A stretch of DNA of 64,000 nt from Muricea muricata (taxonomy: Eukaryota > Cnidaria > Anthozoa > Malacalcyonacea > Plexauridae), in NCBI GenBank assembly GCA_963855995.1, contig OY979717.1, forward strand, positions 48,249,744 through 48,313,743, given 5' to 3'. Of this stretch, positions 1-64,000 are shown one piece after another. Numbering within the stretch: the first letter of the stretch is position 1; each line of letters opens with the position of its first letter. The position numbers and the translations under genes are program-made. The notes beneath the pieces are model-generated. The model had not been told where the DNA came from. It saw only the letters and a list, made by a program, of their open reading frames with translations, and did not search any database.

Positions 1-795
1 CGTGGGAAGGGGCATTGTCGTGCATGAAGATCATCTTCCTCTTTAATGCTAGTCAGTGGCGGTCCAGGGTAAGTCAGAATAAATTATAGCAGCTCAATTG
101 TAAATTCAAAATAAATTTATAACAATGTCATAGGTTATGAATTTCAAAAGAATAAAATCTAACCAATGAAGTTCCTTTGAAGGTATTTTAAAATGTAAAT
201 ATATCCTAGAATGAGCTGTGGTAATTTATTTTGACTTACGCTAGATCCGCCACTGATGCTAGTGGTTGTTTCTTATACCAAGGAAGGAAATTTTTTTAGG
301 AAGTTGACATACGATTTAGCACACATCTTAACCTTATTGGGCACACGAAAAGGGTCCACAATTTGATTATTAATGATTCCCGCCCAAATCATTACACCTC
401 CACCGCCTTGTTGCTGCCTGATCTTGCTCTGTGGCGTTGTACCATTGAGTAGCCAGGCACTCACTCATCCAACCATCTGGACCATCCAGAGTTGTCCGAG
501 ACTCGTTAGTGAACAAAACATTTTCGAAATTGGTTTTCATGCCTGACTTAGCCCAGTCCAAGTGTGCCAGCTTATGTTTCTGTTTCAATGGTGGTTTAAT
601 AGTTTGCTTTCTTACTTTTCCAATGCTTTTTAAGATCTTGCACCGTCGGCAGCTCTGGATCTTGATGGGACTCCAGCTTCATGAAATATCTTGGCACTTG
701 TTGAATGAGGATTTTTTGATAACGTTTTCTTTACTGAGCTGATTTCCCTACGAGAAATCTTTCGGAACTTTCCTTTATCTGCCCTTATCCAAATC
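1..795 (-). pseudogene. Tc1/mariner-type transposase relic, cut off by the window edge
   Basis: Reading leftward on the minus strand, the N-terminal helix-turn-helix region (RKISRREISSVKKTL, about 690-770) is followed by FENVLFTNESR (about 505-535), GGGGVMIWAGI (about 385-410) and FMHDNAPSH at the extreme left edge. This order is that of Tc1 transposases, which cut and paste DNA at TA sites. Frameshifts lie near 600-660 and at the T7 run near 290. The first catalytic aspartate, normally in the DES triplet, is asparagine here. The second aspartate (HDNAPSH) is kept. A hAT MITE interrupts the frame at 54-255. The C-terminus lies outside the window. The family call is secure and the copy is dead. 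Confidence 0.85.
54..255. mobile_element. hAT-type MITE, 202 bp, nested in the Tc1 relic
   Basis: Imperfect terminal inverted repeats begin CAGTGGCGG and extend about 34 bp (ending near AAATAAATTA). The element is flanked by a perfect 8-bp direct repeat ATGCTAGT at 46-53 and 256-263, the target-site length of hAT elements. Removing the element and one repeat restores continuity of the transposase relic around it. It has no coding capacity. Confidence 0.9.
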
Positions 796-1260
796 ATCTT
801 CGACTGACAACAAAACTGCGTGTATGATTGCCAAAAGAAAACTGAATGCCCTCTGTTGAACAAGTGTGAAGTTAAGTCAGTCATATATCAAGCTACAGTC
901 ACTACCACAAATAAAACGTCCGACAAGCCTGCTCAAACATATATTGGACTCACAGAAAATTATTTCAAAACAAGATACGCGAACCACAAAGCGTCGTTTA
1001 ATTCCTACAACAAACGTAATTTCACTGAGCTACAGTAAGCAAGTATGTGTGGGAGTTGAAGAACAATAACATTGACTATATAATTAACTGGATAATACTT
1101 AAGCGTGTTAGATCTTATAACCCAGCTTCAGATAGATGTAACTTATATGCTTGTGGAAGAAATACTTTATCATATGTGAACCGACGATGGCTACTCTAAA
1201 CAAACGAAACGAACTAGTATCATCATGCAGACATTATAAAAAATTTCTTTTAAAAAACCT
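796..1260 (+). pseudogene. Penelope-like element fragment: GIY-YIG endonuclease C-terminus
   Basis: The frame at 820-1036 shows a cysteine-rich entry (CQKKTECPLLNKC) and then the GIY-YIG core YIGLTENYFKTRYANH. After a frameshift near 1035 it continues with KYVWELK and a W-rich segment, the usual C-terminal block of Penelope-like endonucleases (known for the family). The reverse transcriptase half is missing, so this is a 5'-truncated copy. The endonuclease nicks target DNA to prime insertion. It abuts the oppositely oriented Tc1 relic at about 795. The hammerhead at 1458-1521 is probably its 3' terminal structure. Confidence 0.8.
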
Positions 1261-1457
1261 TTAAATAGCAATATATTTAAATATACCGCGCTATGTGGAC
1301 CTTTCTGCACTTTATTATAATGTTGTTGATATTTCCGCGTCCTGTCAGATTATCAATTACCTTACTAATTGCTTTGCGTGCTCTGTAAATAGGATTAAAA
1401 TTTAAAAGTCTTAATCATTTGTACATAAATATTGTAAGTTTTAACGAATAGTTATTA

Positions 1458-1521
1458 GGCCATTTTATCTGATGAGTGCCACATCTCGTGGTACGAAACT
1501 AGTTAGTAATAAAGATATGCC
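1458..1521 (+). ncRNA. Type I hammerhead ribozyme, Penelope-type
   Basis: The core boxes CTGATGA (1469-1475) and GAAA (1495-1498) flank a stem II of UGCCAC/GUGGUA with loop AUCUC. Stem III is minimal (CUA/UAG), followed by the cleavage triplet GUA. Stem I pairs TTTAT before the core with ATAAA after it, plus GGC/GCC beyond a small internal loop. Predicted cleavage is after position 1508. Minimal stem III hammerheads are known from the terminal repeats of Penelope-like elements, and this one lies 200 bp downstream of a Penelope endonuclease fragment on the same strand. Activity is inferred from fold only. Confidence 0.8.
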
Positions 1522-1627
1522 TAGTGGAATTTGTTGAGTCGTATAAATTAATTAATTATGCTCTGGATATCCATTGAGCACTCTTTTGAAAGTTTTTATA
1601 AACGGCAAAACCTAATACTACACACAC

Positions 1628-1653
1628 ACACGCACACATATATGTATAATATG

Positions 1654-1740
<87 letters not shown>

Positions 1741-1891
1741 GGTTATCATATGAGAGGCGAGGATATCAGTTTTATCGCTCGAGAGACGATATCATATTTT
1801 GTCACGAGTGAGCGAGGGATACGAAAATATATATATAAATATACGAACGAAAATATATATATAAATATACGGAAATATAAATATACGAACG

Positions 1892-1976
<85 letters not shown>

Positions 1977-2072
1977 ATATCTATATCTATATCTATACGT
2001 ATACGTATACGTATACGTATACGTATACGTATACGTATATGTATATGTATACGTATATGTATATGTCTTTAT
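1628..2072. repeat. AT-rich microsatellite cluster
   Basis: A short CA run is followed by an (AT)n tract at about 1657-1735, a second at about 1893-1975, then (ATCTAT)n and (ACGTAT)n arrays to about 2070. Between the tracts are short repeats of an AAATATATATATAAATATACG-like unit. Long frames here on both strands encode only YIYI-type repeats and are not genes. Confidence 0.9.
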
Positions 2073-2139
2073 ATGCTTGTTTTGGCTTACGAAATACAAA
2101 ATAGTGCTCAATGACATATAGGCAAAGCGAAATGTATGA

Positions 2140-3862
2140 TCGTGCAAATTACCTCAAAAACTTACTACTACAGTCTGTTTCATCCAGAAGGAGTCTTCAG
2201 GTGGTAGACAAATTTCGAAAATATGCGAGCTTTTTTCATGAGGAGGAAACGTGGGCGCGTGGATGATTGAATAGCATGAATTCCTTTCTTTGTTTAGATT
2301 GTTTACCTGAAATCTGCTTTTCTGTTGGCAGGCCGAAACTATTTCCGATCTTTTATTAAGCAAGCAATTATTGTATTTTTCTTTCAAAATCGTAATTTTT
2401 TCGTCGAAACATAAATTACATCTTTTGGTTCCCCCCGTGTAGGAAATACACTTTTTTATCATGGACAATTTTATGGTAAAATCTGTTTTGTTTTGCTTTA
2501 AGGTCCAAACGTGTTTGGAAAGTTCCGTTTCGTTCGAATATTTTTTGTGTGTGAAAGATATAATATGATTCCTGTATCGCTCTTTAAATGTGTTTGAGGT
2601 CATGCCAATGTAGTGCTTTGTGTCCTGTGTGTTGCCTGTAATAATTGTTGCTTTGTATACATTATCCTTACTCCTACACTTGTTCTGCAGTGGGCATGCG
2701 TGCTTGTTCCTACAGTTACACTTCTCTTCGCTAATGTCTTGTGGTTGGCTTTTCCCAATTATGCGTGTGTTGTGGCTTGTGATAATTGACTTAACGTAAC
2801 TCATGCAACTGTAACTGACTTTAACTGTGTTCCTATTGAAAATTTTGTGTAACTTGTTGCCAATCGGAAAGTGCGTGTCTACAAGCTTGCATGAGGAAAC
2901 TGCGTGCAGTGTTTGTCTTGACATTTATGCTGAATGGAGGGTTAAACCAAATGATGTTGCGTTGTCTTTTCCGGCGTGGTTGCTGTGTTACATGTGGCAT
3001 GTATTCCAGCTTGTGACTGAAGTTTCTATTTCCTAGTGCGTTTTGATATGCTTGTACTGCATCGTCGAATACTTGCTTGTCAGATGACAGCGTTGAAATG
3101 CGCTTGTTGATAGATGCTGGAAGTTGCCTTAAATTGCTAGGTGGATGGTTAGAGTGTTTGTGTATGTATAACGGATCGTCATTGGGCTTCCTATAAGGTC
3201 TATATTTTCCGGTAGCAAGGTCGAAAGTTACGTCTAAAAAGTTTACCACGTGTAAATTTGTTTCTGCTGTTATTTTTAGGTCAAATTGTTCGAAAACTTT
3301 ATGGAGCATTTTTCTGGTTTTGTCTGAACTGATCTGTTTTGATCTGTTTTTGCTGATCTGTTTTTAATAACCGCCAAACCGTCATCTCTGTACAAGCCGA
3401 TGTTTTTCTTGCCAAACTTTTTTCCTAGATGGTTTAAGATGAAAAGACCTACCAGTTCGCAAATTTCTGCCCCGTCATATAGCTACTCATGGTAACATCA
3501 AACAAATTGCTATTTTTGTTTTTGATCCACGGTTTTCCGTGATTGAAAAGGAGTGATTTTCTAGGGTGTTTTATTATAGAAATGTCTTCGTCCGAAATGT
3601 CAGCCAAATTAAAGGCCCAAGATAATGCTTGGTCCAGTAAATTTTCAGAAATTGACGGGTAAAAGTCGACTATGTCAAACGAAATGAAAGAATGCCTAGT
3701 TTTTTCCCCAATCCTGCCAAACGATTCTATGAGGTTTTGCGCGTTTCTCCACTGGTTTTCGTTCAAAATTGACCGAATTCAATCCGGTTGCCAATCGAAA
3801 GTTTATTTGCGATTTGCAAAATACCTCAAAAATATAACAATACTGTCTGTTTTTTCCACAGG
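2140..3862 (-). pseudogene. Penelope-like retroelement: reverse transcriptase plus GIY-YIG endonuclease, decayed
   Basis: On the minus strand from 3766 the reverse transcriptase shows FISFDIVDFYPS, then SLLFNHGKPW and the catalytic YRDDGL (about 3375-3395). It continues through VNFLDVTFDL and HPPSNLRQLP and ends in an endonuclease with CNCRNKHACPLQNKC, HYIGMTSNTFKERYRNH and CNLCFDEK. This order is typical of Penelope-like retroelements. At least three frameshifts (about 3445, 3310 and 2850-2920) break it. About 40 bp at 2142-2181 is similar to 3817-3860 in the same orientation (AAACAGAC...TTTTTGAGGTA on the minus strand), possibly the remains of Penelope pseudo-LTRs. No hammerhead was found in this copy. 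Confidence 0.85.
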
Positions 3863-4271
3863 AACACATCCAACCACTTTAAACTTCAGAACAGGCAGTG
3901 CAAAACTTTGTACGATTGGTCAATCGCGGCAACACATGGACTTTGATAAGGTTAGCCAGTCGAAAGAAAGACCAAATGCCAACAGGTTTTATCAAGAAAA
4001 TAGTTTTGGTACTGCAGTAATCCTACAGTTTGTTATTGGTATTCAAGACAACGAAACTGCAGAATTTTGGAACTGCAATATTGGGGTTAAACGAAGAAAG
4101 CTTGTTATTGTGAGTTTAGACCTACAAAGTATATACATGGCTTGAATAATTTCTTTAAATTTCTTTGTTCAACTGGAGTTACCAATTGCTGAGTTTAGTA
4201 AATGTAGATTTTCTCAAATTAAGAACAGCGCCGGCTTGTTACCAGTTATTCTTTTGTATAGATTTTTGGGT
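3863..4271. other. No supported gene
   Basis: Open frames here lack domain signals or splice support. I see no repeat that I can place. Confidence 0.5.
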
Positions 4272-4868
4272 TTAAAGTGCCTATCCAGTAGTCAGGAAAT
4301 TTGTATATTTCAATAGTTTAGGTGATTTTAAGAAGATTTGCAATATATTTTATAAGTCGAAAATTTGATCTTCATTTACTGAGGGGCCTGAAGTTGGCGA
4401 TTTTTCAAAATACCGTAAGCATAAAAAAACTGGGGCGAGTATGCTCCTGTGACGTCAAATCGGGAACACGCATTGATTGTAAACTAGTATTCTATACTAC
4501 AGAGAGGGTTGAAGTATATTTTAATCGAATTTTTTGCCGATTCTACGGTACTTTTCCTTTGAATTTCAACTGCAAAAAGTGTCTTCAAGATTTATTGATC
4601 CAAATGACAGCCAAGCCGAATCAGAAAACAGTTTTTTCGCGAGTTATATGATGGAAGTGGAAGATGACAATGTTTATATTGGAGGAGATGTGTCAGGGAA
4701 CTCAGGGCCAGATCGTCAATCAGAGGAAAAATTCTAAGGTTTCGCATCGATGGATGTGTTACTTGGGAATTATTATGAGCTACAAATTAGGATTTTAACG
4801 TCTGGCAGGAGTGATACGGAAAAAATTAACCGAAGGAAGTGCAAAATACACAGTGATGAAAGCAGGTA
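4272..4868 (+). repeat. Duplicated exon with upstream region, copy 1 (inverted copy at 17.3-17.85 kb)
   Basis: This block is highly similar to the reverse complement of about 17270-17850. Both copies hold a TGACGTCA box (4450-4457 here) and a coding-like stretch containing MMEVEDDNVYIGGDVSG. Both end at a conserved splice donor (CAG|GT). The frame here has a TAA just after RQSEEKF where copy 2 reads Y, while copy 2 carries a 4-bp deletion that this copy lacks. Conservation of frame and donor suggests a former 5' exon with its promoter. I do not recognise the protein. It may be the first exon of a transposon gene. Confidence 0.65.
4450..4457. promoter_or_regulatory. CRE-like palindrome TGACGTCA
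   Basis: A perfect 8-bp CREB/ATF-type palindrome about 200 bp upstream of the coding-like stretch. It is retained in the inverted copy near 17.66 kb. Regulatory role is inferred from the motif and its conservation only. Confidence 0.4.
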
Positions 4869-6198
4869 AATAGATAGTTTAATTAACATAGTATACAGTA
4901 CATGGGTCCCAATATATTTGTGTCAAAAACCAGACATTTATTCTATACTGGACATATTGAATTGCTGGACAATCAATCTGAAGGCCGCATCACCTGATCA
5001 CCTATTTCCCAACATATACTGTAACATGTACTGATTCAGGGATATTCAATTATTATACAGTATGGTTTATGGATTGAAAGACATCATTACTATTTGCTAC
5101 ATACAACTATAGAAAGCCACTATGCTGAAGATAATGTCGCATTTATGTTTGTATATTTATTCAGTAATAATGACATGAAAAATGGCTGTTATTTTTAGAA
5201 TTGCATAAAGTGTAAAAAATATCGACAACATTTCAGAGGTAGCTAAATTTTTATTTGTGATCATGATAGTATTTGCACACTGTCCACTCTGCTTTAAATT
5301 TATTGTTTAGATAGTGAGAGCTCCTTTGGTTTTGTGTTCATATATGTATTTGCAAACAGATATACAGCGTATATACTATATTTATACAATTTTGAACATT
5401 TTTTAGTGTTTTCTATTCAGACACATGTACAACCGCCCACTCTAGAAGATGGACAAGCAAAGCTATGTTGCAGAACATACATTAATCGAACGAAGGGCCA
5501 CAAAAAAGATTCAGAAGTGTCCATAGAATCAAAAGTAGAATTTAATACTTACTATTTGTGAAACTGATTAATAATTCATAAAGAAAACACAAAAGAAATC
5601 ATGAGCGTGAAGGAGTCTGTATACTCTGATACAGAATTCTGTTGATTTTCATAACTTTTAACTTTGATTTTCTCGTCTTCTATAAAATGTATTTTCAAAA
5701 TTACTTCACAAACTGATGTATAAAACTGGAGAGTTTCACAAGCTATTTACAACATTCGCGTCCATGTTGTATCAGATATACAACTCTTGCCTTCGGCTCG
5801 AGTTTGTATATGCTGATACAACACGGCCGCGCTCATGTTGTAAATAGTACATAGTATATATATAATAATTCAATTTAATAATAGGATCTGATATCACCAA
5901 CATTACTGTATATATTGCATGTCTTTGGAGGGGGGGGGGGAGGCAAACACCTTTACTACATTGTATTTATTTCAATTTTCAAAATAACCTATTTCTCAAT
6001 ATTGTGATTTTATTTTATACATGGAGTGGTAAAACAGAATAATAACTTGAAAATCTAAGTTAGTGTAATTAAACAGGAGGTAAAGTCTGTTTAGTGCACC
6101 TAACAGTGTATTAGTGACAGGGCATGGTTGTTCAGATGTTCTTCATTCATATTTTTTGTATCTGCGAATGCAGATATATTGTTGTCGTGCGCGTGCTG
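4869..6198. other. Intergenic, AT-rich; a G12 run and one palindrome
   Basis: No supported gene. A small frame near 5400-5561 lacks domains. A G-run lies at about 5930-5941. The palindrome at 5740-5850 is listed separately. Confidence 0.5.
5740..5850. repeat. Palindromic (foldback) repeat with CTTCGG apex
   Basis: Outer arms CTATTTACAACA / TGTTGTAAATAGT and inner arms TGTTGTATCAGATATACAA / TTGTATATGCTGATACAACA fold around GCCTTCGGCTC (CTTCGG at 5791-5796). It has no coding capacity and is probably a small non-autonomous element. Confidence 0.65.
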
Positions 6199-6201
6199 TT
6201 A

Positions 6202-6236
6202 GGGACGGAGCATTAGAAAAGTGAAGGGAGGGGTGG
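6202..6236 (+). repeat. Left terminal inverted repeat of the 8.66-kb transposon
   Basis: 35 bp beginning GGGACGGAGCATTAG and ending GGGAGGGGTGG. It matches the right end at 33 of 35 positions and is preceded by TTA. Confidence 0.85.
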
Positions 6237-6839
6237 GGAAAAAACAGAAAAAAATACATACAAGCATAAAAGTTTAAAAAAAAACAGGAAGGTTTTAAAA
6301 AAAAATTGCAAACAGAACATCAAAATTTAATTTTAATATTAAATTTACACAGTTCAACAAAACTGAAACAATTGATATATAAATAATGCTGTAAAACCAT
6401 AGAAAGCCCAATTCTGATTGTGGTTTCAGTAACATATAGAGATCAGTGCAACATATTTGTATTAGGTATGTCTATATTGAATTCCCTCTCTATATGCTAC
6501 AGCTAGTAGCCTCATTTCTACTTGCACGCCGTGTATTCGTTATATGTAAGCACCCTATTAAATGTATGGTATATAGCACATACAATACAATTAAGATAGA
6601 TTTTGTAGGCTATTTCATATTGGTGAACATTATGACAGCTGCAAGAAAATGTAAACAAGGCTTTATTGGTTATTCACAAACAAGCAAAATAACAAAAGTA
6701 CCAAAGAAAACTAAAGTAATATATGCATTTCAATATTAAACTATGTGTTAATTAACTTATGATGTTTTTTTATTAATATGTAAAAACATAGTTTGTATGC
6801 TAAATGTCTTGTATGTCTTACTTCTTTCTTTTGCATTTA

Positions 6840-7185
6840 CAATCCCATTTCCTTCTTCCACATTCACAATCATATTTCAATCTTCCACACTCACAATCCC
6901 ATTTTCTTCTTCCACATGTACAATCTCATTTCCTCCTTCTACACTCATAATCCCATTCCCTCCTCCTTCTACACTCACAATCCCATTTCCTTCTTCCACA
7001 TTCACCATCCAATTTCCTTCTTCCACATTCACAACCCCATTTCCTTCTTCCACGTTCACAATCCCATTTCCTTCTTCCACATTCACAATCCCATTTCCTC
7101 CTCCTTCTACATTCACAATCCCATTTACTCCTTCTACACTCACAATCCCATTTTCTTGCACATTCACAATCCCATTTTCCTGTTG
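6840..7185 (-). repeat. Minisatellite of about 27-bp units, coding-like on the minus strand
   Basis: About a dozen copies of a unit like ATTCACAATCCCATTTCC plus TTCTTCCAC, some with a 3-bp TCC insertion. Because unit lengths are multiples of three, minus-strand frames stay open: one reads GNGIVNVEE repeats, another KWDCECGRR repeats. It begins about 10 bp after the stop of the SAM gene. A one-base change in the A-run near 7220 would join it to that gene, so it may be a coding repeat tail or its 3' UTR. Confidence 0.7.
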
Positions 7186-7194
7186 TCTCCCACT

Positions 7195-8808
7195 TCATTT
7201 CAACTGACACTTTCTTGCCCTTTTTTTTTCATTCTTCATGTTTTGTTTCTTTCTTCTTTTGAAAATTTGTTCTGCCACACTGCTTCCATACTTCTTCCTA
7301 CATTGCTCCATTAATGCCTCATAATCGCCAACAATTTCAGTGATATAATTAATTGCTTCTTTCACTCTTGGAAATAATTCATTAAAAAATTCATTCTGTT
7401 CTTGAAAACCTGCCATTCAAATATAAAAAATACAGTATAAACAAGTGGATGACTGTTGCAAAGAACAATTTATAAATTCAATTATATTAGAAATAAATAC
7501 CAGTTTCATAATGTACACAACCAAAAGTCAGATCCTGTTGAAAACAGGATGCAACAATGCTGTTGGGGGCAACATTGTTCCTGGTTGTCAACAATATTGT
7601 TTAACATTGCTACACCTCATTGTGGACTGATTCAGGCTCAACAGTTTAATTGTTCAATATTGTTGACAACCAAGAACAATGTTGCCCAACAACACTGTTG
7701 CATTCTGTATTCAACAACCTGTGTGGCTGTGTAGTGCAAAGTTTCTTCAGTTTTAATATCTTGTAAATTGTTGATTTTTTTTATATTTGAATGCCACTCT
7801 AACCATCCAAGGAACCATACCCCCCCCCCCTTTATTAGCCCCCCTTTATCTGCCCAGTTGAATAGAATCCCCCTTTGGTTGACAGTTGTGTACTACTTCA
7901 TTGCCAGTGCCCAGTCAGACCACCCCCACCTGATACTGACCTTCTTTCACTGTTTTTCCATTTGTGCTTTCTTTCATTGTTCTTTCAATCTCATTTGTGC
8001 ATATGGTCAAGTTTTCATTTGCCAAAGAAAGAGCTTCTTGACACATTTCCAAAAACTTACAAACATGTTCGTGGTAGGTTTTCCCCGGATTATTAATGTC
8101 ATTTTCTTTCAACGCCACAATCTCTGGATAACAATTCTTTGCGATTTCTATACAACCATACACGCTTTGTTTTGTGTGATGAGGTGTCCAGCTGTTCATA
8201 GTTGGTGGCTTTGTTACTCCCATGAGCAACTTAATTCGTGTCCAGCGCTCCTTTCTGCACCAGTTCTCACAGTCCCGCAAACTTTTCGAGTACGTTAGAC
8301 GTTCTGTGGCCATTTTTAAGATGAAAGAATTTGAAAAAATCTGATTCGGTGTAACTGGAGATTGGTAGTACAGATTCCTAAACGTTCGCTTGAGAGATTC
8401 AGTGTTCACCACTGTGTGTCCATTGCCATCTCTAGTTTCAACAAAATTTCGCATAGCTTTTGGTAGTGCTATGACCACAGATGATGATGAAGTCTTGAGA
8501 GTTGTTTTTGAAACAAGGCTGCTCTTTCGTGCGTTCTCTTGTTGAGCTTTATACTCTGTAAAACACCGTAGCAGTCTCCGGGACTGAAACTTCGACAGTC
8601 CAAACGATAAGGCGTCCTCTTCCTGGACATCCTGAATATGTGAAACTTCAGTTAGTCCATTATTAACAAATGTTTGATAGAAGTTTTCCAATGATGCTTC
8701 CTTAAGCCATGACAAAAGAGAGTTTTTATCTGGTTCATTAATATTTATATCCTGTCTTGCTTCCGCCATTTTAGCTTTCATGCCAGGTTGCTCACAGCCA
8801 CTATCCAT
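7195..8808 (-). CDS. SAM-domain protein of the 8.66-kb transposon (two exons)
   Basis: Exon 1 runs 8808-7941 and exon 2 runs 7409-7195. The donor AAG|GTCAGT and the acceptor GCAG|GT keep phase (G + GT), giving about 360 residues. Upstream ATGs at 8808, 8781 and 8769 are all possible. I use the first that begins downstream of the facing gene's start. Near the N-terminus LLSWLKEASLENFYQTFVNN to RLLRCFTEYK is a sterile alpha motif (about residues 25-80), a protein-protein interaction module. The rest is helical and charged, with a basic tail (KRRKKQNMKNEKK). The intron holds a foldback repeat. The role is unknown; by position it may be an accessory partner of the transposase. The frame is intact. 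Confidence 0.7.
7530..7714. repeat. Foldback repeat inside the SAM-gene intron
   Basis: Arms at about 7530-7612 and 7640-7714 are inverted copies built on GCAACATTGTT and GGTTGTCAACAATATTG. It lies wholly in the 7410-7940 intron, so it would not disrupt the product. Probably a nested MITE. Confidence 0.7.
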
Positions 8809-8853
8809 AGATATAGAGCTCTGTGGTGTGACATATGACTGAATATTTACAAC
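8809..8853. promoter_or_regulatory. Divergent promoter region between the two transposon genes
   Basis: Only 45 bp separate the ATG of the minus-strand SAM gene (8808) from that of the plus-strand transposase gene (8854). The divergent layout implies a shared bidirectional promoter or overlapping 5' ends. No TATA box is evident. Confidence 0.45.
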
Positions 8854-11800
8854 ATGGCTGAGAGTGCTCTTGGACGCGGAAAAATCTGCAAAAGGCCATA
8901 CAAAGATACAAACACGAGTTTTGCTTTTAAACACGTCATTGTTTCAATGTGCAATAAAACAGTAGAAGTGCGACAAAACGAGCTAAAAGCCACACTGGAT
9001 CAAGGATCTGTTTCCGTTCAAGATTCTTTGGTTGCATTGTCAAGTGTCCTCGACGAATTGGTCGCAGCTGCGAATAAGTGCATGCCATTTATTGAGCTTT
9101 TTTACGAATATGCCGGGAAAGTGCCCCGCATAGCATGCATGCCTAACAAGAAAGATGCTCGTCAATTCAAAGATAGAATTTTATCAAAAAATGGATTGCC
9201 TGTCATGTTCTTAAACAATAGGGGCCACACATACGTAATGTTATTAGATCTTCCGCTGAATAACATTGCATTCTGTCGTAGTGTTGATTTTGTACTAGAC
9301 TGTGGAGGGTTGGCAGAAAATGAACAATTCGACTGGACAGTGATTGCTGGCCATGTTCCAACTTTAATGAAATTATTGTCAACCGCAAAAGGCAGGGCTA
9401 TTTTAGTGTTTGTCCTTTCCAGTATTGTTTCACCAACTAGATTGGTCCTGCTACTTGGCATGCCGCACCAGCACACCCAGACGGTCAAGAAAAAGGTTGA
9501 AAAATTTTTGAATGAGATGGAAGAAAAACAAGAAGAAGCAGAAAAAGAAAGTCAAAAACATATTAGAAGGTATTATATCCAGGCTGCAGATGGAAATAGA
9601 ACAAGATGCAAAGGATCTTAGTTCAAAAAGAATGAGGCTTGATGAGGAAGAAATTAAGAGTCGAAATGCCGATGTAAAGAGGAAAATACAAAGAAAGAAA
9701 AGACTCCAAGAGGATTCAAAGCAGAAAGCAAAGAAAAGGGTGGCACAGAGGCTGTTTAAAAACTGGAAGAAACAGCTTATATCACAGCAAGGAAAAGCAA
9801 AAGGCCGGTTCCGAATTGATCGGGGAGCGGAAAAAGCAATTTATGAAGTACTACAAGAGCAGTTACAAGCCCACAGAAGAAGATGGGGAGAGGAAGGAAC
9901 AGGTTACCTTGAATCCAGTCCAAAGAGATGCAGAGAATTGCAAATAGATTCCTTAAAAAGGCAGGTAAGAAAGTGGTGCTCTCAAAGGAAACAGTACGTT
10001 CTTGGGGAAAGTGCAGGAACAAACGATCTCGTCAATCAAAGCAACATCGTGGTTTGAATCTATGGGCGCACCTTCGGGCTGAAAAGAAGCAGCAAAACAA
10101 GCATATCAACATCCATTATAACCGTGCGCATATTAAGAGCTACACACGATTTGCATTTGGGCGCTCAAGTGTGGTTCATGGGAAGAACTTAGTTATAAGG
10201 CGAGCGATTGATGACAAGGCGTACATTCGATGTGGCACCTCGGAGGGCTTCTGCAGACCACTTCATACCCCTGTGCTGATCAATACTGATCCTAACAGCC
10301 AGTTCAAACTTCCAACGGCCGATTATCCAGATCCAGTAGGATACGTCTCCCCTGGTGTAATTTTACTTGTGAACAACATGAAAGAAACTGAACACAAGGG
10401 TAGTGATAAATTTGTATCTGATGGTGTTTCAATTTATGTTAATTGTAAACCAAAACATGTCTACCCTAGCACTGCCACCAACTGGTCCAATGACCTGTTT
10501 TTAGCTAGATATCGTTCTCAATATGAACACGAAATATCATTTGATGGCAATTCATGCAATTTGAATAAGGAGTGCCTTCTGGAAATTTCACCTTATCTAG
10601 TAGCAGTTAGAGACTCAATCTTTCAGTTTGAACTGATGACAATAAAGGAAGACTATGAGAAAGCAGCACAAGGAGGAGATCACCTGTCTCGGGAGTTACT
10701 GAGAGTCAATATACTTCTAAAAAGGCTAGGAGTTGCAGTGTCAAAGTTCGAAGAATTCAAACAACAAGCAACAATTGACAAAGTAATGACAGATCTTTCG
10801 CTTCTGATGGAACATTTGCAATGTCTCGGTTAGTATTACATATATACCTGTACATTTATAAACACTATGAAACCATAGATATATTCTTCTATATAATATT
10901 TTGCCTTCTAGATTCTTATCTCTGTGGCAAATTGTGGGACAAGATGGATACTAAGTGCCAAAATGTTAAAATCCTCTGCAAAGACATTCGTAAAACCATG
11001 GAAAGGATGGGTATCCCTCGACACAGGTACAAATTATTACTATTTTTATTTATAAATATATTAATCTAGCTACATATTATTATATAACCTAGCTTTGTTT
11101 TATATTTAAAAAACATCCTCCAATTTATACAGCGATTTCTGATGTTCATCAGAGTTTGCATTTTTCCCTAATTATATGATACACACATTTTAGTTAAAAT
11201 CATCTTTTTTGTCTCTTTTTAGGCCAGTTGACATACAGACATCGGATGCTTGTCCAGGGGTATCAAGCCATGAGCAGATGACCCAAATAAGAATGGCGGA
11301 ATACTTTATGATCAACTATTTAGATATCCAGAGCAGATTTCATTATGCCTCAGGAGATTCTAAGTCTCACATGGTTGAGCAAGTTATGAGGTCATTAAAT
11401 TAATATTTAGGGGATGGCCGGACCATTCCTGTTTCATCTGCTTCGTTCATTGATGATGACGGACAGTTTAAAATGACTGAGCTAAATAACGATGAATTAC
11501 AACGAGTTCAGAATAAAGAAGAGGCAAAAATTGCCAAGGGGTGTGCAGAAGAAATCAAGAAAAGATTCCAGGGAAAACAATGCATGGGAACATCCATTCA
11601 TGCTTTCAATCCGATCTATGAGCAACACCGTAATTTCTTCTTTGATGAATTGTATATGGCAAAGTGTGCAAATGCTAACTCTTCATCTCATCTTGAAAAA
11701 TGCGCTTGGCAGGCCTACTACAAGTTTGTGAAAGAGTTTTTCGATGTTCATTATCTGCTATACGATAATGGGTTTGAGGGTATTAGGAATGGTTGTATAG

Positions 11801-13918
11801 CAAAAAATGCAAAAAATGGTGAGGCCTGCAGCTTCCATTTATCAATTGAGAATGCAGAACAACTGTCAGATGGCTGGAGTGGCGTTCCTCTAGAGCGTGT
11901 TCCACCTCCAGTTCCAGATTACTCTGAGGAAGAGTTCCACTACGCTAAACCTGTGTTGAACACCTCATTACCGAAAAAGGATGAATTTTGTCCAAGGAAG
12001 AAGTTAGAAGAAGTAATTCTGTCATGTGGATCGCCAGATCTAGTCCTAACTGACGGTGCTGATAATTCAGTGCATTCAGTTGTTGACAAAAATAAAACCT
12101 TGCAGAAGATTATGTTAAAAGTGGATGACTTTGTCGCCAAATATGCCGGCCAAGATTTGCGAAACTCCGTCGTCATGGAGATACACCGTCGCTATAATGC
12201 AAAGGTCAAAGCCTTTGTAGTTGAGAAAACAAATCCAGTGCAAAGGCTGCAGAAAAAGCAAAGACGTATCGTGACTTTGACTGGGAGAGACTTGTGTAGT
12301 CAAACGAACTCAGTAGCCTCTACGTATCCCAGCTTGATTTGTACCTTATAAAGAACTTGAACACAAAAGCAAAGAAAATTGAAGCGGTTAAACAGCATTT
12401 TTATTCAAATACTAGGAAAGAGGTCGTGGCTGATACTACGAATCAAGCACCAAGAAATAAGATACATGTGGCCTTGCAGAATGACGTGTCAACCAAACTT
12501 TCCATGAATGTCATGCCTGCAAACTTGGCAGTTCCACCATGGGGCGGAGTTTTTGGTATTCCACTTTTGGTTTTTGGTGGACAAATTTCGTTGGTAAATG
12601 CATGTCCTATTGACAACTGTCTCACTATTTTCCATGTTTTGATAAAACAACACACGAAGTTCGCTCAGCGTCTGTCAACGTCAACTGAGTCGTATGCAAG
12701 GATTCTCATTGATAGGATAGTTAAAATGTTTGACAATGGCTACTTCGCAGAAGGAAAATGTGAGTGGTTAAAATTGTTCCCTGGCCGGTTTAACTTGGAA
12801 CAGCCTGGTCAGATAAATCTCTGTGGTAATGAAGAAGAACTGTTTGTGTCAAGAACTACATCTGCCCTAGAAAGTACATTCACAAGCGCATGTCCATCCA
12901 AGCACTGCCCGTCAAGAGTGAAGCAACTCTGTTCACAGGCCATAAGACTTAGGTAAAAGTTGTATGGTAAATTCACGTACCATTAATATATGGTATTATA
13001 TAGCTATAACGCTGTTTGATTGATATAATTTTTCTGAGGAAGTAATATCAAACTATTTTTCCTTTTAGTAATCCTAGAATACCATCTCCAGGTTTCCTGC
13101 AAGCATCGTTGTCAAACTGGATCAGCACAGATCAACACCCATCTCAATGTGGCCAACGATTGCAGGTAGTAGCTCTTAATGCTGACTATTTCCTGGGGAC
13201 ACATGTTTGCCAAGATTCCGTTACAGGCCACCTTGTGTAAGTAACGAAATAATAAGTAATCTTTCATACTATTTTCATATACTGCAGCTCAACATGAAAT
13301 TATTTTTGTGCAAAGCTAGCGAACATATTTTCTACCTACGTTTTCTTGACTACCTACGTTTTCACTAAATTCTATAAAACTAAAATCCGTCTTTCTGTGA
13401 AAAAGGCAAACCGTTCCAGCTTATTGCGGAGGAGCGCGGAAAAACGACAAGAGGACATTTATACGTGGTCCTCCCTCATTTCTTCTCATCTCTTTGGACC
13501 TTTTTGCACGCCAAGGGTAATAACTGATGTCTCTCAGCTGCCTCAAAAGGTAGAAGTGGCAAATGTTAAGTAAGTGAAGCTACAGCAGTCGTCTTTCATT
13601 AATATTAAAAAGTTGCGAAACTTTCGTACCATGATTTTGACTTTGTATATAATACTTCATATTTCAAGTGAAACAGACAATTTTACCTACTTTTATATTT
13701 CAGTTACCGATTGTTTGGGCTTACGTTTTGGAGCGGATCAAGAAGCCACTACAGAGGAGCTGTATTAATAAGTAGAAGCTGGTGGTACTATGACGGACTA
13801 TGGGAAAGGCACTGCAAAGGCCATGGGCTCCAGAAATGTAACCCATGTCCTTCAACTCCTGTTGACTTTCTTTTTTCCCACTGTGTCTATGTCAAAAATG
13901 ACCTCTTATATCAGGATT
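8854..13918 (+). pseudogene. DDE transposase with C-terminal cysteine-protease-like domain, multi-exon, broken
   Basis: Successive frames give a helical N-terminus, a lysine/arginine-rich coiled segment (9500-9750), KETVRSWGKCRNK, then a DDE core: IDDKAYIRCGTSEGF (about 10210), TSDACPGVSSHEQM in an exon from 11222, and SHMVEQVMRSLN, with 43 residues between the last D and E. Later NACPIDNCLTIF (about 12600) and SHYRGAVLISRSWWYYDGL (about 13740) resemble Cys and His boxes of ubiquitin-type proteases. Introns at 10830-10911, 11025-11221 and 12954-13069 keep phase. Breaks: frameshifts near 9570, 9925, 12270 and 13500, and TAA at 11401 right after the DDE core. Inferred role: transposase of this element. 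No superfamily assigned. Confidence 0.75.
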
Positions 13919-14164
13919 GAGTCGGTTTTACTAGTCAATGTACCACGGAATATAAACCAAGTTGATATTTATCTTGCACCTAGTATAGGATACATCCCTG
14001 CACAATTTATTGCAGATTACAACACAATCAAGTCGGTATCGTTTGTTCTTTCTCGGTATGTATTTGACTAAGAAACCTTCAACTGTTTGAGAAGCTGGGG
14101 GTGGCTTTTGAATTCTCCCAGGGGAAATCGGGGTTGATAAAAGAATAATGATTAGGAGAGTTTA

Positions 14165-14235
14165 TATGCAATCCCGGGGACTGTATATACAATCCCAGGG
14201 ACTGTATATACAATCCCAGGGACTGTATATCGACA
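14165..14235. repeat. Short tandem repeat near the transposon right end
   Basis: Two and a half copies of a roughly 24-bp unit containing GGGACTGTATATACAATCCC, itself partly palindromic. Subterminal position within the 8.66-kb element. Confidence 0.7.
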
Positions 14236-14298
14236 GCTTCTTAGCATAATTGCCATTCACGGCTCATTAGCTAACCTCCTTGATTGTGTTGTAAGTCC

Positions 14299-14400
14299 GA
14301 TACAAACCGAAGAAGGAGGTTGTAAGCTAGATAATTCCTAGCTTATCCTTATAAATCCTAGATTTATCTAGCTTACAACCTCCTTCTTTGGTTTGTATCC
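14299..14400. repeat. Hairpin with 34-bp arms
   Basis: Arms at about 14299-14332 and 14367-14400 (GATACAAACC, then AGAAGGAGGTTGTAAGC) pair with one mismatch around a 34-bp AT-rich loop. It could be a nested foldback element or a subterminal structure of the transposon. Confidence 0.7.
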
Positions 14401-14829
14401 TATACTTATATTATGAGGAAACGTCCTCAATCATGATAAAAGAGGGTTATATTATACCTCGAACATGAATTGATATAAAGAAGAGCAACAAATGTATACG
14501 TGTATATTGACTGATATCTTGACCGCTTCGCGGCGTGGTGTATTCAACAATAGTGACCCCGACTTCCTGGTATAATGATAACTATTTTGTTAGTAAAGTA
14601 TGATATGCCATGATACCCGAGTTGTTATTTGTAACATTCTTATTGGGTTTAAAGAATTATCGCCACAGTTCTGTGTCTTACGGTGTGCATTGGAAAATAC
14701 ATCTCAAGACAGCAAGTTTTATCACATGCAGTTGAATAAAAAAATATGCATGCAATGTAACATATCCATAAGAAAATTGCATACACGATTGACAACCTGA
14801 AAAAAATATGCAAACATAAAAAAAATACG

Positions 14830-14864
14830 CCACCCCTCCCTTCACTTTTCTAATAGTCCGTCCC
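14830..14864 (-). repeat. Right terminal inverted repeat of the 8.66-kb transposon
   Basis: Reverse complement begins GGGACGGACTATTAG and ends GGGAGGGGTGG. It is followed by TTA at 14865-14867. Confidence 0.85.
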
Positions 14865-14867
14865 TTA

Positions 14868-17269
14868 GCTGTTAGCTTGTAGCCAATCACCGAATGCGTA
14901 ATTAAAAATAGCCGATAGTCGAGAAGATAACATTAAAATAACGTATTACTTAATGATCATTCAGACCATAGTATGTTTAACTGGAGTGATTTTCCAAATT
15001 CCAGAATGGCGTGTGCCAAGACTGTTAAAGAGTGAAGAGTTAATTAAGCCGAACTGGACAAGGACTTCTTAGGTTTATTGAACTGAAGACTTTTCGTAGC
15101 GTGACTGGATATTCTATTTCTATGTAAATATGTCTAAGCAAGATGATGGTTCGATAACTGGGGAAATATTGCATCCGTTGAATAATCCATCTGCTTCAAA
15201 CAGTCAACAAACCGATTTGACAGAAGCAGTGACATTGATACAATGATAATAAAGGTACAATAACAACATGGACTACATGTACGTAATTTTTAGAAGTCCA
15301 GTTAACTTGTTTAAAACGGTTTTGAGTCTACTGTATGTTTTGATGGATGGGCTTGTTGTTTTCATTTTGTGCATTGTGTTTCATTTCACTCGTTGTGCTT
15401 GCAGTGTACACGTGCATTATCTAGTATTTGTCTGTGATTGCACTTATTTGGTGTACATCTTATGCTTGTGTACAATTTTTTGAACTTCTTGTTCTTTTGA
15501 ATAGTCAATGTATATATCATGTATAGAAACCGTGTACCAGCACTTAGTAGTACTCGTGCTCAAAGTCTATTAAGGCTTAGATCTGAAATCCGAATAATAG
15601 GCCGACATTTTCCCTTGGGTAATATTATCAGCTTGAGTCGCCTTATTTGTTAAATCTTAATCACCAGCAATTGAATTGAAACAAAAAATATCCATATGAG
15701 ACAAAGCTAATTTTGCATGAATGATTGATGTTGAATTGATCATCAGTTAATCATGAAATTTTGGTTGCACAGGGTGTATAAAAAAAGTAGACCCTTTGAA
15801 GTAGCTGCAAATTTGATTAACTGCGATTTGTTGCATTAATTTGACAGTTCAGAATGACTCGATTTGAAGGTCACTTAACAGATTTAATTCGTTCTTTTGA
15901 ATACACCTTGAATATCTTTAACAATATAATGAATTACAAATTCACATTTTTGTACTGCCTCTTTTGTTTGCTGAAGTTATTCTAACTTATCCCATGACTA
16001 TACAATCATCCATTTCTACGCATATATTATTTCGACTGAATTAAAAAGCATTCCAAAGGGTATACTTTTTTATATACATCCTGTAGTAAACCATATTTGT
16101 AAAACTAAAGTTATTTGATTTATGCATTGTATACTCGACATGCATTTTTATATCGATTTTTAAAAATAACAATTAATAGCCATTAATATCCATGCAAATT
16201 TGGTTCCAACAATTGTGATAATGTCAAAATATTTCAAGTATTTACCTCTGAAATGATGCTGTTATCAAAATTTTATGTTATGATAATTTCATATGTCTTT
16301 ATTAAAAACTTTATATTATACATTAATAATTTCAAACGCATTGGACTATTTATTTCAATATTTACTGCAATCATTCTACTAGAAGTACATATTTATGCGA
16401 AGCTACCTGTACGCGTAGCGTACCTTTTTTTCGCAGATACATGTATGCGTAGCGTACCTATTTTTTATATTGGATATATATTTTATATTATTATATAAAA
16501 AATATCAAATATTTTTTTCACAATATATCCCATCTAAATTTTGCCTTTTTCATACATGATTAATGTGGTAATTACATTCAAATCCCATGGCAACGATTTC
16601 ACTGTTGGAATTCAAATTTAATTGCCTATTGTAAGCACAATATGTAAATAAACATGCTCACATTTATGCACACATCAGGTGCCCTAAACAGACATAACTT
16701 TCTTTTTATTTTTCTTTATTCTTGTGATCTTGTCCCCACAAACATGGCAAATTACATTTTCAAGTTGCATTTATTTAAATATTATTAGCTTCAAATGTTC
16801 TTAATAGCCCTTGTCAATTATATTGTACCAGTATATATTAAAAGATTTTTAGTTGTGTTTTCCTCATTGTTCATCATCATAACCTTGAAATTCTTTTCCT
16901 CCAAATTTACTCCATATTGTATCAAAATCACATGCAGGTAAAGGTATTCTTCTTTTGCCAAGAAAGTTGCACACCAGTTGCACATACTGTTTGAATGCAA
17001 CCCTCCCGAAGATATCTAGAGTGTTAATTATCTAATGAATATACATGTTATATAATAATATACATGGTATATATACAGTGAGTATAACTAAATTGTGTTG
17101 TTGCCAAGCATAATGTACATTATATATTGTAACACACCCTTGAAACTCAAATGGATGTGACTTATGTCTAATATTTGTCTGGTATTTGACAAAAACGTTT
17201 TGTAAATGTCTAGTATTTAACACAAAAATCTCTTGACAATTTATAATAACATATTGGGACATACCTGTT
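14868..17269. other. Intergenic; one small ORF at 15130-15246
   Basis: No supported gene. A 38-codon frame starting MSKQDDGSITGE (15130-15246) has non-random composition and could be a first exon or gag start, but nothing downstream supports it. AT-rich with short local repeats near 16400-16460 (GCGTAGCGTACCT twice). Confidence 0.35.
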
Positions 17270-17850
17270 TTCATCACTGTGTATTTTGCACTTCTTTCGT
17301 TTAATTTTTTCTATATCGCTCCTGCCAGACGATCCTAATTTGTAGTTCATAATATTTCCCATGTAACACATCCATCGATGCGAAACCGTAGAGTTTTTCC
17401 TCTGATTGACGATCTGGCCCTGAGTTCCCTGACACATCTCCCCCAATATAAACATTGTCATCTTCAACTTCCATCATATAACTCGCGAAAAAACTGTTTT
17501 CTGATTCGGCTTGGCCGTCATTTGGATCAGTAAATCTTGAACACACTTTTTGCAGTTGAAATTAAAAGGAAAAGTACCGTAGAGTCGATTAAAACATATT
17601 TAAACCCTCTCTGTAATATAGAATGCTAGTTTACAATCAATGCGTGTTCCCCATTTGACGTCACAGGAGCATACTCGCCCCAGTTTTTTTATGCTCACGG
17701 TATTTTGAAAAATCGCCAACTTCAGGCCCCCAAAAGTACATGAAGATCAAATTTTCGACTTATAAAATATATTGCAAATCTTCTTAAAATCACCTAAACT
17801 ATTGAAATATGCAAATTCCCTGACGACTGGATAGGCACTTAAAGCTTTAC
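17270..17850 (-). repeat. Duplicated exon with upstream region, copy 2
   Basis: Reverse-complement copy of 4272-4868. The minus frame at 17546-17301 includes MMEVEDDNVYIGGDVSG and, unlike copy 1, has no stop after RQSEEKL. A 4-bp deletion near 17330 shifts the frame before the shared donor (ACAG|GTATGT). The CRE-like box is near 17660. Confidence 0.65.
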
Positions 17851-18676
17851 AAACGTGCAAATGGCCACACCAAAAACCCCTCATGCATTATTTATTTTGT
17901 ATGAGGCCAAATTGCGAATATTTAAAATATAGTATACCTTAGTTGCGATGAAAGATTCGATCAAAAGTTGATTTGTTAATTTTACAAATCGACTGTGCAT
18001 TTATCGATAAACTGAAGCTTGTGCTTTGCAATTCCGAGCAGTGCGCACAGACTGACGGTTAGCTATGGTAAACTCATTAGTGAGCTTAAGATCAGCTGTG
18101 ACGTCAAAGACCTAAGACGACAACCGGATGTGATTTGTTTATAATTTTTGAAATGCGCATGCGCATCGCTTTGTTGGTCATCGACGTCCAAAGGTCGACG
18201 ACTTCATAACAAATGTTTTGCCGTCGTAGGTAAAACGTGAAATTAAGACTGGTATTTTGAAGGAGTGGAATTAAAACTTGGCGAGGTAAATATAACCTAT
18301 GACTGTTTACTTTGCTTTTGATATATCAGCATGGTTTTTAACGTTGCTGGTTTCCTAAATTTATTTCTTTACCCAAGTATATATTTGTATTAATACAGTG
18401 TTGTCAAGTGTTCTTATATTGATTGTTCTTATATTTTCTAATATTGTTCTCATAAATTACAATTTTATTTTACTTTGAGTCAGCGATAACTATTTTTATA
18501 ATTTTCATTATACATAAGGCAACCTGTTGGCAAGTTTTTGATTTTCTTGTATTAATGTAAGAAATAAGAAAAATCTATTTCGGAAAAATGTTCTTATATC
18601 CAACCCTGATTGTACATCACATTTGACATTACAGCTTGATTTTTCAATCAAACTTTCTGTCTTTTTTGACATATAG

Positions 18677-19378
18677 ATGGAATGGACGACTGAACATGAC
18701 ATTTTGCTGTTTAGGGAAATACTTGTGGTAGAACCCTACAAAGCAAAGCCACGAATAGTCCTCAAAGGCAAACTCTGGAACAAAATATCGCAAAATTTAA
18801 ATAAGTTGAAGGAGCCAAAGTTGTCGGTTGTCCAGCGCTGAGTTCGTGATCGCTTCCCGCTTTTGAGGGAGAAGTTTAAAAAAAGAATGACTGCAGAAGA
18901 ACGTGACATAGGAGTTTCCGCAGAAATGTCCGAACTAGATACTCTTGTGGAGAAATCATCGCGTTGGAGGATTTATATACTGAAGAGCACATCAATGGAT
19001 CAATGGAAAAGATGCGTAAAGAATAAGAAGACAAAGCGAATGCAAATGAAATTAGACGAAAAGCAATGGAGACTTTGAGGGAGACCCAGAAAAGAAAAGG
19101 AGACAGTGTCAGTGGTATGGAAAACGACAAGAAAATAAAGCAAAGAAGTAGAGGGTCTGAGGCAGTTCATTATTTAAGAGAAAAGATAGAAAGTGATAAG
19201 CAATTGCGTGAAAAGGAACCGTATATTTCGAAGAAAGAAGTAGAGATAGAAGCCAAAAAGCACGGAAATGAAGACAGGTCCCATAAAGAATTTATTCAGA
19301 TGATGCAGTTGCAGAATCAGCAAATGCAACAAATACTGGTGAAAGTCAAGCTCGGCAAAGCCAAATATTCATGGCTCT
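18677..19378 (+). pseudogene. Harbinger SANT/Myb-like DNA-binding protein
   Basis: MEWTTEHDILLFREILVVEP begins a SANT-type fold and continues LWNKISQNLNKLKEPKLSV, the form seen in Harbinger ORF1-type proteins, which bind element ends and help import the transposase. TGA at 18839-18841 falls where the family has arginine before VRDRFPLLREK. A frameshift near 18955 and a later stop break the acidic linker. The tail (about 19070-19378) is charged and glutamine-rich (MMQLQNQQMQQILVKV). Confidence 0.75.
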
Positions 19379-19424
19379 GATTGCGAAACTCTCTAAATAA
19401 AACATATTTTTATAATAATATTTA

Positions 19425-19645
19425 TAATATAGCATTTGTGAATCGTGAACGCTTATTGGTTTTTAGAGCCGTGTTTACATAACTCCATGTAAACACGGAA
19501 AATTGTCGTATCCTGCGGGCTTTAGACATTGCTATATTATAAAAAAAATTATAAAACACCCCACAATTTCTCGTTTTTCCAATTTCCACTCGTGTTGATA
19601 TAACTGTATATCAACACGGAAAAATGTTTTATATTTCTTAAGTTA
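19425..19645 (+). repeat. Dispersed repeat family X, copy 1 (inverted copy at 33.29-33.57 kb)
   Basis: Shares TAGCATTTGTGAATC, GAGCCGTGTTTACATAACTC and a long stretch ending AACACGGAAAAATGTTTTAT with the reverse complement of 33290-33570. It is nested between the two Harbinger genes. Confidence 0.7.
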
Positions 19646-20113
19646 TATACATTTGACATTATAGTCAGCTTGACAATCAACATCTATTGTTTATTGGTTC
19701 GTTCATATTGTCACTATTGCAGCAAGGGCAACTTTTGAAGTGATAACAAACCAATCACAGTGCAGACTATGCCGAGCATGAACAAAGAAATACTCAATGT
19801 TGCAGTTATTATAAAGATTTAAAGTTGAATTGGTTTGTGTTATTTATTACTTAAGTTACCGTTACTGTAGTACTCACATTTTTAATTTTGTGTGCTTGTT
19901 AACTGTTTGAAAAAATTGTTCTTATTGCATCAAAATCCAAGCTATTATTTGTAAAATAATTTATTAATGGCTCATTACAAATGTAATCAATATGTACAGA
20001 AATAACATTAATTTAATATATCCATCGGAATCTCCAAAATTTTAGAATCCCGTAACATCCCAGAATCATGATTCTTCCCCTCTACAAAAAGTTCATTTAT
20101 TAAAATTATAATT

Positions 20114-20724
20114 CTACATGCTATAATAAATTAATTTTTTAATTAACAATTCAAAGTACACAACAGCTTTACCTACTGGTCCATAAAGGTGAGCTATCAT
20201 GCTATTCGGGAGTGCCACTGATTGAAATTTCAAGGCATGAAACCTTTTGTGTCCATTGTACATAACTCTTTGATGCTTTTCAAGGCTGCAGTTGGCTCTA
20301 ACAGTCCCGTGGATAAACCCAAAGCAGTTGTTTAATGCTGCTCCTTTAGCTGAAATTGCTGCTGCATAGGCTTCCAACATGCCAGGCCTGAGCAATGCCT
20401 CCAGTCGCATAAATATGAGATGACTATTTTGATCATGAATGAAATCCGTCACTTGCGAACGTATGAGTGATAACTCAGGGATTGGTCTCCCAAAACGCGG
20501 TACCAAGTCACTGAGACGACAAGGATACGCTAGTCTTCGTAAAAGCAAGCACAAAGCTTCCAAACTGTTACAAATAGTAGCTTGAGGACATTTAAAAATA
20601 TTTGGAATGCCCAAAACGGAATGTCCTCTTTCATGAAACGTAATTCAGGCAAACACTCATCCTCGTCTATTTTGTCTAAGTTAAATTTTGCAAAGCTCTT
20701 GTACGGCAAGTCTGGGTTTTTCAA
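20114..20724 (-). pseudogene. PIF-Harbinger DDE transposase, truncated
   Basis: The minus frame at 20724-20530 (KNPDLPYKSFAKFNLDKIDE, then ELRFMKEDIPF) continues after a frameshift near 20610 into ATICNSLEALCLLLRRLAYP, RFGRPIPELSLI and HALKFQSVALPN, a DDE_Tnp_4 signature. The first catalytic motif reads FIHGT instead of FIDGT, so the aspartate is lost. The frame degenerates after YGPVGKAV, so the second D and the E are missing. Confidence 0.8.
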
Positions 20725-20859
20725 GCTGAATACTTCGCTTAGTATTACTAAGTTTTCTTCACTAATGTCCCAAAGAGCATGACAAACGGCAATGAATTCA
20801 CGGGTTTCTTGAAATTTATTTTCAATTCATTTAAATTTATAAATAGACGACGTAAAGAA

Positions 20860-20998
20860 ATTCTCAGTAGTTTTCTAGGTCGACGTCGTGAATCTAAAGC
20901 AGATTTTCTATTATTGACGACGACGTTATACGACTTCCTAGTTCCTGCCCTCTGCTCTTCCATAGCGTCTTAGGTCGACGTCGACGTCGTAGATCTTA
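20860..20998. promoter_or_regulatory. Subterminal cluster of GACGTC/GTCGAC motifs
   Basis: Repeated GACGACG, GTCGACGTC and TCGACGTCG motifs lie just inside the right end. Similar motifs (CGACGTCC, GTCGACGAC, CCGTCGTAGG) occur at 18180-18230 inside the left end. They may be binding sites for the element's SANT or transposase protein. Inferred only. Confidence 0.4.
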
Positions 20999-21178
20999 AG
21001 CTCTCTACTATGTAATCCGCTATGTCTCACGACTCTGTATAATAGTGTTTGGTTTTGCGACTCAAACAGAAACTAATTTGATGCATAAATAAATGGTGTC
21101 AAAATGCCGCTCTAATTAGATTCCGAATGCCGCTAGAATTAATATTAATGTTTGAAAACAAAGATTCAAATTTAAGTA

Positions 21179-21281
21179 TGTGGTAACGTTTGAAGAGAGT
21201 TTAATATGAAGCTTCCTCGTTTATATACAAAACCCATTACGTCATTAGTAATATGCTAAATAGTAACTGTATAACACTACA
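21179..21281 (-). repeat. 3' LTR of deleted Gypsy element
   Basis: 103 bp, nearly identical to 23936-24038. In element orientation it starts TGTAGTG after a purine tract GAAAAGGGAGA and ends TTACCACA. Flanked by AAGTA at 21174-21178. Confidence 0.9.
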
Positions 21282-21380
21282 TCTCCCTTTTCATGAGATG
21301 AAACTATTGTGGTTAAACATAATGTCAATTTAGTTGTGTCCTTCACATGTCCCTATTATCAAAGTAAATCTAAATGTCCA

Positions 21381-23786
21381 TTACTCCAGTCCCAAATTTT
21401 CTCTTGCTTTTAAAGACAATGTTTTGATTCTCCTTGGCCTGCTACTTATATTTAATGATGGTACTGTTTGCTGTTCGTCTTGCTTCTCATTGGTGTCAAT
21501 GGGAATGTTCCGCAACTGGACTCGGTTTCTTCTTACAACCATTGTAGGACTGTCTACCAGATATGATCTTGGTTTCTTTGATGGTGGTATTACTGTCTCT
21601 GTACAATCCATATCTGTGATGTATAATGTTGCTCCTGATGGTAGATGTTTTAATTGTTGGGCTCTGTGGCGATTGTCAAAGTTCTTTTTCTGCTTCGATC
21701 TGTACACTTCTTCCTTTTCTTTGAAGAGTTCCTGATTTGGCAGTTGTGGTATCAAATGTCGTGGTATTATTGGTATTGTTGACTTTATCTTTCTTCCAAT
21801 GAGGAGTTCTGCTGGCGAGTATCCGCTTGCTAATGGAGTTGACCTATATGCCAGCAGTGCTTTCGTTGGGTCTTTTTCCTTCTTCAGGATATTTTTCACT
21901 GTCTTTACCGCTCGTTCCACTTCGCCGTTCGGTTGTGGATACCTCGGGCTGCTAGTGCTGGGTTGGAATCTCCAATCCTTTGCAAACTGTGCGAATTCAT
22001 CACTATGATATTGTGGCCCATTGTCTGAACGGACCTCGTCCGGAATACCGTGCCTAGCAAATATAGTTTTCAGGGCTTGGATGATCTTTAGTGAGCTTGT
22101 ACTTTTAAGTAATGCTACAACTTCGACATAGCGGGAATAATAGTCGACCACAAGTAGATATGTAACCTTTTCTAGAATGAAAAGGTTGGTTGCAATCAGT
22201 TGCCATGGTCTTTCAGGTAGTGGCGTAGGCATCAGTGGTTCTGGATGCGGTTGTCTGTGCTTGCTGCATGTTGTGCAGTCTTCCACCATGACTTTAATTT
22301 GGGCACTGAATCCTGGCCACCAAACAGATATTTTTGCCTGTTCTCTGCATTTGTTGATACCTTGGTGACCTTCGTGAATTTGGTTGAGGGTATGGCGTTG
22401 CAAGCTGGATGGAATGACTAATCTTGTTCCTTTGAGCAGTAACCCATCGACAATGGTGAGCTCTCCTTGCACTGACCAGTAGGGCTTTACTGTAGGTGTA
22501 ACGTGATCTTTGTCTGGCCATTGATCCTTGCAGTATTTCTTTACTTCTTTACAGATTTCATCTTCATCTTGTGCCTTTTGAATTTCTTTTAATTTCGGAT
22601 TAGATGCTGGTAAGGCGTCGATCACACTTGAAATGTATGCCTTCATTTCATCTTCGTCTACGGTTGGTTGGACTGTACCTTCTGGTATTTTCCTCGACAG
22701 GGTGTCAGCCGTGTAATGTAATTTCCCAGGTATGTGTCGAACATCTTTGATGTTAAATCTCATGAGTCTCATTTTATAGCGTTGTAATCTTGGAGGTAAC
22801 TTGTCGATGGTATGGTTGGTTAAGAGAGGTACCAATGGTTTGTTTCCAGAGTTACTAACAGTGTCAAGGTATACAACTTCACCCAAAAAGTAGACATCTT
22901 CTTCAGATGAGCTTTCCTCCTCGGTTTCTCGACGGGAAGTTAGTTCATTAACTTGTTTGTTGCGTAGTTGTTGGTCAGGTTGACTTCGACATGCTTTTGC
23001 CCAGTGTTCCTTTTTTGAACAATTATTACAGATGGACTCACTTGCAGGGCAGGATTGTCTGGAATGCGCTTGTCCGAGACACCGCGAGCATCTGGGTTTG
23101 TCGAGTTTTCTGTCATTAGAATGTTTGTCACGCGAGTCGCGTGAGCCACGCGAGTATTGTTTTCTATTCTTAGAGATGTTATCAATGTTATTGTGCTCAT
23201 AACTTCCGGTGTATTTATTCCCGTGAATAATACTTTGTTGTTTTTTTATTTCCTCGTTTTGCCTAGCTTGAGCCATGGCTTTCTCTAAAGTAAGCTCCGG
23301 ATCTAGTTGCAATTTTTCAGATAACTTTTTGTTTTTCAGTCCGACAACGATGCGATCTCGTATTAACTGATCTTTGAGCACGCCAAATTCGCAATATTTA
23401 GCAAGACAGTGCAGGTCGGTAATAAAGTCTTCGACGGCTTCGTTTTCGTCTTGTATTCGAACGTTGATTTCGAAAATAACATTTCGTTTGCCAATGAAGT
23501 GGTTTTCAAACATATTTCGGACCGTTTCGTAGCTTTTCATCTCTTGTTCGCTCAGACCAAATGATGTTATTATGTCGTCTGCCTCGTCGCCCATAGTATA
23601 TATTAGCGCGTTGACCTGTTTAGCTTCCTCTTTCTTGTCGAGTTCTGTGGCAATTCTGAATCGCTCAAAGCGACGAATCCAACGGGTCCACTCCGAGGAT
23701 TTAAAGCTAAACTTTGACGGAGGTGTCACTTGATATGTGGTGAAACTTCGAGCGGTATTTACTTCGTCTGTTTCCGTTTCTGCCAT
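21381..23786 (-). CDS. In-frame gag-integrase fusion from the deleted Gypsy element
   Basis: 801 residues without a stop. Residues 1-230 are gag. Two zinc knuckles follow (about 233-266, the second CNNCSKKEHWAKAC). At about 313-317 the frame jumps to the C-terminal end of RNase H (VPLLTNHTIDKLPPRLQRY, then HIPGKLHYTADTLSRK). Integrase follows: HHCC zinc domain (about 470-507), catalytic core with N534 replacing the first aspartate, D588 and E624 (35 residues apart), and a C-terminal domain. The deletion kept the frame, giving a possible Gag-IN protein. The D-to-N change argues against strand-transfer activity. K02A2.6-like (Mag-type) sequence. Confidence 0.85.
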   Translation of the reverse strand: MAETETDEVNTARSFTTYQVTPPSKFSFKSSEWTRWIRRFERFRIATELDKKEEAKQVNALIYTMGDEADDIITSFGLSEQEMKSYETVRNMFENHFIGKRNVIFEINVRIQDENEAVEDFITDLHCLAKYCEFGVLKDQLIRDRIVVGLKNKKLSEKLQLDPELTLEKAMAQARQNEEIKKQQSIIHGNKYTGSYEHNNIDNISKNRKQYSRGSRDSRDKHSNDRKLDKPRCSRCLGQAHSRQSCPASESICNNCSKKEHWAKACRSQPDQQLRNKQVNELTSRRETEEESSSEEDVYFLGEVVYLDTVSNSGNKPLVPLLTNHTIDKLPPRLQRYKMRLMRFNIKDVRHIPGKLHYTADTLSRKIPEGTVQPTVDEDEMKAYISSVIDALPASNPKLKEIQKAQDEDEICKEVKKYCKDQWPDKDHVTPTVKPYWSVQGELTIVDGLLLKGTRLVIPSSLQRHTLNQIHEGHQGINKCREQAKISVWWPGFSAQIKVMVEDCTTCSKHRQPHPEPLMPTPLPERPWQLIATNLFILEKVTYLLVVDYYSRYVEVVALLKSTSSLKIIQALKTIFARHGIPDEVRSDNGPQYHSDEFAQFAKDWRFQPSTSSPRYPQPNGEVERAVKTVKNILKKEKDPTKALLAYRSTPLASGYSPAELLIGRKIKSTIPIIPRHLIPQLPNQELFKEKEEVYRSKQKKNFDNRHRAQQLKHLPSGATLYITDMDCTETVIPPSKKPRSYLVDSPTMVVRRNRVQLRNIPIDTNEKQDEQQTVPSLNISSRPRRIKTLSLKARENLGLE

Positions 23787-23935
23787 ATTTCAATCGTTTT
23801 TGATAACTGTGTTCAGAAATATATGTTTCTCACACTTATTCTGCACGTTCGTACTTTCTATTGTTCGTGTGCTTTTCAGCGAATATCTTTACTTAATTTA
23901 TAGTTTCTCACTCGTGGATCCCACCGCTGCCACCA

Positions 23936-24038
23936 TGTGGTAACGTTAGAAGAGAGTTTAATATGAAGCTTCCTCGTTTATATACAAAACCCATTACGTC
24001 ATTAGTAATATGCTAAATAGTAACTGTATAACACTATA
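23936..24038 (-). repeat. 5' LTR of deleted Gypsy element
   Basis: Matches 21179-21281 with a few differences, including the terminal dinucleotide (TATAGTG instead of TGTAGTG in element orientation). Followed on the plus strand by AAGTA. Confidence 0.9.
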
Positions 24039-24043
24039 AAGTA

Positions 24044-26777
24044 CAGTTTTAAGAAATAGATTTTCGCTTGTGTATGTGTATACGAAATTTTTCCACTGAT
24101 CTTACAGTCTCGGCAATAGAAGCGTTCCGAAAATATTTAACCAATTCATTCGCTCAAATTTAGCGGTACCTCTGATAGTCTAACACTTGTATATAAGTTT
24201 GTATGCACTTCATTTACGACAGATAATCTCAACTGTTTTAGGGTAAGTTGACCATGGCGGTCAACATGGTAACGCTGTCCGAACCGGAATCTGCGACGAA
24301 ACGTCCGAAACTGACCACACCCAAATATTACGCTTTCGCCAAAGTGCTGTCACCTGTATTTTGAGGTGCTAATATGGCTCAAAGATAGTGCTTTTAGGGA
24401 TGGTTTTGGGCCTAGGACTAATGTTTCACAAGCTTCAAATAAACAGCAGTGAACCTACATTACCTTCATTCCTAAATCTTTTTTATAGAAGCATCATTGG
24501 TATCTATTTAGATATATTATCACTGTTTTGGTGCAAAATTTTGTGCAAGATTTTGTGACCGAAATTATAATTTGAAATGCACCTACTGTACTTCTTACGT
24601 ATTTGGTCAAATCCGCCTCTTTACTGTCTAGTTTATCACCGATATTCGTTGAAATTCTTTGCAATTATGCAACTTAGCTCAGACATAATCGTATCGAACA
24701 TATTTTGATCACGTTGTAACCAGGTCTCAAGCAGATTCTAGCTGTTTAACCGTAGACAAAACCTGAAATTTGTCCAACATATAAAACGCAGCATTTTACC
24801 ACCCTTGCAAATTCTGTTTACAGTACAAGTGTCTCAAAATATTTACTGCAAGTCTCTTGCGTGGGCAATGTAGTTTGGCCATGACAGGGGGGAGTGAAAC
24901 TTTTCGCGAAGGTCGAAAGCATATTGCATTGTATGTGCTTTCTATTTTCGTGAAAATATTGAACAATGAGAATGTTACATCTGATTCGTGAGTATGATAT
25001 GGTCAATAAACAGGAAGCTGTGAAAATTTTAACGTACTTTTCAAAATTCGAGAAATTACGGGAGAACTAGAGGAACTTCTAAATCTGAGCAAATGAATTG
25101 ATCAATTTCTCTCAAAACGCTTCTATTTCTGCGACTGTAATACAGGGAAAGACTTTCCTGACACGTGCCAAATACAGATCTTCTGCTCAATGTTTCTCAA
25201 TATATATCAAATCGCGTTAAAATATATTCTGCTTATTGGATCAGATGAGATTACACATTAATAATCTGTCTTAGCAAACATTATTCTTGTGCCTGATTTC
25301 TTAATCACAAATGACAAATTGTATGTATTTTCATTAGATTTCAAACGAAATCTGCAATAAAAATTTTGGAATGCCCGAAATACTCACGGTATATTCCATA
25401 TATAGCTAGCACGTATCATGATAGTTCAGATCAGTCAACGTTGATGTTGTTGTAATATCTGCTGTGTCGTCTCGCACATTTTCGTCGCGAATAGCCGTGA
25501 ACCGAATTGCTTAAAATTGCTGCGTATTCTATTGTGTTGAGGCCTCGAGTTAAACGTAGCTTCGACTGCGGCACGGACCGCGTTGCTTGCTATCTCTGTC
25601 ACTAAATGTACGACTTTCGCAAAACATTAACGCCACAATTTTGCCGTATCATTCACGTTTTTACTTGCACAGGTTGAGGTTTCCCTGTTCACAGCTTTTC
25701 TGCTATTTACACGACGAAGAAGCATTTCTAATGAACAGGTCGCAAGATATGTCGTGCTTCCTATTTCAGTCAAGTTTAGGACAAAGAGAAATCTAACATA
25801 CATGCATCACCAGCTATGTCTTACCTGACCATTTCTATTGGTTAATTCAATGTGAGCTATCAGGTTACCTGCCATGATGTACACATCGTGCGCAGAGCAT
25901 AATCACTGCTGCCGTAGGTTACATGAGTTGCGCACGACGTTAGATACCGGGTACTTAGATAATGTCTAAGAAAGATGAGAACTTTGAACGATGTTAGCCG
26001 CATTGCTCGATTAACTTTAATTTATAATCCAGGTATTATAAATTGGCTCTCTGGTCAGCTTTTGCTCTGGTGAGCTTAATATACTAACGTGTTGTTCATT
26101 GTTCACTAATTTATGTTCAGTTTCATTGTTCTATATCTAGCCAAAAATGTGACTTAAACACTGCGGGTTTAACTTCGTATAAATATCGACTGCAAATACG
26201 AATATTTTAAGGCTTTTAAAAAATCGACTACAAATACGAATATTTACATTAAAAATTATATAACTGTAAAAAGTTAATGTAGTCTTGGAGAGTCGTCATA
26301 ATTTAATGTCTCAGGCACTGGTTTCAGCGCAATTGAAAACGTAGGTATACCTGCAGGCATACCGAGCATATTTTTAGGTTGCTTTATTAGGTTATAGTCT
26401 TTAATTTTGCCCTGGGTCAGATTTAAATTTTGCTCGGAGCTCTTTATGTAAGGAAACGAGCAATACTTTTGCTGGTTTCTCAATTTGCAAAACTTTTTAG
26501 TGTTTTTTTTTTTGTTACTTCCAATTAGAAAAAGGGCTTTTGACGGGTATTTTTCTGTAGAATAACACTTCCTTTTGGCACTTCCGTAATAGTAGTTAAA
26601 AATTTGGATTAATTGGCATAGATTAAAATATTCGCCGGAAATATCCATTTTAGTCGTATGTTTCGCTTTGGTGATAAAGCTTCACAATCACAGATTTTCT
26701 AAAATACGGTAACTTTGGTTCTGATTTTGTTTTATCAAAACAAAATTTTCCAAATTCAATAATTTGTCCATCCGAGA
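24044..26777. other. Intergenic; possible small exon at 24254-24364
   Basis: A 36-codon frame in strong start context (GACCATGG) reads MAVNMVTLSEPES and ends AKVLSPVF. It looks like a first exon but has no supported continuation. Minus-strand frames at 26274-26648 and 26876-27184 have AT-driven composition and no domain. Otherwise no gene or repeat recognised. Confidence 0.35.
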
Positions 26778-29199
26778 ATGGCGGATTTAAGGGCTGGTGG
26801 CATAACGAAAGAAAGGCCAATTCGGCCACTTAACGCTTTGCGGAAAATCGAAACCGTCCGTTATTCCCGGCTGTTTCAGTTTCCTCTCACATGGAAAAAG
26901 GCCTTTAGCATAGACACGTACAGCTGGAAAATCAAATCCGTATATATATAATCATTTTCGTATGCATAATTATTTTTTTCCTCTTTCAAATTTTTACAAT
27001 ATGTTCCAAGTTGAGAGAAGTTTGCGTATCTGAAAAAATCCTGTCCAAAACCCCCAAGAAGAAAATAGAACTGTTCCATTTCACTCAGTCTAATGTCATA
27101 ACCGTTTAGCTTACCAAGGCGAAAGTTTGCTGAAAAGCGTGCACTGTAGTACTGGCTAGTCGCTAAGCTATATTTTAGTGCCATTTTAAATTATGAATAT
27201 GAAAGTTTTCTTTTTAACAGGCAGATGGTATGTTTTGGATTGAGGTTAGCATTAAACCAAATGGTCTTTACGAGTTTCTTACGACTGATATCAAAGTAAA
27301 CAGGCTTCCTAACTACTTGTTTAATGTGAGGTGTGTACTTCCAGTGGAAGAAGATGAGCCTCTAACCTATGTTATTTTGATCAAGCTGTATTACAGAAGC
27401 GTTGCGGGTAAGTTTAGTTGGCGTATTGACAGGTACGTGACTTAGTATTTAATGCTCATATAGTGCATGCCTTCCTTCAAAAGTTGATTACAAATCATTT
27501 ACAAAAAATTAAATGCAAAAAAAAACTTGCAATTTTGTGGTGTGTAATTCTCACTGTGATCACAGAGAATTTAAACTGTACCTTAGATGGTTATCCGGTT
27601 TGTACCATATTTCTAGATTTTTTAGCCTGACGGGCCTTACACGCTATAGGGAATCAGGGATTTAAGGTATTCGTTCGTTCACGGTGTATGTTGGGATAAA
27701 GAATACTGGTAAACCTAATAATAGGTTGGCTGTCACACTGACATCTTCCTGAACAAAAATCACAGCGCCTGTTAAAACTCTACTGGACTGCAGCAGTAAT
27801 TAAAATCTACTATGGTGTTGACTCTCTAAGAGTAAAAACCTAATCCTAAATTGTCGTGTTCATTGCTCTTTCTTTCTCTCGCTCTTTTACAGATGGGCAA
27901 TTGCTTGACTCTTTAAAGTTCACTGTTGCTACTCACGAGAGAGATCGTGACATTTATAATTACCAAGAAGGAAGAGGAATCAAAGACGTGGAAAAACCTC
28001 AGCTAAAGATAAAAATGACAGGTACATCATGTTTTAAAATTTAAGTAACAATGCATGATTTAATAGTATATGGTACTCCACGAAGAGAAGTGTGAAAATT
28101 GCTGATCGATGTTCAATTAATACAAGTATGTTTGAGTGACAGCATGTTGCCCCTGTTCCGTACCTTGATTATTCTGTATTAAGGTAACTCTACAATTATC
28201 TCGTATTTTATGTAACCTTAGCTTTCGGTCAAATTTAGAACGAAAGTACTTACAGCCGGGCAGTATGATTACTTGCAGGAAAGTTAGAAAGTCTTCAACT
28301 GTTAATATATAAGAAAAACAGTACGGTCTTTATTATTGATTTTGAAAGAAGATGAAGCCGTCTGCCTTCGCAGAATTATAAAAATTTTGTTGTCAAATTA
28401 AATGCATAAAAGAAAAAAACTATTTGCCATTTGCCAGAATACATACCGGTTCAAACACGACATGTTAAGCAGATACCCTGGTCGTCCAAAATACAGATCA
28501 ACACACACGCTGTCCTCTCAACTATTAAAAACATTTTGCCTGAGAGTTGTTCTTTGCCAGTTCTGTGTATATAAAAAAGAAGTGAATTTGCCTGCACACT
28601 TGCCACGGCATTGCGATTACCAAATATAGCAACTTCTTAGCAACTTCTGAGTTTCTTTTTTTCCACTGAAACAAAACATTGCAGTACAGAAACTCGTGTA
28701 GGATAACTTTTTGGTCTGTTTTTACTTTGCCTCTAAAATTTCTAATTTAGGTATTCTAGCAGAAAGTATTGGAAGACAAATAATAAAGCTTTTCCAAAGT
28801 CTTGGTGATAATGGTATGACATAGCTGTATAATTCCTGTATACCGAAAAATCGAAAAATTTCAAACTAGAAGATGGAGGAAATCAAATCCATTATGGATA
28901 CCTGAAATCCTTATGTGGACAAACATATAAAAAAACTTGATTTAACTTGATTGAATGAAAAGCGTGTAAGACATTTAACTACGCCTCGGAGTGTTCACGA
29001 TTGGCTCCGATTTCCTTACCATTCCAAAGGGACGCAAATTCTTTAATTTTTTTTCTCAAATAAACCTTTTATTAAAGGACGGTACGATCAGTTCTATCAC
29101 GAACAAGACAAACTATTTGAACGCCTGGAAGAGCTTGAAAAGAAGAAGGAAAACTTTGATTTCAAAGACCTTAAATGGTCTGTTAAATTAGAGGTATGA
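26778..29199 (+). CDS. Five-exon gene of unknown function (best host-gene candidate)
   Basis: Exons: 26778-26939, 27221-27407, 27893-28021, 28751-28813 and 29078-29199. All four introns are GT-AG with pyrimidine-rich acceptors (TTCTTTTTAACAG, CTCTTTTACAG), and phases 0, 1, 1, 1 are consistent throughout, giving about 220 residues. The start is ATGGCGGATTTAAGG; the protein begins MADLRAGGITKERP. The middle is beta-rich (DGMFWIEVSIKPNGLYEF, PLTYVILIKLYYRS); the end is a charged helix (HEQDKLFERLEELEKKKE). I recognise no family. The last codons overlap a possible donor (GAG|GTATGA), so the gene could continue. No transposon hallmarks were seen. Confidence 0.65.
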
Positions 29200-30156
29200 T
29201 AATTTTCGAATTGCAAATACAGACATGGTTTTCATACGGATAGACTAATGAAATTGCAGAAAGTAGCAGCCGGAAGCAGCAGCTATCGCGTTTGCTCAGG
29301 AATTTCATAAAACTTTCGACCAGGTCCGCTATCGTGAAAAATTCCTTGTATGCCAATTTATTCGGGAGTAAATTTGTGACGGCAGGTGCAGGGGAAACAA
29401 ATATCAATCAATAAATAAAATAACACGCGTGCAAACACATTATAGAATGATTTTGGCAAAAAAATGCAGATAAACTTTAATTTTTTTGTGTGAGTACGTA
29501 AAGTTCAGCACCACTATTCTACAGCGTATTGCATCTGTGTTTGTAAAATAAACCGTTGTGAAAGCGCTTTGACTACCAATGGTACTAATCTTCTAAGCAG
29601 AAGTTATTTACCGAAATACTGTTCGTGGCGATCACGGCAATGACCAATGACAGACAAAGACAGAGTGCTTAATTATTGGCATGCTACGAAACCCGGAGTC
29701 GGACTCGGACCCGTAGAAAACCCGGACTCGACAAAAACCCGGACCCGACACTCGGACTTACCTTTAGAAAAAACCGGACTGGCTTTTGCAAAATGGGACT
29801 TGATAGATATTAAGACTGCATTCGAAACTGGGTTCATTAAAAACGAGTTATTAAAAACTTTGCCCGTCAGTTGGCAGAAAATTGAAGCGATTTGAGCTAT
29901 TCATTTCATTTACCATGTTCATTTAAACTATGGTGAAATGTAAAATACGTGAAATTACTAGACATTACTTCTTAAACTCTTTAATTCAACAGTATAAAAA
30001 TAATTCGCTCTTGATGATTCCTGCTTACAAAACGTTACATAACGTAACTACCTTTATATTGACAAAAGAGTCCTGCTATATTAAATATTTCAAAGAGACA
30101 GCAATACAGCATTTTCGTACTTTATTCCTGTTTGTCATTTAACCTCTATTGTATCT
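29200..30156. other. No supported gene; small CCCGGACTCG-type repeat
   Basis: A short low-complexity array of CCCGGACTCG and CCGGACCCG variants occurs at about 29690-29760. No other recognised content. Confidence 0.5.
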
Positions 30157-30306
30157 CTAAACCGTAACATTCAGTCTATCTCGTAGTAATTCGCGGTGCT
30201 CGAGTTCAGAAATGGCTTTAAATCCTCTGGAACCTTTATCAGTGAGAGGATGACAAAGGTGTTCTGTTGTGCGGCGCAATTCGGATTTAAGTGGTAATAG
30301 GCGTTT
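30157..30306 (-). other. Possible coding exon remnant
   Basis: A 49-codon minus frame (KRLLPLKSELRRTTEHLCHP to LEHRELLRDRLNVTV, then TAG) has natural protein composition, but a stop lies just upstream without a clear splice acceptor. It may be a terminal exon or a relic. Unidentified. Confidence 0.3.
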
Positions 30307-30594
30307 GACATATTAGAAGACGTCATCTCCACTCCATCCTTCCAATATTTTCTTCTCGTTATTACAACAATCACCAAATCATAAGACACACCCATAGCAA
30401 ACAGAGACTTTGCTGGCCAAAAATTTCTTGCTTGCTATGGCAAATGCACCAAACGCAGGAACAGGAGGGCCTGGTTTAGGATGTGTCGACGTTTTCCAGT
30501 TCAAACGACTAGACTCTGTGGGGACGTGTCTCTCTCTCTCTCTTTGTGACTTTGTGATCCCACGGTCTATCCTATTGTCTCGTGTTTTGTCGTG

Positions 30595-30602
30595 TGACGT
30601 CA
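30595..30602. promoter_or_regulatory. CRE-like TGACGTCA upstream of the THAP gene
   Basis: A perfect palindrome about 90 bp upstream of the P-element ATG at 30688. Role inferred from motif and position. Confidence 0.35.
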
Positions 30603-32030
30603 TGATCACCGTGCACGTTGCCTTTCAGGTATTTTGGCATACTCACTTTCAAATTTGCAATTAAAATGAAGAAAATTTTAATTTTCAATGATCCCGGGTG
30701 ATAACTGTGCCTTTAATCAATGCGAGACAAATCGTAGAACAAAAGGAATCGGGCTATTCAAGCTTCCAACGGCTAAGGAAGATGCGAGCAGAAAATGGCG
30801 ACAGGATTTTCTGAATATCCTTACTAAATATCGAGTTGATGACAAAAATTTTAAAAGGCAGTTGGCTGCTGATTCGTTACACGTTTGTGAGAAACATTTT
30901 CTCCCTGAAGAGATTAATATTTGTAAGTCAATTAAAATTTATTAAATGTAATGTAATACTTGATTATACAGTGGTGAGATGGTTGCATGCATTATAGGGC
31001 TACACATATTTTACCGGTATTGTAATGCTGACACCCTGTGGCGTATTTGTATGATTCAGACCCGTGGTGTCATATATCCAAATAATAAGTGTACATAACA
31101 TTTTATTTTCAGATCATGGCCCAAAGCTAAGCAAGAAGCAGCTTGTGCATGGAGCATTGCCTACGCAAAATTTACCAGTCAAGTCTCACTCCTTTATTAC
31201 GAAGCCTGAAAAAAGGAACGAAAGCATCGAGCTATTGTACAGGAAAGAGTATCAGCTTCCACAACAACATGTTATAAGAGTCTTAAGGAACTGGCAAGCA
31301 GGGTGAAAAAACTTGCGTTAAATGACTGGAGTGTACCATGTACAGAAAATATTGTTCGAATATGGAAAGTAGATATCCCATATATTTTTCCAACTTATGA
31401 CATTCAAATCGATGATTGCTTGGGTTTTACATTAATCGTATATGGCTGGTTTCTTCCAGACGATCATATTATCTACAAGAATACTAAGCGCAGTCTCAGA
31501 AATATTACAGTTTCAGACTTGATAAGAGAAATACTGCAACTTAAAGTCTGCATAGGACACACAGAGGATGCCTTACTAGTAATTCAGTACATCATGTTCT
31601 GCCAATTAGTACTGACCCATTTGAACTAACTGAGACGTCAAGTCCTTTTCCATCCAAAGAGTATAATAGAGCAAAGGACTGCAAGATACTTGTCAATGAA
31701 GATGAAAGTAATTGTAGTGTTTGTCAAGACAGCGTTCGTATACAGGAGGTCGCAAATAGAAGGAAACGAGCCAGAGAGAATGTGCCTGCATCGCATAAAG
31801 CTCCTGTAAGTGTGACATCACCCAACCGCAGTAAGTTAACTCTTCAAGCTCAGAGGTTAAAGTGCAAACAACTTGAGCATGAAATACAGAAAATGAAGAC
31901 TGAAGTTGACCAAAAAAGTGTGCCAGTGACAAATGATCTTAGTAATGATTTACTGAATATAATTTGAGAAAATGGTGACAAAATGACCCAATTTATGAAA
32001 TTATCTTGCGATCAACAAAAAAGAATAGAC

Positions 32031-32435
32031 GATTTGCATGTTAGACTAACTTTCAATCTAGGCAAGACGAACAAAATCTTTTACTATAGTTAAAAAGAGC
32101 ATCCTAAAATTAGTGGAATTGCCAAGTTTGGTGGCGAAATGTTGTAAAGCATGGAAATTATGGCCTCGCCAAGCTTGCAAATTTGTATACATTTGTATTA
32201 CGCGAGGAAAAAGTTACCACTTTTGATACAATTTTAGCTGAAATGTGGTAAATTTTTCCTCGCGTAATACAAATGCATACAAATTTGCAAATTTTGCGAC
32301 GCCATAATTTCCATGCTTTACAACATTTCGCCACCAAACTTGGCAATTCTACTAATTTTAGGATGCTCTTTTTAACTGTGGTAAAAGATTTTGTTTGTCT
32401 TGGCTAGAGTGAAAGTTAGTCTAACATGCAAATTG
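32031..32435. repeat. Large palindrome inside the P-element
   Basis: Arms of about 190 bp (left from GATTTGCATGTTAGACTAAC, right ending in its complement) share AAAAAGAGCATCCTAAAATT and TTACGCGAGGAAAAA. The short centre is near 32230. It sits where the transposase frame is lost. Likely an inserted foldback MITE. Confidence 0.8.
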
Positions 32436-33177
32436 TCCATTGCATCACGAGCAGCTCAAGGAAAACGGTATCATCCAATGGTTATTAAATGGTGCATTTC
32501 TATGGCAGCTAAATCAGCATCAGCGTATGATGAATTGAGGGAAACATTTTAAGGATAGCACAATTATATTGCCAAGTAGAAGGGTACTTCGAGGTTATAC
32601 TAATGTAATACCACCAAGGACTGGCTTTAATCCTGGGGTAATTCAAGAACTGATACAAATTACAGCAGGGTATAATGACTGTCAAAGATATGTGTTCATC
32701 CTTCTTGGTGAAATGAAGATCTAAGCAAACTTGATTTGGGATGAACATTCTGGAGAACTTATTGGATATGTTGATCTCGGTGATCCAGACATAAACTTTG
32801 CAACTTTGGAAAAATCAGATCATCTTGCATCTCATGCTCTTCTGTTTATGGTGAGAGGAATTACAACAAAATTGAAGCACACAGTTGAATATTTTGCAAC
32901 ATCTGATGTTACAGCAGCTCAGCTTTTCCCACTATTTTGGAGAGCTGTCAGCATATTAGAGATGACATGTAACCTGGCAGTTGTTGGTGCTACTGCTGAT
33001 GGTGCAAGTCCAAATAAGAGGTTATTCTGTATGCATGAAATGATTCAGGGCAGAAATGGTAAAGATGTATGCTACTGTACCAAGAATCTCTTTCAGCCTG
33101 ACCGGAATATCTATTTTTCAGTGATCCTCCACACTTGCTAAAGACAGCACGAAACTGTCTTTTTAACTCCAGTTCAG

Positions 33178-33902
33178 GTAATTGCACCTTGTGTCATCAG
33201 CATTAAATAAAGCTTCTATTCTTTCAACAGATTTCTATATGATTTTCCACTCAAACAATTTTAGTCCATTTTTCCATATGATTATTTAAGAATTATAAAA
33301 CATTTTTCCGTGTTCATATACAGTTATGTCAACACAAGTGGAAATTGGAAAAACAAGAAATTGTGTGGAAACACGACGCCCGAAGGTCGGAGTGTTTTCA
33401 CACAATTTCAAGTTTTTCAAATTTCCAGGAATGAATTAATACGTGTTTACATTGAGTTATGTAACGTGTTTAGCCACCTGTTTAAATTGAGTTATGTAAA
33501 CACGGCTCTTAACCAATCAGCGTTCAGGATTCACAAATGCTATGTTTTAAAATTATTTGTAAAAGACAATACTGCTGTTCTAGTTTGCACAATTTTACAT
33601 GTTTCGTTATTTCATGCTCTTAATATATACAAAATCATTTATGGCTATATAAAAAGTTCGTATAAAAGGTAATTATATCAAGTCAAATTCAGGATCAGTC
33701 TAAAAGTACTTCATCCTTTGTTTTTACCCTAAGCACTTATTTATTTTACTGATTCACACCTATCATTGTAAGTCTGAGGTTAGGTGAAAGTGAACAAATA
33801 AGGTTGCACTATTTGCCAGATTAAGCTGCAACACAGCAAAGCTTTCAAACTTTTATCTTCATATGTATTAACTTTTTATTTTTTTAACATTTATCAAGTA
33901 AT
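33178..33902. mobile_element. 715-bp insertion in the P-element with GTAAT duplication
   Basis: GTAAT is present at 33178-33182 and 33898-33902. Removing 33183-33897 plus one repeat brings the transposase frame on either side back into register. The insert has no coding capacity and contains repeat family X. A 5-bp duplication fits several classes, so the type is unassigned. Confidence 0.65.
33290..33570 (-). repeat. Dispersed repeat family X, copy 2
   Basis: Inverted copy of 19425-19645, with an extra central hairpin: AAATTGTGTGGAAACAC pairs with GTGTTTTCACACAATTT around CGCCCGAAGGTCGG. Confidence 0.7.
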
Positions 33903-34689
33903 CGTAAAAGGCTTCTTTGGAACCAAGGAAATACCCTGTTGTGGAATCATATATCAGAGATGTACTTCTCTGACCTTGAAGATGGGCTTCGCCTTCTTCC
34001 AAAAATAACCACTGACCATGTTAACCTTACATCTTACTCATGAGGGTAAATCTTGCAGCTCAAGTGTTAAGCTCAACAATGGCAAGCGTATTAAAAGCGT
34101 TTGGTCCACCTGACACTGCAGGAACTGCCAAATTTTGTGAAATGATGGACAAATTCTTTGATTGCTTTAATGTACGCAGTTCATCAGAAGGTACCAAGAG
34201 TCGAAAGGCATTCCTGCTGCCATATGAAGATGTAAACGATGAAAGGTTTTCATGGTTAACAGATGAATTTGTGCATTATCTGTTTGAATGGCAAAGAAGT
34301 ATTAAAGATCGACCTGGTAATTTTGATGACAATGCACGGGCAAGAATGTTCCTATCTCGTCAGACATTCGAATGAATAAAGATACGATCAGCATTTATTC
34401 AATGATGGTACAATTCCTGCTTGGTGCTGGGGTCAAATTTGTATTGACAAACCATTTCTGTCAGAATCCTGTCGAGCAATGCTTTGGGAAGCAGAAAGAA
34501 ATTGGTAGAAGATCATACCATATAACCATATGCACGTTTGGCTACAATGACAACAAGATAAGAATGTATAGGTCTAATGCTCAAATTCTCGGTAATACCT
34601 CAGGAAAAACCTCCACTCAAAAGCGTGCACAAGCTGTTGATAATACACCACTACCGAGACGGAAACGAAAAAAGTTATCCAATTAAGTC

Positions 34690-35690
34690 TAACAAGTAAT
34701 AAAAAAGACAAGTAATCAAACTAACAAGTAATCAAAAATAGTGAAATCCTTCAAATTAAAACCAGGTCCTGCTATTTTCCAGGTTGGTGCGTAGGTTCAA
34801 AAACAATAAATTTCAAAGGACATTAACAATGCAGAATGTATGAATACTGTATGCAGCCCATTTCTGGCTGACTTGATAATCTGGACGGAGTCTTCTATGA
34901 CGTCAAGCTTCCTCACAGTAGCAACGATGCATGTATCTCACGTGGTACAGAATTCTGACAAATGATTGGCCTTGATGATCCTGCCCTCGTATTATTTCTG
35001 ATTATCACCTTATTGTTATCGTCGGCCCGCTCTTCGAAAGCTTGGGTTATAATGAAAATAAATATGACGGGTTATTTTTAACTCAAAATATTGAATTTGC
35101 ATATATTTATATTTTAAGACATTCTACGATATTGCAATTTTTAGTGGTCATAGATTATACTCTTGGATGTCAAATACTGAAGTCCTCGTAGCCGTCGTAG
35201 ACCACAGTAGCCAAAAACATTGTATTGCATTCTTAGATATTGTGCAATATCCTAAGATTTAATCATCAACTCTTAATATTAAATATATTAAACCTTGAAA
35301 TTTAAATTTTGAATCCCAGGATTGAGTCAGTGAATCGATTCCTGTGACTGAATTATTGAATGCTGAGATTGGATCATATTTTTATATTACTTGTCATTAT
35401 CTTCCGTAATTCTTATCCTCTTTATACTTCTTTTTAGTTTCCTTACCTTTTCTGTATCCATATTTTTCTTATATGTATCATTTGCTTATTACCTCACACA
35501 GTTAATTCATTCAAAACCGTATATCCGTATACTTGCGTGGAATATTCTTAACTTTTTTTTCTAAGCCGCTGCATAACGTAATTTTTTCTCATGTGATTTT
35601 TGCTCATCGTATGTGTCTACCATTTTTGAGAAATATATTTATATTTTTCGCCTGTGTAGTTATCACAGAAATTTATTCTAAAACCACGAT
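34690..35690. other. No recognised feature
   Basis: AT-rich sequence with no supported gene or repeat. Confidence 0.5.
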
Positions 35691-35699
35691 TCGTGGTTT

Positions 35700-35760
35700 C
35701 AAAAACTAGCCGGTGCCAGGGCCTTTTCCTCCCTATAAATAGCCCTGGGAACTACAAGGC
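35700..35760. repeat. GCCAGGGCCTTTTCC-type end repeat, copy 1
   Basis: Shares AGCCGGTGCCAGGGCCTTTT with blocks at 36836-36900 (inverted) and 37443-37507. Each block is itself a short palindrome of CCAGGGCCTTTTC and its complement. Confidence 0.6.
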
Positions 35761-36426
35761 TACACAAAACTATTGACTACGCTCAAATGTGTACGTACCT
35801 GATAAAAAACCCCATCAAAATAGGTCCTTCAATTTACCTCCCCTCCCCTTTCACCTTCAAAACATTGATGAATGTACAGGAAACGATTAGGCATAAAACA
35901 GTATAGATCGGTGGGGAATGGTTGTGGTTTTTTCTATATAATAGCAATGAGCAAAGAAAATGACGAGATGGCGAAAAGTGTCGTCAATGTTTTGGCCAGA
36001 ATTGGAGGTTGTGAAGCACACCCCAAGGAAGATAAGGAAGTAATGAAGAATAAAATGCAAGTGAAATTTGTATGAACGCTTTTCCTTTGTGATGAAAATA
36101 GAGAGAACACGAAAATGCTACAGCGTTTTCATATATTGCTTCGAATAATCTGAACTGATTGTTTGGTTTTCAGCCCGAATCATGCACGAATTTCTTTAGG
36201 TTAAGGACGCCTCACTATTGTGACTTTACAATGTGATAGCTATATTGCCAGAACTCACTTTGCCTGATTTAATCAACGTCATACATCCTCAAACATCCTC
36301 AAAATCATGCGCAGCGTCATGCAAATCACTATCAGTATGCATATCAGTATGTCATGCCCGCGTACTTTTACCCACTCCCATGTTATGATAATTATTGCCA
36401 TGCACCCATTTGCCCATTCTGTTGCG

Positions 36427-36775
36427 GTCATGGCTTTATAGGATACGCTAAAGGTCGAAATGTCGAGAGAGCACTGGAACCGAGTTGCCCCTGTGTTTTG
36501 TGTATTTCTCACTCACTAGGACTGTATCTACTTACCCAAATTTAGCTAAAGTGCGAGCCCGAAGGGCGAGTATTGAGATTCGCGCTACGCGCTCCCTCTT
36601 TAGCTAAATTTGGTGACGTAGATACAGTCTCAGTGAGTGAGAAATGTGACAACCCAAGAATGACTCGATATCGATAATTATTATATGTATGGGGATACAC
36701 AAAACACAGGGGCAACTCGGTCCCGGTGCTCTCTCGACATTTCGACCTTTAGGGTATGCTATAAAGCCATGACCA
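36427..36775. repeat. Palindromic MITE
   Basis: Left arm (ATGGCTTTATAGGATACGC, then AAGGTCGAAATGTCGAGAG) and right arm are inverted copies. The right arm has about 48 extra bases including TCGATATCGATAATTATT. The centre contains CCCGAAGGGCG. Confidence 0.75.
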
Positions 36776-36835
36776 TTCTGTTGCTCGCTCTACAAAATTA
36801 GGATCGAAAAAAGAACAACATTACTACAGGTACGA

Positions 36836-37507
36836 CCTCGATCCCAGTGCCTTTTCTTAAATTAGGGAAGGGAAAAGGCCCTGGCATCGGCTGGTCACAT
36901 GACACCCAGAATGTCTGGGTGTAAGAGTATGTTAATTTCTGTGGTCTGTGAGTGTTTGCATAAATGATAAATCAGAGAAGTAATTTTTAAAGTTCTATGC
37001 AATACAGCTAGCTTTAAGCTAAATAACTTCCTATAAAAGCAACCTTCTACGGACTATAGCTGGCTCTACATCTTGGGCTGTATATATGACACTAAAATGC
37101 CCAATGAAATAAAGTGATATTTTAAGCCTGGTAGAGTAAGTGCTTAGTTCGTATAATACAGTTAAAACTTGTTTAGAGGATTGCCGTGTGTGAGCTGATA
37201 ACATGCATAAGTTGTCCCTATACCTTCATCAAATTCCGATGATGAAGCATACGGATATTCGACGTATATGACTTTATACGAAGAGTGTTAAGAGTCAGCC
37301 GAATAAGTGATTTAAAGCTACATATATAAACAAACTAAGCAAAGGCTTTAAATGATTTAAATCTCTCTTCAGTTGTATTTTATGAATAAATTATACTCTT
37401 AAATGATTTAATTGACAGTATGAATGAGGCAATGGGATTGCAAAATAGACCAGCCGATGCCAGGGCCTTTTCCCTTCCCAATTCCAGAAAAGGCCCTGGT
37501 ATCGAGG
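36836..37507. repeat. Inverted end-repeat pair, possible non-autonomous element
   Basis: About 60 bp at 36836-36900 and 37443-37507 are inverted copies (GACCAGCCGATGCCAGGGCC outermost in one). The 540 bp between has no coding capacity. Target duplication not resolved. Confidence 0.5.
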
Positions 37508-37966
37508 TTGCTACTGGTATATATCAGTCTGCAATGCATTATGTAAATCTGAATCGTCATAAGTGCAAATAAGATTTTTTGTACTTAAGACGTTATGATC
37601 TGTTTTTGAATTCGGCAATTCAAGTTAAATGTGGCTTCCTAATTAAACAAATCTTAAATTATCTTTCAATGTTTATACCCTCAATCGGGTCTTTTTAAAA
37701 AAGTTGAAATTTATTAAGAGAGCTTGTCTGTAAAAATCGCAGTAATTCGCCATTTTCTGGTAGATATGAAAAATCAAAAGTGCTCCAAATTCCCTCAGTT
37801 TTATATATACTGTAGACCTAATGTACGTATTTTGAATTACGAACTAAAATGTGGTCCAACTTTCGTTATAAAAGCACTTATGCATCATTTGTTAGGGCTA
37901 GGATGTAGACATTCTGAGACGATTTCAGATGTTTGGGATTCTTTTGTGTCTTGGCGAAATTTGATC

Positions 37967-38639
37967 TTAAGATGGCTCCCTACACTTTTTAATAAAATAA
38001 AAAAATGCATAGTTTAAATAACAAATTCGAACAATAATTATTGTTCGTAGCAATTGAGTAAGCTTATTTGAATTCAGGAACATATCAAGAGTTTAACTGT
38101 GATCAGTATAAATTTGTAAGTTACGTTGCCATGGCAACTGTAGCGTTTCAAAATGGCGGCCAAATCAGCTTTAAACTGAAATAACTTGTAAAACAGCACA
38201 GTGACCCCCATTTTTTATTTTCTTAAAAATTTTCTATTGACATAAGAAATATTTTTAGCGTTTTAGAAAAATCTCGGTAGATTGAAAATGTTTTTATTCT
38301 AAGAATTCATGTTTTTCCAATTCAAAAAAAATTCAATCAACAGAATTTTTTTTAAATCGATAAAAATATTTTGATTATCAATAGCAAACTTTTACGAGTA
38401 TGTAAAATGGGGGTCACCGTGCTTTTTTACAAGTTATTTCAGTTTAAAGATGATTTAGCCGCCATATTGGAACGCTATTGTTGCCATGGCAACGTAACTT
38501 ACAAATTCATACTTACCACAATTAGACTCTTGACATGTTCCTCGACTCAAGTGGACCTACTTAATTACTCCAAACAATAATTATTTGTCAGAAATATGAC
38601 TTAAACTATGTATTTTTCGATTTGACGGAGCCACCTTAA
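37967..38639. mobile_element. Kolobok-type palindromic MITE, 665 bp
   Basis: TTAA target repeats at 37967-37970 and 38636-38639 flank 37971-38635. The ends G(A/G)TGGCTCC resemble those of the large element at 50116-59384 (GGTGGCTCCCTAGGG). Arms of about 250 bp are inverted copies sharing AAGTTACGTTGCCATGGCAA and AACTGAAATAACTTGTAAAA. The homologous right arm of the host element lacks it, giving a paralogous empty site. Confidence 0.85.
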
Positions 38640-38789
38640 ACAAGTACAATTTGAGGGTAATTGAGCTCTTGGATTTTTATAACTGAAGCGCAACGCTGTT
38701 AATATCTTTTGCTTACTTCTTCAAAAATTTAATTTGCTTCATTGTAAATGACATTGAGAATACAAATTTTACCTCTAATTTTCTTTGCA

Positions 38790-41700
38790 TTAGCGGTTGC
38801 TTATACCTATAGTATATATGCATATACACTGCACGCACATATAATATGTGACGGACAAGTCTAGTTCATTTGACAGGAACTGCTTGCCAATACAGCGCGA
38901 ATGAGCTGAGCCGTGTTTTCTTATTTTTGAACAGTTTGTAGTATCAAGTTCAAAATGTTCCCAGATTCTCCTCAACATTACCAAGCTAAACTTTGACTGA
39001 AGCTTTCCTTGTCTGTTCAAATCACATAGATCATAACGGTCATATATGATGGGGTGAGATTCAGTGCCTTCTTGGATCGCCGCTTTGCAAATTGCACTTC
39101 GGTTGTTCTCGTAACATTTGGCTTCCATATCATCGAGAATGTCTTGTACTTCGTTGTCGCTTACTGAAGATGGATCAAGAGTTCCTTTCCGTTTTGCTGC
39201 TGCCATTCTTGAAAATGCGCCGCGGATTTGTTGTGCCGATAAACATTCGGACGCTGAAAACATGCGTTTACCATCCTCGTCTCTTGCACACCTCATGTCA
39301 ACTGAAACCTGAAGAGGATCGACTTTATTGCCAGTTGTTTCACCAACTTGAAACTTGTCAATCAAATATTGTTTGACTTTAATGGGGAATCTTTTGGATT
39401 TCTTCGATTTCTTTAAAGCCCATCCTTGACAAAAATTCTTCCCTTCGATAAGTTGAACTGCAGAGAGTTGACCCTCAATGCTAGCATGATCTACCGGAGC
39501 AGTTGCTGTAAACAGACTCGCCCACTTTCGCTTCACAATATCTTCAACGGGCTCATTTTTCGTCTGGAATGTATGCTTTTCTGCCGCGATGTGTCTTTGT
39601 AGTCTTCCCCAAGAAAGATATTGCTTTACACACCCTGATTCAGGACAATGAAACATTGCTGACTCATCCACTGTACTATCCTCGACTACATCATTGTCTT
39701 CTTCAACACAAGTATCGTGCGGCTCGACCTCTTTAGAAGCAAATACGTACGCTTGGTCTTTATCACCTTCTTCAACAGCCGAGAGTTCTTGAGGAAAGCA
39801 TTGACTGTTTTTGTCAAATTCACGCCACATCAGTAACTTTCCCTTTCCTATTTCAAAGGCCTTCCAAACTCTCAGCCCGTTGGAATCATATTCGAAGTTA
39901 TGTAATAAGCTGATTCCAGTTATTCTGGTGACGTTTGTGCTTAAAACAGGCACACCTTCTACAACATATGGCACAACGCCTTTCACACCATTGTTTGACT
40001 CAAGTGCCCGTTTGATGTCTAAAGCGTTCATGACTTATTAAAGACTCAATGACATCATTAAAGACATTATTAAAGACTCAATAGACTCATGACATTATTA
40101 AAGACTCAATGATAATAATAATAATGACGTCATTACCCTCATTAAGATATCTAGTCACATGGGATTTCTGATGAACAGAACTCGTATCACATGGACCCTT
40201 GCCAGCTTGTGGCTCCGAAAAATCGTAGCGCCTTACCGGCACGCCCTTGAGAGTCTCCATTCGTTTCAGTGGAATAAGAACATCACTTGACGCATATGTT
40301 CCTGCGCAGTCGCTGCGATAATAGGCGTCCGTTACTTCTGGATGCTTTGTCTTTTGTGCTTGTAAAGTATGACGCATCAAAGCAACAACCAGGTTACTAT
40401 TCTGGCCTACAGTTTGGTGAAAGATGTGTGAATACACAGTTACTTCAAACTGCTTTCCTACGTCAAAAAGTTTGCGTACACAATAAGAGATATGCCAGGT
40501 TATACCCAGTTGCCAAACCATTCCACCTGGGTTTCCTTAAAACGTCGAGGCAAAAACTTCATTGCGAAGTCCTGAGTGATGAAAACCTTAGTAGAATCTG
40601 ACAACCATTCTTCGAGTGCTTTCTCCCTGGCTTTATCCTGATGGACAGCTCGCAAATGATGACATTTCCACGAAAAAATAGCTTCAAACGAGATATGTAC
40701 ATCATGAAGGACGTCGTTCTTTTCATCCTCACTGTGGAAAATGACAGATTGATCAGCGAAAGATGCTTTCATAGTATCGAATAATTGTTCAAATCGATCA
40801 CAATCATTGCATGACGCATCATGTGTATGATCACATCTTTGAGAATGTTCCTCACTTTCCGGATCACTCAGTGCATAAACATCGCAATGATCTGCACATT
40901 CTGATTCACTGGAAATGTGAAGTCGGTAAGTCGATTTCAAATACCATTTAAGGTTTGTAAGGCCATCAATAGTATTTCTTACCAATTCTAGGGATTTTCC
41001 TCTTTCACCAAGTTTTCTCGCAATATCCTCCAAGCGTTCAATGCTTCTTAGGCCATCTGCACTTGTATTGTCGAAACCTTGCAATGCTTGCTTCTGCTTT
41101 GCAGGGCAAAACTTCAAAATTCTGTAGAGCTCTCTTGTGCTGAGGCACTCAAAACCAGTTTCTTTACAGTATGCCATGCATGTATTGCTTGAGTATTCGT
41201 GACGTAATTATATTCCTCACCACGTTCGGCATTTCTATTTTTTCACCCGAGGACAATTTCAGCTTCCTCGTCCCGTAGGCCACCTCTTGAACAAAGTTAG
41301 GATCAGAGATGAATCATATAAAATGGTCAATTTTGGGCAGAGTGACTCCGGTACGATTGGTACATTTTGTAGCCGATTCTTCGATACTTGGAAGTTTTTC
41401 TCCTATGTTCGAAATCTTTCCTCTACATCTGCGGCATATCCCTTTGCAAAAAACAGAAATATTAGCGATTGCTGGAAACAAAACACGAGATGGAAATACA
41501 TTCAACAAGCAAATCAATAGACCGCACCTCCTTCCCCATACACTATGCTCGGTTCTAGTCTTCTGTATCTTACCTGATCCCACTGGAACAATTTCTCCAT
41601 ATTTTTCTTTAATCCACTCCGACTGTTTTTTTCCAACTCTTCTGTCAGGTTTCTGTTTACCACTATGTTCGGGGAAACGACGGCAAAATCGTTCGTACCA

Positions 41701-41948
41701 TCCGCCACCAAGCGGTGCTTCGAAGAAACGGTATAACGTGCTAGAACCTCATCGTCGTATTCGAATATGCCAATTCTTGCCAGAATTAGATCTGCTTCCG
41801 AGGTTACGTCAGGTAAACCAACTGTTCTTAAATGCCCATCGATTTTTCTTTTGCACATAGAAAGGGATAAAATTTCCGGGTTAAGGTGTACTTTTTCTGA
41901 AACGTCGCCACATTCTGTTTCAACATGTTTGCGAATAGAACAAGACAT
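38790..41948 (-). pseudogene. DDE-like transposon gene with C2H2 zinc finger
   Basis: Pieces in order: 41948-41514 (MSCSIRKHVETECGD on), 41177-40500 (TCMAYCKETGFECLS to ITQDFAMKFLPRRFKETQVEWF), 40521-40087 (AYYRSDCAGTYAS, then RRYDFSEPQAGKGPCD), and 40031-38790 (ISLLHNFEYDSNG; C2H2 finger FHCPESGCVKQYLSWGRLQR plus HIAAEKH; then GWALKKS, FQVGETTGNKVDP and FSRMAAAKRK). QDFAMKF, RSDCAG and the acidic EPQAGKGPCD block look like a transposase catalytic triad. That is inference from pattern. A frameshift at about 40510 and a repeat insertion at 40025-40130 break it. Related uncharacterised proteins are familiar to me from invertebrate genomes, but I cannot name the superfamily. Confidence 0.6.
40025..40130. 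repeat. Tandem repeat interrupting the C2H2-DDE gene
   Basis: Three imperfect copies of CATTATTAAAGACTCAATGA-like units plus (ATA)n. It falls between NEGNDV and ALDIKRALESN, which otherwise appear contiguous, so the array probably expanded inside coding sequence. Confidence 0.7.
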
Positions 41949-41959
41949 GAGTACGTCGA

Positions 41960-44069
41960 GTCTCTAATTATTATAAATAAATATATTATGGTTAGTGTCG
42001 GGCTACACCGCTTTTCAGAATTCTGTCAAAGTCAAATGCATGTGGTGGGTAAAAAGTCCGCAGAAAAATTCCTTCTGTGGCAGCAAATGGACCTAGGTTA
42101 ACACATTTTAACATTTTTTGGACGTAGAAACATAGCCTCAGCCAAGGGTGAAACTGGCCTTAAAAAACACTTGCGGCGCATTATTATTGGGGCGAGCCTG
42201 AGCGAGCCCCACTCCTATGTGGCTGACCGAGGTGAAGCGCAATGCATTATGGTGCGTACGTACACGGAAATTTTCTTCAGTGATTAAAATCCCATAGGTG
42301 TGCCACCGGAACTTCTGCCAGATTGTTGTTTACATGCCAATTGCGTTTCCAAGTTCACAACTTTTGCTGGCTTCACATTTCGCAAGATGCTTCACATTTT
42401 GCAAGATGTAAATTTGCTGGCAGAGTTGGTCAAAAAAATTACCGTAAATGTGAGCTAGTTCGACGAATATATACAATTTACTGCGGTCGAACCGGATATT
42501 CTCGCTCGGGTTGGCCAATTTGCGTCCAGCAAATTGCAATCGCTTTTGGAAATCGTTGCTAGCTAGCTAAATGCTGATCTTTTGAAGTGTTCAATGCCAA
42601 ACGTGTACAAGATTTCTAATAAAGTTCATATTAGTAAAACAGCCGAGGTAATGTTTTATAAATCGGCTATTTGAGATCATAATTAAAAAAATTGATAATA
42701 ATAGTATAAATTGTGTAAACACGCCCGTGTAGTCCCAATCAAATATGCATGCATTGCAGAATTACATTGCAGGCTGGTGGAACAACTGATTGAAATAAAT
42801 ATGCCTCCATTACAATTCTTCGATCAACGCCAAAGTTGTGACGTTCATGCAAACTTGCAAACAGCAAATGTGCCAAGGAAACACGCTAATTGAGAAGTAT
42901 TCAGAAATCGGCAATACTAGAATCTTTTTAAAGTAAACAAACGACGAGCCAGGTCGTTATGAGTTTTCATGTTATTCTGAAAATATGAGAGTGAAAAGCA
43001 GTGATCGTGGCACGGTTTAAAATAGATTTCGTAGTTTGAGTTCGAATATTTATTTTGTTTATATTACTGTAATCACTGCGTTCAGGTGAACATATTTTGA
43101 ACGTAACTACATAACCGATTTTTTACCCAAATATCCCCGCAAAATATAGCAAAATTTAACTCGAAACAAAGAATCAGGTTTGCCAAGGGCACGAGAAATT
43201 GCTCCATTGTATGTTTGTTTCCAAATCATGCTATGTAAGAGTAGCAATCGATGCGGCAGCTGAAATCAACCTTTTTAGATCTACGTTTTCGAATGATTAC
43301 GCTAATACGATCTTTAACGAATGGACATATGCATGCGTTTCATTTATGATCACTTTCTAGAGTGTTTTCAAATCAATGCGTTTCGGCGAAACACTGTCGC
43401 TAAGCAGAACTGATACCGTCATATCCCGCTCGGGCTCACCCCATGATGCTTTGCATCTCCCTAGTGTACTTTGTAAACAGCAGCCAAGTGCAGTTTCGCC
43501 ACTGCATGTCCATCTTTGATCAAAGTGTCTGTAAATTTAAATTGATACGTGAAGATGAAGCTAAGAAAATACGAAAAATATAATTGACTTACCTGTATGT
43601 AACCGTATGTTTCAAGAATTTTAAAATCCAATGTAATATAAGTGGATCAGTTTCTCATGAAACCACATTTGGGTTTATTCTAACTAACTCTACTGACGAC
43701 TTTTTCACGAAAGTTACTTCCGGTTACTAATTAATTGTTATTGTATGACAATAACAAACGACAGTATGACAAACGAGCTTAGAACTGGGGTTTTTCACCT
43801 ACAAGACCACGACACGATTCGTCACACTAAAGAAACAATCACGGTAGCTATCCTGCATTCCAACTTTTTCAGCTGAATTTTTCAACGACAACGTTTTTAT
43901 AAATTTTGTATTTGAATGGTATTTGTACATTAGCATAAACGCGTTCTTCATAGACATAGTGTAAATTTGATTAAAAATGCACGACGAACATTTCAGTAGT
44001 GAAGCGTGTGACGACTGCTTGAGAGTAAACAAAGAATGTTCAAAGAAAATGTAAGAAATAAGCGAAAGG
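41960..44069. other. Non-coding interior of the TTAA element
   Basis: No supported gene. GGGGCGAGCCTGAGCG near 42190 and its near-complement ending near 43441 (CGCTCGGGCTCACCCC) could be the ends of a nested 1.25-kb element, but no target duplication is evident. Confidence 0.4.
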
Positions 44070-44684
44070 TATTGACTGCGTTACGCTCCAGTTATAAAAA
44101 TCCAAGCATTCAATTACCCTTTGATCAAAAATATCAAATTTATCCAAGACACAAAAGAATCCCAAAGATCTGAAACTGTCTCAGAATGTCCACATCCTAG
44201 CCCTAACAAATGATGCATAATTGCATTTATAACGAAAGTTGGACCACATTTTAGTTAGTAATTCAAAGTAGGTACTTTGGCTTGTTTGGGAAAACCCGGA
44301 AATTTCAATGTTCTTTGATTTAAAATAGCAAGTCAATAACGTTTTGATTTATGGAGAAAAGCTAGCAAGATAACGTTTTACATATTCTAAAAACATATAT
44401 TGTAACAGCAGACCAAAATTCACAATGCGCGCTCGGCACACCAAATGATGTTTAGTGCCTTGAAATCGCGAAAATTCCTAGACATTTCGCATAAATTTTT
44501 TATTCGATTTCTGAAGTCCTCTAACTTTTCTTCATTTTTTGTTTCATTACTGGAACTTCAGTAAATGTTTGGAGTTGCATAGGTCTACAGTATATGTAAA
44601 ACCGAGGGAATTTGGAGCACTTTTGATTTTTCATATCTGCCACACATCTTGCATTTCTTACAGTCAAGCTCTCTTAAACTTTAG

Positions 44685-44884
44685 GAAAGCATTCTGCTTT
44701 TTGGAAAGCGTGAGATGGAACACTGCATGAGGACTGCTCAGGAAGTAATAAACGATGTCAGGGGAAGAAATGTGCCAAACGGAAATTTCTTGATGGCCAA
44801 AGCACATTACATCATATCAGCTGTTTATAGACAAGATGGTGATTTTGAAAAGACTCGAGAACACATGGAATATTCAACTGAGGT
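44685..44884 (+). CDS. Single exon, TPR-like, probably host or host-derived
   Basis: After the acceptor ACTTTAG, the frame ESILLFGKREMEHCMRTAQE continues through RGRNVPNGNFLMAKAHYIIS and YRQDGDFEKTREHMEYSTE to the donor GAG|GTAAAC. The helical pattern with A-x-Y and KAHYIISAVYRQ spacing resembles a tetratricopeptide repeat. No partner exons were found in the window. The TTAA element's right end lies only 8 bp upstream of this exon, within what would be the intron. Confidence 0.4.
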
Positions 44885-46460
44885 AAACTTATAAATCTAC
44901 AAACTCTGTGTGTTACGTTTAAAAAACAAGCAGAAATGTTTTATCATGTTATCAATGTTTGGATATCGTAAAATAAGCTCTAATCTTCACAAAATTACTT
45001 TAAATGAAAGCGACAACATGTGATGCCTAGTTGGTATTCAGCGAATTTATACTATAATGGCAATACAAGTTTTTACAATTAATTAATTTAATCAGTCTGT
45101 CATAGTTTCAACTCCGGAGAAGGAAGGTGGGAGAAAATTTGGAACACGTTTGAAACTCATTACAAGGTTTCGGTCAAAAATTTGATCAAAATTGCTTAAA
45201 TTTACCAAAATTTAAGTATATGTTATTGTTCGTATGTATGGAAATGTAGCTAAATGAGCACTATTTTATCCCGAGCCAACGGGGCAAGGCGCCGTTCCGG
45301 GCGTTAGCCCGGGGCGAGGGTACTAATTCCGCCCCGCTATTTACACCCGGTAAAAAGGAAAGCATTAGCGAAGTCTAAAGTTCCAGGCGTATGGCCGCGA
45401 TGGCTGACCAACGAACGGTGGTCATTTATGATCTCAAGAATATGAAGGACTATCAGGAGTAGCGAACACTTAAGGCATCCGAAAAAACGAGAACTGAGAC
45501 GAAAACGACTGCCACAAGACTCTGGAAGAGAGATTAATTCAGGGAAAATACAGAGAAGCGCCAACAATTGACTGTGGCGTGAAAGACAAGGGAAGTTTGT
45601 TGATAATGCGTATTTATACTTGTGTTTTAATGCTTTATATAAAAGGCCGGCGTAGCCGGACCCCTCCTGTCTATTCATGATCACTGTTTAAATTCCAGAG
45701 TAAGTTTATGTTTTGTGAAAGCAAGACTGTCTTCTTATTACAGTATTTCAAAATAGTGACGAACTTTAGATGTGAAAGAATACGAGCGAAGATATAAAAT
45801 TGGCTTGAAACGGTTTTATTTCAAACTCAAAGTTTTATGTAGATAAAAATTTAGTTTCATAAATATTTCAAAACGTTTTATGTAATTAATAGGTCGTATT
45901 TTACACCAAATTTAAGCTTACATTAGGCATAATAACATACCAATGACAAATGTTGTACCAATTAAAAAAATTGTCAATAAAACAAGGATCAGTTTTTAAA
46001 AACTGGCATTTTGTCCTTTTGAAAAAATATACAGAAAGAATAAAAATTTCCGTGTTGCTATGACAACAACCTATGCAAATACTTCATGTAATTCCGAAAA
46101 TATAGTTGCATGCTTGGCTAGTGGCGAGGGGTTGCTGCATCATAGATATTAGAAAGAGAAATTGATTGGCAACGCTATTCAATACCATACACGATCTTCG
46201 GTTCAGTTATTTTGAATAAACAGAAAACAAACGTTGCACAACTCGCTATGGTAATTATGCGCATGAACGAAATTGAGTTCATGAGCATAATTACCATACA
46301 AGTTGGGCAATGTTTGCTTCTGGTGTGCTCAACTGAAGATAAAGTTTAACCATTTTTGATTAAAATAGCTACGGTCGTATTTTTCACCTGTGAATTATTT
46401 TCACACTTACAATAAAACTACAGTCTTGCTTTTACAAAACAAAGAAACGTAAACTTGAAA
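44885..46460. other. Intergenic; GC-richer repeat-like block at 45270-45690
   Basis: 45270-45690 is richer in G+C than its surroundings, with short palindromes (GGCCGGCGTAGCCGG) and TATATAAAAGG near its right end. It may be a SINE-like or gene-derived repeat. No supported frame. The rest is unremarkable. Confidence 0.4.
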
Positions 46461-47053
46461 ATTAAAATGTGGAATTATTACGGCTACTGAATAGTCTGAA
46501 TATAGCTACCTTTTATGTACGTTTCCGTTCTTGTTTCCTTCTGTTGGCGCGTTTTTTCGTCGTCTCCGTATTTTTTATTTATTTTTATTGTTTTTTAATG
46601 ATTTCGATTTGTTTCCCTACAGATTTCATGACATTTATTTTAAAAAACCCTCGTAATTCAATGACGTCAGCTAAAACGTCGACCGTCCAAACCAAACCAA
46701 ACCAACACATAATGGCGGATGACTTTCGCATCTCAGAATTAGTAACCCTTGCCCCGGGCTTCACCCGGGCAGCGCTCCGCGAGACGCATTTGTTTGAAAA
46801 CATAAACATTTAATGAGCCCATCATTGTTAATTCGAACCGCCCTGGAAGAAACCACAGGTCAACAACAAATAAAGCTATCCCAAACAATGTGCAAAGTAA
46901 ACTTACTAAAATCCAGGGAAACCCCCTTTTCGAGAAAAGTAAAATCGCATGCCCTTTCATACTACGACGTGGCCGATGTGCAAAAGGGACTAATCACACT
47001 CAAACGTAGATGACACTACTAAAAAATACCAATCAACTACTGTACCTAAGCAT

Positions 47054-47371
47054 ATGGTGTTCTGCCCCTTGCTGCGAAAGAGAGGTTTTTGCAAGAAAGG
47101 ACCGAGATGCGATTTTTGTCACAATAGCACTTATCAACCTACTATAAAACACCAATCCAATCTCACCAGCCCAAGGCAACCTGCCAAATTTTACCAGCAA
47201 CATAAAGTACCACACGCTTCTCAGAATCAGCTACCATACCCGAAGTATTTTCAACAGAATCCTCCACCAATTGTCGGATACCCCTTTTTTCACCAGTATT
47301 TGAAATGTCCGGATCCGTACCTTCCAGCTCTTATGGAGCTTCCAACAAGACCTCCCAGATTTTGGCTGTGA
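47054..47371 (+). pseudogene. CCCH zinc-finger protein, LINE ORF1-type relic
   Basis: CPLLRKRGFCKKGPRCDFCH is a CCCH-type finger, followed by a proline- and glutamine-rich tail (NPPPIVGYPF, then ALMELPTRPPRFW). Similar small proteins precede the endonuclease/RT frame in some invertebrate CR1-like LINEs (from memory). It lies immediately upstream of endonuclease and RT relics on the same strand. Confidence 0.55.
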
Positions 47372-47519
47372 CCCTTTTATACACCTAGTGGAAGCAGAAC
47401 TCATAAAGAAAATAATCAGCCTCAACCGATAATTGTTAAAATTTCTCCCCGTTTAAGAAGTTACTCACACAATAAGATACTGTGGACAGCAACGCTATTT
47501 CCATTGATCACTATTCACT

Positions 47520-47870
47520 TGGATAAGGAAGGATAGGATTTGTGCTCAACATGGTGGAGTGTGCATGTTTGTTAGAGATTCAATTCCAACGGCAATTATA
47601 CCAGAATATGACAGGGATGACGTGGAAATATTGTGGTGAAAATTACAACCTAGAAGACTACCTTGAGGGTTTTCTCACTTTATCGTTGCCACCGTCTACC
47701 ATCCCCCCACTGCTGACGATGCTTCAAAACTCCTTGTCCACTATTGAAGATCAACTGAATTATTTCAGCGATATAATTATGTTGACAGGAATATATAATT
47801 ATGACTGGCCTAAATTCATTGACGCCGTCCAAACGTTAATGATACCCCGTGAATGTCTCCATACCTGAAA
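47520..47870 (+). pseudogene. LINE AP-type endonuclease relic
   Basis: Mixed frames show RICAQHGGVCMFVRDSIPTA, then DRDDVEILW and VATVYHPPTADDASKL, the pattern of non-LTR retrotransposon endonucleases, which nick target DNA. Frameshifts prevent any full frame. Confidence 0.6.
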
Positions 47871-48159
47871 GATTTAACCCGTAAGCGCCATGCAAACAGC
47901 CGTAAAAGAGAACAATACCTTGCTTTATAAAGTCAACAGGGAAAGAAAGGCAGCCAGATCAAAATATTATCAAAGCAAGGTTGATTAGTATAAAGTCACT
48001 GATCCAAAGAAATGGTGGTCGTTCTGCAAAAAGATTTATGGCATGTCAAAAACAAACGCAAGTACTGGAAACGGAATCGACATCTACCAACTCTAAAATT
48101 AAACTGGCAAATGATATGAATTCAGCATTCCTTGAACCCCTCCAAAATTACCCCAAACT

Positions 48160-49595
48160 GTAGCCCAGCACCAAAATTCCCCATGTTGCCATCGAATCTG
48201 TTGAGAGGAAACTAAGAACAATTAAAGAGCTCAAAGCACCTGGACCAGATGATATCCCAAATTGGTTGCTGAAAAACTTCCACTATCTTCTTGCTAAGCT
48301 GAACCAATATGTTACCTAATTATCTCCCCCTTCCAAAAACAATGTTTACCTACGATATGGGAAAAGGCCAACGCCATTCCCATACCAAAAAAACCAACTC
48401 ATTGAAGAATTTAATGAAGACCTTCGGCCGATTTTTCTTACGCCGACTTTGTCCAAGATCGCTGAAGAATGCGTTGTGCAAGAATATGTGAAACCTGCCG
48501 TTTTAAAACATATTAGATCCGACCAATATGGCTGTGTGTATACCTGATCCATCATTGACTTGAAGCAACTGATGTTATGGGCTCAGAAGTAAGAGTTATT
48601 TTAATGGATTACAAAAAAGCGTTTGATATAATCAATCATAATGTATTAATGAGTAAATTGAAAAACTAGGGAATAAACCCATATATTTTAAATTGGATTC
48701 AGGACATTTTGAGTGACCGAAAGCAAAGAGTAAAGCCCGAAAGTGACATAATTTCATGTTGGAATGAAGTTTTGGTGGGTGTTCCTCAAGGTTTGAAACT
48801 AGGACCATGGATATTCCTTGTGATGATAAACGATTTGGAGATTAAATCATCGAACGGAAATGCAATTTTCGTAGATGATACAACATCCTTTGAAATAGTG
48901 AAGAATAATCAGGAAAGCACAGCGCAAGTTATTGTTAATGAATTTGCCGATTGGTCGATTCAGAATAAATTCCAAGTTCAACCAAGGAAATGTAAAGAAT
49001 TACGAATGTCCTTTAAACATGCTCCTTCCGTCTTCAGAGATTTATACATAAATGACACACCTATAGAAACTGTGGTTTTCTTTCAGGTACTGGGCCTGAC
49101 GATTCAAAGTAATCTTAAATGGGACCAACAAGTGAAAAAAATGTGCAAGAAGGCGTCTAAGCGTCTAGACTTCCTATCACATGCAGTTAAAACGAGCTAA
49201 AGTTCAGCGTAAAGATTGAGTGAAACTTTACGTTGCGTGCATCCGCCCCGTATTGACACATGCTTGTGAAGTTTATAATTTTAATCTACAAGAGAAACAA
49301 AAATCATCCTTGGAGCCCATCCAAAAAAGAGCAATGAAAGCTATTCATGGCTTTGATACACCGTACGATGTTGCCCTAAAATCATCAAGCTTAGTAAAGC
49401 TCTCTACTTAACAGGACAAACTCTGCGATGATTTTTTACTCAAGATATCTAGTAATACAAATGATAAACTTTTTAAATATGAGAACAAACCTAGCCTTAA
49501 GAAACATTGGAAAGTTTTTAGTGACACTGACCGTTTTAAAAATTCTTTTATTAATGCTAAATGTAGTCGTTTTGATGCAACTAATTGTGAATAAT
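48160..49595 (+). pseudogene. LINE reverse transcriptase relic (CR1-like)
   Basis: APGPDDIPNWLLKNF, PTLSKIAEECVVQEYVKPAV and DQYGCV precede VPQGLKLGPWIFLVMINDLE and the catalytic block IFVDDTTSFEIV (FVDD), then VLGLTIQSNLKWDQQV and PIQKRAMKAIHGF. This is the order of CR1-like reverse transcriptases. Several stops and frameshifts occur. The 3' end fades near 49600 without a clear tail. Confidence 0.8.
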
Positions 49596-49904
49596 TAATC
49601 ATATCCCCCTAAATAATTTCACTGTAGTTATAATATACATTAGTATAATTTCTTTAGTAGATAATGGTTTTCAAGCATTTTGATTGGTTGCCTGACCAGT
49701 AAATATGAGGCATTAATATAAATTTCCAGGTGACTATTGATTTTCCTGCATTCTGATTGGTCAAGTTTCGCTGTCTCTGAAGTGATAGTCACTGACCAGT
49801 GACTATAGCTTTTTGATTTTTGCTTTTCTATACAGTAATAAATTTGAAGTGAATTTTTGTAAAGTTTAGTTGATTATTATTTGTAAACACCTGGAAAATT
49901 ACAC

Positions 49905-50015
49905 TAAAACAATTAGTCGCCTGAGGCTCTGTAATTACAAGCCTATATTCACTTCGCCTTCGGCTAAGTGAATATAGGCTTGTAATCACCTCGCCTTTGG
50001 CGACTAACTGTTAAT
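49905..50015. repeat. Palindromic repeat with CTTCGG apex (AATTAGTCGCC family)
   Basis: AGCCTATATTCACTTCGCCT pairs with AGTGAATATAGGCTTGTAAT around CTTCGG (49958-49963); outer TTAGTCGCCTGAGG pairs with CTTTGGCGACTAA. A similar palindrome lies at 59598-59705. Confidence 0.75.
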
Positions 50016-50606
50016 TATTTACTAGTTGGCATTTTTTCAAAATGGCCGCCAATGAGAGTCGTTTTGATGTATTATACTTTTGCCAAAATTAGCGAATGAA
50101 GAAAAATTGCATTAAGGTGGCTCCCTAGGGCGAAAAGGTCAAACATATACATTAAAAATAGTTCTATCGATTGAATTCCGTAAAAATTGGTGTTAAGGTT
50201 AATGAAAGATACACCTTTGCCACTGCGAAATATTGAAAAAATTCACCGAAGGAACTGCAAGAAATTCAATGTTGTGTTTCTTTGTTTTTGCTAAAAATTT
50301 TTTCAAAATTTATTGTTTCACGCGAGCAGTCACGCGTGTGTTTTGCCTGAATTGAGACACGCAAAGACACGCAAGACTTTGGACATTCTATATGTGTTGT
50401 ATCATGTGGTTAACATTACAATCAACACTGGAACAAAAACAAGTATTTATATAGTGATAAACCAAATGGCCGATCGAGATTATATTGTAATTATTCCTTG
50501 GTTTTTTTGGCGAAATGATCAACAATGCTGCTAAAATTCGTGCCGTACGAGTTACTCTTGGCGACGATTGCAATGTATTCGATGGAGGTTTTGAGAGAAT
50601 TGCAAT

Positions 50607-53600
50607 TCATCCATCCTTCCCATGCTTGTCAAAAACTTCGTGGAGATCACTGTATGTCAAACCAGAACCTGCAATTTTCTCAGCTACATTCTTTTTTATA
50701 AAGCCGTTCTTTGTGCGTGGATCAAACATGATTTCGTTAAAGGTTTGCATATTGTGATGGCGACGATCAAGGTATTTCATATCCTCGAGCGCGTGGTTTG
50801 TAGTTACCAGATGCGAATGATCAACGATCGTTCTTGTTGGCAGTTCAAGCTTAGATGAAAAAAGCATTTTTCGAAGAGCAAGGACATCTTCTAAGGAGTC
50901 GCGTACATCGAATGTTTCGTGAAACAATGCCTGGTAAAGAGACGATTGATTAAGTTTTGGAAATGTACCCTTTGTATTCTTTAATAGTGGATATTCACAT
51001 TTAACGAGTTCTTTGAACAATGGCAGAGAATTAGCGAACCAAACGTCCATCAAATGTAAACTACTTGCAAAACTTTCTCCAGCGCTTCTCAAAAGTATTG
51101 GAGTGTCGAAAGTTGCGACGTTGTGTCCAATAAGTACAGTAACTATGGGTTTGCTTGTTGTGGCTTTAGCTCGGTCAATTGACAGTGATATATATCTCTG
51201 GAGTTTGGTTAGGGCTTCATGGAAGGTATTAATATTTGTTTTTTAAAGAGCTTCCGTTCACCTTTGATAAGTCTTATTTCAAGATTGTTTACTCTCGAAG
51301 CAAAAAAATCGATGTCATTTGTTGGCAATACGTATTCTGAAAATCTATGCGAACCAGATATGTCACATACTGATAATTGGCATATTTGGGCAAGCTTGCC
51401 AGTCGTATTTGTTTCTGTGTCAAACATCAAGAAATTGCAGTTTTTGTTTTCGTCAAATTGGACTTTTTCTGCTAGTGCTCTAGGGGTATAAGGAAGTACA
51501 ATGTTCTCAATTTCTTTGAATTGTTCTGATGATATTTCTTGGGACTTTGCCTGTCCTAAGTTTTTGTTGGACTTAGTTGAGTTTCTGTTTGTGTTCATGT
51601 CTAGATTCAGTCCAACCCCTGTTTGGTAAGTTGTACCTTCCTTTGCTTCTTTTCTAGCTGTTTGTGCAGAACTGCTCAAGTGCTTTTGTATCCGTCTTTT
51701 GAATTTTATGGTAGATTTTCTACATTTATCTTTGTTTACTTTTGTGGTCATCTTTTCATTGTAATCTTTGCAAAATGTCCCAGGTTCAATATTGATTGCC
51801 TCCAATGTTCTGTCAACATAAGCATATCGAAGATTTCTTTGAGCAACAGCACATGCGACCCGAAAATCGTTGCTGTCACTACCACCGTAAAATCTAATTT
51901 TTGGATTTTTTATCTGACCACACTGTTAAGGGTTTCGTTCCTTTGCGAATTTGAACATGGTGCAACTTTGGTAACCACAGTCTCGGTATAGTCGTCACTG
52001 AATATATTAGTAAGTGCATTTTTAAGGCTTTCACCAAAAAGATCTTTACCGTGTGGAAGACTTTTATGCTTGTAATTGTTCAGGTCAAGTTTGTATCCAC
52101 ACCAACTTATTTTGCATTCTGTGTGGTCTCCAAATGCATGAGGTATAATGCATTCAATTGATTTTTTTATTTCTTCTGAGTTCCCTTTGTTTTGAGTTAT
52201 AGCATAGGAAAAGCATTTGACCAAGTAATTTATGGCCTTTTGGGATAATGTTGAACTGTTTGGAAATCTTGCATTTGGAAATCTTGTTTTAAGTTATATA
52301 GACGTGTAGTTAATGATCTTTTAATATGTACGATGTCACTCAGCTTCTCAACCTTGTAGCCAACTTTTTCACAACGAATGTGTGCTTCTGTTGTGGAGTC
52401 GTCATCTCCAGTATTTGTAGAGTACTTTACATTATGTTTAGGACCATTATTAAACAATTCTACTAGAGCAGAAGGTTCCATTACCTTTGAAGAATCTGTG
52501 TGATTTTTGCGACAGTCATGAGGTGTTACAGGGGCATTGTTTCTTTTAGCATGATCACAAAAGCGGCAGAATTTTGCTCTTGTTGTGTAGTCTAAGACTT
52601 CTGCTGTGGTCAAACTTATAACAGCAGCTTGTCCTGTCAAAGAATTGTGACCCTTTCCTCTTTTTTGCCAGCCCATGTCAAATGAACAAGGGACTGAGAC
52701 CAGATTGTCTTCATCACATTCAGCTGTGTTGGTCATGAGTTCATTTCGTATTGAGTTTGTTGCTTTTTCACAACTGTTCTTAGCAATTGCTTCAATAGCC
52801 TGTCCAACCTCTCTTCCTCTTTGTTTAAAAGTAATTGAATTTATTGTAGGTATGTTCATGCAAGATAAAATATTATTAATATGAGTTTGGCCAATACCAG
52901 CATGGAGGCAACCAAGAGTTACTCGTGTGTTTATATCAAATGCCTTTGGACCTCGATTGATCAGCCTTATTCAAATGACCACAGGATGGACAGCGGATAG
53001 TAAATGTACTGGCTAGGCCATTTCTCTTTTCATCACAAATATTGAAGGGCAAGTAACCTAGATAATTTAAATATAGTTTAGTTATATACTTTAGCTAATA
53101 GTTTGTTACATTTAGATAGTTTATTAATAACTAAAGGTTTATTTTCTACATTTATAGGTAGTGATTAGAATGATTTTGTAAACTGTTTTAAAAATATATA
53201 ATATGTTATTTTTGCAACCAAACTTTGCCTGAATAGCAATTGCTGCAATTTTCAAAACATTTCTGGAAGTGTTCCATATCTACAATTCTGCTTCCATGCA
53301 CATTTTTTTTCTTCAGAAAGAGAACCCTAAAAGTAAGTAAGTATATTGAAATGAATTTTTTAAGTATATTGAAATATTTGACTCTGTATTGCTAGTTTAC
53401 ATTACAAATAATATAAGCAAGTGGAATATCTTGTACTGTACCTTTTCACTTCTTGTTTGCCGTTTTGAAGGGGGTTCATTCTCGTCACATTCGTCAAAAA
53501 CAAGTAGTGCTGTGCACCGGAGCCGGAGGGCCGGAGCCGGAGTTTTGCCCTATTTTGCCGGAGCCGGAGCTGGAGCCGGAGTTTGTTCACCTCCGGCAAA

Positions 53601-54395
53601 ACTCCGGCATCACTTATTTGTGCAGCAAACTGCTATCATAGATCAACGAAAAACTAACTCCATCGAAGAAAAAGTAAATACAGCCCAATACAGCTTGAAA
53701 CAAACATACAAATTATAATTATGGTATTTTATGTTATTTTTGTATGACTGTGACGTCCGCAAGACGGTAAAGCATGTGAAAATTTTACCTAAAAATTTCA
53801 TCAAACGCTGCAACGCTATGCTTACAATATTGACATTATTGTCAACATGAAAGGTCGAATATGTGTTTTAAAGAATAACTGAAACATCACCCTCATCAGT
53901 AAGGTCGGAGAGCAGATTCTTTCCTTTGGCGGGTAACATTGTAACAGGAAACATTGGTAAACTTGCTTTCATTAAGTTTGATAATAAAAAGTTTTAACCA
54001 CATTGACCTTGCGTCTTGTTTTTGCAAATACAATACCGTGCATCATGCATATTACAAAATGTTAATGCGAAGAATGCGAAGTGTTAAATAAAAAACAAAG
54101 ATGGCGTTTCCAATTTAAACTGTAAACTGTTTTTTTTTCCCGTAGCCGGAGTTTTTTTTGCCGGAGCCGGAGCCGGAGCCGGAGGTGACAAAACCGGAGT
54201 TTGCACAGCACTAAAAACAAGCCTTCTTCTTGCAGCTAAACCTTTTCTCATCGGATGTAAACTTTTCTGTTTGTGCCCAACTTTGCGTAATTTTGAAAAG
54301 CACCCGTTTGAATTCCGTTTATTTTGACGGTTTTTTTGAGGAGACTCTGCGATACCGGTTTTAGGGATTGAACATAAACTTTCTTTGTTATCCAT
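50607..54395 (-). pseudogene. Kolobok-like transposase fused to a DEDD exonuclease domain
   Basis: Exon 1 begins at 54395 (MDNKESLCSIPKTG, basic), is split by a hAT MITE and ends near 53430. A short exon (HGSRIVDMEHFQKCFENCSN, about 53220-53300) follows, then the main part from about 53055. Transposase motifs: CSFDMGWQKRGKGHNS, CRFCDHAKR with HDCRKNH (zinc-like), TGDDDSTT, IPHAFGDHTEC and SQRNETLNS. The C-terminal part has exonuclease motifs FLMFDTETNT, LIGHNVATFDTP and DSLEDVLALRKML. In the last, arginine sits where DEDDh enzymes have histidine. Frameshifts near 52240 and 51240 and a stop near 51905 break the copy. Confidence 0.75.
53497..54221. mobile_element. hAT-type MITE, 709 bp, inside Kolobok exon 1
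   Basis: Ends TAGTGCTGTGCA are perfect inverted repeats at 53505 and 54213, flanked by an 8-bp duplication AAAACAAG (53497-53504, 54214-54221). Subterminal CCGGAGCCGGAG repeats lie inside both ends. Removing it rejoins two parts of the transposase exon. Confidence 0.9.
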
Positions 54396-54517
54396 GCATT
54401 AAACGGCGTCAGAAGAACAAATATACAGCGCTCCAAACACCGAAAGTACGTGCGGAAATTTGCACCACCAATTGCCACGATACGACTTCGTACGGCGGCC
54501 GAAAAAGTAAAGGAAAC

Positions 54518-54663
54518 TGTAGAATATTATTTATGCATGTTTTATGCATGTTGCTAAGTAATTAGATGCATGACTGCAAACTGTAACTAGGTGAGGCTTA
54601 TATAACATGTTGATGTATTTTATCCGTAGTCAAATATAACTTATATAACTTGAAAGAACTACA
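54518..54663 (+). repeat. 5' LTR
   Basis: 146 bp, TGTAGAAT to GAACTACA, containing TATATAAC boxes. One difference from the 3' LTR (GATGTATTTT versus GATATATTTT). Confidence 0.95.
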
Positions 54664-54700
54664 TGGTGTCAGGTGTAAAAAAATTTGAGAAATTAAGAAT

Positions 54701-55126
54701 ATGGCTGAGTCTTGCTTTCAGAAACCTGGTCCGCTGATATTCGACGGCAATGTAGCCGAAAATTGGAGACGTTTTGTGCAAGAATATGATGTGTTTATTG
54801 CTGCAGCGTGTGGCAACAAATCGAAGAAAACTCAAGCATATATTTTGCTAAATTTGGCCGGAGGTGAAGCTATTGAGCGAGAAAAATCATTTACTTATGG
54901 CGAAGGCGAAAGTAAAGAAGATCCTGACTGTTTAAAACAGAAATTTGGAGAATTGTGCAACCCACAAGCGAATGTTACAATGGAACGGCACAAATTCAAC
55001 ACTCGCGTTCAGCAGCGCGGAGAATCAGTTCAGTCGTACGTCTCAGATTTAAAGAATAAAGCTAGCACTTGCGAGTTTGGAGATTTGAAAGATGAAATGA
55101 TTAAAGATCGATTAGTGTGGAATTGA
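54701..55126 (+). pseudogene. Gypsy gag, N-terminal part, frameshifted
   Basis: 141 codons from MAESCFQKPGPLIFDG through a capsid-like region (RHKFNTRVQQRGESVQSYV). The frame ends early at a one-base loss near 55118, with another indel by about 55160, before the zinc-knuckle part resumes in the frame at 55225. Confidence 0.85.
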
Positions 55127-55224
55127 AAATGATAAGCTGAGAAGGAGTCTTATTACGAGAAGACAAATTAACTTTACAGAAAGCGATTGAACTGTGTCAG
55201 ATAAGCGAACTGTCTGAACAAAGA

Positions 55225-57201
55225 ATGAAAGAGCTAGCTAGTACACATGAAGTGAATGAAGTAAAATATCCACGTCAAAGAGACCCGAGAAATCGACAAC
55301 GACAGCGACAGCAAACTGAAGAGAAACAACAGCAACAGCAACACCGGCATCAGCAGCGGCAAGCGTCTGGCTACAGAAATGAAAGCGGCAAGTCGCGACA
55401 ATCGGCTGAAAAAAAAGGCGAGGGGTATCGACAGAAATCGTGTACGTATTGTGGTAACGTACATAGACAGCGAAACTGCCCAGCATATGGGAAAGAATGT
55501 CGCGCGTGTGGTAAACTTAATCACTTTGAAAGAGTTTGTCGATCAACTGCGACTCAAGCAACGAAACAAAACCAGCAAATAAATACAGTATTAGAAGAAA
55601 AACAAGGCATTCAACCATTTCTTATTGAAACATTGGGTACATATAATATACAAACAGTTAGTCATGAGGCATTATATGTTACAGTAGAAGTGCACAGCAA
55701 GGCACTTAAGTTGAAGGTAGACGCTGGTGCTAAATGCAATGTGTTACCGAAACATATCATAGATTCGTTGAATATTTCTAACAAGATTGATTGCAATAAT
55801 CAGGTTAAGCTGGTTAGCTATAGTGGAAATACAATAGACACAACAGGCCAAATATACCTTCATTGCAAATACAATGGTGAAATTCATGAATTATTGTTTC
55901 AAGTTATAGATCAATCATTTGAGCCTTTAATAGGTTTACAAAGTTCACTTGATTTGAATGTTGTCACCATTAATAATGTGGATTCAGTATTACAATCTTC
56001 TAGTTTAAAAACATACAAGTCACATGATATTTGTACAGTTATAAGCAAGGCATATATTGGTCAACATTATAAGGATATCTTTGGCGCAGATCTTGGTAAA
56101 CTTCCCGTGGAGTATCATATGAAGCTAGATCCACAAGTTAAACCCGTTATTCGACCACCAAGACGAATCCCCGTATCTATGCAAGAGAAAGTTAAAGCGG
56201 AGTTGGAAAGAATGGTAAACATTGGGGTGATAGAATCAGTAACTGAACCAACTGGCTGGGTTTCCTTATTTGTAGCTGTAAAGAAGAAAGGAAAAGATGA
56301 AATCAGATTATGTATTGATCCAAGAGATCTCAACCATGCTATTCAGCGACAGCACTATCCAATGAGAACAATTGAGGAGGTAGCAGCACGAATTCCAAAT
56401 GCAAAGTTTTTTACCGTTCTTGATGCTTCGAGGGGTTTTTGGCAGATCCCTCTGGATTATGAATCTTCGCTGAAGACAACGTTTAATACTCCGTATGGTA
56501 GATATCGTTTTTGTCGTCTACCCTTTGGCATCAAGTCGGCATCAGAAGTATTTCAGAAGGCGATGGATCATCTTTTGGAAGGGTATCCGTGTGAAGTCAT
56601 TGTAGATGATATCCTAGTTTGGGGATCCACTGAAGCAGAGCACGACAGAAATCTCCTCAAAGTATTGGATAGAATTCGAGAAATCAACCTGAAGCTTAAA
56701 TGGGACAAATGCAAATTCAAAGTGAATGAGGTGGGGTATGTTGGTCACCTTTTAACTGCGGAAGGACTAAAACCAGATCCAGAAAAGGTTCGTGCAATAG
56801 TAGAGATGAAGATTCCAGAAAACGTAAAAGATTTGCAGCGATTTCTTGGTATGGTGCGTTATCTTTCTAAGTTTGTTCCTCGATTGAGTGAACTTGCTTT
56901 ACCACTGCAACACCTATTACATGCAGATGTACCTTGGATTTGGGATGGAGTCTGTCAAAGAGCTTTTGACAAGCTCAAAGCTGCGATCACTTCAACACCT
57001 GCATTAAAGTTCTACGATGTGAGTAAACCAGTCACGTTGACTTGTGATGCCTCGTTTGGTGGCCTTGGGGCCGCATGTTTGCAAGATGGTCTGCCGGTAG
57101 CATATGCTTCAAGATCCTTGACCAAAACAGAACAGAATTATGCGCAAATTGAAAAAGAACTTTTGGCTGTGACATTTGCGTGTAACAAGTTTCATGATTA
57201 A
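55225..57201 (+). CDS. Gypsy gag C-terminus, protease, reverse transcriptase and partial RNase H
   Basis: 658 codons. Zinc knuckles CTYCGNVHRQRNC and CRACGKLNHFERVC lie at residues 73-105. The protease motif is VDAGAK (D166; DAG rather than the usual DTG/DSG). The RT palm has motif A at TVLDASRGFWQIPL (D400) and VIVDDILVWG (D461-D462). RNase H starts at TCDASFGGLGA. TAA at 57199-57201 truncates RNase H; the frame resumes immediately beyond. It would copy element RNA into DNA if expressed whole. K02A2.6-like (Mag-type) clade. Confidence 0.9.
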   Translation: MKELASTHEVNEVKYPRQRDPRNRQRQRQQTEEKQQQQQHRHQQRQASGYRNESGKSRQSAEKKGEGYRQKSCTYCGNVHRQRNCPAYGKECRACGKLNHFERVCRSTATQATKQNQQINTVLEEKQGIQPFLIETLGTYNIQTVSHEALYVTVEVHSKALKLKVDAGAKCNVLPKHIIDSLNISNKIDCNNQVKLVSYSGNTIDTTGQIYLHCKYNGEIHELLFQVIDQSFEPLIGLQSSLDLNVVTINNVDSVLQSSSLKTYKSHDICTVISKAYIGQHYKDIFGADLGKLPVEYHMKLDPQVKPVIRPPRRIPVSMQEKVKAELERMVNIGVIESVTEPTGWVSLFVAVKKKGKDEIRLCIDPRDLNHAIQRQHYPMRTIEEVAARIPNAKFFTVLDASRGFWQIPLDYESSLKTTFNTPYGRYRFCRLPFGIKSASEVFQKAMDHLLEGYPCEVIVDDILVWGSTEAEHDRNLLKVLDRIREINLKLKWDKCKFKVNEVGYVGHLLTAEGLKPDPEKVRAIVEMKIPENVKDLQRFLGMVRYLSKFVPRLSELALPLQHLLHADVPWIWDGVCQRAFDKLKAAITSTPALKFYDVSKPVTLTCDASFGGLGAACLQDGLPVAYASRSLTKTEQNYAQIEKELLAVTFACNKFHD

Positions 57202-57243
57202 ATTCTTGGAAAGAATGTTACAGTTGAATCCGATCATAAGCCC

Positions 57244-58758
57244 TTGGAGATAATTATGAAGAAGCCCCTTTTGACAGCTCCAATGCGATTACAACGAATG
57301 ATGTTACAGTTACAACGATATGATTTGTCGCTGGTGTATAGAAAAGGGTCCCAGTTATTTATAGCAGATACGTTGTCTCGTGCGCAACTAAGTGAATCTT
57401 TACCAGCCGATATTTATGAAGATTATGAAGTATTGACGGTACAACCAGTTGCATCACACAAGATGGCTGAATTACAACGAGAGACAGCGTTGGATCCTGT
57501 AATGGTCAGTTTGTCCTCAGTGATACTTCATGGATGGCCGGAAAGTGAGAATGATGTTCCCGAAGATTTGAAGCCGTTTTTTAACGTAAGGGATCAATTA
57601 GTTACTAGGGACGGTGTTATATATAAGGGTGAAAAAGTCGTGGTACCCAAGTCACTTCATTCTGATTATTTACACCGTGTCCATTTGGGTCATACTGGTA
57701 TCGAGTCAACCAAGAAAAGAGCTCGTGATATTTTATATTGGCCCGGAATGAGTGAAGATATTGAAAGGCTTGTTCGAAATTGTTCCGTGTGCAATAGCTG
57801 TAAGCCACATCAACAGCGTGAACCGCTGAAATTGCACAATATTCCGGAAAGACCGTGGTCTTTGGTTGCTACAGATTTATTTTACTGGAATGGAACAGAT
57901 TATGTTGTTGTAACAGATTCATTTTCTGGATGGTTTGAATTTGCTGTGTTGGGTAATACATCTTCTAGAATGGTAATTGGCAAGTTAAAGGAGATTTTTG
58001 CAAGATATGGAATTCCCGATGTGTTGTGTTCGGACAATGGTCCACAATATTCGAGTGAAGAATTTCAAAAGTTTGCTCGTGAATGGGGATTTAATCACGT
58101 GACAAGTAGTCCATACCATCCACAGAGTAATGGTTTGGCGGAGAGGGCAGTTCGTAGTGCTAAAGATTTGCTGGAGAAATGCAAGAGAGATGGAACAGAT
58201 ATAAACTTGGCAATGCTAAATCAGAGAAACACTCCACGTGATGAAGTTCTTGGATCGCCTGCGCAAAGATTGATGTCAAGAAGATTGAAATCCACAATCC
58301 CTTGTACTGATGATTTGTTGAAAAGTCAACAACTTGATGGCTCGTTGATTAAAGATCGTTTGAATCAAAAGCGAGAACAACAAAAGAAATTTTATGACAA
58401 GCAGACGAAATCTCTACCAGCGTTGGAAAATGGTGATGTGGTTCGAATGCAAACACCTAAAGGTTATAATCAACTTGGTTTCGTTATGCGTGCCGCAGAA
58501 CAGCCTAGATCGTTCGTGGTAAAGTCGCAAGGTCAAGAATACCGGAGAAATAGAAGACATCTTTTAAAAGTTCCTGAACAAAATCGGGATGTTATCAAAG
58601 AAAGGACGAATCCTGATATCAATAAAAATCCTATTGCCATTGAAGAAAAGTTAAATTCTGAAGGAACAGTGACGGATAAGTATTCTAATGTATTAATAAC
58701 TAGGAGTGGACGTGTATCCAAACCTAATCCTAAATATAAGGATTATCAAAGATATTGA
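57244..58758 (+). CDS. Gypsy RNase H end and integrase
   Basis: 504 codons, same reading frame as the preceding one beyond its stop. The end of RNase H (LVYRKGSQLFIADTLSR) is followed by integrase: HLGH to NCSVCNSC zinc domain (about 144-185), catalytic D211 (ATDLF), D264 (CSDNGPQY) and E300 (NGLAERA) with 35 residues between the last two, and a basic C-terminal domain. The catalytic triad is intact. Confidence 0.9.
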   Translation: MEIIMKKPLLTAPMRLQRMMLQLQRYDLSLVYRKGSQLFIADTLSRAQLSESLPADIYEDYEVLTVQPVASHKMAELQRETALDPVMVSLSSVILHGWPESENDVPEDLKPFFNVRDQLVTRDGVIYKGEKVVVPKSLHSDYLHRVHLGHTGIESTKKRARDILYWPGMSEDIERLVRNCSVCNSCKPHQQREPLKLHNIPERPWSLVATDLFYWNGTDYVVVTDSFSGWFEFAVLGNTSSRMVIGKLKEIFARYGIPDVLCSDNGPQYSSEEFQKFAREWGFNHVTSSPYHPQSNGLAERAVRSAKDLLEKCKRDGTDINLAMLNQRNTPRDEVLGSPAQRLMSRRLKSTIPCTDDLLKSQQLDGSLIKDRLNQKREQQKKFYDKQTKSLPALENGDVVRMQTPKGYNQLGFVMRAAEQPRSFVVKSQGQEYRRNRRHLLKVPEQNRDVIKERTNPDINKNPIAIEEKLNSEGTVTDKYSNVLITRSGRVSKPNPKYKDYQRY

Positions 58759-58978
58759 ACATTTGAATAAAGACATTTAGTTAAGACATTAATCATAGGC
58801 ATTAAACATTTAAAAAAGTAGAAAAAACCATTTATTAAATATTTGATGACAATTAGTTAAGTTGAATTATTGAACTTTTTTTTTTAATGAGAAAATGTAA
58901 AAAAAAATGTATTTGAGTAATTTCTAGATATGTTAATCTTATTAGGAATTTATAGCTATTTATTTGCCAAAGGAAGGA

Positions 58979-59124
58979 TGTAGAATATTATTTATGCATG
59001 TTTTATGCATGTTGCTAAGTAATTAGATGCATGACTGCAAACTGTAACTAGGTGAGGCTTATATAACATGTTGATATATTTTATCCGTAGTCAAATATAA
59101 CTTATATAACTTGAAAGAACTACA
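58979..59124 (+). repeat. 3' LTR
   Basis: One substitution from the 5' LTR over 146 bp. Followed by the target repeat GAAAC. Confidence 0.95.
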
Positions 59125-59388
59125 GAAACTATAGCTACCTCGAAAATTATAACTTTCTTTCTCTCTTATTTCAGCCATGGAAATTGTTAGTGTTTTAATT
59201 AGCATTCTAATATTTTGTGTTGTAAAAAGTTTGAAGTATTTGTTTGTCCAAAAACATTTTCTTGCGAAAGTCGCCATGTCTATATTTGATTTTTAAATCC
59301 CGCGAGGATCTCGCGGCTGTTTCAAATTTGGCGCCATGTATACGGCTTACGCTACCCTCGGCGATAAATCCCTAGGGAGCCACCTTAA

Positions 59389-59852
59389 TATAAACTCAAA
59401 GAATACAAACAAACTTTGATGTTAAACTATCTTAAGGTAATAGATCGTCTGCAAATACCTTATTAAATACCTTCTTCACTATTTAAAAATTACAAGTAAA
59501 CTTTAGTCTTTACTTCTTTACTTTCAGAGGTAAACTGTATTCATAAAAGACGACAGTGCATTTTATACACGTAAATTTTAGTAAAGAAATCATAATAAAA
59601 CAATTATTCGCCTCAGGCTCAGTGATTATGGTAGATAATACTCGACTTCGTCTCGGTGAATATTCATCAATAATCACTTCGCCTTCGGCGAATAATTTTT
59701 AATTGTAAATAGAATTTAAAATAGCTATAATAGTTAGTAATTTTTCTTGTAACTCAAATCAAATCAGTATGTACACTGCAAGTTATGGTCTTAAATAAAC
59801 TATCTATCTATCTACAAAAAATATAGCTATAAGTCTATAACTAGGAACAAGC
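59389..59852. repeat. Palindromic repeat and LINE 3' tail
   Basis: 59598-59705 is a palindrome (AATTATTCGCCTCAGG, apex GCCTTCGGCG) similar to 49905-50015. At 59765-59815 the sequence GTACACTGCAAGTTATGG, then CTTAAATAAA(CTAT)n, looks like a LINE 3' end with microsatellite tail on the plus strand. No gene. Confidence 0.55.
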
Positions 59853-59856
59853 TTTA

Positions 59857-60077
59857 TGTTACGTCCCTTGTAACTTTAATGAGTATACAACAACGCAAAA
59901 TAATAGTTCTATTATTCTTTTGACTCGTTTAATTTTGTTCAAATACGTACGATATTTTCAACTACACAAAACGTACAAAAAACGTGTTCTTTTTCATCTC
60001 ATATCCGGTGTCACATGACACGCTGTCTCGTTTCTCCGGAGATAATATCCCCGGTCAATACGTTCTTACATTTCACA
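59857..60077 (-). repeat. 3' LTR of the gag-only element
   Basis: 221 bp. Differs from 62983-63203 at only a few positions, including CGTACGATAT versus CGTACAATAT. Confidence 0.9.
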
Positions 60078-60309
60078 CTCTCCTCAACTTTAACTGTGTT
60101 CTCGTACTCACTAACATGATACCGAAACTTGCATGTATCTTCAGGGTGATCAGGCCTTACGAGTTGCAAGTTCTGTTCCTAGCGCCGTCCATTAGAGACC
60201 TAGTGCTTCTGGCACTGTTTACAATTTAAGCATGCAATTTTTAACGAGTCATAAATTTTTTTGCTTTTTCTTCTAACTAAATATAAAACAAATGTGTAGC
60301 ATCAAGTAT

Positions 60310-61820
60310 CTACCAGTAATATCCATGCGCTGGATGGAAAAACAGAAAGAACGGTGGAGGAAAGGAAAAGGGATAGAAAGGGAAAAGGTTTGGTGGGAAA
60401 ACTGGAGTTGGAGGGATTAGAGGCCAGAATGTTTCTTGAGGGGGGAATGTTGAATTAGTGGCCTGTACACTTGTCACGTGCGGTGGAAATTCCATAGGAT
60501 TGCCCATTGAATCATAATGCAACATATATGGTGGTCGTCTGTTCCGAACTGGGCGCTACCGTACGTATCCCTCGGCCGCTTCGTTATTTTCCGCGTTTGT
60601 CTCGTTCTCGTATACTCCAGTTTCAGGTACTTCAACTACCGCGTCATCCGTAACTTGATTGTTAGCACCATCACTCCCTTCATGTCCATCAACTTCTTCA
60701 ACATTTGTCTCAAATGCTCCACTTTCAGGTGCGTCAACTGCCACGTCATCCGTAACTTGATTGTTGACACTACCCACTTCATCATGTCCAGCTTCAAACA
60801 CTTCTTCTGTCGCTGGATGGAAATTGACCAATGTTGCCGCTTCGGTGTGTTCACCTTGATTAGGTACATTCGCTTTGGGAATGTACACAACTTATTATGT
60901 CGTTCCATTTCGGCAGACACTGCAACATTAACTCGTTCCATCAATTCCTCATCAGTGATACCAGGCTTTTCCAAATAAGGTCGCAGCTTGGCTCGGACAG
61001 ATTCCTGTTGAATTCCTGTCTCCACAACATGTACATATAATGACTGCACCTGATACTTGTCATATTTGACAACACTGTCCTCTTTCTGTGAAGCAAATAT
61101 AACCTGTTCACGAAGATTCATCGCCCTCATCAGAAAATCTTGAACTGACTCTTTTGGGCTCTATCATAGACTGGTTAGCTCTTGGTATAACTCAGTTCCA
61201 GTCTTTTCTTTAAAATGGGCTCTCAGAATTTGCTTTAATAGAATCAGTGACAGGTTGTCCACCATTTCGAGATATGACCGAAGTTTTTGACTTGGACTGA
61301 CAGCTCGGATAACGGCTTCAACGATTTCAAACTCATGGTAGCCTGCCTTAACACCAGCATCTATTTGTCGGGAAAGACTGACAAAAGATAAACCATCCTT
61401 CTGTCTGTTTCCACCAACAACCCCAAAGGTTTTAAAGTCCCGTTTTAATGCTCTAGCTAAGTCAACATTTATCTTACTTGCAGGATCTTTCGATGCTGGT
61501 TCAGTGTCCGACTTTTTTACCTGTGCTTCATTATTGGTCTCACTACTCGTAGCAACTTCATTCTCCTCAACCTCAAGCGGTGGTGGTTCGGGGTTCACCA
61601 AGTCAAAATAGCCCTGGAGCAAAGCCTTTTTGTCCTCTGACACTTCGAGCTTAGATTCAATTTTCTCTCTGACCTTTTTAGAAATTTGAATTTTTCGAAG
61701 CCCCTCCACATTCACCTCTACATGTTAGGCAAATTTACTAAGTGCTTCCACTGACAAACCACAAATTTCCAACTCGAGTCGTAGTTGTAAGTTCTTAATT
61801 TGGTCTATATTTTGAGCCAT
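60310..61820 (-). pseudogene. LTR-element gag, broken
   Basis: Start at 61820 (MAQNIDQIKNLQLRLELEIC). A TAA lies at 61727-61725. The long frame 61715-61164 contains DLARALKRDFKTFGVVGG and EAVIRAVSPSQKLRSYLEM, a capsid-like region I recall from cnidarian LTR elements. It resumes at 61130 (MRAMNLREQVIFASQK to SAEMERHNKLC). After a frameshift near 60890 comes an acidic tail with NNQVTDD twice and a proline-rich end (about 60525-60310). Confidence 0.7.
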
Positions 61821-61854
61821 ATTGTCCACGAATTCCACAAGATTAAGATAGTTA

Positions 61855-62721
61855 CAGTACTGTGCAAAAGTTTTAGGCATCCCTCTTTTTGCCTCTCACG
61901 TGAAAGCTAATATCTAATTGAAAATAGAGTTGATTACAGTGAAAATTTAACATGTGGTAGAGACAACTGTTATCTGTCACGAGTTACTTTTAAAAAATTG
62001 ATGATGCAAACCGGAAGTTTAGCTATTATCGGAAGTACTGATTACAACTTGTCCTCAAATTCAAAAATGAAGCACGCAACTTAACTTTTTTGTTGAAGTT
62101 TTCAGCATGATTCTATTGCAAAGTGGTTACAGTGGTTCAGAAATAACAAAAATCATTAGTGCGAAACATTAATTTAAATTTGATCACTTTGCAACCAGTT
62201 TTAAAAATCTAATATAATATGATGCTATATAAGGCAGTTTAGTTTGACCAATGGTTGTTGATATTTGCCCTAAAAATTAAAATGCTGTTATTCCGTATAA
62301 TTTGCACATGCTAAAACGTTGCAGAAAAATGATCACAAATAGAGTACAAAGAGTATTCGAGAAGGACTGTTTTTCAGACGAAGAGATTCTATTCAAAACT
62401 GAGCACTGCATGTTGCACCAAATTGATCAATATTTCTAAAATAATTCAGTGACTTTGCTACAGTGTTACTGCAAAAAAGATTAATTATTCAAAAACTGTA
62501 CATGGATATAATGATGATATCTCAAAAAAGTAGTATATCACCATTTCAGTTATAACTGAACTTCCGGTTTGCAATATCCATTTTTTAAGCAACAAGTTGC
62601 AAATATCGTTTTGCTCCATCACCCGTAAAAAATTCATTGTAATTGGTTCCATTTTGGGTTAGATATGACTTTTTATGTAAAAGCTAAAAAACGGGGAGCT
62701 TAAAACTTTTGCACAGTACTG
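61855..62721. mobile_element. Tc1/mariner-type MITE, 867 bp, in the 5' leader of the gag-only element
   Basis: Ends CAGTACTGTGCAAAAGTTTT match as inverted repeats (about 24 bp, one difference). Flanked by TTA on both sides; the expected TA target is contained in it. No coding capacity. Confidence 0.8.
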
Positions 62722-62783
62722 TTATTATCTCGTACCCACAGCATCCATAGACACTATATGCACCCAAAATACGATAAACATAC

Positions 62784-62897
62784 TTAAGGCTGTTTTCCAC
62801 TAGGCGGAATTTTCCGCGCGCAGCGCAATTTTTCTTTGTTTGTGAGCTCTCAGGCAGGACTAATCGAAAAAAGACAAAGAAAAATTGCGCTGCTTAA
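62784..62897. repeat. Small palindrome between TTAA sites
   Basis: GCAGCGCAATTTTTCTTTG pairs with CAAAGAAAAATTGCGCTGC. TTAA lies at 62784-62787 and 62894-62897. The left side has 38 extra bases (GGCTGTTTTCCACTAGGCGG onward). Possibly a truncated piggyBac-type MITE. Confidence 0.5.
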
Positions 62898-62982
62898 CTC
62901 GTACTTACGCCATATTTTTTCCTCTGTAAGTATTTCTTTGTCTGTGTTTAACCCCGGTTGGGTCCTGGCAGGATCGCCAAAA

Positions 62983-63203
62983 TGTTACGTCCCTTGTAAC
63001 TTTAATAAGTATACAGCAACGTAAAATAATAGTTCTATTATTCTTTTGACTCGTTTAATTTTGTTCAAATACGTACAATATTTTCAACTACACAAAACGT
63101 ACAGAAAACGTGTTCTTTTTCATCTCATATCTGGTGTCACATGACACGCTGTCTCGTTTCTCCGGAGATAATATCCCCGGTCAATACGTTCTTACATTTC
63201 ACA
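62983..63203 (-). repeat. 5' LTR of the gag-only element
   Basis: 221-bp partner of 59857-60077. Confidence 0.9.
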
Positions 63204-63207
63204 TTTA

Positions 63208-64000
63208 CACACACAAACCTCTTGAATGTTCCTCAGCGCGAGCTGCCATTGTTTACCAAATTGGAAGAATTGGAGTGCTATTTGTAGATTAGCAATGTTT
63301 CTAACAAATGCACATGCTCAAAGTTCTTTTTGTACACAGCTATTTGCAGGTAAATTAACCAATCAGAACTAAGAATGTATATAAAGAGAATGATACAAAT
63401 TGTTTGTATTTGTATAATAGCAAATATTCAATATTTTGCATGTAAACAGCTACATGCGGGAACAAAAGCTAACTTAAAAGAAAATTCTTTCTGCTTTGTC
63501 TTCGCAAACCACTGAGGAAAATTTATCCTATGTTATTTTGCTGCGCTGGAACTTTCCTATGTTCGCTGGAACTTTCCTATGTTTTCCTATTTTATCCTAT
63601 GTTATTTTGCAGCGCTGGAACTTTCCACTGTTCTTAGATCCCTAGTTTATTTGTTTATTTTTCAATGCATTTACGACACTTCCTAGTCCAGCACGTAATT
63701 CGGATAAAATTCAGTTGTAGTCTAGCTAGTTTCACTGTTCTGAGTCGCATTTAAGATAAACTAGTGTCGCTTATGTGTTCAAGAATACATAATTTACATG
63801 CAGACTGTTTACTTGTTGCTTTCTCCTTCCTTGTATGTTTTCACCTGGTAATTAGTCAAAATATATATATAACAAATGGTATTGCTTAGGGTCGCGTAAT
63901 TACTTAGGGTTAATGCTATGGTTTTCAGGTATCAGCCTATTATGGAATAACGTTGACAGTAAACGTGTTTCTCTAACTTTAGTTACTTGAGTCAGTGGTC
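63208..64000. other. No supported gene; local duplication near 63540-63630
   Basis: GCTGGAACTTTCCTATGTT occurs in imperfect tandem with TTATTTTGC(T/A)GCGCTGGAAC. Otherwise AT-rich and featureless. Confidence 0.5.

Follow-up and report, generated by a model that had tools for sequence, protein, structure and literature searches.

A decayed copy of a two-gene DNA transposon family in Muricea muricata, with a putative ISAzo13-related DDE transposase, a USP-like domain and a SAM-domain partner

Zator elements make 3-bp target-site duplications and encode ISAzo13-like transposases (PMC10045372). Elements of the PIF/Harbinger (PHIS) group insert at TWA targets, contain two open reading frames and have terminal inverted repeats (TIRs) whose first base is usually A or G (PMC4482050). 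Ubiquitin and SUMO proteases recur in unrelated transposons, including Ginger1, MULEs and Helitrons, in which a role has been proposed but not shown (PMC2836005; PMC9741609); a fusion of transposase and protease has precedents in Ginger1 and MULEs. The C-terminal domain of the Ginger1 transposase is a ubiquitin or SUMO protease, of OTU or Ulp1 type, and a fusion of transposase_11 with Peptidase C19 in Trichomonas (XP_001314237.1) is mentioned in the same source (PMC2836005). Helitrons bear VTD and OTU deubiquitinases; activity has been measured for a zebrafish Helitron VTD, and the VTD catalytic motif is Asp-x-His (PMC9741609). The coral CMITEs have TTAA targets (PMC2872659); they are unrelated to the element described here and are ruled out as its relatives.

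The window analysed is a 64,000-nucleotide stretch of the genome of the anthozoan Muricea muricata. It contains a full-length but decayed member of a family of DNA transposons that probably move by cut-and-paste and have two genes, of which one would encode an ISAzo13-related DDE transposase with a USP-type, deubiquitinase-like domain and the other a partner with a SAM domain. The element (Table 1) has the nearly identical inverted ends and the direct TTA on each side that were given in the preliminary description. With up to three mismatches, the left end, GGGACGGAGCATTAGAAAAGTGAAGGGAGGGGTGG, occurs at two places only in the window, which are the two ends of the element (0 expected, 100 shuffles). 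The two divergent spliced genes claimed to lie between the ends are both present and divergent, their introns being predicted from GT-AG borders.

Table 1. Features of the element in the window (positions counted from the first nucleotide of the window).
Feature	Position	Strand	Remarks
Element	6202-14864		flanked on both sides by TTA; ends of 35 bp
Left target-site duplication	6199-6201	.	TTA; equal triplet at 14865-14867
Left TIR	6202-6236	+	35 bp; 33/35 identical to right end
27-bp minisatellite	6827-7184	-	in L019, read as the partner's acidic C-terminal end
SAM partner, exon 2 (predicted)	7195-7409	-	splice sites; stop in window, continues in L019
SAM partner, exon 1	7941-8808	-	SAM_TNK domain in N-terminal third (Pfam PF22931, E 3.2e-10)
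Transposase-protease, exon 1	8854-10829	+	N-terminal region, HTH-like region, first D, most of insertion before second D
Frame changes in exon 1	near 9565-9581 and 9911-9916
First D codon	10210-10212		IDDKAY
Transposase-protease, exon 2 (predicted)	10912-11026	+	GT-AG borders; frame continues homologues
Transposase-protease, exon 3	11223-12952	+	second D, E, middle region, Cys box
Second D codon	11245-11247		TSDACPG
E codon	11377-11379		SHMVE; 43 residues between second D and E
In-frame stops in exon 3	11401-11403 and 12297-12299
Frame change in exon 3	near 12235
Cys codon	12603-12605		NACPIDNCL
Transposase-protease, exon 4 (predicted)	13069-13236	+	GT-AG borders; open frame
Transposase-protease, exon 5 (predicted)	13406-13569	+	last zinc-ribbon Cys; open in L019
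Frame change in exon 5	near 13515
Transposase-protease, exon 6	13704-13920	+	His box and Asp of USP-like domain
His codon	13747-13749		SHYRGAVL
Asp codon	13792-13794		WWYYDGLW, after the His box
Right TIR	14830-14864	-	35 bp; inverted partner of left end, 33/35 identical
Right target-site duplication	14865-14867	.	TTA; read from sequence

Further copies with the same ends and TWA flanks, on whose existence the preliminary description had made its reading depend, were looked for in the element's own genome (453 Mb) and found. The first 32 bases of the left end gave nine genome matches at up to three mismatches and the reversed control pattern gave none. A search with the ends returned 18 matches, which correspond to 12 loci (the window and L019-L029). 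Paired ends with identical flanking triplets, all TTA or TAA, are present at seven of these: the window, L019, L020, L021 and L025 are flanked by TTA, and L023 and L029, which have common flanks and are counted as one insertion, by TAA. Equal triplets were found at none of the other five, namely L022 (two weak ends with differing triplets), L024 (a single weak end), L026 (a single end, with TTA) and L027 and L028 (no end at the cut-off used). A search of the genome for empty sites gave no fully resolved one; in a paralogue of about 80% similarity (C10:4727340-4727640), the two flanks of L023 adjoin each other directly, which makes it a diverged empty site. Five of the seven paired-end copies are short and have no match to either gene. 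Two of the copies, on contigs C13 (L020) and C15 (L021), are deletion derivatives with the same internal junction, joining element positions 750 and 7509, and must have moved in trans. No match to the element end was found in viral contigs, nor to the transposase gene in viral contigs and prokaryote genome contigs.

The second full-length copy, L019, is 96.5% identical to the window copy over a 7.5-kb aligned block, and its predicted exons are all open, the counterparts of exons 1 and 3 of the long gene being single open frames at 3084-5090 and 5456-7231. The window copy, whose long gene has two in-frame stops and four frame changes, is dead. The encoded protein would have about 1400 residues and comprise a helix-turn-helix (HTH)-type DNA-binding region, a DDE core with an insertion, a conserved middle region and, at the C terminus, a domain of USP type. 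All the motifs first noticed in this gene, namely IDDKAY, TSDACPG and SHMVE in DDE order with D43E spacing and the NACPIDNCL and SHYRGAVL boxes, were located in it. A genome search with the transposase gave 52 matches, in some of which the frame stays open for 400-960 residues. Among 31 stretches (30 of these matches, several fragmentary or overlapping, and the related element L078), strict patterns recovered the first D in 18, the second D in 19 and the E in seven, diverged members escaping such patterns. L078 (51% in the DDE exon) has the same order, SAM, DDE, USP, and an end in which TAA is followed by GGGACGGACCATTA.

The partner frame of L019 (1084-1650) is free of the stop found in exon 2 of the window and runs into acidic tandem repeats. 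A protein search with the partner gave 13 matches, one of them the window's own, and the Paramuricea clavata protein P0023 retains both exon 2 and an acidic repeat tail. The two genes, which had been expected to be unlinked in other genomes if the reading were wrong, proved linked in this genome at every locus with partner sequence. A search for the SAM gene (E up to 0.001) gave ten matches at eight loci, of which seven have a transposase match at a distance of 1.1-2.5 kb and the eighth (L082) is adjoined by transposase sequence; the two genes are head to head at all eight. At four additional, diverged transposase loci (26-31%), the neighbouring sequence again contains a SAM domain.

The superfamily, left uncertain in the preliminary description, now appears less so, and the DDE order proposed there finds support in a similarity to the ISAzo13 profile that is colinear. 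The D, D and E are invariant in all 12 homologues. A DDE profile trimmed of the insertion before the second D scored 36.8 against ISAzo13, as against 27.4 for the best of 150 shuffles, and no column shuffle reached this score (0/150 and 0/60); the match is clear only with the insertion cut out, and the untrimmed profile gave E values of 0.0007 and 0.006 against five ISAzo13 sequences. The ISAzo13 set consisted of seven sequences from ten search matches, L036, L037 and L038 having been left out for want of a usable open reading frame. The similarity runs in order through the HTH, the first D, RP..P / YD..GYV motifs and the second D and E blocks, with D(42)E in the ISAzo13 sequence L030 and D(43)E in the element. 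Control profiles for IS5 and IS630 were rebuilt from three sequences each, excluding L041 (IS5) and L046 (IS630), which are without the family motif. Against IS630, of the IS630/Tc1/mariner group, the DDE profile scored 15.2, reached by 24 of 60 shuffles, or 18.4 (z 2.0; 2/60) with four sequences, one of them in the wrong frame; ISAzo13 itself scored 31.7 against the three-sequence IS630 profile.

The DDE region matched nothing in Pfam (members or consensus) or NCBIfam (consensus, DDE part), and the ISAzo13 models among these were likewise unmatched. A PDB profile search with the whole protein gave 12 weak matches, none to a transposase and at least most of them, by name, to coiled-coil or other helical proteins. 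Since no family matches in Pfam or, for the DDE part, in NCBIfam, the DDE and protease assignments both depend on comparing profiles and on residues that are conserved. A placement of the transposase on the ISAzo13/Zator side is supported. A 3-bp target duplication is likewise shared with ISAzo13/Zator, the sequences compared being those of ISAzo13 and Zator being considered by description. In contrast to both, the element would encode a protein of about 1400 residues that includes a middle region and a USP-like domain and in which a large insertion precedes the second D, and it has a second gene bearing a SAM domain. On the best reading, it is a TWA-target cut-and-paste transposon related to, but distinct from, ISAzo13/Zator, and the family appears to be a new offshoot of an established, largely bacterial group of transposons. 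Less probably than not, the family already bears a name in Repbase (within Zator, for instance) and only the open literature is silent, as Zator shares the 3-bp duplications and ISAzo13-like transposases (PMC10045372); against this, no paper joining these features was found in an open-licence library, and Pfam holds no matching family.

The earlier suggestion of a cysteine protease gained moderate support and can be sharpened to the USP type (peptidase C19). A profile of seven sequences (A4) gave four PDB matches in all at E values up to 10, every one to a USP (USP12, E 0.0084 and 0.021; USP9X, E 0.02 and 0.72). Across about 30% identity, every row keeps, in order, the Cys, Asn, His and Asp together with four zinc cysteines (7/7), and the residue after the His is always F or Y (7/7). 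Like USP12 and USP9X, the domain has an NTC-type Cys box, zinc-ribbon cysteines and a His box followed by W..YD, and the match extends over most of its length; at about 260-320 residues, it is shorter than USPs, and it has no match among the Pfam peptidase families, C19 included. The Cys box is absent from the deposited sequence in five of 12 homologues (P0001, P0002, P0006, P0007 and P0008). It is rather unlikely that, in a real transposon, this domain is instead a USP-derived module for binding ubiquitin or other proteins, or cleaves another ubiquitin-like tag. The low overall similarity to USPs, with a best E of 0.0084 for A4 and of only 0.48 for a smaller six-row profile (A3), one of whose three PDB matches was not a USP, is consistent with such a role; the invariant residues argue against it. 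A phmmer search with the protease part gave no PDB match.

A Ginger1 affinity was rejected on domain content, as no rve (Gypsy-type integrase core) match was found in Pfam. The DDE of Ginger1 is Gypsy-integrase-like, and its duplications are specific to CCGG or CCGT; the protease here is C19-like. Helitrons are without a DDE transposase, and a VTD reading was rejected, since in A4 the His precedes the Asp, by about 15 residues, and no D-x-H occurs at the conserved His. The Trichomonas protein, compared by description, resembles the element in joining DDE and C19 but comes from a protist and another transposase family.

Very improbably, the element is a PIF/Harbinger transposon with a diverged Harbinger transposase. 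The TWA duplications, G-starting ends and two-gene layout are indeed Harbinger features (PMC4482050). However, against IS5, the bacterial relative of PHIS, whose profile comprised three sequences (two of them partial), the score was at noise (16.6, z 0.6), and 11 of 60 column shuffles reached it. No DDE family matched in Pfam, and the partner gave a Pfam match to a SAM domain but none to Myb/SANT, the domain of Harbinger partners. PIF/Harbinger elements average about 4.1 kb, against 8.3-8.7 kb here. Least credible is that a different transposase acts in trans on a non-autonomous element, whose gene pair would be passengers with fortuitous DDE-like motifs: the short gene-free copies and the lack of a match to any known transposase model would fit, but the invariant D, D and E, the colinear ISAzo13 similarity, the many genomic transposase matches, some with long open frames, the pair kept at every SAM locus and the end shared with the 51% relative L078 all stand against it.

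Under the preferred reading, that of an ISAzo13-related two-gene transposon, the transposase would bind the GGGACGG ends, and the D-D-E triad would cut them before insertion at TWA. The SAM partner, with the acidic repeat tail seen in L019, may self-associate through its SAM domain and help to build the complex or to keep it together. The transposase, or else host proteins of repair or chromatin at the break, might be stripped of ubiquitin by the USP domain, which would spare the complex from degradation or displacement. At slightly less than even odds, the family is a previously undescribed, superfamily-level lineage of animal DNA transposons diverged from ISAzo13/Zator stock, whose transposase would have its own USP-type deubiquitinase and an obligate SAM-domain partner; the deubiquitinase would shield the transposition complex or edit ubiquitin where the DNA is broken.

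Here a putative protease forms part of one protein with the DDE core, persists through deep divergence and has a fixed second gene as its neighbour, which makes it testable whether transposition needs the protease. The family would also add an animal lineage that connects two-gene transposons of eukaryotes with a bacterial IS family, and gives a name to a set of large, so far unnamed proteins in public data.

The element in the window is bounded by 35-bp ends that match at 33 of 35 positions, with TTA at both sides, and within the window this end pattern occurs at those two places only. Two divergent genes, starting from about 8830, encode a transposase and a SAM-domain partner, and their exon borders were predicted from splice signals and homologues. 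Within the SAM gene, the predicted intron holds a 33-bp inverted repeat (7567-7599 and 7655-7687, 97% complementary, 55-bp spacer), possibly a small nested insertion. Elsewhere in the window, two ORFs point to retroelements in the neighbourhood of the element, and a fragment of a Mutator-like transposase was also present.

Features in the window, and loci of the host genome matching the left part of the element or carrying a related gene pair
Feature	Position or length	Strand	Details
Transposon element	6202-14864 (8663 bp)		paired ends, TTA
SAM partner gene	exons 7941-8808 and 7195-7409	minus	SAM_TNK domain, E 3.2e-10
Transposase (long) gene	8854-13920	plus	six predicted exons
Integrase ORF	21384-23786	minus	rve, E 4.2e-15
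Mutator-like transposase fragment	52233-52967	minus	PF20700, E 3.4e-69
RVT_1 and RNase H ORF	55141-57195	plus	
L019	C1:33052440-33060750 (8311 bp)		paired ends, TTA
L020	2139 bp		paired ends, TTA
L021	2825 bp		paired ends, TTA
L025	1144 bp		paired ends, TTA
L023	1079 bp		paired ends, TAA
L029	1022 bp		paired ends, TAA
L022			two weak ends, triplets differ
L026			single end, then TTA
L024			single weak end
L027, L028			no end at the cut-off used
L078 (locus positions)	SAM 7299-8819; DDE 7000-4115; USP-like 4217-2676		flanking ORFs 3-2111 and 9245-10000

In the host assembly (453 Mb, 74 contigs), the left 211 bp of the element gave 18 matches at 12 loci, and a pattern of the end's first 32 bases, with up to three mismatches, gave nine matches versus none with a reversed control. 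When ends were scored at the 12 loci (the window and 11 others), equal triplets flanked paired ends at seven and were not found at the other five. The internal deletions of the short copies L020 and L021, which are on separate contigs, have identical junctions (element positions 750 and 7509), indicating that a deletion derivative moved in trans. L023 and L029, which have common flanks and both lie on contig C10, are one insertion, duplicated; these flanks, along with more half-matches to them on C10, indicate that it spread when the DNA around it was duplicated. At C10:4727340-4727640, in a paralogous but diverged version of the L023 flanks, the left flank meets the right flank and the element is absent; the target triplet there has diverged beyond reading.

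The window copy is broken. Two in-frame stops (11401-11403 and 12297-12299) and four frame changes (near 9565-9581, 9911-9916, 12235 and 13515) interrupt its transposase gene, and in the partner gene a stop terminates the second exon ahead of a 27-bp minisatellite. In the nearest copy, L019 (96.5% identity in an aligned block of 7.5 kb), the predicted exons are all open and the minisatellite is translated as an acidic tail on the partner protein. P0013, a database protein, agrees at every residue with a portion of the L019 translation. Across the 306 codons of the DDE exon, the window copy and L019 show 9 synonymous and 8 non-synonymous codon differences. A segment of about 386 bp close to the right end of the window copy (14020-14405) is missing in L019, L020 and L021 and resembles a nested insertion of later date. 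It contains a 39-bp hairpin (14299-14399, 95% complementary) and tandem 21-bp units (14158-14230).

Twelve database proteins, most of them nameless, align with 95-100% of the DDE region (39-43% identity), and all 12 keep D, D and E unchanged. No Pfam DDE family matched the members or their consensus, and no NCBIfam DDE family matched the consensus. The E block is reminiscent of ISAzo13. An ISAzo13-type probe led to annotated ISAzo13 transposases in plasmid records, seven of which were usable. The second D and E blocks were in register in the untrimmed best local alignment; once the insertion that precedes the second D had been cut out, the entire stretch was colinear from the HTH region through the first D, RP..P and the second D to E, pairing DTKKKELVG with DDKAYLKCG at the first D and, between RP..P and the second D, PYGVYD...GWVSVG with LPIYDFPE..GYVSPGV. 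The trimmed profile scored 36.8 against ISAzo13, whereas 150 column shuffles averaged 15.3 and peaked at 27.4; none of 60 further shuffles reached 36.8. The same profile scored 16.6 against IS5 (reached by 11 of 60 shuffles) and 15.2 against IS630 (24 of 60), but these control profiles had three sequences each, some partial, and are so small that the comparison favours ISAzo13 without proving the absence of other relations. An earlier, less clean IS630 profile gave 18.4 (2 of 60), and ISAzo13 itself scored 31.7 against the IS630 profile. Duplications of 3 bp are made by both ISAzo13 and Zator (PMC10045372).

In the C-terminal domain, seven of the 12 homologues have the Cys box (P0003, P0004, P0005 and P0009-P0012), and five have the Cys and His boxes together (P0003, P0004, P0009, P0010 and P0011). 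Sequences of P0001, P0002, P0006, P0007 and P0008 stop without a Cys box, which may reflect truncation or a lineage without this domain. Seven aligned members have in common NTC..DN.L, four cysteines in two pairs, Y.L......H[FY] and W..YDGL. The profile built on this alignment, searched against PDB with E up to 10, matched four sequences only, each a ubiquitin-specific protease: USP12 (E 0.0084 and 0.021), with the Cys box and His-Asp region both in register, and USP9X (0.02 and 0.72), in the second half of the domain. With a 6-row profile the best E value was 0.48 and one of three matches was not a USP, so that the evidence for a USP-like domain is moderate. An aromatic residue directly follows the catalytic His in 7/7 members, at what is presumably the gatekeeper position. 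The aromatic gatekeeper motif occurs in deubiquitinases except VTD and ZUFSP (PMC9741609). The Asp-x-His order of Helitron VTD deubiquitinases is not present in the aligned domains.

At least 52 stretches of the host genome match the DDE exon, with some genes matched in more than one piece: two have 97-100% identity, a set has about 42-65% and a broad fringe 25-35%. At 11 loci on C1, C2 and C9, diverged matches (26-31% identity) lie in open frames that extend for 400-960 residues, suggesting that the genome holds additional families within this lineage. The SAM protein has at least 10 matches (E up to 0.001) at at least eight loci, both counts being lower bounds, as is that of the DDE exon. 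Seven of these eight loci have a listed DDE match 1.1-2.5 kb away, the eighth (L082, C1:88334708) adjoins transposase sequence (E 3e-21), and all eight are arranged head to head. Beyond them, at L064, L072, L076 and L077, a SAM domain and a diverged transposase (26-31% identity) show the same head-to-head arrangement. Those of L064, L076 and L077 passed the Pfam cut-off, the L064 and L077 scans covering short pieces adjoining stops; those of L072 (22.5 bits) and L078 (22.1 bits) fell below the cut-off of 25. L078, a relative with 51% identity in the DDE exon, retains the full SAM, DDE and USP-like order and one end (TAA, then GGGACGGACCATTA), has lost the other, and, judging from the flanking ORFs, apparently lies within a Gypsy-like pol gene. 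Pairing across close and diverged loci of this genome indicates that the two genes are an old pair in the family, rather than a capture by one copy. A search with the SAM partner returned 13 proteins, among them that of the window itself and a Paramuricea clavata protein, and a piece of the C-terminal domain was found in Oculina patagonica; both species are anthozoans, and the host is therefore probably one too.

Beside the ends, targets, copies, gene linkage and conserved residues observed here, a mechanism may be proposed in which the D-D-E core would cleave the ends and insert at TTA or TAA, the SAM partner would contribute to complex assembly, and the USP domain would strip ubiquitin off the transposase or host proteins at the break. 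We consider the chances of this deubiquitinase role about even. DDE transposases fused to OTU, Ulp1 or C19 domains have been described before, and the Ginger authors proposed that such proteases help activate repair factors (PMC2836005); the VTD authors proposed that transposition proteins are shielded from degradation (PMC9741609). Searches of the open-licence literature found no description of this DDE lineage, of a USP domain within such a transposase or of a SAM partner. The family is possibly a transposon superfamily of its own.
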